Shown here: positions 1 through 35,232 of the stretch, piece after piece | How positions within the stretch are numbered: position 1 is the stretch's first letter | Layout: every line of letters starts with the position of its first letter | From: Candidatus Wolfebacteria bacterium | GTDB lineage: Bacteria; Patescibacteriota; Minisyncoccia; Phycocordibacterales; EsbW-18 | NCBI GenBank assembly: GCA_022616195.1 | Contig: JAKEFG010000017.1 | Span: 1 to 35,232, forward strand | Direction of reading: 5' to 3' | DNA: 35,232 nucleotides | Translations under genes and position numbers: made by a program | The notes under the pieces: model-generated | The model's database searches: none | The model's input: only the letters and a program-made list of their open reading frames with translations | Told to the model about the DNA's origin: nothing

Positions 1-126
1 ACCACTGTCACTGACGACACGCTTCGTTCTGCGGAACGGTATCTGAACGAAGTTCCTCGTCAATGTCTTGGCTTTCGGACGGCGACGGAAGTATTATTAA
101 CACAGCAAGCTAACCGAGTGTCCTAG
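1..126 (+). CDS. Partial (C-terminal) IS30-like integrase-core transposase, truncated by window start
   Basis: Frame 1 reads TTVTDDTLRSAERYLNEVPRQCLGFRTATEVLLTQQANRVS*, resembling the IS30-family C-terminus (N-x-x-PR-x-x-LG-[FW]-[RK]-T-x-x-E). Confidence 0.55.
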   Translation, partial: TTVTDDTLRSAERYLNEVPRQCLGFRTATEVLLTQQANRVS

Positions 127-202
127 TTGGTGGGTACCTTGAGGAGCGGACTTTCCGCTTATATTATATATATTTTCTAGTCCATGTCAAGCCTTCCGGG
201 AC

Positions 203-844
203 TTACTCGTCTGCCCCGATAAGTGAGGCATACACAATGAGATTTTTGTCGTAGCGGAGCAGATTGCGGTCATAGGAACCCGAGCAGGTGATGAGCCGAA
301 GCCCCGCATGGTCTATATCGCCGTAGACAAGCGACGTGGGGAAATCTGTCTGCAGATACCGTTCAAGTTTGTCCACCCGAAAGTGTGCCACGGTGCCATT
401 GGCACGCGTGACATCCACAACGTCCCCCGGCTCAAGCTGACCCAAGAGGTAAAACACGGCGGCACCCTCGTATGAATCCACGTGTCCGAGCACAATTGCA
501 GGACCAAGCTCGCCGGGCGTTGGCCCGTGTTCATACCAGCCCACTTCCTCATACCCCTTAGGAATTTCAATCTCGCGGTTCTCGTCAACACCAAGCGACA
601 CGAACGGCGCGTCAACATTTATTTTTGGAATGGAGAGCCGAACCGGTGCCGATTCAGAGAGCGTATAACCAACCCGTGCCGGGGCAAGCTCCCCCTCGGC
701 AAGGACCGGTGCGTTTGTCTCTTGAGTTGCGGTACGCGTGCGTGCGAGCATGCTGACACCAAGAACGATGAGAAGCACCGAGAATACGGCAAGAAGTATT
801 CGTGTTCGCTTGTTCAACCGCTTGTGAAGTAGTGCTGGAAGCAT
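203..844 (-). CDS. Sortase (class E/F-like)
   Basis: N-terminal TM; sortase core RLSIPKINVDAPF, VLGHVDS, catalytic LITCSG and downstream R (YDRNLLRY). Confidence 0.9.
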   Translation of the reverse strand: MLPALLHKRLNKRTRILLAVFSVLLIVLGVSMLARTRTATQETNAPVLAEGELAPARVGYTLSESAPVRLSIPKINVDAPFVSLGVDENREIEIPKGYEEVGWYEHGPTPGELGPAIVLGHVDSYEGAAVFYLLGQLEPGDVVDVTRANGTVAHFRVDKLERYLQTDFPTSLVYGDIDHAGLRLITCSGSYDRNLLRYDKNLIVYASLIGADE

Positions 845-867
845 AATTAGTAATTGGTGAACGAGAG

Positions 868-900
868 CTATTCTAGTGTTCTTAAGAATTTAAGAATGGC
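868..900. promoter_or_regulatory. AT-rich operator-like palindrome, copy 1 (imperfect)
   Basis: CTATTCTAGTGTTCTTAAGAATTTAAGAATGGC, at arsR 3' end and just upstream of the sortase start. Confidence 0.5.
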
Positions 901-1137
901 TTTGCCGGTCGGTGTGAGCGCATGCCGCACCGAATTTACATCATGGCGCTTCATCACCAACCCGGCAAGAGCGGTGCGGCGTATATGCTCGGAAGCTGTT
1001 TTGTAGTTTATGGACAATTCCTCTGCAACCTCATCGACAGACAGCTCCGGTTTCTGTGCAAGCAGTTGGAGGATTTCAATGCGGCGATGGTTCGCCACCC
1101 CTTTAATAATTCGTTCAATGTCTCTCGGTTTTTTCAT
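868..1137 (-). CDS. ArsR-like winged-helix transcriptional regulator
   Basis: MKKPRDIERIIKGVANHRRIEILQLLAQKPELSVDEVAEELSINYKTASEHIRRTALAGLVMKRHDVNSVRHALTPTGKAIL; start taken at MKKPRD rather than the longer ORF start at 1185. Confidence 0.8.
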   Translation of the reverse strand: MKKPRDIERIIKGVANHRRIEILQLLAQKPELSVDEVAEELSINYKTASEHIRRTALAGLVMKRHDVNSVRHALTPTGKAILKFLRTLE

Positions 1138-1149
1138 ATGGACATGGGT

Positions 1150-1183
1150 GCTATTCTTAAATTCTTGAGAATTTAAGAATAGC
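1150..1183. promoter_or_regulatory. AT-rich operator-like palindrome, copy 2
   Basis: GCTATTCTTAAATTCTTGAGAATTTAAGAATAGC, near-perfect palindrome immediately upstream of the arsR-like start. Confidence 0.65.
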
Positions 1184-1240
1184 ATAAAATGGTTTGAGAC
1201 AAAAAAACAAAGGTGGCAACTGGTGTGTATAAAAGCTTGT

Positions 1241-1273
1241 GCCGCGCGAGAGGTGTACTCACTCTCGCGCGGC
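1241..1273. repeat. Strong GC-rich hairpin
   Basis: GCCGCGCGAGAG...CTCTCGCGCGGC, 12-bp perfect arms. Confidence 0.6.
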
Positions 1274-1379
1274 TGGTGCTCCCCTCTGGAGTTGTGGGTC
1301 CGTAGGTTGTGGTCAGGAATACGTCAAGGTGTCGGGGTGTGGTCGTAGCGTGTCGGAGTGTGGCCGGAGCGCATTAAGA

Positions 1380-1413
1380 CCTATTCTGGTGTTCTTGAGA
1401 ATTTAGGAATAGG
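1380..1413. promoter_or_regulatory. AT-rich operator-like palindrome, copy 3 (imperfect)
   Basis: CCTATTCTGGTGTTCTTGAGAATTTAGGAATAGG. Confidence 0.55.
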
Positions 1414-1495
1414 TGCGGGATGTGTGGGGAGTGTGGAGGATGTGGGGGTGATGCGAGGGGTGGTACGAGAGGTGTGGGGAGTTGTAGAGCGAACG

Positions 1496-1534
1496 AACAC
1501 ACCCCCGTACCACGCTGTGGTACGGGGGTGTGTT
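1496..1534 (-). terminator. Intrinsic terminator-like hairpin downstream of the 789-aa surface protein gene
   Basis: AACACACCCCCGTACCAC-gc-TGTGGTACGGGGGTGTGTT, long stem with A/T flanks. Confidence 0.75.
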
Positions 1535-1558
1535 TTGGAATTGCTAAAGATACCCTGG

Positions 1559-3928
1559 TTAAATCGTGATTCGTTGCGTTGCGAGCGAGAGTCCGAAGAA
1601 GCCGAGCACTAGCGAGAGCATGCCTGCGAGTGTTGTGCCTGCTGGGCTCTCCGCGGTGCCGCCGAAGCCGGTGTTGGGTGCTCCGAGAGGAAGCACTGCC
1701 ACCTGCTCACCCAAGACCTCGCCCTCCGGTTCAGAACCGCCAGTATCGCGCCGGAAGCTTGTGCCGCCACCTCCGCCGCTGTCTCCATCTCCGTCACCGT
1801 CTCCTGGCTGTTGAGGTTGGTGGTTACCAAAATCAAGTTCGGTTACGTCTTGGTCGCTTCCGACCGTCACGCGGTGACCAAATGAGCCCTGACAATCTAC
1901 GAAAGGATCCGTGCTGGTCGACGGGAATGTTTGGCTCCAGCCGCCCTGTGGTTCTTCACAAACATTGTATGTTCGTGGGCTCAAGTTAATGAATGTGTAG
2001 TTGCCGCTTGCGTCCGTCGTGGTCGTTGCAGAGATTGCTTCATCATCAGAAATCGAGATGACCCAACCTTCAAGACCCGGCTCACCGACATCCTTAATGC
2101 CGTCGTTGTTAAGGTCACTCCACTTCATGCCGCTGATTGAACCATCACCGTCGCCATCGCCATCGCCACCAGGCGGAACATCACACTCGAGGTCGCTTCC
2201 CGTTACCGTCATGCTGTAGAGCAGGCCGGCGGGGTTACCCTCCGGGTTGTTAGCACCCTCGGTATTCGTCACCGCGACACTGAATGTGTTTACCCCGTCT
2301 TGTACGAAGCTCGTGTCGAGATTGTACGATTCAACAGCGCTAAAGTTATTGAGTTGGACACCATCACCAACGCTGTTGCTGTTCAGTGAAGCATCGTAGG
2401 TATTATCGGAAGCAATCTCAAGCGTGACGCTCGTGACCGGGCCCTGCCAGTTGAACATCTTCTCAAACGTGTGCGTCACTGGAAAGATTGGATCTTGTAC
2501 CGGGTCGTCTCCCCAAATCCACTCCGCCGTATCGAATTCAGGAGCCCAGGCTGGGTGGACAAATGAAAGCAGTTGTGCGAATGCGCCTCCCTTCTCAACC
2601 ACCGTGTTTGTCGTGTCAGAGACGATAGTTACGCTACACTCCTGCGGCTCGCCTATCGGGCGATACTCGTTGTGGAAGGTACACTCAACATTTGAGTCCG
2701 TGGAGAGGTTGATGGTAACCGAGTTGTCTTGGTTTATTGTTGCATCCGCATGTTGACCACAGTCAACTCCAACAAGGAACCAGTCGGCTGGAAGCGGTGT
2801 AACCTCCGATATGTCGTATTGTGAACCGCTCGCCTTTTCTACCGTGGTAGATGTTGCACTCTCGGTTAGGGAGAAATCTCCAATATCACCGGTGAAGTCA
2901 AAGCTCCATGTTCCCGGAAGCGTGTTGTCGCCTGCCGCTGTTACTTCTTTGGTGATTGTGATAAAGCCGGTGTCTTCAGGAAGAAGTCCGTTTACAAGGT
3001 TGAATGTTTCTGTCACTTCATCAACCACTACACTCGCCCCCTTGCCTTCAAGATTTTCCCATCCCTGCTGGAGAATCTCATCAAGTGTGTAACTGTCACC
3101 AAACGGAACGTCCTCTACAACCACACAACCTGGGAAGTCGCTGTCGAGCGCTCCCGTTGTGCCGCCATAATCTATCTCTCCGTCAGTAATAAACACGTCC
3201 CATCCAGCAAGTAAGTTTTCCTGCCCGTCGTATTTGCAGATTGTTACTGTTGATGTTGGAGGAACGAAAGTGTTTGTCACTGTACAAGTAAGATCGCCCC
3301 CCGGAGAGAGATCAAGAAAACCACTCGGAGGCTCTTCAACGAATGAACAATCTCCGCTGAAAGAAACTTCGTAGTTATCTTCCTGATCTTCAGTGACAAC
3401 GTACGTTTCCGACTCAAGCTCACTAAACACCGTGCCCGATTCAGATCCTACAAAAGGACTTCCGTCCACTTCCTCTCCTCCGTCAACTTCAAGGTGGAGA
3501 TTGAAATCGCCTGCGCTAAGCGGCCCGCCGATCACCTCTTTTATAATCGTAATCGTGCCGGTTGTCGGTTCCTGTCCAGGAATGACACAATCGTTTCCCC
3601 AAATCTCTTGTCCTTCTGATGTCCAGTTTTTCCCTAGATATGCATCCCAATGTTCATCCGGATCAGCGTCAAAAGGCGGAATGATATCACCCTCTGGAAT
3701 ATCTCCGTTATGACCATCGTGACCATTTGCTCCAGTAATTTGAGACTTCGGGACATTTGGAGCGTCATTGTAATCACCAGATCCCGTTGCGTGACAAAGA
3801 CGAATCTGATGACTGTTTGCAAACACCCCTACCCCACCTGCAAATGCAAGTGCGAGACCGAGTGCAACCGCAAGCGCTAGCGCGACGGTTGCGAATCCAC
3901 TGCGATGCGTATGAATATACTTAGTCAT
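1559..3928 (-). CDS. Large secreted surface protein, multiple prealbumin/Cna-B/SdrD-B-like domains, C-terminal sortase signal (APNTG + TM + R)
   Basis: Signal peptide ALALAVALGLALAFAGGVGVFA; repeats such as TITIIKEVIGGPLSAGDFNLHLEVDGG and ISGMKWSDLNNDGIKDVGEPGLEGWVISI; C-terminus GAPNTGFGG...AGMLSLVLGFFGLSLATQR. Confidence 0.85.
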   Translation of the reverse strand: MTKYIHTHRSGFATVALALAVALGLALAFAGGVGVFANSHQIRLCHATGSGDYNDAPNVPKSQITGANGHDGHNGDIPEGDIIPPFDADPDEHWDAYLGKNWTSEGQEIWGNDCVIPGQEPTTGTITIIKEVIGGPLSAGDFNLHLEVDGGEEVDGSPFVGSESGTVFSELESETYVVTEDQEDNYEVSFSGDCSFVEEPPSGFLDLSPGGDLTCTVTNTFVPPTSTVTICKYDGQENLLAGWDVFITDGEIDYGGTTGALDSDFPGCVVVEDVPFGDSYTLDEILQQGWENLEGKGASVVVDEVTETFNLVNGLLPEDTGFITITKEVTAAGDNTLPGTWSFDFTGDIGDFSLTESATSTTVEKASGSQYDISEVTPLPADWFLVGVDCGQHADATINQDNSVTINLSTDSNVECTFHNEYRPIGEPQECSVTIVSDTTNTVVEKGGAFAQLLSFVHPAWAPEFDTAEWIWGDDPVQDPIFPVTHTFEKMFNWQGPVTSVTLEIASDNTYDASLNSNSVGDGVQLNNFSAVESYNLDTSFVQDGVNTFSVAVTNTEGANNPEGNPAGLLYSMTVTGSDLECDVPPGGDGDGDGDGSISGMKWSDLNNDGIKDVGEPGLEGWVISISDDEAISATTTTDASGNYTFINLSPRTYNVCEEPQGGWSQTFPSTSTDPFVDCQGSFGHRVTVGSDQDVTELDFGNHQPQQPGDGDGDGDSGGGGGTSFRRDTGGSEPEGEVLGEQVAVLPLGAPNTGFGGTAESPAGTTLAGMLSLVLGFFGLSLATQRITI

Positions 3929-4018
3929 AATTACTGTTAGTTAATGATAGTGATAACAACAAAATGAGCGTGGGCGGCTGTGCCGCTCGCTCCTTAAATA
4001 ACCCCTTACTTCATTCGC

Positions 4019-4048
4019 ATACTACCCCAAATGCGCTGGGGTTGTCAA
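4019..4048 (-). promoter_or_regulatory. Sigma70-like promoter for the 789-aa surface protein
   Basis: On the minus strand TTGACA - 18 nt - TAGTAT, about 90 nt upstream of the ATG; the spacer carries CCCC...GGGG inverted repeat. Confidence 0.6.
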
Positions 4049-4118
4049 CCGACAGTTTATATTGCACCATAGTTTGACAAGATGGCAAGATTGTGTGGAA
4101 TAGCAACTCCTTTGCACT

Positions 4119-4144
4119 CCCGCCGCGGCATAAGCCGCGGCGGG
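4119..4144. repeat. GC-rich hairpin
   Basis: CCCGCCGCGGC-ATAA-GCCGCGGCGGG. Confidence 0.65.
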
Positions 4145-4176
4145 GTTCTGTTTTCCACATTTTCTGCACAGGTTGT

Positions 4177-4224
4177 CCCCGTTAGACCACAACGGTCATC
4201 TACGAAGACCTGTGGCTAATGGGG
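4177..4224. repeat. Structured intergenic element, copy 1
   Basis: CCCCGTTAGACCACAACGGTCATCTACGAAGACCTGTGGCTAATGGGG; nested inverted repeats shared with 3 other copies. Confidence 0.75.
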
Positions 4225-4262
4225 TAAGTCCTCTTTAGATGTCCACATTCGCCCTGAGCGAA

Positions 4263-4457
4263 CTACCACTGACGAAGCTGGGGGGCGCCGAGGTCTTTAC
4301 ATATTTTTCTTGCCAGCATATTTGAAACCTCGGTATGACGAGGTACCGTTGAGGTCTTCTCTGTCTTGGGGTTATAGAAAACGGAATGTTTCTTTCCCTC
4401 GCGGAGCAGGAGACAACCGTGCTTGTGCAGGTGCGAGATGAGCAGACGCCGCTTCAT
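4263..4457 (-). CDS. hicA: HicA-family mRNA interferase toxin
   Basis: MKRRLLISHLHKHGCLLLREGKKHSVFYNPKTEKTSTVPRHTEVSNMLARKICKDLG: HicA dsRBD-like fold with GKKH...VPRH. Confidence 0.85.
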   Translation of the reverse strand: MKRRLLISHLHKHGCLLLREGKKHSVFYNPKTEKTSTVPRHTEVSNMLARKICKDLGAPQLRQW

Positions 4458-4461
4458 GTCC

Positions 4462-4683
4462 TCATGCGGATAGCGTTACCGAGATTTCCTCACGCTTTAC
4501 ATCACCCCCTCTGCCAAACGCCAAGTTCCTATTGGTTTCAAGAATGAGACCGAGTGCCTCTTTTAGATTTGTTTTTGCCTCACGAAGCGTCCGCCCCTGC
4601 GTGTTGACACCGGGAATCTCTTCAACCCACGCAAGTACCCACCCACCGTCCTTTTTGTACACCGCCGTGAAATTTCTTTTCAT
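4462..4683 (-). CDS. hicB: HicB-family antitoxin
   Basis: MKRNFTAVYKKDGGWVLAWVEEIPGVNTQGRTLREAKTNLKEALGLILE; adjacent to hicA. Confidence 0.85.
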   Translation of the reverse strand: MKRNFTAVYKKDGGWVLAWVEEIPGVNTQGRTLREAKTNLKEALGLILETNRNLAFGRGGDVKREEISVTLSA

Positions 4684-4852
4684 ATGTACAGCATACCGCA
4701 TCTCCACGATGCATACAACACCACCAATCTCCACAGACCAAAACCCCGCTTGAAAGTCGGGCTTCCAAGCAAGAAAGGATACAAACACGGCGCCGTCCCC
4801 CACAGGGCGGGACGGCGCACGGACGCGGATGCGGACGGCGCGGGGGCAGTGG

Positions 4853-5167
4853 TCACCAGGGGGTGAGTCCGGTGGGGCGCAGAAGCCAGTACATCAGCGC
4901 GGCGGTGGCGAGTCCGGCGAGGAGCCCGGGCCACCGCCATTTCGGGAGAAGGCCTGCGTACCCGATCCAGGGGCCGCGCCCCGAGTTGGGATGCTTCTTG
5001 AGACGCCGCTCCGTCCTGCCCGACGGCGGTCGCGTCCTGCTCTCCCAATAGAGAACACCCTCCAGTCCCCTGCTCGGGAACCCCATGAGCCCCTCGGAGA
5101 CGAGATGCATCACGAGAAAGCCGACGAAGAGAACGATGAACAGACCGAGTGCTTCCAACAGGGTCAT
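4853..5167 (-). CDS. Hypothetical membrane protein
   Basis: Two hydrophobic segments; AAAGGA-like ribosome binding site upstream of ATG. Confidence 0.5.
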   Translation of the reverse strand: MTLLEALGLFIVLFVGFLVMHLVSEGLMGFPSRGLEGVLYWESRTRPPSGRTERRLKKHPNSGRGPWIGYAGLLPKWRWPGLLAGLATAALMYWLLRPTGLTPW

Positions 5168-5238
5168 AACGGGTCCTTTCTCCGCGCAGATTCACGCAGC
5201 GTTTTTCCAAAAGGACTATGACCATGGGGTGGCCCCAA

Positions 5239-5275
5239 CATCAACCCCGTACCACAGCATGGTACGGGGTTGATG
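5239..5275 (-). terminator. Intrinsic terminator-like hairpin downstream of matrixin-like gene
   Basis: CATCAACCCCGTACCA-cagca-TGGTACGGGGTTGATG perfect 16-bp arms. Confidence 0.7.
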
Positions 5276-5293
5276 TACCGGGGCTTCAGTTTG

Positions 5294-6160
5294 TCAGTAC
5301 AGTCCGTTCACCCCTGCAATGTCGCCTGCGTTGAGGTCGCGCTTCGTGGTCTCGCCTTCGCTTGCGAACCGGAACATGGTCTCTTCAGTGCATGAGTCAC
5401 TTGGGTGTCCGAGGCCGAGCGCGTGACCAAGTTCGTGCTGGGCAATATTCTCAAAATCCATTTTCCCTGCTTCGCCCGTAAGCGACCAGCTGAAGTCAAC
5501 TTCGTCGTACACCTGGTCCCACTCAATAAGCTCGCGAGCCGCGGGAGGACCCCCGAATATGCCCCAGACAATCGTTACCGCAATGGCATTCGGCTCGGCA
5601 ATGCTTCCAAAGTAGACTTCGTTGAGGGTGTCCGGAGTAACAGTGTCCGCACTCAAGTCGCTCTCCGGAGCGAACAACCCCTCCTCAAAAATATTCGTAC
5701 CAATCTCGTTGCCAAGTACGCCGTCTCCAGCATCTTCCCATTCCGCAATCGCCGCAACCTGCACATCAAAAACCTCATTCACATCAAGCAGGTCGCCGTT
5801 TGACGGATTCATTACCCACGGCTCGGCGCTCTTCCACTTGGCACCGCGCGCGAGATATGCAAAGCACGAACTCTCGCCGCCGCCCGGGCCGCCCGGTCCG
5901 CCAGCGTGTCCGGGGCGGTGGTGGTACCCCCGCTTGGGATGCACGAGCGCGAATCCTTCAACCACTTTACCCGTTGCTGGGTCAGTCGCTGAACCGAGCG
6001 AAAAAACATTTGATGCCACCTCAACGGCTTGAGCCGGAAGCGTGAACTCGCGCTCCGCAGCGAGGTGCGACGCGGAGACAGGGAGACGCGCGGCAGACAC
6101 CGGCAGAGCGAGTGCAATACCGAAGAGTGTAATAAGTGCAGTGGTATAACGTGTGCGCAT
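5294..6160 (-). CDS. Secreted matrixin-like zinc metalloprotease (M10A type)
   Basis: Signal peptide MRTRYTTALITLFGIALALPVSA; zinc motif HELGHALGLGH followed by M (ETMF). Confidence 0.85.
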   Translation of the reverse strand: MRTRYTTALITLFGIALALPVSAARLPVSASHLAAEREFTLPAQAVEVASNVFSLGSATDPATGKVVEGFALVHPKRGYHHRPGHAGGPGGPGGGESSCFAYLARGAKWKSAEPWVMNPSNGDLLDVNEVFDVQVAAIAEWEDAGDGVLGNEIGTNIFEEGLFAPESDLSADTVTPDTLNEVYFGSIAEPNAIAVTIVWGIFGGPPAARELIEWDQVYDEVDFSWSLTGEAGKMDFENIAQHELGHALGLGHPSDSCTEETMFRFASEGETTKRDLNAGDIAGVNGLY

Positions 6161-6224
6161 ATATCGTAATACTGCGAGCTGGTAATACCTCTCCAGTATA
6201 CGAATGGCGAGTGTGACGTGCAAG

Positions 6225-6260
6225 CACCAAAAACGCCCCTATATAGGGGCGTTTTTGGTG
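6225..6260. terminator. Bidirectional-looking terminator
   Basis: Perfect 36-bp palindrome CACCAAAAACGCCCCTATATAGGGGCGTTTTTGGTG. Confidence 0.8.
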
Positions 6261-6281
6261 CCAAGCGTACGTAACGCTTAC

Positions 6282-7526
6282 TTATGCGGCGGGAGTAGTA
6301 AATGTCCCTTCACTGGACATCTCTTCATTCCCTGCCTCGTCTTCAGACCCCACGATGAAGTAGTACGTGGTGTCCGCCTCAAGACCAGTGAGCTCAACTT
6401 CGTGGCTCATGGTCATACTGCCGTCGTGCTCAGAGTCCGCGCCGTCCGTGTCCAAAGGCGTCGTGGTGCCGAACCAGACCGTGCTATCAGCGTCCTCGTC
6501 GGTGTCCCAGCCAATGGTGATGCTTGTCGCGGTGAGGTCGGACGTCTCAATGTTTGAGATGACGGGGTCGTCGGTGTCAACGTCCCCAGGGATGGCGTCA
6601 ACGGCATCCTCTGCCTTCTCTTCGGCTTCCTCTGCTTTCTCTTCGGCGTCTTCCCACTCCTCGTCGTCAAATGCCTCCTCGGCTTCGTCGAGAAGCGCCT
6701 GTGCGTCGTCAAGAAGCTCCTGCGCCTCGTCAACGTCCTTGCCGTCTGCGTCAGCGTCGTCAACCATTTCCTGTGCGTCGTCTAGTGCCGCCTGTGCGCT
6801 GTCTATCGCTTCTTGTGCGCTGTCCTCATCGGCAACGTCCTCGTCCTCATCTTCATCTTCGTCCTCATCCTCGTCATCATCGTCAAGGTCACACGCGCCA
6901 AGCGTGTCGCCGTGCGCGAGGTGTGCCTGCACCGCCGGTGCACCTACCACAAGCGTGTTGCCGCTGTGACAGACGCGCACTTTGTGCCGCCCCAAACCGC
7001 GTCCGGGGAGCACGTCATCCGTTGTGGTGGCACCATCGTCATCGGTGAGAATAAAGTCAAAGATGTTCCCGTGTCCCCTGTTCGGGTGTCTGAAGAGCTG
7101 GTTCAAGGTACCACGCGTGATAGGGCCGACGATCCCGACCGGGTCAATACCAAACTTCTCCTGAAGCCGGATAACTGCCTGCTCGGTAAGCGTGCCGAAG
7201 AATCCGGTCACGAGACCCTCGGGATAAAGCTCGGGGTCTTCCGCAAGCAACTCCTGGAGTGCCTCTACATCCTCGCCCGTCATACCGCGCGAGAGCGAGC
7301 GCGTCAGCTGGACCGCTTCAACCAATTGCTGGCGGAGATCACCCTGCTGAGCCTGAAGCTCAAGAATCTGGTCCTGCAGTTCTTTTATCTGCTGGAGCAG
7401 GTCAGAAATCTGCTCCACCGTCGTCGGGGTGGTCGTTGCATACTGCGCAAACGCCGAGGGCGCTCCGAGCCCTATGACGAACACAAGCGCAACAAGACCA
7501 ACACCTACTTTGTGCATACTGTGCAT
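6282..7526 (-). CDS. Secreted protein: peptidoglycan-binding domain + long acidic linker + fibronectin type III-like domain
   Basis: LSRGMTGEDVEALQELLAEDPELYPEGLVTGFFGTLTEQAVIRLQEKFGI (PG_binding_1); DDDDEDEDEDEDEDED...; VISNIETSDLTATSITIGWDTDEDADSTVWFGTT...LTGLEADTTYYFIV (FN3). Confidence 0.85.
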   Translation of the reverse strand: MHSMHKVGVGLVALVFVIGLGAPSAFAQYATTTPTTVEQISDLLQQIKELQDQILELQAQQGDLRQQLVEAVQLTRSLSRGMTGEDVEALQELLAEDPELYPEGLVTGFFGTLTEQAVIRLQEKFGIDPVGIVGPITRGTLNQLFRHPNRGHGNIFDFILTDDDGATTTDDVLPGRGLGRHKVRVCHSGNTLVVGAPAVQAHLAHGDTLGACDLDDDDEDEDEDEDEDEDVADEDSAQEAIDSAQAALDDAQEMVDDADADGKDVDEAQELLDDAQALLDEAEEAFDDEEWEDAEEKAEEAEEKAEDAVDAIPGDVDTDDPVISNIETSDLTATSITIGWDTDEDADSTVWFGTTTPLDTDGADSEHDGSMTMSHEVELTGLEADTTYYFIVGSEDEAGNEEMSSEGTFTTPAA

Positions 7527-7628
7527 AATAAATGTATTTCTAATAATTAATGATACCTGCTAATGAGCCGCCTTGGGGAGTTCCCCTAGTGCGTTATTTA
7601 TGAAGACGGCTTGTATAGGTATATCTTA

Positions 7629-7679
7629 CCCCGTTTTTGACTGTTATGGTTATCCACGGATAACCTGCGACTAACGGGG
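7629..7679. repeat. Structured intergenic element, copy 2 (diverged)
   Basis: CCCCGTTTTTGACTGTTATGGTTATCCACGGATAACCTGCGACTAACGGGG; inner stem GGTTAT/ATAACC covaries with GGTCAT/ATGACC of copy 4. Confidence 0.6.
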
Positions 7680-7724
7680 CAGAGCCCGTAGGACGCTGCC
7701 CAGTCGTTCACGGAGAAAACAGTG

Positions 7725-7753
7725 CCACCCCGCCCTCTCGGAGGGCGGGGTGG
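7725..7753 (-). terminator. Terminator-like hairpin downstream of 295-aa ORF
   Basis: CCACCCCGCCCTC-tcg-GAGGGCGGGGTGG. Confidence 0.65.
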
Positions 7754-7783
7754 TATACAACACTAAGAACGCCTCACAACAGG

Positions 7784-8563
7784 CTAGTCTTGATGGTTGT
7801 GGAACCGCATCGTGGTAACAATGCTCGGTGAATTGAAGTTGCCGCCGTTAATACTGATACAGACCGCCCCTTCCTCACCAGCGTTCGGAGAACCGTTTGC
7901 AAGCGGCTGGGGGCTATATGCCGTTTGTGTCCATCCCGCCTGCATCACCTCGCAGACTCTGTCGCCGGCTTCAACACCAAAGAAGAGCGCGCCAACACCG
8001 GACGCGACGGTAACCTTCGAGCTTTTGAGCTGCCAGTTGGCGTCGTAGAGACGCATCTCCCAGCCGCCCAGATATGCATCCGCACCGCCGTCGCCATCCA
8101 CATCATTGTATTTCACGACACTCATCTGCCCGCCAACGATAAGACCGTCCACGAGCGTCACGCTGTCGCGCGCAGAGCCATCGCAGTCCGGTCCGCGGTA
8201 GATGCCGATGAGAACGTCGTATGAGCCCGGCGTTCCGGGAGCGGTGATGTCAAAGCTTTCAACGTCAACACCCGCGCCGATGTCGTGGTCAGGCGTGTCA
8301 ACACACTGACCTGGCTCTCCATCATCCAGAATATCTACGAACGTTGACTCCCAGTCGTTTTCCGAACCGGCGTTGTTCGGTCCGCGCTCAACAGTCAACT
8401 CAACTTCCACGGTGCCGCTCGGCGGGACCCCGGCGAATGAACCTCCATTGAGCGTTGCTGACAGAATAACGATGTCGGCAAGCGCTGTCGCGGCGCCCGC
8501 AAAGGCAAGCGCGAGACCGAGTGCGACTGCAAACATCCGCGGACTAGGTACGAATTTTTTCAT
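7784..8563 (-). CDS. Secreted protein with Cna-B/SdrD-like domain
   Basis: MKKFVPSPRMFAVALGLALAFAGAATALA signal peptide; MSVVKYNDVDGDGGADAYLGGWEMRLYD...VCEVMQAGWTQT. Confidence 0.7.
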   Translation of the reverse strand: MKKFVPSPRMFAVALGLALAFAGAATALADIVILSATLNGGSFAGVPPSGTVEVELTVERGPNNAGSENDWESTFVDILDDGEPGQCVDTPDHDIGAGVDVESFDITAPGTPGSYDVLIGIYRGPDCDGSARDSVTLVDGLIVGGQMSVVKYNDVDGDGGADAYLGGWEMRLYDANWQLKSSKVTVASGVGALFFGVEAGDRVCEVMQAGWTQTAYSPQPLANGSPNAGEEGAVCISINGGNFNSPSIVTTMRFHNHQD

Positions 8564-8658
8564 ACGCGTATTTGTGTTTATGGAATAAAAACACTCTGAT
8601 AAGAAAAACAGGTGCTGTCTCCAATATACTCTGATAAGAGGCAGGGTGCAAGATACGC

Positions 8659-8684
8659 ACAATCCCGCCATATGGCGGGATTGT
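8659..8684 (-). terminator. Terminator-like hairpin
   Basis: ACAATCCCGCCATATGGCGGGATTGT perfect palindrome downstream of the 690-aa ORF. Confidence 0.65.
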
Positions 8685-8706
8685 ACTGACCTTTAGAGGG
8701 TTTTGA

Positions 8707-10779
8707 CTAAGCCTCCGGAATCTGCTCGTCGCAGTGTCCGGGGCCAATGTCACCTTCGTTGTAGGAACCAAGAGTGCCCGCAAGACCGGTGAGTAACGGT
8801 CTGTCTGCTTTGGCGTTCTTACCTTTTCCTACTGAATCAGAGGTTCTGTCGTCAAAAAAGCCCTCCGCTGCCGTTATTGCGTCAGTTACTTCTGTTGGTG
8901 CGGATGCTCCGTTCAGAATGTTCAGCTTCGCAGCCATGTACTGATGTGCAAGATTGTAGTATGGGTTGCCTGCGGGTGGAGTCCAGAATACGGAGAACCA
9001 AGTGAATGGAGCGGCAATATCGTTCGGTCCAACTACTGGGAACGAGTTAACGGCTGTGAAGAAACCACTCAACTCTGCAAGCGGCGTAACATTATCCCAG
9101 TTATCGTCAGTCGGCGCGCCGCCGTGGAATGACTCGTTGTGTGTCTTCCAGTAGCCCTGCGTCAGCGTACAACCGGTCTCACACTCAACATTAATGGTAA
9201 CGAGCCAATCATTCTCACCAACGTCATCACCTTCTTGGTCCTGATCGCTAGTTACAAAGTTAGCGACATTTCGGTGAAGATTCTCACCGCATTCAAGAAT
9301 TACATCTGTTCCGTCCTGATCGGGACCAAAAGTGACCGAGTACTCAATCGTCTTATCTGCGTCACCTTCACAGATAACGACGCCCTGCGGACCGTTGACG
9401 CTGTCGTCATTCACCGTGACACACTCGTCGGTCTCGTTTGTCGGGTCACCGAAGCTCACTGGCTGTGTGTCTTCCCCGCCGGGCACATCACCGCTTGTTG
9501 TGACCGTTGCGGTGTTTCCACTATCAGTCGGGCTTGCTGAGAGTTGTTCATAGGTACACGTGAGCACTTCTCCAGCACTAAGTGTCCATGGAGCAGTTGT
9601 GTCACCGTCCTCGTCTTCACAACTCACATTTGCTGCGCCAGATACGTTTAGAACATCGTCTACGGCAGTGACTTCTGCATCAGTGTTTCCGAGTGGGTTG
9701 GTAACGGTAATCGTGCCTGTTACGGAGTGATTGATGTCTTCAGACGTTGCGTCCACCGTCACCTCGTAATCAACTGTGTATGATTCCCCCTCCGCAAGGA
9801 GAAGTGTCGTCGTTGCCCCCGTCTTGTCAATTGTCCAGTCCCAGTCGCGGTCATACGATGTTTCTACCGTCTTTGACACGATGAGCGGCGCCACAACTGT
9901 GAACGGCTCACACTCTGCGATGCCTTCTGTGTAGTTTTCATCACCATCGTAGTGGACAGAGTATGAGTATTCTCCAACTCCAGGGGTGAACGGTGCTGAT
10001 TCTGCCTCGCCGCTTCCGTCAAGTGCTACTCCGCTTTCAACAGTCGGGTCTCCATCTTGACATAGAAGTCCGTCGTGAAGCGCGAAGTCAACGGTTCCGG
10101 TTGGAACTCCACCTTCTTGGGTGCCAGCGACAGTAACCATGTCATGTACATCCTCACCTTGTGGAACCACCGCGTCGGTGACGTCCTCATGGCTCTCGTT
10201 GTGTACCTCTGTGGTTACTTCAGGAATCAGTTGCTCAAATGGTGTATCAAGATTTGAATTTCCACCAATTGCTTGATGTGGTGTTCTGTGAGAAGTTGCA
10301 TCAAATGATGCGCTTGAGCGAACGTGATCAGCTGGAGCACCATTTGTCCCCACATCAGCCGAATCCACTACATACGAAAGTAGTGGGGTTTCGAAAGGAT
10401 TTAGGTCCTCCACAAGCGGAACAGCAAACGGGCTCCCAAGAGCTGCTGAACCGTCAGGGAGAGTAACAGAGAGTTCATCTCCTGCTTCACCTCCAAAGTT
10501 ACAGTTTGCACCACCCGCCCATTCAAGTGTTGCTTGGTAATAGATGGTCTGACCTTGCGTAACACTAGTTGCAGGAATTGTTCCACCCGCATCACTGTAC
10601 ACGTCGAAGTTAAGCGTGAACCCCGCACCAGTACAAGCTGGCGGGTCTTGGTCTGCGCCCACAGGTGCCGCGCCGAAAGCGAATGCGAGGGCAAGACCAA
10701 GCCCCAGCACAAGTGCCCCGACAAGGACACTCCGCCGCCAGTCGGTCTGCGAACTGAAGAACGAATTAAAATATGCCAT
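8707..10779 (-). CDS. Large secreted protein with Ig-like repeat and QGYWKTH domain
   Basis: Signal peptide VLVGALVLGLGLALAFAFGAAPVGA; Ig-like GVPTGTVDFALHDG...YSYSVHYDGDENY; C-terminal CTLTQGYWKTHNESF. Confidence 0.8.
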   Translation of the reverse strand: MAYFNSFFSSQTDWRRSVLVGALVLGLGLALAFAFGAAPVGADQDPPACTGAGFTLNFDVYSDAGGTIPATSVTQGQTIYYQATLEWAGGANCNFGGEAGDELSVTLPDGSAALGSPFAVPLVEDLNPFETPLLSYVVDSADVGTNGAPADHVRSSASFDATSHRTPHQAIGGNSNLDTPFEQLIPEVTTEVHNESHEDVTDAVVPQGEDVHDMVTVAGTQEGGVPTGTVDFALHDGLLCQDGDPTVESGVALDGSGEAESAPFTPGVGEYSYSVHYDGDENYTEGIAECEPFTVVAPLIVSKTVETSYDRDWDWTIDKTGATTTLLLAEGESYTVDYEVTVDATSEDINHSVTGTITVTNPLGNTDAEVTAVDDVLNVSGAANVSCEDEDGDTTAPWTLSAGEVLTCTYEQLSASPTDSGNTATVTTSGDVPGGEDTQPVSFGDPTNETDECVTVNDDSVNGPQGVVICEGDADKTIEYSVTFGPDQDGTDVILECGENLHRNVANFVTSDQDQEGDDVGENDWLVTINVECETGCTLTQGYWKTHNESFHGGAPTDDNWDNVTPLAELSGFFTAVNSFPVVGPNDIAAPFTWFSVFWTPPAGNPYYNLAHQYMAAKLNILNGASAPTEVTDAITAAEGFFDDRTSDSVGKGKNAKADRPLLTGLAGTLGSYNEGDIGPGHCDEQIPEA

Positions 10780-10851
10780 AGAATAATGTTCTAATAATCA
10801 CTCCTAATGAAGCCACATAGTGACTTTTGCTGATAATAGTTCCTGCGCGTG

Positions 10852-10880
10852 CCCCCTCACTTTAACTATAAAGTGCGAGG
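10852..10880. repeat. Hairpin family copy (CCTCACTTT...AAAGTGCGAGG)
   Basis: CCCCTCACTTTAACTATAAAGTGCGAGG; near-copy of 11168-11199. Confidence 0.6.
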
Positions 10881-11006
10881 ACATGTTTTTTTCATGAAGA
10901 CGCGCATCTGAAAGAACTTATCACGCTGCTCCCTCTAGTGTACGCGAGCCCTCCACATGCTCAAGGAGCAACCCCCAAACCGACAACAAAAAAATATCGT
11001 AGTCAA

Positions 11007-11056
11007 CCCCGATTAGATCACCGCGGTCATCCACAGATGGCCTGTGACTAACGGGG
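11007..11056. repeat. Structured intergenic element, copy 3
   Basis: CCCCGATTAGATCACCGCGGTCATCCACAGATGGCCTGTGACTAACGGGG; TCAC/GTGA covaries with CCAC/GTGG of copies 1 and 4. Confidence 0.7.
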
Positions 11057-11136
11057 TACCCTAAAGGACATACAAAAATCTTAAAGGACATCCCTGTGTC
11101 CTTTAAGAAGTAATACACCCTTTGTCCCCAGGACCT

Positions 11137-11165
11137 GCCCCTCACTATGGTAAAACATGAGGGGC
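11137..11165. repeat. Hairpin GCCCCTCA...TGAGGGGC
   Basis: GCCCCTCACTATGGTAAAACATGAGGGGC. Confidence 0.55.
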
Positions 11166-11167
11166 TT

Positions 11168-11199
11168 GCCCCCGCACTTTGACTACAAAGTGAGGGGGC
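11168..11199. repeat. Hairpin family copy (CCCCGCACTTT...AAAGTGAGGGGG)
   Basis: GCCCCCGCACTTTGACTACAAAGTGAGGGGGC. Confidence 0.6.
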
Positions 11200-11375
11200 T
11201 TGCAAAATTTTCATGGGTATGCTAGGATTTCCATTGGAACCAGTGCCGGAGGACGTCGGGACCCACCCCAGGAATCGGGCTCGGCCTCGTCGAACCGGAC
11301 CGTACACCTGAGGGACGCCTTGGCCACCCGAAACTGCGGCCAGTTCCTCCCTCTCCTCTCTCAATCTCCTCCTCC

Positions 11376-11410
11376 CCCGCGCCGGACCCTCCAACGGCGC
11401 GGGCATTTTT
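11376..11410 (+). terminator. Intrinsic terminator on plus strand
   Basis: CCCGCGCCG-gaccctccaa-CGGCGCGGG followed by CATTTTTAT. Confidence 0.7.
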
Positions 11411-11411
11411 A

Positions 11412-11460
11412 TCCCGTTAGACCACTGCGGTCATCTCAAAATGACCTGTGGCTAACGGGA
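11412..11460. repeat. Structured intergenic element, copy 4
   Basis: TCCCGTTAGACCACTGCGGTCATCTCAAAATGACCTGTGGCTAACGGGA. Confidence 0.75.
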
Positions 11461-11468
11461 CAGGGTCA

Positions 11469-11510
11469 GCAACCTATTCCTAAATTCTTAAGAATTTAGG
11501 AATAGGTTGC
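11469..11510. promoter_or_regulatory. Perfect 42-bp palindrome, operator-like family copy 4
   Basis: GCAACCTATTCCTAAATTCTTAAGAATTTAGGAATAGGTTGC equals its own reverse complement. Confidence 0.7.
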
Positions 11511-11523
11511 GGCACACTACACT

Positions 11524-11554
11524 GCAAAACCCCCGCCTGAGGCGGGGGTTTTGC
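11524..11554 (-). terminator. Terminator of the pilin gene
   Basis: GCAAAACCCCCGCCTGAGGCGGGGGTTTTGC. Confidence 0.8.
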
Positions 11555-11572
11555 TGGAAACAACGAGATACT

Positions 11573-12082
11573 TTAACGAGTTACACAGATATTTTCCGCA
11601 TCTTCAATCGCGGTTTCGTCTGCGGCATTGAACGAACATACCGTGATTCGCCCGTCGTCATCCTCAACCACAAAGTAGTCAACATCTCCCCCATCAACGT
11701 CCATGCAGTCAGAAATTGACTCACCTTCTGATGTTGAATCTGGGTCAGTTGGAATTGCCGGGATGTATGTTGGGACAATATCGTCACAGAACGCCTCCGA
11801 CACTTCATCGTAGTCACCCTCAATCGCCGGATTCCCGGGAGGGATCCCTGCCGGAAGACCACCCTGATTATCTGCAATGTGTTGACCGATCGCATTCAAG
11901 ATTGCATTAACATTGCTGGTACGCTGACTCTGCTGCGCCTGGGCGAACTGGCGAGCGGGGTTGAGCGCGACGAGTACGATTGCCGCAAGAATGGCGATGA
12001 TGCCGATGACGACCAGAATCTCAATGAGCGTGAACCCCTTCGACTGGCTCAGGGCAAGCCTTTTGTTTTGAAACATTTTCAT
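11573..12082 (-). CDS. Type IV pilin (probable major pilin)
   Basis: Prepilin motif KG|FTLIEILVVIGIIAILAAIVLVALNPARQF; first pilin of the cluster with its own terminator. Confidence 0.88.
   Translation of the reverse strand: MKMFQNKRLALSQSKGFTLIEILVVIGIIAILAAIVLVALNPARQFAQAQQSQRTSNVNAILNAIGQHIADNQGGLPAGIPPGNPAIEGDYDEVSEAFCDDIVPTYIPAIPTDPDSTSEGESISDCMDVDGGDVDYFVVEDDDGRITVCSFNAADETAIEDAENICVTR
12036..12060. repeat. REP-like palindromic unit inside the pilin leader coding sequence
   Basis: CCCTTCGACTGGCTCAGGGCAAGCC encodes leader residues LALSQSKG. Confidence 0.45.
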
Positions 12083-12194
12083 AAAATAACGGTTAGTAAT
12101 TTACTAAATTGACCTTTAGTACCCCACGGCTTCAGAAAAGCCCTAGATTTCATGTTGTACCATACTCTGGCGAAGAATGCAATGCCTCTAGAAA

Positions 12195-12608
12195 CTAGGG
12201 CACTTCCTCCCATGATTCAACGAAATAGTCGTTCGTACTATCCAACACAACTCTCAAGTTGGTCACTGTTCCCTTCGCGTCCGCATGCACCTCAACCGCA
12301 ACCGCCGAAGGCAACGAACCATCCACTGATACTATTGTGCATGTGTTTCCATCAATGGTTATTTCGTCCCCGCCAGCATATGACGACTCTTTTTCGTACT
12401 CCAAGATTGCCGTCTGTACACACCCCTCCGCAAGCGCGCGACTCACTTCTTTCACCTCCGCGTCAAGCGCGTTGAACCGTCCGTAGAACCCCTTGCTCGC
12501 CACGGCAATGACGAGCGTGAGGAGCACTGCGGCGACGATTATTGTCGCGGTAAGCGCGATAAAACCGCGTTGTAAGACGTTATCGTACATACCGCGTCGT
12601 AGTAGCAA
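12195..12608 (-). CDS. Minor pilin-like / PilX-like membrane-anchored protein
   Basis: RGFIALTATIIVAAVLLTLVIAVASKGFYGRFNALDAEVKE; within pilin cluster. Confidence 0.6.
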   Translation of the reverse strand: MLLRRGMYDNVLQRGFIALTATIIVAAVLLTLVIAVASKGFYGRFNALDAEVKEVSRALAEGCVQTAILEYEKESSYAGGDEITIDGNTCTIVSVDGSLPSAVAVEVHADAKGTVTNLRVVLDSTNDYFVESWEEVP

Positions 12609-13035
12609 ACTGACGACCGTTCATAACAAAACTCACCGAAACAGCGTCCGGCTCGGAAGCAGGCGTACGCTCAACCACAAATTCAGTAATGCTAATTGCA
12701 CGGCTGGTGAGTGCATCTCCATTGAGCGTCAAGGCATCATCGTCATTCACATCAAACAGCAGTGCGCCCTCGCCTGGCTTGGTAACATCTAACTCGTCGG
12801 TGGTCTCCCCAGCGTCCGGCTCATTTACTGTTACGTCACCGTTGAGCGCCCAGTCAATCTTGCGGAATATAAAGTTCGCCTCCTCTTCGGTAGCGACGCG
12901 GGTTGCCGTGCGCACACTTCCCTCAATGAGCTGATACGCTCCGAGCATCGCCCCTCCCAAAATAATCGCGAGGAGTCCGATGTAGACGAGCACCTCAAAA
13001 AGAGTGAGTCCAGATTGTCGCAGACCTAACCGCAT
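12580..13035 (-). CDS. Minor prepilin (PulG/GspJ-like)
   Basis: RLGLRQSG|LTLFEVLVYIGLLAIILGGAMLGAYQLIEG. Confidence 0.75.
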   Translation of the reverse strand: MRLGLRQSGLTLFEVLVYIGLLAIILGGAMLGAYQLIEGSVRTATRVATEEEANFIFRKIDWALNGDVTVNEPDAGETTDELDVTKPGEGALLFDVNDDDALTLNGDALTSRAISITEFVVERTPASEPDAVSVSFVMNGRQFATTTRYVR

Positions 13036-14564
13036 GAGTTATCGTCCTCAATAATTTTAAGGTTTTTCTGGCTTTCGTTGGACATAAAGACATACCGACC
13101 AGAGTTCTCAATATCAATCCCCGTTGGTTTCTGCTCTGTGTTGTACCCATCTGTGCACGAGGAAACCGGCTGGATATTCTCAGGATTCGTAACCCTTAGA
13201 ATGAAGAGCGATTCATTGGGGTCATTGACCGCCAAAAACGCCAACTTTGTCGTGTTGCCCTCTGTGATTGTCTCCCGAACAACAATACCCCGAACCTCGG
13301 TCTTTGAACCGTTGAGATTCATATTGTACGGATCACTCAATGCGCTGATTGATTCCGGATTTGTGACATCAAGAATATAGAAGTCACCGTCACTCCCCGC
13401 GTTTCTGCGGCCGAGATAGAGTTCCGAACCAACGAGTGCAAGACTCTTGCCGTCGTCGTCTCCATCAGCATCAAAACCGTCACCCGCAAGTTGTGGGTCG
13501 TCTGGGTCAGAAACATCAACAACGAGAACCTCACCTGTGTTATCAGATGTCGCAAGAAAAGCATAACTCTCCGCCACCACAATGTCATTGACGTTGTGAT
13601 TCACATCAAGACCTCCTCTCCACTGCGGATTCGCGGGGTCAGTTATATCAAGAACATAAAATTCGCCTCCTCCCTCTCCCGGCTCGTCCTCATCGTCGCC
13701 TATTCTGTGTATACCAACATACAAGAAATCACCTGAAATATAGATTGCCTGACGAATGATTTCCCCCGCCGGTGGACAATATTCATCACATGTCACGACC
13801 ACATCGGGAGTCGCCGTTGCAATAACCGGAGCAGGCGCAAGGGGGTTTGTCACATTGATAACCTGCACTTCAGGTACATCCATGCGATCACCGCTCATTG
13901 TAAACGCGTATACCTCCGAACCAAACTTCCCAACGTCAATCGTGTTAAGACCCTGCCCTGTGTGTGCCTCCCCAAGAGGATCTTCACTCACATCATTAAT
14001 TAGGTCATTGATTGTATAGATATAGATATCAGATTTCCCGTCTGCGGCGGCGTTCGCTGTCATGTAGACATAGTCCCCAAATACATCTATGGCCGTTGAC
14101 GGCTCGCCGCCGATGTCTGTCTGCTTGAACGCATTCGGGTCGTCAAAATCATCAGATAGCGGGTGGGTGGGACAATCCCCGGCGTGAACCGCAACTGCAT
14201 CTGGGTTCGCAAACCATGTGAAGAGACCAAGATCCTGCAGATAAATAGCACTGCCCCACGAAGAAACCGTGTTCACCAGCTTATAGCAGTCAGTGTTGTC
14301 GCCCACGACATCCGTATCAATTGAGAACACACCGTCAATCGCTGCCGCCGACACTATTGAGTCAAAACCAATCCGTGACTGTCCGAACGCATCTTCAAGT
14401 TTTTCTTCCACTTTGTAGAGCGCGAGGTTGTTGAGTTCGGTACTCAACGCAAGCGATTGGTTGCCGGAGACGGCAATGACCACGCCGGTCAGCGTGAGCG
14501 TTATGAGCGCAAACGCTATCAGAAGTTCTATGACTGCTACGCCCATTTGGGGGTTTCTATTCAT
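13026..14564 (-). CDS. Minor prepilin fused to a beta-propeller (LVIVD-repeat-like) domain
   Basis: N-terminus MG|VAVIELLIAFALITLTLTGVVIAV; repeated blades VYVLDITDPANPQW, VLVVDVSDPDDPQLAG, FYILDVTNPESISAL, LFILRVTNPENIQPV. Confidence 0.8.
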   Translation of the reverse strand: MNRNPQMGVAVIELLIAFALITLTLTGVVIAVSGNQSLALSTELNNLALYKVEEKLEDAFGQSRIGFDSIVSAAAIDGVFSIDTDVVGDNTDCYKLVNTVSSWGSAIYLQDLGLFTWFANPDAVAVHAGDCPTHPLSDDFDDPNAFKQTDIGGEPSTAIDVFGDYVYMTANAAADGKSDIYIYTINDLINDVSEDPLGEAHTGQGLNTIDVGKFGSEVYAFTMSGDRMDVPEVQVINVTNPLAPAPVIATATPDVVVTCDEYCPPAGEIIRQAIYISGDFLYVGIHRIGDDEDEPGEGGGEFYVLDITDPANPQWRGGLDVNHNVNDIVVAESYAFLATSDNTGEVLVVDVSDPDDPQLAGDGFDADGDDDGKSLALVGSELYLGRRNAGSDGDFYILDVTNPESISALSDPYNMNLNGSKTEVRGIVVRETITEGNTTKLAFLAVNDPNESLFILRVTNPENIQPVSSCTDGYNTEQKPTGIDIENSGRYVFMSNESQKNLKIIEDDNSCG

Positions 14565-15240
14565 AGTGCCAATCTATACGCCCATTGGTGCTAATGTCAA
14601 TTGCCACGCTATTTGCGTCCCGAGAAAGATTAATCTCCAGATCTCCCGATACTTCTCCCGAAAGCTGGTCAAACTCTACTTCAAAATCAGACGGGCTCAC
14701 ATCTACCGAGGTATTCTTTGGAAACGTAATTTCGCTTCCGCCGTCCGCAAACAGTACATACTCACCGTCTTCCGCACGCACGCCGTGCGGCAACTGTTCC
14801 ACATTGTTCATCGCCTGGCTCCGGGCTTTCTGGAGTAAACTCACCACCAAATCGCGCTCGGAGGCAAATGCGTAGCGTTGGAATGCACCGATGGAAACCA
14901 TAAATCCGAGCGCCGCAATAAACCCAATCAAACCGACCACGACGAGTATCTCGACAAGGGTAAACCCAGCACCATTTTTGAAGCTGTTTTTTGCTCGTCG
15001 CTTAAATTCTCTGATTGCATTGCCATGGTGCTTCAGTTTTTGTTCGCGCCCGCGAGCGTCTTCTTCAGATTGATATGCCTCATATGCTACGAGGCGCCAA
15101 GGTATATATCGCTTCGTTGAAAATTCAGTACCTAGGTTATGCTCGCGAAGCCGACGTCTAAGATTATCGGTTGAACCGATATACGTGCTCTTGCGACTCA
15201 AACTCTCCAGAAGATACACATAGTACATAGACATATTCAA
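14557..15240 (-). CDS. GIY-YIG nuclease domain fused in frame to a minor prepilin (GspH-like)
   Basis: MSMYYVYLLESLSRKSTYIGSTDNLRRRLREHNLGT...EEDARGREQKLKHHG then KNGAG|FTLVEILVVVGLIGFIAALGF; no ATG/GTG/TTG in frame between the two domains. Confidence 0.85.
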   Translation of the reverse strand: MNMSMYYVYLLESLSRKSTYIGSTDNLRRRLREHNLGTEFSTKRYIPWRLVAYEAYQSEEDARGREQKLKHHGNAIREFKRRAKNSFKNGAGFTLVEILVVVGLIGFIAALGFMVSIGAFQRYAFASERDLVVSLLQKARSQAMNNVEQLPHGVRAEDGEYVLFADGGSEITFPKNTSVDVSPSDFEVEFDQLSGEVSGDLEINLSRDANSVAIDISTNGRIDWHYE

Positions 15241-15250
15241 AAATGGTGCT
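14968..15250 (-). mobile_element. Putative GIY-YIG mobile element with 15-bp perfect TIRs
   Basis: AGCACCATTTTTGAA (14968-14982) / TTCAAAAATGGTGCT (15236-15250), flanked by GGGTAAACCC (14958-14967) and GGGTGAACCC (15251-15260). Confidence 0.75.
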
Positions 15251-15267
15251 GGGTGAACCCCTGCACG

Positions 15268-16533
15268 TTAGCGTATTTGGTTGGAAAGATTCTGGGTGAT
15301 TTCATAAATCGGCGTAATGACCGAAACGGCGACAAACCCGACCAACAGCCCCATCAAAATCATCAAGACCGGCTCAATCGCGCTTGAAAGATTTTTGGTG
15401 AGCGAGTCCACTTCGCCCTCGTAGAGCTCGGAGAGGTAGACAAGGGTGTCCGAGAGGTTCCCCGTGCGCTCACCAATAGCAATCATGTGCGACATCACCA
15501 CCGGAAACAGCACCGAGTGTTTCTGAAAGTGCTGGGAGATCTGCTCGCCGCGCTTAACGTGTTCGGCGGCGTGACGGAGGTGTGCGCGGTAAACGCGGTT
15601 GCGCGTTGTTTCCGCGGTCGTTTCAAGCGCATCCACGACCATGACCCCGCTTTTGAGCATGAGCCCCAGGGTGCGGCAGATGTTTGCCATGTTATAGTTC
15701 CGCATAATCAAGCCGCTCAGCGGTAGGTGGATGAATACTCGGTCGCTCACTATGCGAAACTGTTTGACGTTCCGGTGAAGTACGACAAGCGCAATGGATA
15801 CTGCAAGCACAACGCCGAGAAGCGGCAGTCCGTACGCTTTGAGAAAATCACTCACGCCGATCAAGATGCGGGTGGTAAGCGGAAGCTCTACACTCAAACT
15901 GTTGAAAATCGGAAGCACTTTCGGAAAAATGTAGACCGTAAGCATGCTTGTGACCCCCAGTGTTGCGAGGGTGATGAATATCGGATACACCAAGGCGCTT
16001 ATCACCTTTTTACGAAGTGCTTCTTTTTTCTCCAGCTCCTCGGCCAGGTAGTGTAGATTCTGGCTCAACACACCGCTTGATTCGCCGACGCGGATGATAT
16101 TGATGGCGAATTCGCCGAAGTGACGACGATACCGATCAAGCGCCCCCGAAAGAAATCGTCCGTTCGCCACATCCTGAATGACCCGGTCAAGTACGCGCCC
16201 CGCACGACGCGACTCTGTTTGCTTGCGCAGAACATGCAAACTCTCCAAGACCGGCACCCCTGCTTTGATGAGAAACGAGAGGCGCTTGGCAAAGAGCGAC
16301 TGATCTTTGGTGGAAAGTCGGCCACTCATTAAGGGCATCTGCCACGCGAGCTTTTTTTTGCTCTCGGGTAACGCGGCACGGTTCGCAGGAGAGAGTTTCT
16401 CGGATGCGGACGGCACACTGCGGGATACAATGGTGTCTGTCGGCGGAATATCGGGCAAGAGTATACCGTCAGTCGTTGCAACTCGTTTTGGCTTCCGTTG
16501 TTTCCTTTGGAAAAAAGTAAAATCCATGGTCAC
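15268..16533 (-). CDS. pilC: Type IV pilus inner-membrane platform protein PilC/GspF
   Basis: FAKRLSFLIKAGVPVLESLHVLRKQ; three TM segments; C-terminus GLLVGFVAVSVITPIYEITQNL. Confidence 0.92.
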   Translation of the reverse strand: MTMDFTFFQRKQRKPKRVATTDGILLPDIPPTDTIVSRSVPSASEKLSPANRAALPESKKKLAWQMPLMSGRLSTKDQSLFAKRLSFLIKAGVPVLESLHVLRKQTESRRAGRVLDRVIQDVANGRFLSGALDRYRRHFGEFAINIIRVGESSGVLSQNLHYLAEELEKKEALRKKVISALVYPIFITLATLGVTSMLTVYIFPKVLPIFNSLSVELPLTTRILIGVSDFLKAYGLPLLGVVLAVSIALVVLHRNVKQFRIVSDRVFIHLPLSGLIMRNYNMANICRTLGLMLKSGVMVVDALETTAETTRNRVYRAHLRHAAEHVKRGEQISQHFQKHSVLFPVVMSHMIAIGERTGNLSDTLVYLSELYEGEVDSLTKNLSSAIEPVLMILMGLLVGFVAVSVITPIYEITQNLSNQIR

Positions 16534-17750
16534 TCATGCACCACACGAAGCACTTCTTCAACGGTCGTGAGTCCCTGCTGTGCCTTGTAGAGACCGTCGG
16601 CGAGCATTGGCGTCATACCGTTTCGGATAGCGATTTTTCTAATCTCACTCGCCGATGCCTTGCGTAATACTGCCTCACGGACCTCGCCATCCATCATCAT
16701 AACCTCATTCACACAGAGGCGTCCGCGATACCCGGTACCGCCACACTCATTGCATCCCTTCCCCTCATGGAGTACACGGTCCGATTCAACCACCAGATGC
16801 GGCAGAAGTTCAAGCAGACGGTCACGCTCGGCGTCGGTCATCGCGCGCTCGGCCTTGCAGTCAGGGCAAATGCGCCGGACAAGCCGCTGGCCGATGGCGA
16901 TGTTCACCGTTGAGGCGACAAGGTACGGCTCAATACCCATATCAAGCAAGCGCGGAAGCGTTGTTGCCGCATCATTCGTGTGAAGCGTAGACAAGAGGAG
17001 ATGCCCGGTGAGCGCGGTGTTAACCGCGATGCCTGCGGTTTCCTTGTCGCGAATCTCCCCTACCATGATGATGTTCGGGTCTTGGCGGAGAATGGAGCGC
17101 AGGCCGTTCGCAAAGGTCAAGCTCGCCCGCGCGTTCACTTGAATCTGCTCAATGCCATCTACGGCGTACTCAATCGGATCCTCAATGGTGACAATGGACA
17201 CACCCTCCGTGTTGAGCATTTTAATAATGGTATAGAGCGTTGTGGTCTTCCCCGAACCGGTGGGACCGGTGGCAAGAATCATGCCCGTCGGGCGCTCTAT
17301 CGCTTCCTGGATTTTTGCCCGATCGTCATCGGAAAACCCTAGCATGCCGAGTGTAAATTGCTCTTCTTTGTCGGCAAGAAGACGCAGGACGGCATTTTCA
17401 CCGTGATACGTCGGTGCAATGGAAACACGAATGTCCACCGCGCTCTTGTCCGGCAGGTGTGCACGGAAACGCCCATCCTGCGCCGCTTGGTGTTCGTCCG
17501 TGCGCAAGCCGGCGAGCACCTTGATGCGCGAAATAATCTCATCGTGGAAGTGGCGCGGCACTGACAGGCTTTTCTGGAGTACGCCGTCAATACGGAGGCG
17601 GATGCGCACGTTCCGTTCGCTCGGGTCAATGTGAATGTCGGAGGCGCGCATGCCCTGCGCATAGGCAATGAGCTCATCCACCAAGTAAATGATAGAGCGT
17701 TCATCTCCCTTTTCCGCTTCGCGCTCAATGATTTTCTCTATATCAGGCAT
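16530..17750 (-). CDS. pilB: Type IV pilus assembly ATPase PilB/GspE (short N-terminus)
   Basis: ASDIHIDP, Walker A GPTGSGKTTTLY, VTIEDPIEY, GEIRDKETA, tetracysteine CPDC...CNECGGTGYRGR. Confidence 0.93.
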   Translation of the reverse strand: MPDIEKIIEREAEKGDERSIIYLVDELIAYAQGMRASDIHIDPSERNVRIRLRIDGVLQKSLSVPRHFHDEIISRIKVLAGLRTDEHQAAQDGRFRAHLPDKSAVDIRVSIAPTYHGENAVLRLLADKEEQFTLGMLGFSDDDRAKIQEAIERPTGMILATGPTGSGKTTTLYTIIKMLNTEGVSIVTIEDPIEYAVDGIEQIQVNARASLTFANGLRSILRQDPNIIMVGEIRDKETAGIAVNTALTGHLLLSTLHTNDAATTLPRLLDMGIEPYLVASTVNIAIGQRLVRRICPDCKAERAMTDAERDRLLELLPHLVVESDRVLHEGKGCNECGGTGYRGRLCVNEVMMMDGEVREAVLRKASASEIRKIAIRNGMTPMLADGLYKAQQGLTTVEEVLRVVHE

Positions 17751-17833
17751 AGAACATGCAGTTACCGATGGAAAAATATTATACTATGACAAAAAGCGAA
17801 TAGCAAGGTCTGCAATACTACACCGCAACTGTT

Positions 17834-20074
17834 ATGCGCACCTGTATTTCCTCTGTTATCATAAACATCGTGCACGATAAATTTCTCAAACCGTACGACC
17901 CTGTGGAAACCGAGGATCGCATTTACAAACTCTGGGAAGAGAGCGGTTTGTTTAACCCCGATGTCTGCATAGAAAAAGGGGTCACCAGGCCCGATGCAAA
18001 ACCGTTTTCCATCGCGCTCCCGCCACCAAACGTCACCGGTACGCTTCATGTGGGGCACACGTTTATGCTTGCTATCCAGGACAGTATGGTGCGCTTCAAC
18101 AGGATGGTCGGTAACCGAACATTGTGGCTCCCGGGTACCGACCACGCAGCAATCGCCACCGAGTCCGTCGTCGCGCGCGCGCTTGCCAAAAAGGGTATAC
18201 AAAAACACGACCTCGGGAGAGAAGCATTCCTCGGAGAAATCAATCGGTTTGCTGCCGAATCCCACGACACCATTGTCTCGCAGCTCAAAAAAATGGGTTC
18301 GTCGTTGGACTGGAGCCGCGAGGCGTTCACCCTTGACCGTGCGCGCCAAGAAGCGGTGTACGAGGCGTTTAAGCGAATGTATGACGCCGAGCTCATCTAC
18401 CGCGGCGAGCGCATCGTTAACTGGGACCCCAAAAATCAGACTACCGTGTCCGACGACGAGATAGAGTACCGGGAGGAAACGGTTCCGTTCTACTACTTCT
18501 CGTATGGACCGTTTACCATCGGCACCGCACGCCCCGAAACCAAGTTCGGTGACAAATATGTCGTCATGCACCCCGACGACAAGCGATATGCACAATACAA
18601 GCATGGGGAAATGTTAGATGTTGAATGGATAAACGGCCCTATTACCGCGACCATTATCAAAGACGAGGCAATCGACATGAAATTCGGCACCGGCGTCATG
18701 ACCATCACACCCGCACACTCGTATATTGACTTCGATATAGCCATGCGGCACAACCTTGAGCGAGAACAGATTATTGACACCCATGGAAGGCTCCTCCCTA
18801 TCGCCGGTGAGTTTGCCGACATGAACATCGCCGACGCGAGAGAAAAAATCGTGGAAAAACTACAATCAAAGGGGCTTGTGGTAAAAATTGATACGAACTA
18901 CACCCACAACATCGCCACCTCGCAGCGAGGCGGCGCCTTGATAGAACCGCAGGTGATGCGGCAGTGGTTCGTTGATGTCAATAAACCCATCGCCGAGCGC
19001 AACGGAACGTCACTCAAAGAACTCATGCGAGAGACGGTTGCCGAGAAAAAAGTTTCCATTCTCCCCGAGCGCTTTGAAAAGGTGTACTTTCACTGGATAG
19101 ACAACCTCCGCGATTGGTGCATCTCGCGACAAATCTGGTACGGACACCGCATACCGGTATGGTACCGGGGGGAAGAAACGTACGTTGGTACCGAGCCGCC
19201 CAGAGGAGATGCCCCCGCCTCCGCAAAAGCTTCGGCGGGCAAGTGGGAACAGGACCCTGACACGCTTGACACGTGGTTTTCGTCGGGACTCTGGACCTTT
19301 TCCACGCTCGGATGGCCTCACCACACCCCCGACCTCACCACGTACCATCCCACAAGCGTACTTGAGACCGGCTACGACATATTGTTCTTTTGGGTCGCCC
19401 GAATGATTTTAATGTCCCGATTTCTCCTTGATGATGTACCGTTCCGAACGGTATACCTCCACGGCATGGTGCTCGACAAAAACGGTAAAAAAATGAGCAA
19501 GTCAAATCCAGAGACGGCTGTTGATCCGCTCGGCGCTATCAGAGAGTATGGCGCTGACGCGGTCCGCATGGCAATGATTATCAATGTCGGTCCGGGGCAA
19601 AACACCATGCTCTCTGAAGATAAAATACGGGCATACAAAAAATTTGCTAATAAGCTCTGGAACATTGCCCGATTTGTGTTGACAAGCACCGACGACTTTG
19701 AGTACAAAAAAGACACACCGATTGCAAAAGCTGACCAAGTACATCTCGATAATCTTAACGCTCTTGTTGACGACACCACGAGCGATATGAAGAAGCTCAA
19801 CATGCACCTTGCGAGCGAAAGGCTCTACCACTATGTGTGGCACACATTTGCCGATGGTATTATTGAAGAAAGTAAAGAGACGCTGGCGGGAACTGACGTG
19901 GAGAGAAAACAATCCAGACAGTACCTCCTTCTTGAGATTCTCGCCACCTGTCTCCAGTTGCTTCACCCTTTTATGCCGTTTATCACCGAGGAGGTCTGGC
20001 ATGAATTGCCACAGGCCTTGACAGATAGTGACTTGCTGATGGTCTCACGCTGGCCGTCCGGTTCACTTTCATGA
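17834..20074 (+). CDS. valS: Valyl-tRNA synthetase
   Basis: PPPNVTGTLHVGHTF (HIGH), DTLDTWFSSGLW, KMSKSNPE (KMSKS); the true start may be a few codons downstream (GTG at MHDKFLKPYDP). Confidence 0.95.
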   Translation: MRTCISSVIINIVHDKFLKPYDPVETEDRIYKLWEESGLFNPDVCIEKGVTRPDAKPFSIALPPPNVTGTLHVGHTFMLAIQDSMVRFNRMVGNRTLWLPGTDHAAIATESVVARALAKKGIQKHDLGREAFLGEINRFAAESHDTIVSQLKKMGSSLDWSREAFTLDRARQEAVYEAFKRMYDAELIYRGERIVNWDPKNQTTVSDDEIEYREETVPFYYFSYGPFTIGTARPETKFGDKYVVMHPDDKRYAQYKHGEMLDVEWINGPITATIIKDEAIDMKFGTGVMTITPAHSYIDFDIAMRHNLEREQIIDTHGRLLPIAGEFADMNIADAREKIVEKLQSKGLVVKIDTNYTHNIATSQRGGALIEPQVMRQWFVDVNKPIAERNGTSLKELMRETVAEKKVSILPERFEKVYFHWIDNLRDWCISRQIWYGHRIPVWYRGEETYVGTEPPRGDAPASAKASAGKWEQDPDTLDTWFSSGLWTFSTLGWPHHTPDLTTYHPTSVLETGYDILFFWVARMILMSRFLLDDVPFRTVYLHGMVLDKNGKKMSKSNPETAVDPLGAIREYGADAVRMAMIINVGPGQNTMLSEDKIRAYKKFANKLWNIARFVLTSTDDFEYKKDTPIAKADQVHLDNLNALVDDTTSDMKKLNMHLASERLYHYVWHTFADGIIEESKETLAGTDVERKQSRQYLLLEILATCLQLLHPFMPFITEEVWHELPQALTDSDLLMVSRWPSGSLS
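19214..19239. repeat. Palindromic insertion inside valS
   Basis: CCCGCCTCCGCAAAAGCTTCGGCGGG encodes PASAKASAG between PPRGD and WEQDPDTLDTWFSS. Confidence 0.6.
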
Positions 20075-20769
20075 TCACCCTTCCAACAGTCATCGTTGCA
20101 ATCGTCGGCGGCATCATCCCCCCGCTTCTGTGGCTTTTCTTCTGGCTACGTGAAGACAGCCTGCACCCCGAGCCCAAAAAGGTTATCGTCCTTTCATTCA
20201 TTTTCGGCATGATTGGTGTCGCGGCAGTACTGCCTTTTGAACAGCTTGCCCGCGATTTTATTCCTGTCACCGGCCTCGTGCTTCTCGCATGGGCATTCAT
20301 TGAGGAAATTATGAAATATTTTGCGGCGTACCTCGGCGGTCTCCGGACGAAAGCAGACAATGAGCCGATAGACCCGATGATTTACCTTATCACTACAGCA
20401 CTTGGCTTTGCCGCACTTGAAAATATCCTGTTTCTCCTTAGTCCTTTTGATAACCTCCTCGCCGGCGTTGTCACGGGAAATATCCGGTTCATTGGTGCAA
20501 CACTGCTTCACACAGTGGCGTCAGGCACTATCGGTCTCTCTATTGCCCTATCCTTCTACGGCACCGCGTGGAAAAAAATCATATACCGAACTACTGGCCT
20601 GTGTGCCGCAATTGTGATACACCTCCTATTTAATTACTTTATACTTGGGGCGCGCGGTAGTGACATTTTGATGGTCTTCGGCTTCGTGTGGCTTGCGGTC
20701 ATCCTCCTTCTCATTTTCTTTGAGAAGGTAAAGAGGATCAGGAAAATCAAGGAGTCAGTTCGACTCTGA
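20071..20769 (+). CDS. PrsW-family intramembrane protease-like protein
   Basis: Multi-TM; AFIEEIMKYFAAY (EExxK), LGFAALENILFL (ExxxN), LLHTVASGTIG. Confidence 0.8.
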   Translation: MITLPTVIVAIVGGIIPPLLWLFFWLREDSLHPEPKKVIVLSFIFGMIGVAAVLPFEQLARDFIPVTGLVLLAWAFIEEIMKYFAAYLGGLRTKADNEPIDPMIYLITTALGFAALENILFLLSPFDNLLAGVVTGNIRFIGATLLHTVASGTIGLSIALSFYGTAWKKIIYRTTGLCAAIVIHLLFNYFILGARGSDILMVFGFVWLAVILLLIFFEKVKRIRKIKESVRL

Positions 20770-20877
20770 TTTTCTTGACCCCGCCCTCTGTGCAGTTAAA
20801 GAGCACTTATCCCCTTCAATCAACCCCTAACAGCGGTGTATACTAAAGCAATCTAAGCACTAAGAGGGCGGGGCGGT

Positions 20878-20913
20878 GATTTTCTAAATCTCACTTCGTT
20901 CGCTAAGAAAATC
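20878..20913 (+). promoter_or_regulatory. Hairpin abutting the hsp20 start codon (candidate 5'UTR regulatory structure)
   Basis: GATTTTCT...AGAAAATC, 4 nt before ATG at 20918. Confidence 0.4.
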
Positions 20914-20917
20914 AACC

Positions 20918-21397
20918 ATGGCAAAGAAAAGATCATTTTTTGAGCGTCTCACTGGAGCCATCAATACCGAGGACGGTGGTTTCCTTGACGAGATAGAGCC
21001 AACCGCCAAGGGAAAAGCGTCAACGCGGCGCGAGCGCGAGGAGGAATGGATGGGAGAAGAAGCGGAAGCCGCCCAGCTTACCGTTGACATGTATCAGACG
21101 CCCGACGACATCGTCATTAAGACAATCGTTGCCGGCGTTGCTCCCGATGAGCTGGATATTTCCATTACACGAGAGATGGTAACTATTACGGGTCGCCGCG
21201 AGCACATGGAGGACGTGCTCAACGACGACTATTTTCACCGCGAGCTCTACTGGGGCGCTTTCTCGCGAACCATACTTCTTCCTGAAGAAATAGACGTTGA
21301 GCTTGCCGAGGCGACGGAAAAGCACGGGGTCTTGACCATTCGTCTCCCAAAGATAGACAAAAAGAAGCAGACAAAACTTTCGGTCAAGTCAGGGTAG
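20918..21397 (+). CDS. Hsp20/alpha-crystallin family small heat shock protein
   Basis: VDMYQTPDDIVIKTIVAGVAPDELDISITREMVTITGRRE...LPEEIDVELAEATEKHGVLTIRLPKIDKKKQTKLSV. Confidence 0.9.
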   Translation: MAKKRSFFERLTGAINTEDGGFLDEIEPTAKGKASTRREREEEWMGEEAEAAQLTVDMYQTPDDIVIKTIVAGVAPDELDISITREMVTITGRREHMEDVLNDDYFHRELYWGAFSRTILLPEEIDVELAEATEKHGVLTIRLPKIDKKKQTKLSVKSG

Positions 21398-21450
21398 CGG
21401 ACTGCATGCACCGACAACCTCACACAAGGAAACACTATACCGGTGTTCCA

Positions 21451-21660
21451 TTCTTAAAATAGTTCGAACGCATTTCGCCGCCTGCGGCGGCGAGGAAGCC
21501 CCCCGCAAAAATGAGCGGCTTCGCCGCGAACCGGACAATTTCAAGTTTTTGAATGATTTAAATATAAATCATTCCAGTAAATTTTTCAATGAAAAATGAT
21601 TGAAAAATTTACTGCTTTGGCGGCAAATTCTTTTATGAAAATTCTTAATTCAAAAATTAA
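21451..21660. repeat. Dispersed flank repeat A, copy 1 (with 64-bp palindromic insertion 21551-21614)
   Basis: AAAATAGTTCGAACGCATT...GCAAAAATGAGCGGCTTCGCCGCG...GACAATTTCAAGTTTTT...CTTTGGCGG, matching 32891-33025. Confidence 0.75.
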
Positions 21661-21721
21661 AAAAGAAAATGGCCAGCCGTTGATGTTATCGCGGGCTGGC
21701 CGTGGTGGTTCTGGTGGTACA

Positions 21722-22102
21722 TCATGCGCCAGTTCCGATGAGACGGCGAAGTTCATCAATGAGCCGATTCTTCTCAAAAAGCTCGGTCTTCACCGAAGCC
21801 AGTTCGTCAGCGAGCTTGGTCTTGCTTTGGCTCACTCGCTTCAGTCGATCTTCCGCGCGATACAGACGAGAGCTCAAGTTTTTGATTCGCTCGGTCACGA
21901 CATGGTCGTAATCGGCATTTCCACCGAGAAGCTTGCCGTCCTTCGGATTCTTGGGGCAAGTACCTCCGGGGTCGAGGCCAGTCGGGCCGCCAGAACGGGC
22001 AGGACCCATCCAGCAACCGCAACCATGCTCGCAGTCCGAAGTTCCATCGTGATTGGCGTACTTGTGTCCACCATACTCTTTGGGGCCGTGGCCGTTGGGC
22101 AT
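21722..22102 (-). CDS. Uncharacterised Cys/His/Gly-rich protein with C-terminal coiled coil
   Basis: AGGAGG ribosome binding site before MPNGHGPKEYGGHKYANHDGTSDCEHGCGCWMGPARSGG...; heptad-rich C-terminus. Confidence 0.6.
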   Translation of the reverse strand: MPNGHGPKEYGGHKYANHDGTSDCEHGCGCWMGPARSGGPTGLDPGGTCPKNPKDGKLLGGNADYDHVVTERIKNLSSRLYRAEDRLKRVSQSKTKLADELASVKTELFEKNRLIDELRRLIGTGA

Positions 22103-22185
22103 ACACACCTCCTTTCTAAGGTTCTGAGTTTGTGCTTACTGCTAATAACCTACATCAAAGCCCCACAAAAAGTCAACAAAAATAA

Positions 22186-22346
22186 GAACAGAAACTTGAG
22201 AAAGTTTCTGTTCAAGAATTTCATTTTGAAAAATTTTTCTTTTCTGCTTTTAACGGAATCGGGAATTTCTTTTTGCCCCGAAAACTCCGTACGATTTGGT
22301 TGCCGAGCGCGGGCAAAGCCCGCGCGAGGCATTGACTTTTCCTACG
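22186..22346. repeat. Dispersed flank repeat B, copy 1 (hairpin GAACAGAAACTT/AAGTTTCTGTTC at 22186-22213)
   Basis: Aligns with 33946-34103, e.g. GCCTCGC...CTCGGCaaCcAAaTcGTAcGG...TTTTcGG...AAAAAGAAAT on the minus strand. Confidence 0.7.
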
Positions 22347-22423
22347 TGGTGCCGAGGGTGAGACTCGAACTCACGACCCTCTGCTCTTCAGGCAGATGCT
22401 CTAACCAACTGAGCTACCTCGGC
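22347..22423 (-). tRNA. tRNA-Phe(GAA), CCA encoded
   Basis: GCCGAGGTAGCTCAGTTGGTTAGAGCATCTGCCTGAAGAGCAGAGGGTCGTGAGTTCGAGTCTCACCCTCGGCACCA. Confidence 0.97.
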
Positions 22424-22680
22424 GGGTTCTTTTGTATTGTACCCTCTTTTACTATCTTCTCAATATAATCCCGCCGCTTCAACTTTTTGAGCCACTGTTC
22501 AATGTACCGTGCCTCCGATATAGTTGGGTACTCTTGAGAGAAGACCATTTGTAACTTCCCAAGTTTTTTTGTTGAGGGGGTGTAACCGCCCGTGTGGTGT
22601 CTCAACCGCTCTTGTATGTTTGTTGTACTCCCAATGTAGTACCTGCCGCCTTCGCTTTTCAGGATATAGACGTGTGCCAT
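22414..22680 (-). CDS. GIY-YIG nuclease domain protein
   Basis: MAHVYILKSEGGRYYIGSTTNIQERLRHHTGG...EARYIEQWLKKLKRRDYIEKIV; stop codon lies inside the tRNA-Phe 5' end. Confidence 0.85.
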   Translation of the reverse strand: MAHVYILKSEGGRYYIGSTTNIQERLRHHTGGYTPSTKKLGKLQMVFSQEYPTISEARYIEQWLKKLKRRDYIEKIVKEGTIQKNPPR

Positions 22681-22690
22681 AACAACTGAG

Positions 22691-22730
22691 TCCCGACGTT
22701 TACAGTCGGGACCCCGACCTCGCGTCGGGG
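22691..22730. repeat. Tandem REP-like hairpins
   Basis: TCCCGACgtttacaGTCGGGA followed by CCCCGACctcgcGTCGGGG. Confidence 0.7.
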
Positions 22731-22747
22731 CTACCTCGGCATGCGTA

Positions 22748-23026
22748 CTATTCTACCGCATCTGGCTCTGTATTTCCAAATCCAGGCAAAAATATGCCCG
22801 CCTGTTCCTGAACCGTTTGCACGGTGCGATAGAGCGCTCTGACCTGCTCAACGTAGGGTTGGAGAAAATAGAGCGCACCGAACGCCACCCCCAAGATAAT
22901 GACCCAATAGATAATGCGCCATACCCTTCCCCAGAGCGCGCCGCGATGAATCTTTTTGAGCAACGTATTGTTCTCGCGCGTGAGCCCCGCGATTTCTTCA
23001 ATCAGATGCTTTTCTTCAATGTCCAT
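22748..23026 (-). CDS. Small membrane protein with N-terminal coiled coil
   Basis: MDIEEKHLIEEIAGLTRENNTLLKKI...IIYWVIILGVAFGALYFL. Confidence 0.55.
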   Translation of the reverse strand: MDIEEKHLIEEIAGLTRENNTLLKKIHRGALWGRVWRIIYWVIILGVAFGALYFLQPYVEQVRALYRTVQTVQEQAGIFLPGFGNTEPDAVE

Positions 23027-23203
23027 CCCGATAGTATATCAAACTATTTTGTGTCCCCGGCAGGACGCTTCGCTATTTCACTTCTCGGAAACCCACGGTT
23101 TTCCGACAGGCTTCGCCTTGCCTTCCTTCGCGGGGAAACTAGAGTTTCCCCGACCCCTTTCCGGTTCAATTCCTGCCATAAACAATAACCTCAAAATACT
23201 TTG

Positions 23204-23275
23204 TGCCCCCGGCAGGAATTGAACCCACATCGTCTCCTTAGGACGGAGCTGCTCTATCCGTTGAGCTACGGGGAC
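23204..23275 (-). tRNA. tRNA-Arg(CCT), CCA not encoded
   Basis: GTCCCCGTAGCTCAACGGATAGAGCAGCTCCGTCCTAAGGAGACGATGTGGGTTCAATTCCTGCCGGGGGCA. Confidence 0.92.
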
Positions 23276-23284
23276 TTCCACCAG

Positions 23285-23355
23285 TGCGGGATGCGGGAAT
23301 CGAACCCGCGACCCATGCTTGGGAAGCATGCATTATGCCATTTAACTAATCCCGC
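23285..23355 (-). tRNA. tRNA-Gly(CCC), CCA not encoded
   Basis: GCGGGATTAGTTAAATGGCATAATGCATGCTTCCCAAGCATGGGTCGCGGGTTCGATTCCCGCATCCCGCA. Confidence 0.92.
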
Positions 23356-23723
23356 GTGAAGAAACTCTTGATTCGGTTCCAGAAACCTCCCGACCCGTTG
23401 GCGTTTACCGCGGCACTGTTGTCACCGGGCACCACGATAATAACTCCCTCCCCCGCTTTGCCAAGCCCAAAGTTTTCACGTATTTCTCCTTCAACCCCCT
23501 CTACCGTCTCAAGGCGCGATATGTCGTCGCGTAAAAATCTCTCTCGTTCACCAAGCGCTGCGGCTTCTTGCTGTGACTGCTCAAGCTTGTACTCCGTATC
23601 GCGCTCCTTTTCGTAGATGCCCCACACGCCGCGAGCAAGGAGGAAAACGAGGGCTGCCAGAAGCACAATAGCCACTCGTGAGAACAGAACCTGCTTGATA
23701 CGCTGGCGTCTCTTAAAGTGCAT
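23346..23723 (-). CDS. FtsB/DivIC-like septum formation initiator
   Basis: Short cytoplasmic N-terminus, TM VAIVLLAALVFLLARGVWG, coiled coil YKLEQSQQEAAALGERERFLRDDISRLETVEGVEGEIRENFGLGKAGEGVIIV. Confidence 0.75.
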   Translation of the reverse strand: MHFKRRQRIKQVLFSRVAIVLLAALVFLLARGVWGIYEKERDTEYKLEQSQQEAAALGERERFLRDDISRLETVEGVEGEIRENFGLGKAGEGVIIVVPGDNSAAVNANGSGGFWNRIKSFFTRD

Positions 23724-23747
23724 ATCCTTTATGCTACTATAGAGACG

Positions 23748-23897
23748 ATGCTATTCCAAAAACGTACCCAGAAAACCATACGAATCCTCTGGTGGATACT
23801 TTCTATCCTCATCATCGTGAGTATGGTTCTTCTGTATACCCCTATCTTCGGACAACCATCTAGCACTGCCCCACCACCAAGCCCATACGAGGGTTAG
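23748..23897 (+). CDS. Small membrane peptide (49 aa)
   Basis: MLFQKRTQKTIRILWWILSILIIVSMVLLYTPIFGQPSSTAPPPSPYEG*; divergent from the FtsB-like gene, convergent with lepA. Confidence 0.4.
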   Translation: MLFQKRTQKTIRILWWILSILIIVSMVLLYTPIFGQPSSTAPPPSPYEG

Positions 23898-25690
23898 TCA
23901 GACCGCATCATTTTGACAAACACGTCCTGTGGGATATTGACCTTTCCGCGCTCGCGAAGTTTTTTCTTACCCCTTTTCTGCTTCTCCAGAAGTTTCATTT
24001 TTCTCGTCACGTCGCCCCCGTAGAGATATCCGGTAACGTCTTTCCGGAGCGCAGAGAGTGTTTTTGACGAGAGAATACGACCCATCGCCTTGGCTTGTAT
24101 TTTTGTGATGAAGAGCTGGCGCGGCAGGACTTTGTACAAACGTTCCACAACCCTTTCGGCCTCCTCCCCTACCCTCTTGCGCGACACTACCCGTGTGAAA
24201 GCAGGCACCGGTTCTTCGGCAACCAAGACGTCAAGACGAACCACGTCAGCCGGGCGGCTGTCGGCGAATGTATACGAGAGCGACGCAAACCCTGACGATG
24301 CGCTCTTGAGCTCGTCAAAAAAGTTGCGCATCAGTTCACGGAGTGGCATACGGACGGTGAGCGCCGTCCGCTCGCCACCGAATGTTTCCGTCTCGCCGAC
24401 TTCCGATTCAAACGCGTAGAGCATTTTCATTACCTGCCCCAGATACGCGGACGGCGCGATGATTTTGAGCTCCACCCAGGGCTCCACGATGCGCTCAACA
24501 TCACCGTATTCAGGGAAGAGCGATGGCGAATACACGACCCGGGTGTTCCCCCTTCGGTCGGTCACGCTGTAGGCGATGGACGGCGTGGTAACGATAAGCG
24601 TGAGAGCAAACTCACGGCGCAAACGTTCCGTTACGATTTCAAGATGTAGCATTCCCAAAAACCCGCACCGAAATCCCCTGCCGAGTATCCCCGACGACTC
24701 TTCCTCAAATGAAAGTGATGAATCGGAGAGTTTGAGGCGAAGCAACGCCTGACGCAAGCCAGCGAAATCATCCTGGCTTTCAGGATACACTGAGGCCCAG
24801 ACAACGGGTCGCGGTTGCTGATAGCCGGGGAGCACCGGCAATCTGCTCTTCGGCGCAGTGAGCGTATCGCCAACCGAGGCGATGCCCGGCTTTTTGATAC
24901 CGGTTACGATATAACCGATCTCTCCCACCGACAACTGTTCAACCGGTTTTTCTTCGGGGGAAAAAATGCCGATTTCTGAAGCGGTGAAACGTTCGCCCAC
25001 TCTCCTGAATGCAAGTTCTGTTCCTTTTGACAGATTACCGTCGGTCACTCGCATATAGACAATAATCCCGCGATGATTTGAATAGTGAAAATCAAATATG
25101 AGCGCTCTGAATTGGCCCGCGTCCCCAGACGAATCGGGCGCCGGTACGCGAGCCACAATCTCGCGGAGGAGTTCAGGAACCCCCTCGCCGGTCCTGCCCG
25201 AAACCGAGAGCACCGCACCGGGCGGCACCCCGAGCACGTCAGCAATCTCCTGACGCACCTCGTCAATCCGGGCAAGCGGTGAATCAATTTTTGTGACGAC
25301 CGGGATGATGGTAAGCCCGAGCTCTTTTGCCATTTCAAGCGTCGTCAAGGTCTGCGCCTGCACCCCTTGTGTCGCGTCAACCAGAAGAAGCGCGCCTTCA
25401 ACCGCCTTGAGTGCGCGCGAAACCTCATATGAAAAATCAATGTGTCCCGGCGTATCTATCAGATTCAAAACGTAACTTGTAGATTCCAGAACGTAGTGCA
25501 TGCGGACGGGCTGCATTTTGATAGTGATGCCGCGCTCCCGTTCGAGCTCCATTGAGTCAAGCACCTGCTCGCGCATTTTTCGCTTTTCAATCGTTCCGGT
25601 CACCTCAAGCATCCTGTCGGCAAGTGTGGACTTCCCGTGGTCAATGTGCGCAATTATGGAGAAGTTGCGTATGTGTTTCATAAATATCAA
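23894..25690 (-). CDS. lepA: Elongation factor 4 (LepA)
   Basis: MKHIRNFSIIAHIDHGKSTLADRML...DTPGHIDFSYEVSRALKAVEGALLLVDATQGVQAQT; C-terminal GGDVTRKMKLLEKQKRGKKKLR. Confidence 0.97.
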   Translation of the reverse strand: MIFMKHIRNFSIIAHIDHGKSTLADRMLEVTGTIEKRKMREQVLDSMELERERGITIKMQPVRMHYVLESTSYVLNLIDTPGHIDFSYEVSRALKAVEGALLLVDATQGVQAQTLTTLEMAKELGLTIIPVVTKIDSPLARIDEVRQEIADVLGVPPGAVLSVSGRTGEGVPELLREIVARVPAPDSSGDAGQFRALIFDFHYSNHRGIIVYMRVTDGNLSKGTELAFRRVGERFTASEIGIFSPEEKPVEQLSVGEIGYIVTGIKKPGIASVGDTLTAPKSRLPVLPGYQQPRPVVWASVYPESQDDFAGLRQALLRLKLSDSSLSFEEESSGILGRGFRCGFLGMLHLEIVTERLRREFALTLIVTTPSIAYSVTDRRGNTRVVYSPSLFPEYGDVERIVEPWVELKIIAPSAYLGQVMKMLYAFESEVGETETFGGERTALTVRMPLRELMRNFFDELKSASSGFASLSYTFADSRPADVVRLDVLVAEEPVPAFTRVVSRKRVGEEAERVVERLYKVLPRQLFITKIQAKAMGRILSSKTLSALRKDVTGYLYGGDVTRKMKLLEKQKRGKKKLRERGKVNIPQDVFVKMMRSD

Positions 25691-25702
25691 TGCGACATGT
25701 AC

Positions 25703-27385
25703 CTACAATTCTTCCGGTTCTGGGGCAACAGGTACCGCCCGCCAGAATCGTTGCCGAAATGCGCCCCACATCTCTTCTATCTCACGATTTCCGGTAACAC
25801 GAAGAATAACAAAAAACACCACGATACCAACTATGCCGGCACAAAGACCCTGTGTAAAAATACCCGCAAACGTATTGAGGTCAAGGAGCGAAGCAAGCAT
25901 CTGCAATACCACATAGGACGCGCCGCCGGCAATCACTGACGCCGAAAAACTCTGCCAGAGCGTTGTATAAAGATGGCGCGGCAGATGTCCGCCAAAATCT
26001 CTCCTGAACAAGAACCAGAACATGCCCGCGTTCACAATCATGCCGAGCGAGTACGCAAGCGGCAGCACCAACACTGCTGTCCCCGGCACGTCAGAAACCC
26101 GCAGAAGCGCCTCAATAAAATCTTGAATGCCGGGAACTCGATCAAAAACAAGAGTGCCGACATACGCAGAGAGTATGATGAGACCCGAGACAAAAGCGTT
26201 CACTGCAAGCGGACGCCGCGTCCGCCCGCTCGCGTAGTACCCGCGCACGAAAAGAAGCATCAAGCTGTGTGCGGCGAGCGACGCAACGAACAGCGCGAGC
26301 GCCGCAGCAGTCAGCCGCGTATCAGACCAGGTGAACGCACCCGAACCAAGGACAACACGAACAATTTGTGCGCGAAGCACGACAATCAACACCATCGCCG
26401 GAAACGACCAAAAAAGCACGTGGCGTATTGCGGTCGCCATATGATTCAGGAACGCACCCCGGTCACCCTCACTAAACAACCGGGCAAGCGTTGGAAATGC
26501 AGCCACGGAGTACGAAACACCAATAATGGCAAGCGGCGCACCTTGAAGATTGAGCGCGAAGTTGAATATGGATATCGAGCCGCGCGGCAACAAAGACGCC
26601 AGCGCGACGAGCGCGAACACCGCCGCCTGGTTAAGCGCGAGCGCTGCCGTGCGCGGGAGCGAAACCCGCACCACGCGCAGCACCTCACGAACGTCAATCG
26701 CGCGTGTTAGACGCGGCAAGAGACCCTCTCGCAGAACCGACGGCACTTGGATTACGAGGTGAAGCAACGCGCCGAGCACCACCCCCCACACGAGTCCCTT
26801 CGTCCCCAGAGTAGGATAGAGCACAACAATGCCGACGATAATCCCGATGTTGTACACAATAGGCGAAAGCGCATAAATAAGAAACTTCTTAAACACCTGC
26901 GTCACACCGGCAAGAATGTTTGAAAACCCCAGAAGTATCGGCGAGAGAAGTAAAATTCGCGTGAAAACAATCAGTTGCTCAATGACATCAGGATCGGCAA
27001 ATCCAGGGAACAGGCGGGGTGCGAGCCATGGCATGGCGACAAAAAGAACAACGCTTACCACGACAATAAAAAAGAAAAACGCCGTAGTGACTCCCGAGAG
27101 AAACCGTCGCGCGCTTAGAACACTCTCCCCAAGCTTCTCGGTCAAAAACGGTATGAGCACGAAAAGCGACACAATGGATGCGACCGCAACGAACAAAAAA
27201 TCGGGGATGCGAAATGCCGCATAGTAGACATCAAGCGTCACGCCCGCGCCGAATGTATGCGCCAAAAACCGGTCGCGCACCAGCGCCAAAAGCTGGGACA
27301 AGAAAGCAAACAGCGCCAACAAATACGCGGCCTCGTGGAGCCCGCCCGTCTTCGTTTCCAAGAGTTGTGCAATACGCCCTATCAT
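25703..27385 (-). CDS. murJ: Lipid II flippase MurJ (MviN)
   Basis: GARDRF-type VRDRFLAHTFGAGVTLDVYYAAFRIPDFLF; multi-TM; AGGAG site before ATG at 27385. Confidence 0.9.
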   Translation of the reverse strand: MIGRIAQLLETKTGGLHEAAYLLALFAFLSQLLALVRDRFLAHTFGAGVTLDVYYAAFRIPDFLFVAVASIVSLFVLIPFLTEKLGESVLSARRFLSGVTTAFFFFIVVVSVVLFVAMPWLAPRLFPGFADPDVIEQLIVFTRILLLSPILLGFSNILAGVTQVFKKFLIYALSPIVYNIGIIVGIVVLYPTLGTKGLVWGVVLGALLHLVIQVPSVLREGLLPRLTRAIDVREVLRVVRVSLPRTAALALNQAAVFALVALASLLPRGSISIFNFALNLQGAPLAIIGVSYSVAAFPTLARLFSEGDRGAFLNHMATAIRHVLFWSFPAMVLIVVLRAQIVRVVLGSGAFTWSDTRLTAAALALFVASLAAHSLMLLFVRGYYASGRTRRPLAVNAFVSGLIILSAYVGTLVFDRVPGIQDFIEALLRVSDVPGTAVLVLPLAYSLGMIVNAGMFWFLFRRDFGGHLPRHLYTTLWQSFSASVIAGGASYVVLQMLASLLDLNTFAGIFTQGLCAGIVGIVVFFVILRVTGNREIEEMWGAFRQRFWRAVPVAPEPEEL

Positions 27386-27493
27386 CAGAATCTCCTGTAC
27401 GCACCCTGTATCGTAGCGCGACGATACCCGCGTCGCAACCAAAATGATACTGCTCACGTTGCATAATAGAAAAATAATGCTATGCTTCCTTAC

Positions 27494-28039
27494 AGCCTGT
27501 GTCGGGTAGCCGCGCCCGTCGCGCAAGCGGCGGAGTGAGGAAAGTCCGAACACGCCCTCGGCACCAGCCGAGGAGCCAGGTAGCGGCTCCGACGTTTCAG
27601 TCGGAGCCCCGACCCAGAAGCTAATAACTTTTGGCGTCGGGGGTAACGCCCGTCCGGAGCAATCCGAGAGGTGCGAGCAGAGACGCCCGATCCGAAAGGT
27701 GACGGCACCCTTACCTGCCGACAGGCAGGCTTTGGGGTGAGTCCTTTGGGTAACCAGAGGGGTGAAACGGCAAAATCCTTACCTGCGTGCAAGGCCGTGC
27801 CAAGTACTCAACATGCTTGAGTGCTCGGAGTGCCGCAAGGATCGACTGGGCAACCAGTCGACAAGATAAATGGCTATCGCCAATGTTGCCTGCCGCAGGC
27901 AGCTGCACACATTGAGCGCCCCGACTGTAGGGTCGGGGCAATCCCGACACCTCCACAGATGTTCCGGGTCGGGATACTCGATGTCGCAGCCACCTGTGGT
28001 GGGCGACATCGGTACAGAATTCGGCTTATAGATACAGGT
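27494..28039 (+). ncRNA. rnpB: RNase P RNA (bacterial class A), enlarged
   Basis: GAGGAAAGTCCGAACACG (CR-I) and ACAGAATTCGGCTTATAG (3' conserved); P1 CCTGTGTC/GATACAGG. Confidence 0.92.
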
Positions 28040-28050
28040 GGTAGACATGA

Positions 28051-28075
28051 TACAACCCCGCGAGAGCGGGGTTGT
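28051..28075 (+). terminator. Hairpin between rnpB and nrdB
   Basis: ACAACCCCGCgagaGCGGGGTTGT. Confidence 0.75.
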
Positions 28076-28088
28076 GTCGTATCAGAGA

Positions 28089-29114
28089 TTACTTTTGGTC
28101 GTCATCCCAGTCAAGCTGTCCGCCGGTGCGATACTCATTCACTCGCGTTTCAAAAAAGTTTTTCTCTTTCCGAATATCCATAATCTCGCTCATCCACGGG
28201 AACGGGTTCTTCTTTGCATTGTAGAGCGTCGGCAGGTTAATGCGCTCAAGGCGTCGGTCCGCAATGTATCGTAGATAGTCCTCAATACTCTCCGGCGTGA
28301 GACCCATAATACCTTTCGGGAGTGCGTCATACGCATATTTGATCTCAAGGTCCACTCCCTTCTCTATCTTCCCCATGAGATCTTTCTTGAACGGTTCCGT
28401 CCATATGTCGGGGTTCTCCTCAACAATGGTGTTGATGAGGTCGGTACCGAACGCGAGATGCACCGTTTCGTCACGAAGAATAAATTGAAACTGTTCCCCA
28501 ACGCCAACCATCTTGTTCTGCCGCAGTAAGGAGAGCATCATGGCAAACCCGGCATAAAAGAAAATGCCTTCAATGATAACGTAGTACCCGACGAGATCGT
28601 GAACAAACCGTTGGATATTCTGCAACCCCTCCGTGCTGAATGTCGGGTCAAACACCGATTGCGTGAAATTCATCACAAAATCATCTTTCTCCTTGATGGA
28701 GGGGATGGTGAGATGCATATTATAGATTTCATCCGGATCCAGATTGAGCGTATCGCAGGAATAGATGAAGGTGTCGGTATGTATTGCCTCTTCATACGCC
28801 TGCCGCAGAAGATACTGCCGGCATTCGGGGTTGGTGATGTGCCGATATATCGCAAGTACGATGTTGTTGGCGGTCAAGCTCTCCGCCGTTGAAAAAAAGC
28901 CAAGGTTGTAGAGTATCATCCGTCGCTCGTCGTCGGAGAGCGCGCCCTGCCCGGTCTTCTTCCAGAGCTCCACGTCAAGCTGCATTGATACTTCTTCCGG
29001 CACCCAGTTGTTTGCCACACCGTTTTTATAGTGCTCCCGCGCCCACGGGTACTTCATGGGCAGAATTTTGTTTGGGTCAACGTTAGACGCGTTGAGTATC
29101 TGTTTTTTTGCCAT
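28089..29114 (-). CDS. nrdB: Ribonucleotide reductase class I beta subunit, Tyr-less (class Ic-like)
   Basis: Ligand motifs AE78SL, E109AIH112, IIEGIFF, DETVHLAFG; residue at the radical Tyr position is F116 (EEAIHTDTF). Confidence 0.93.
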   Translation of the reverse strand: MAKKQILNASNVDPNKILPMKYPWAREHYKNGVANNWVPEEVSMQLDVELWKKTGQGALSDDERRMILYNLGFFSTAESLTANNIVLAIYRHITNPECRQYLLRQAYEEAIHTDTFIYSCDTLNLDPDEIYNMHLTIPSIKEKDDFVMNFTQSVFDPTFSTEGLQNIQRFVHDLVGYYVIIEGIFFYAGFAMMLSLLRQNKMVGVGEQFQFILRDETVHLAFGTDLINTIVEENPDIWTEPFKKDLMGKIEKGVDLEIKYAYDALPKGIMGLTPESIEDYLRYIADRRLERINLPTLYNAKKNPFPWMSEIMDIRKEKNFFETRVNEYRTGGQLDWDDDQK

Positions 29115-29228
29115 TTTGTTTACGAATGTAGTGAGTAACTATAAAAATGAGCACCCCGCCCTCTATGCTATTTATAGCGGCTTAGAGGACAGGGTTAGTA
29201 AACTCATAGTCGCTCCGCTCCTTGGGGT

Positions 29229-32111
29229 TTACTGGCACGACTCGCAGTCCGGATCATCCAGCTTGCAGAGTTTTGGTACACCGCCCAAGACTGCGGTTTC
29301 CGTCAGCGTCGTCACTGTTGCCCGTGCCTCCCCGCCTTCGGCGTAGACGACCTTCAGTGCCTCCTTAACGTGCGCGACTTCTTCCACCGCCTCCTGCGTC
29401 CGGCGTTCAAGATTGAGCTGCTTCTTGAGCGACACGGTGCTCTGCTCAACTGCCGTCGCGCCAAGGGTGCGGAGGTAGTAGGTTGTTTTGAGCCCCGACT
29501 GCCACACGTACATATAGATATCCGAGAGTTTGCTCCCGGAGGTGCCGGAATAGAAAATGTTGAGTGATTGGCTCTGATCAATCCACTTGGCGCGCTGTGC
29601 CGCGGCCTTCACCAGCCACATTGGGTCAATGGCGAACACCTCCTTGTGTTTATCTTTAATCCACTGCGGTATCGCGGAAATGTTTTGCAAACTCCCCTCC
29701 TGTCCTTTGATGAGCTCAAGCATCTCGTGGTTCCACAGCCCTTCCTTTTTCAGATCTTCAACCAGATACTGATTGACCACAATGAACGTGCCGCTGATGT
29801 TGGACTTCACGTAAATGTTCTTGTATATCGGCTCAATTGCCGGAAAACACCCGGCAATATTCGCAATTGTTGCCGTCGGGGCGATGGCTATGCAGTTTGA
29901 GTTGCGCATACCATAACGCCGCACCGATTCCCGAACCGGCCGCCAGTCGAAACGGCTTGAGCGGTCAACAAGCACCGGCTCGCCGCGTTCCTGCTCCAAA
30001 AGGTTCAGGGAATCAATTGGGAACAAGCCCTTGTCCCACTTTGATCCCGGATAGCTTTGATACGCTCCCCGTTCGCGAGCGAGTTGCGACGAGGCAAAGA
30101 TGGCCTGGTATGCAACAAGCTCCTGCATGTAATCTCCAAAGGCAACCGCTTCCTCCGAATCAAAAGACATGCCGAGCATGAAGAGCGCGTCCTGAAGACC
30201 CATGATGCCAAGCCCCACCGGACGGTGCCGCATGTTTGCCACGCGGGCTTCGGGAATGGGGTAGAAGTTTACGTCAATAACATTGTCAAGCATGCGCATT
30301 GCCGTTTGCACCGTCTCGGCGAGAAGCGCCTCATCAAGTTTGCCATCCCGCATATGACGCGCAATGTTCACCGACCCAAGGTTGCACACCGCCACCTCTT
30401 CGTCAGGCTTGGTATTGAGAATGATTTCGGTGCAGAGATTTGAGTTGTGTACGACACCAACATGATCCTGCGGACTACGAATGTTTGACGGGTCCTTAAA
30501 ATTTATCCACGGATGTCCCGTTTCAAAAAGCTGCGTGAGCATCTTTTTCCACAAATCACGCGCCTGAACCCGCTTCCAGAGTTTCATCTCCCCACGTTCC
30601 GCCTTATGCTCGTATTCCTCATACCGTTTCTCAAATGCTGAACCGTACAGCTCCGGCAAATCCGGCGTTTCGTCGGGAGAAAAAAGTGTCCACTCCGCGT
30701 TTTCACGGACACGCTCCATAAACACGTCGGGAATCCACGCGGCTGGATGAAGATCCGGCGTACGACGCCGTTCGTCACCAACGTTTTTGTTGAGTTCAAT
30801 AAAGTCCTCAAAGTCGATATGCCACGGCTCAAGATACACCGAGCACGCTCCCCTGCGGCGTCCGCTTCGGTTGATGCACACCACCGTAGAATCAAGGATT
30901 TTAAGGAATGGGATGACACCGTTGCTGCTGATATTTGTTGACTGTACGATCGCGTTGGTACCGCGCAGTTTTGTCCATGCCTGACCGACACCGCCGTCAA
31001 ATTTCGCCAAATGCGAGTAGTCGGAATATGCCTTGAAAATACTCTCCAGCGTGTCGTCAATGACGCCAAGATAACACGACGAAAGCTGATGGTGCGTCGT
31101 GCCTGCGTTCATCAGTGTCGGGGTGGCGGGAGTGTACCGGAGCGTAGAGATAAGATTATAGAAAGAAATTGCCCGTTCCTCCTTTCGGGACTCGCCAAAC
31201 GCAATCCCCATGGCAACCCGCATCCACATAAGCTGCGGGGTCTCAAGAAGAACGTGCTGGTGTGGGTTGCGTCTGTCGCGGGCGAAGTAGCGATCAAAGA
31301 GCGTCTGTGTCCCTAAGTAGCGCAGAAGGTTATCCCGTTCGGGCTCAAGCGCCGCAGCAAGCTTCTCCAAATCAAAACTAAGCATACGCTCGTCAAATAT
31401 TTTAAGCTCAACTCCTTTTCGTATATTTTTTATAAACGCAGTGCGATAACATTCCGAGAAGTCTTTTGTTTCGTCGTAATAACCGAGCGCATCACGATAC
31501 ACAACATTTTGCAACAACAGCCGAGATGCCACCGCCGCATACGCGGGATCGCGTTCAGTGAACGACCGCGCAACCAACACCAGCGCGTGCGCGATGTCCC
31601 GCGTCGTAATGCCGTCATACACTTCCGTATGCGTCTGTTCAATCAGTGCATCTACGTCAACAACGTCCTCGTACCCTTCGGCGGCACGCACGAATGACTT
31701 GCGGATTTTTTCAACCGCGAACAACTCCGTCCGTCCATCAAGCTTTTTTACCAACAGCTCGCGTCGTTCAATTTTTTCTTTTACTTCTTCTTGTTTCTGT
31801 TCGCGAACTTTTGCGTGCTGAAAACGATACACGATGTACGCTCGCGCAACGTCGTAGAAGCCCGTCTCCATAATCGCAATTTCAACCAAGTCCTGAATAT
31901 CCTCAACGCCCGGCACAACGTCATCAGCATTTGCGGCGATCATTCCCTCCACACTCCGCAATACTCGTTCAGTGATATGTCGAGCGTCTTCCTCGTGCGT
32001 ATCATTCGTCACCGCAAAAAACGCTTTCTTCACCGCCGTAGTAATCTTATCGGCGTCAAATGGGGCGAGTTCTCCGGTTCGTTTGCGAATGTTTGATGGT
32101 ACGACAGGCAT
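29229..32111 (-). CDS. nrdA: Ribonucleotide reductase class I alpha subunit
   Basis: Two N-terminal ATP-cone-like regions; HHQLSSCYLG, NLCTEI, AVCNLGSVN, MRNSNCIAIAPTATIANIAG; C-terminal CKLDDPDCESC. Confidence 0.96.
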   Translation of the reverse strand: MPVVPSNIRKRTGELAPFDADKITTAVKKAFFAVTNDTHEEDARHITERVLRSVEGMIAANADDVVPGVEDIQDLVEIAIMETGFYDVARAYIVYRFQHAKVREQKQEEVKEKIERRELLVKKLDGRTELFAVEKIRKSFVRAAEGYEDVVDVDALIEQTHTEVYDGITTRDIAHALVLVARSFTERDPAYAAVASRLLLQNVVYRDALGYYDETKDFSECYRTAFIKNIRKGVELKIFDERMLSFDLEKLAAALEPERDNLLRYLGTQTLFDRYFARDRRNPHQHVLLETPQLMWMRVAMGIAFGESRKEERAISFYNLISTLRYTPATPTLMNAGTTHHQLSSCYLGVIDDTLESIFKAYSDYSHLAKFDGGVGQAWTKLRGTNAIVQSTNISSNGVIPFLKILDSTVVCINRSGRRRGACSVYLEPWHIDFEDFIELNKNVGDERRRTPDLHPAAWIPDVFMERVRENAEWTLFSPDETPDLPELYGSAFEKRYEEYEHKAERGEMKLWKRVQARDLWKKMLTQLFETGHPWINFKDPSNIRSPQDHVGVVHNSNLCTEIILNTKPDEEVAVCNLGSVNIARHMRDGKLDEALLAETVQTAMRMLDNVIDVNFYPIPEARVANMRHRPVGLGIMGLQDALFMLGMSFDSEEAVAFGDYMQELVAYQAIFASSQLARERGAYQSYPGSKWDKGLFPIDSLNLLEQERGEPVLVDRSSRFDWRPVRESVRRYGMRNSNCIAIAPTATIANIAGCFPAIEPIYKNIYVKSNISGTFIVVNQYLVEDLKKEGLWNHEMLELIKGQEGSLQNISAIPQWIKDKHKEVFAIDPMWLVKAAAQRAKWIDQSQSLNIFYSGTSGSKLSDIYMYVWQSGLKTTYYLRTLGATAVEQSTVSLKKQLNLERRTQEAVEEVAHVKEALKVVYAEGGEARATVTTLTETAVLGGVPKLCKLDDPDCESCQ

Positions 32112-32342
32112 GTGCAGATGTGGAATAAAAAATTATGCGGACAACCGAGCGTCGTGCAGCCGAGGTGGTCCTGTCACCTTCCGAAAAAGAATGACCTTCG
32201 GGGTTCCCCCCTGAAGGCCCCACGACTCAAAGTATACCTGACAACACCGGATACAAACGGTGTGGATAAAATCAAAGACACACTCGCACTGCTGTGTAAA
32301 GAAGGTGTGGGGAGCACCCCATGGAGATACCCGCGTTAAGCC

Positions 32343-32880
32343 CTATGACGGGAGATGGATTTCAGCGCGATCGCCAAACTTGACACGGTGCCCCTCTACA
32401 AATCCGACTGGAACCTCCAGCACATACTGTGCCGGGAGGAGCGGCTCAAAAATCGCGGGGTAACTCTCCGGTGTCGCGCCATGCACCACATACACTATCT
32501 CAACAGGTACCGCATCAATCCCATTAGTGCCCGCGGCTGCCTCCGGCACCCTGCCACTAACGGGACGTAGCCAGATGATGTCAATAGGAAACCGCATATC
32601 TTTCATCCAGAACCCGTAGGTGTCCTCACGCTCAAACACAAAAAGCATTCCCGTGCCGGACGCGAGCGACGCTCTCCCCGAAAGCCCTTGCGTACGAAGC
32701 GCTGAGGTGTCGGCAACTTCAACAACAACGCTCGTGTCGTCAAAACGCACCGTTGCGGCAGACGTCTCATCTACTTTCGGTTCAGGCGGCAGGGTAATTG
32801 GGTCCTCTTCGCGCCGTGCTCCAACGGCAAATAGCAACAGAGCGAGGATAACCAAAACGATGAGAGCGACACGCTTCATA
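32343..32880 (-). CDS. Secreted/membrane-anchored DUF192 protein
   Basis: MKRVALIVLVILALLLFAVGA; LRTQGLSGRASLASGTGMLFVFEREDTYGFWMKDMRFPIDIIW...EVPVGFVEGHRVKFGDRAEI. Confidence 0.9.
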
Positions 32881-32890
32881 CTGCGGTGTA

Positions 32891-33025
32891 TTTTAAAAAT
32901 AGCTCGAACTGCATTCCCTCGCCGCGCAGAGCGCGGCTCGGGTGTGGCGGGGCAAAAATGAGCGGCTCCGCCGCGCACACTGACAATTTTAAGTTTTTCT
33001 TTGGCGGAATACAAATTCGAGCGTG
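32891..33025. repeat. Dispersed flank repeat A, copy 2
   Basis: AAAAATAGCTCGAACTGCATT...GGGGCAAAAATGAGCGGCTCCGCCGCG...GACAATTTTAAGTTTTTCTTTGGCGG. Confidence 0.75.
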
Positions 33026-33060
33026 CGGAGCACGCACAAATGTTCTTTACAAAAAAGAAA

Positions 33061-33091
33061 GAGGGTGCCCGGCACTTGGCAGGACACCCTC
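33061..33091 (-). terminator. Hairpin just past the stop of the 253-aa ORF
   Basis: GAGGGTG...CACCCTC. Confidence 0.5.
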
Positions 33092-33110
33092 ACGATTGGA
33101 GCGCATGACA

Positions 33111-33872
33111 TCACGCGACGAGGTGTGAGCGATACTCGTTGAGTTGCGTTCGCCACGTCTCGATGATCTTCGGTTGCGCCGGTTCCGGAATGAACAGCTC
33201 ATCGCCCGGTTGCTGATAGCGCGAATTCGGAGCTGGATTGAAAACTTCTCCGTTCCTGCCGAGCTCAGCGACCGTTTCGTTGCGAGCCGTGAACTCCGCG
33301 AAGAGATCAGCGAGTCGCCGAATCCCACCGAGACCGAGTTCGGTCCAAGTGACCACAGCAGTTCCATCGCTTGTGGCCAGTTCCTTGACGACAGCAGGAG
33401 CGTCGGTGTCCAGCTCGGCCAGTGCCTTGAACATCCTGAAGTTTGGGAGTTGATCTGCGGCCGAGACATACGATCCGTGCGCTTGCGGTACGAGCACAAC
33501 CCCGCGCTTCTGGAGGTTGATGCCGAAGCCGACAGAAAGCGTCACGCGAAGATCGAATCCGCGCTTCTCTCCCTCGCTGGGCTTGAAGTTCCAGTAGTTG
33601 CTCGGTAACCAGCCTGGGACTTTCTCCTGCGGATTCTCGTCCACGAGGGTGAAAATCTGATTCCTGCAGTCGGGGCGATCTTGCCGCTTGATGTTGCGTT
33701 CGGCGAGAGCCGCAAGCAACTTCTCGTCGAGCGTGTACTCCTTGATTGGCTCGGAGTAGGCTTTCGAAGCCCCTTCGTGGAGCCTCAACCCCTTGTGGGC
33801 CGCTGCTCTCCGAAGAAGATCGAGTAGCGTCAGGGCGTTCTCGCCCATTGTCAAAACTGTCGTTGCTTTCAT
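33111..33872 (-). CDS. Uncharacterised 253-aa protein
   Basis: Long ORF with AGGAGACTACAATG start context, MKATTVLTMGENALTLLDLLRRAAAHKGLRLHEG...; no family recognised. Confidence 0.7.
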   Translation of the reverse strand: MKATTVLTMGENALTLLDLLRRAAAHKGLRLHEGASKAYSEPIKEYTLDEKLLAALAERNIKRQDRPDCRNQIFTLVDENPQEKVPGWLPSNYWNFKPSEGEKRGFDLRVTLSVGFGINLQKRGVVLVPQAHGSYVSAADQLPNFRMFKALAELDTDAPAVVKELATSDGTAVVTWTELGLGGIRRLADLFAEFTARNETVAELGRNGEVFNPAPNSRYQQPGDELFIPEPAQPKIIETWRTQLNEYRSHLVA

Positions 33873-33945
33873 TGTAGTCTCCTATTCGGTTTTTTAGGTA
33901 CGATTCCTAATCGCACATTAGCAAAAATGGCTTAAAAAATCAAAC

Positions 33946-34103
33946 GAAAACAGAAGCCCTTTCGAGTTTCTGTTTTCAAAAAATCTTATGAAAAAATTTC
34001 TTTTGGCCTTATTGATAAAAGCATTTCTTTTTCGCCAAAAATCCCATACAAATTAGCCGCCGAGCGAAGCGAGGCGGACAACACGCATTTGCAATTTCCT
34101 TCC
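33946..34103. repeat. Dispersed flank repeat B, copy 2 (hairpin GAAAACAGAA/TTCTGTTTTC at 33946-33977)
   Basis: Aligns with 22186-22346, ending at the tRNA-Trp CCA end. Confidence 0.7.
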
Positions 34104-34177
34104 TGGCGGGCGATGAGGGAATCGAACCCCCGACCGCGGTTTTGGAGACCGCCGTTTTACCACTAAACTAATCGCCC
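34104..34177 (-). tRNA. tRNA-Trp(CCA), 3' CCA encoded
   Basis: GGGCGATTAGTTTAGTGGTAAAACGGCGGTCTCCAAAACCGCGGTCGGGGGTTCGATTCCCTCATCGCCCGCCA. Confidence 0.96.
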
Positions 34178-34334
34178 CTAACATGTATCGTATAACGCAA
34201 AACATATAACGCAAAGTTCCCCTTGTGTTACACGCCCCGTGTTCTATTCGTGTGAGCGACCCGCCTGCGCAGATGCTTCTGTGGGCAGGCATCCGTAGCA
34301 TCGCATCGCCCCGCCAGTGGCGGGGCGAGTCACA

Positions 34335-34493
34335 TTATTTTTTCGCCTCCTTGTACACAACGTGCTTGCGCACCGTCGGATCGTACTTTTTGAGTTCAAT
34401 CTTTCGCTCAACGAGTTTTTTGTTCTTCCGCGTGTAGTACACATGCGGCGACTTGGTTGACTTGAGCTTGATGAGATTTTTTTGGGAAGCCAT
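34335..34493 (-). CDS. rpmG: Ribosomal protein bL33
   Basis: [52 protein letters not shown]; absent from the supplied ORF list owing to its length. Confidence 0.92.
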
Positions 34494-34610
34494 GGTGTTT
34501 AGTTAGACGCTAGGCTTTAGGCGCTAGCAATTAGCCAATGGTAGCAGAAACAGATTTTGTTTTCAAGTTTCTTGATTTAGTGTGCAGGTGAGGTATTCTA
34601 TTCTCTAGTC

Positions 34611-34696
34611 GCGTCGGTGGCAGAGTGGTCAATTGCACTTGGCTGTAAACCAAGCGCCTTCGGGCTACGTAGGTTCGAATCCTACCCGGCGCACCA
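34611..34696 (+). tRNA. tRNA-Tyr(GTA), class II long variable arm, CCA encoded
   Basis: GCGTCGGTGGCAGAGTGGTCAATTGCACTTGGCTGTAAACCAAGCGCCTTCGGGCTACGTAGGTTCGAATCCTACCCGGCGCACCA. Confidence 0.96.
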
Positions 34697-35064
34697 GAAA
34701 GGAAATTGCAAGTTTTGAAGGTTCGCCAAATGGAAAGGAAATTTTTGGTTTTGCTTCGCCGCATCAGTCTCCGAAAAGAGCAATCTTATTTAAAAATTTT
34801 TGTTTGCTCATATCTGCGCCTTTACGGCGACCGAGGTGTAGATAAATGGTTTCTACTTAATCAGGGGATGTCGGGGAGAGGCCCTAAATATTCTGTATGT
34901 AATGTGCCTTGTTCGTCTATACATCGACGGGGATGGCTTTCAAAAATCGTACTACTAGCCGCTTCGCATGCCGCGAATCCAGTCGTAAGGTTGTCTTTTT
35001 TACCCCTTCCATATTTAGGTTGTCCGCTACTATTAAAGCATGAGGAGAAAAATTCACTTCCCTT

Positions 35065-35232
35065 TCACGCCTTAATCACTGCTTTGGAGCTAAAAACGCC
35101 AATTTCAAAAGAAGACGGTTCAATCATTTCTACAAAATCGGCAACAGACGGGTCCTTGCCGAATTTCTCTATTGAGGCTTGCGAGTCGGCCAGTGTTTCC
35201 CAATGCACGACGATCACCCATGTGCCGTCCGC
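35065..35232 (-). CDS. Partial CDS, possible dimeric alpha-beta barrel (antibiotic biosynthesis monooxygenase-like) C-terminus
   Basis: ADGTWVIVVHWETLADSQASIEKFGKDPSVADFVEMIEPSSFEIGVFSSKAVIKA*; open at the window edge. Confidence 0.45.
   Translation of the reverse strand, partial: ADGTWVIVVHWETLADSQASIEKFGKDPSVADFVEMIEPSSFEIGVFSSKAVIKA

Follow-up and report, generated by a model that had tools for sequence, protein, structure and literature searches.

How a nuclease gene comes to lie inside a pilin gene, at the very codons where the pilin precursor would be cut, is the question raised by this locus. It lies in a stretch of 35,232 nucleotides (hereafter the window) from Candidatus Wolfebacteria bacterium (GenBank assembly GCA_022616195.1, contig JAKEFG010000017.1, positions 1–35,232 of the forward strand), assigned in GTDB to Bacteria; Patescibacteriota; Minisyncoccia; Phycocordibacterales; EsbW-18. 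A first-pass annotation of this DNA had described a GIY-YIG element with perfect inverted repeats, inserted at the prepilin-peptidase site of a minor pilin gene. That finding stands and generalises, and its interpretation is supported: the locus is probably best explained as a minimal mobile element, encoding a GIY-YIG nuclease and nothing else, which inserted at the Gly-Phe codons of the pilin gene and regenerated the prepilin cleavage site.

Structure of the interrupted pilin gene

The element, its repeats and the surrounding operon are listed in Table 1. The inverted repeats reported earlier (AGCACCATTTTTGAA, 14968–14982, and TTCAAAAATGGTGCT, 15236–15250) are present and perfect, and are longer than the 15 bp then given: with the flanking duplication's A/T included, the perfect repeat reaches 19 bp (ACCCAGCACCATTTTTGAA), and similarity continues over 33 nt at 85%. 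It outscored every control position of the same geometry in the locus (0/23 as high). The flanking 10-bp palindromes, GGGTAAACCC (14958–14967) and GGGTGAACCC (15251–15260), were also found as described. Their reading as a target duplication was replaced after comparison with relatives: their outer GGG/CCC belongs in part to the terminal CCC...GGG of the element itself, and the duplication is therefore better read as a 4-bp TTYA pair (TTCA and TTTA, one mismatch in four).

Table 1. Features of the interrupted pilin locus and its surroundings in the window.
Feature	Position	Strand	Remarks
Mobile element, 289 bp, CCCAGCACC...GGTGCTGGG	14965..15253	-	Ends common to L004, L012, L016 and L083
Left terminal inverted repeat CCCAGCACCATTTTTGAA	15236..15253	-	18 bp, perfect
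Right terminal inverted repeat TTCAAAAATGGTGCTGGG	14965..14982	-	18 bp, perfect
TTCA, left copy of presumed 4-bp target duplication	15254..15257	-	Within Gly-Phe codons
TTTA, right copy of presumed 4-bp target duplication	14961..14964	-	Encodes G|F with the element's GGG
Empty pilin target site			GGGTTTACCC
GIY-YIG::prepilin fusion ORF, 225 aa	14557..15234	-	ATG at 15234; GIY-YIG residues ~3–86; G90|F91TLVEIL prepilin motif
Severed original leader ORF, MKSPRIFPTKYANVQGFTQHHF*	15237..15305	-	Stop 2 nt before GIY-YIG ATG (stop-start)
pilC (T2SSF, PF00482)	15268..16533	-	Overlaps former pilin start
pilB ATPase (PF00437)	16530..17750	-
Four pilin-like genes downstream, same operon	11573..14564	-	LVIVD-repeat pilin, two N_methyl pilins, PilX-like
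Second GIY-YIG copy (L005)	22417..22680	-	Adjoins tRNA-Phe; different divergent clade; no TIR

The element's gene encodes an 86-aa GIY-YIG nuclease that joins the minor pilin in frame at G|FTLVE, with no stop codon between them, and the resulting ORF runs from the nuclease through a basic tail to G|FTLVEILVVVGLIGF and the remainder of the pilin. Since the element sits exactly at the spot where the pilin precursor would be cut, and in frame, nuclease and pilin are probably made as one protein. The earlier claims that no stop or frameshift separates the two domains, and that the pilin part has no internal start codon, were borne out. So was the claim that removal of the element restores a continuous frame from an ATG at 15305 (MKSPRIFPTKYANVQG|FTLVEIL); excision together with one TTYA gives MKSPRIFPTKYANVQG|FTLVEILVVVGLIGF.

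Searches against Pfam placed GIY-YIG (PF01541, 3.2e-15) and N_methyl (PF07963, 1.4e-4, residues 89–111) in the same frame, and the fusion carries the type IV prepilin features of a G|FTLxE N_methyl motif and a hydrophobic helix. An AlphaFold2 model (mean pLDDT 76) comprises a GIY-YIG domain, a low-confidence linker (residues 85–91) and a pilin helix (89–143); with Foldseek its best matches were Slx1 and UPF0213, at the weak level of E ~2e-3. The Pfam match and the fold together place the nuclease in the GIY-YIG superfamily, where its nearest solved relatives by sequence are 1zg2 (5e-6) and Slx1 (2e-5). Slx1 is a branched-DNA nuclease with an extra domain, and neither it nor UPF0213 is known to be mobile. 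The GIY-YIG gene is the element's only ORF, no known transposase (DDE, HUH, Tyr or Ser) being present, and no group I or II intron covariance model matched L001 or 19 relative loci.

Uninterrupted versions of the pilC–pilin junction, which the first-pass annotation had suggested seeking, are present in other families of the same order; the host's own genus is represented by one genome in the collection. Each of the seven closest pilC orthologues (41–55% identity, L166–L172) is followed by a pilin-like gene without the insert. The best case is L167 (G410), in which the pilin ATG overlaps the end of pilC, as predicted for the window (MKSLRIFAGKGNFSRGFTLVEILVV). As with homing genes, then, a host gene is interrupted at a conserved sequence and has uninterrupted orthologues. 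Among relatives of G592 and G276, two further genomes with such insertions, a clear empty allele was not found. The four downstream pilin-like genes of the window operon carry no insertion, and the host genome encodes a prepilin peptidase. Beside the pilus operon, at window 206–10779, lie a sortase gene and genes for large surface-type repeat-domain proteins (SdrD_B, SpaA, Big_3_5, Matrixin).

Under the mechanism that we propose, the element would consist of CCC-initial terminal inverted repeats (TIRs), a duplicated TNNR target of about 4 bp and a single gene for a UPF0213/Slx1-like GIY-YIG nuclease, which most likely recognises its own repeats. The element would enter the minor prepilin gene at the boundary between its Gly and Phe codons, and the element's terminal GGG, followed by TTYA from the target, would restore Gly-Phe (GGG-TTY) on the pilin side. 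The nuclease's C-terminal tail, which is basic, would then take the place of the basic leader, regenerating a full prepilin cleavage site. The severed leader keeps the host start codon and stops 2 nt short of the nuclease ATG, so host translation signals probably drive the nuclease through stop-start coupling. The leader–nuclease join is TGA-AT-ATG in the window and takes other forms in other pilin genes: TAA-T-ATG in L340, an overlap in L225 and read-through in G276. Prepilin peptidase would then yield an unaltered and presumably functional mature pilin, while the nuclease would stay behind in the cytosol as a detached leader.

Insertions at the same codons of other pilin genes

Insertions at identical Gly-Phe codons were found in six pilin genes, in four genomes from four families: the window copy, one in G592 (L225/L322), one in G291 (L340) and three in a single operon of G276 (L354). 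All six read GGNTTYA|CCC...GGG|TTYA, with ends from three TIR families (CCCAGCACC, CCCCGTT[AT]GAGA and CCCCTCACC). Operon order in the G276 cluster matches that of the window, and the first G276 pilin is an orthologue of the interrupted one (36% identity, 4e-31); elements from different TIR families have thus struck the same codon.

The earlier proposal that the element targets the sequence encoding the pilin G|FT motif thus holds in part: five further insertions at the same codons in three other genomes show that insertion at GGNTTYA recurs, but the family is not specific to pilins. The exactness of the site could reflect targeting by the nuclease or could be survivorship, with insertions persisting at the only tolerated position. 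The frequency of pilin insertions is not estimable from these searches, because the queries of two of them, including the search of 297 genomes described below, contained pilin sequence.

Pfam assigned GspH and N_methyl to the host gene of L340, where the fusion has lost the YIG glycine, and placed N_methyl just under the cut-off in one L354 copy. Two further GIY-YIG fusions to pilin-like genes (L344, with a weak PilX_N match, and L329) are not at Gly-Phe codons in like manner. In five of the six Gly-Phe insertions the two TTYA copies carry different bases at the Phe wobble position, whereas the duplications at start codons, described below, are exact. Two of the G276 copies, in different pilin genes, match at 272/275 positions and agree both in the TTYA mismatch and over 11 nt of sequence on the left flank. 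This fits less well with fresh transposition there and points to homing-like copying between pilin genes, with some flank carried along, beside transposition proper.

A family of short elements bounded by inverted repeats

With loci identified earlier included, a search of 297 genomes from the order yielded 98 distinct small GIY-YIG domains. About 75 of these genes are TIR-bounded elements of 275–320 bp, an arrangement that control positions almost never gave. The inverted repeats (roughly 12–24 bp, within ~50 nt of the domain) nearly all have the form (C/T)CC...GG(G/A). An exact direct repeat of at least 4 bp abuts the TIR in 31/73, where chance would give low single digits; 23 of the 31 are exactly 4 bp and mostly TNNR (TGAA, TACA, TTTA, TAAA, TTGA). 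Direct repeats of 7–9 bp flank the tRNA-Ala copies, and the rRNA, RNase P and L10-leader copies are without exact duplications. Insertion contexts comprise 16S rRNA, 23S rRNA and RNase P RNA (identified with Rfam), tRNA genes (ARAGORN), start codons of ordinary genes, positions upstream of rplJ, intergenic DNA and pilin genes.

Other GIY-YIG copies carrying the pilin element's own TIRs, for which the first-pass annotation had advised a search, were found in L004, in the same genome, and across families in L012, L016 and L083. L004 lies upstream of rplJ and has ends of the same kind, ACCCAGCACCTTCTTGT...ACAAGAAGGTGCTGGGT; L083 was the one real copy among the loci taken forward from a sequence-pattern scan of contigs, in which nearly all matches were due to chance and lay in GC-rich genomes.

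At start codons, a short leader (for example MNPVRD) reads into the nuclease or stops near its start, and in 9/22 copies the nuclease stop codon and the regenerated ATG of the host gene overlap as ATGA. Elements of this kind stand at ordinary genes in L232, L242, L267, L272, L273, L278, L279 and others. Four GIY-YIG elements (L233, L252, L256, L259) lie in the RNase P RNA gene, at one site judging by their flanks (RF00010 confirmed in L252). The GIY-YIG tree shows strong clustering by context, yet single clades span unrelated genes, and the pilin copy L225 is nested within a start-codon clade. A suggestion that the L225 repeat had been captured from a pilin gene (it encodes TPFEIL) was dropped, as the repeat is common to the whole of that clade.

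The elements might be MITE-like, TIR-bounded passengers that an unrelated transposase mobilises in trans, in which case the GIY-YIG gene would be cargo, or a factor for homing or retention. This we regard as unlikely, although canonical TIRs and 4-bp duplications are what it predicts, and ORF-less hairpins with the same ends (CCCAGCAC...GTGCTGGG) occur in 21/148 genomes, against 0 for a reversed-pattern control. Two such hairpins are in the host genome and several have TATA or TTTA duplications. It is also true that we know of no GIY-YIG transposase. However, TIR sequence co-varies with GIY-YIG clade: similarity over the inner 10 nt of the TIR follows protein similarity (Mantel r 0.43; 0/2000 permutations as high), and the correlation is unchanged when pairs from the same RNA gene are left out. 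Moreover, the GIY-YIG gene takes up nearly the whole element in every clade. We favour an element that would be moved by its own nuclease. The broader proposition—that in Patescibacteria a large class of mobile elements shorter than 320 bp would have GIY-YIG nucleases for transposases, with some lineages exploiting the prepilin Gly-Phe niche, the host start codon and self-release by prepilin peptidase—we hold to be evenly balanced.

RNA stems, remaining alternatives and known systems

We also give a low probability to a homing endonuclease gene that spreads only through double-strand-break repair between similar sites, its repeats serving as an RNA stem (cut by RNase III or looped out, as in an intervening sequence, IVS). 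Insertion at conserved gene sequences and the left flank carried along in G276 would suit such a gene, as would the mismatches between repeat arms in the 16S, 23S and RNase P copies: 17 are G-U and one A-C (p=1.4e-4), a pattern like that of an RNA helix. From this bias it appears that in RNA genes the ends are also maintained as an IVS-like RNA stem; complementary ends kept as a helix, the hallmark of rRNA IVSs, are thus seen in the rRNA and RNase P relatives only and not in the pilin copy. Outside these genes there is no such bias (19 G-U, 21 A-C), and one clade occupies unrelated genes with 4-bp duplications; there, mobility seems the better explanation for the symmetry of the ends. Folding predictions give the TIR stem for the pilin mRNA as well, so its processing by a double-strand RNase is possible.

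It is very improbable that the fusion is a selected joining of nuclease and pilin domains with a role in pilus or DNA-uptake biology. Frames are intact and pilin fusions recur in several families, including the orthologous pilins of the host (G000) and G276, but different pilins carry different GIY-YIG clades and TIRs, uninterrupted orthologues exist, and the same elements sit at rRNA, tRNA and start-codon sites. An assembly artefact or chimera, conceivable for a short, repeat-bounded element in draft contigs, is hardly credible given a continuous frame, an architecture repeated in several genomes, a host operon ordered as in G276 and two flanks that are both orthologous to uninterrupted loci.

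Parts of this family have probably been seen before. Insertions with small GIY-YIG genes in the 16S and 23S rRNA genes of CPR bacteria, which match no group I or II intron, have been reported as cases to which spread by homing does not apply (PMC11270868, J Bacteriol 2024), and some of our rRNA copies are probably of the same kind. That survey covered rRNA genes only and the term 'inverted repeat' is absent from its text, whereas the present elements also occupy tRNA, RNase P, leader, start-codon and pilin sites. Bacterial 23S rRNA IVSs, which are excised by RNase III, likewise hold an ORF between the complementary ends of a long stem; the present elements differ in encoding a GIY-YIG nuclease and in occupying protein genes with 4-bp duplications. 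Free-standing GIY-YIG homing genes of the T4 Seg type are similarly selfish genes beside or inside conserved genes but, unlike them, ours have TIRs, short duplications, ORF-less derivatives and unrelated targets within one clade. DDE insertion sequences and MITEs share the TIRs, short target duplications, single ORF and ORF-less hairpin derivatives, whereas here the whole element is below ~320 bp and an 86-aa GIY-YIG nuclease, not a DDE transposase, is its sole protein.

In the open-licence literature we found no description of TIR-bounded GIY-YIG elements, of their target duplications or of a GIY-YIG gene sited in a prepilin. What is new, and apparently undescribed, is the element class itself, TIR-bounded and with a GIY-YIG nuclease as sole protein, with the pilin case as its most striking member; it would be less novel if another transposase proved responsible. 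Its members occupy tolerated positions within essential genes across these ultra-small bacteria. If our reading is right, they would rank among the smallest autonomous mobile elements, powered by a nuclease fold that has no known transposase role, and they abound in a bacterial group that is among the largest and least cultured. The same reading would account for the 'orphan' GIY-YIG genes scattered over these genomes and for rRNA insertions left unassigned, and insertion into a protein gene would become harmless through a regenerated processing site, with a host protease removing the intruder.

Six small GIY-YIG genes are readily detected in the host genome, with a seventh weak match inside a long ORF. 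Four of them (L002, L003, L005, L006) belong to other, divergent clades and adjoin tRNA genes, each flanked on one side by a partial tRNA copy; in three of the four, GC-rich palindromic inserts lie within the truncated 5' tRNA copy. Short inserts are common in this order between the probable L10-leader terminator and rplJ (L136–L164); Rfam did not call an L10 leader in the loci tested. At L258 (G480:C132), a GIY-YIG domain without TIRs is in frame with a protein containing a signal-peptide-like segment. Hairpins with CCCAGCACC ends at L311, L313, L314, L315 and L297 (G474) are centred in larger near-palindromic repeats of ~120 bp, several copies of which occur in that one genome.
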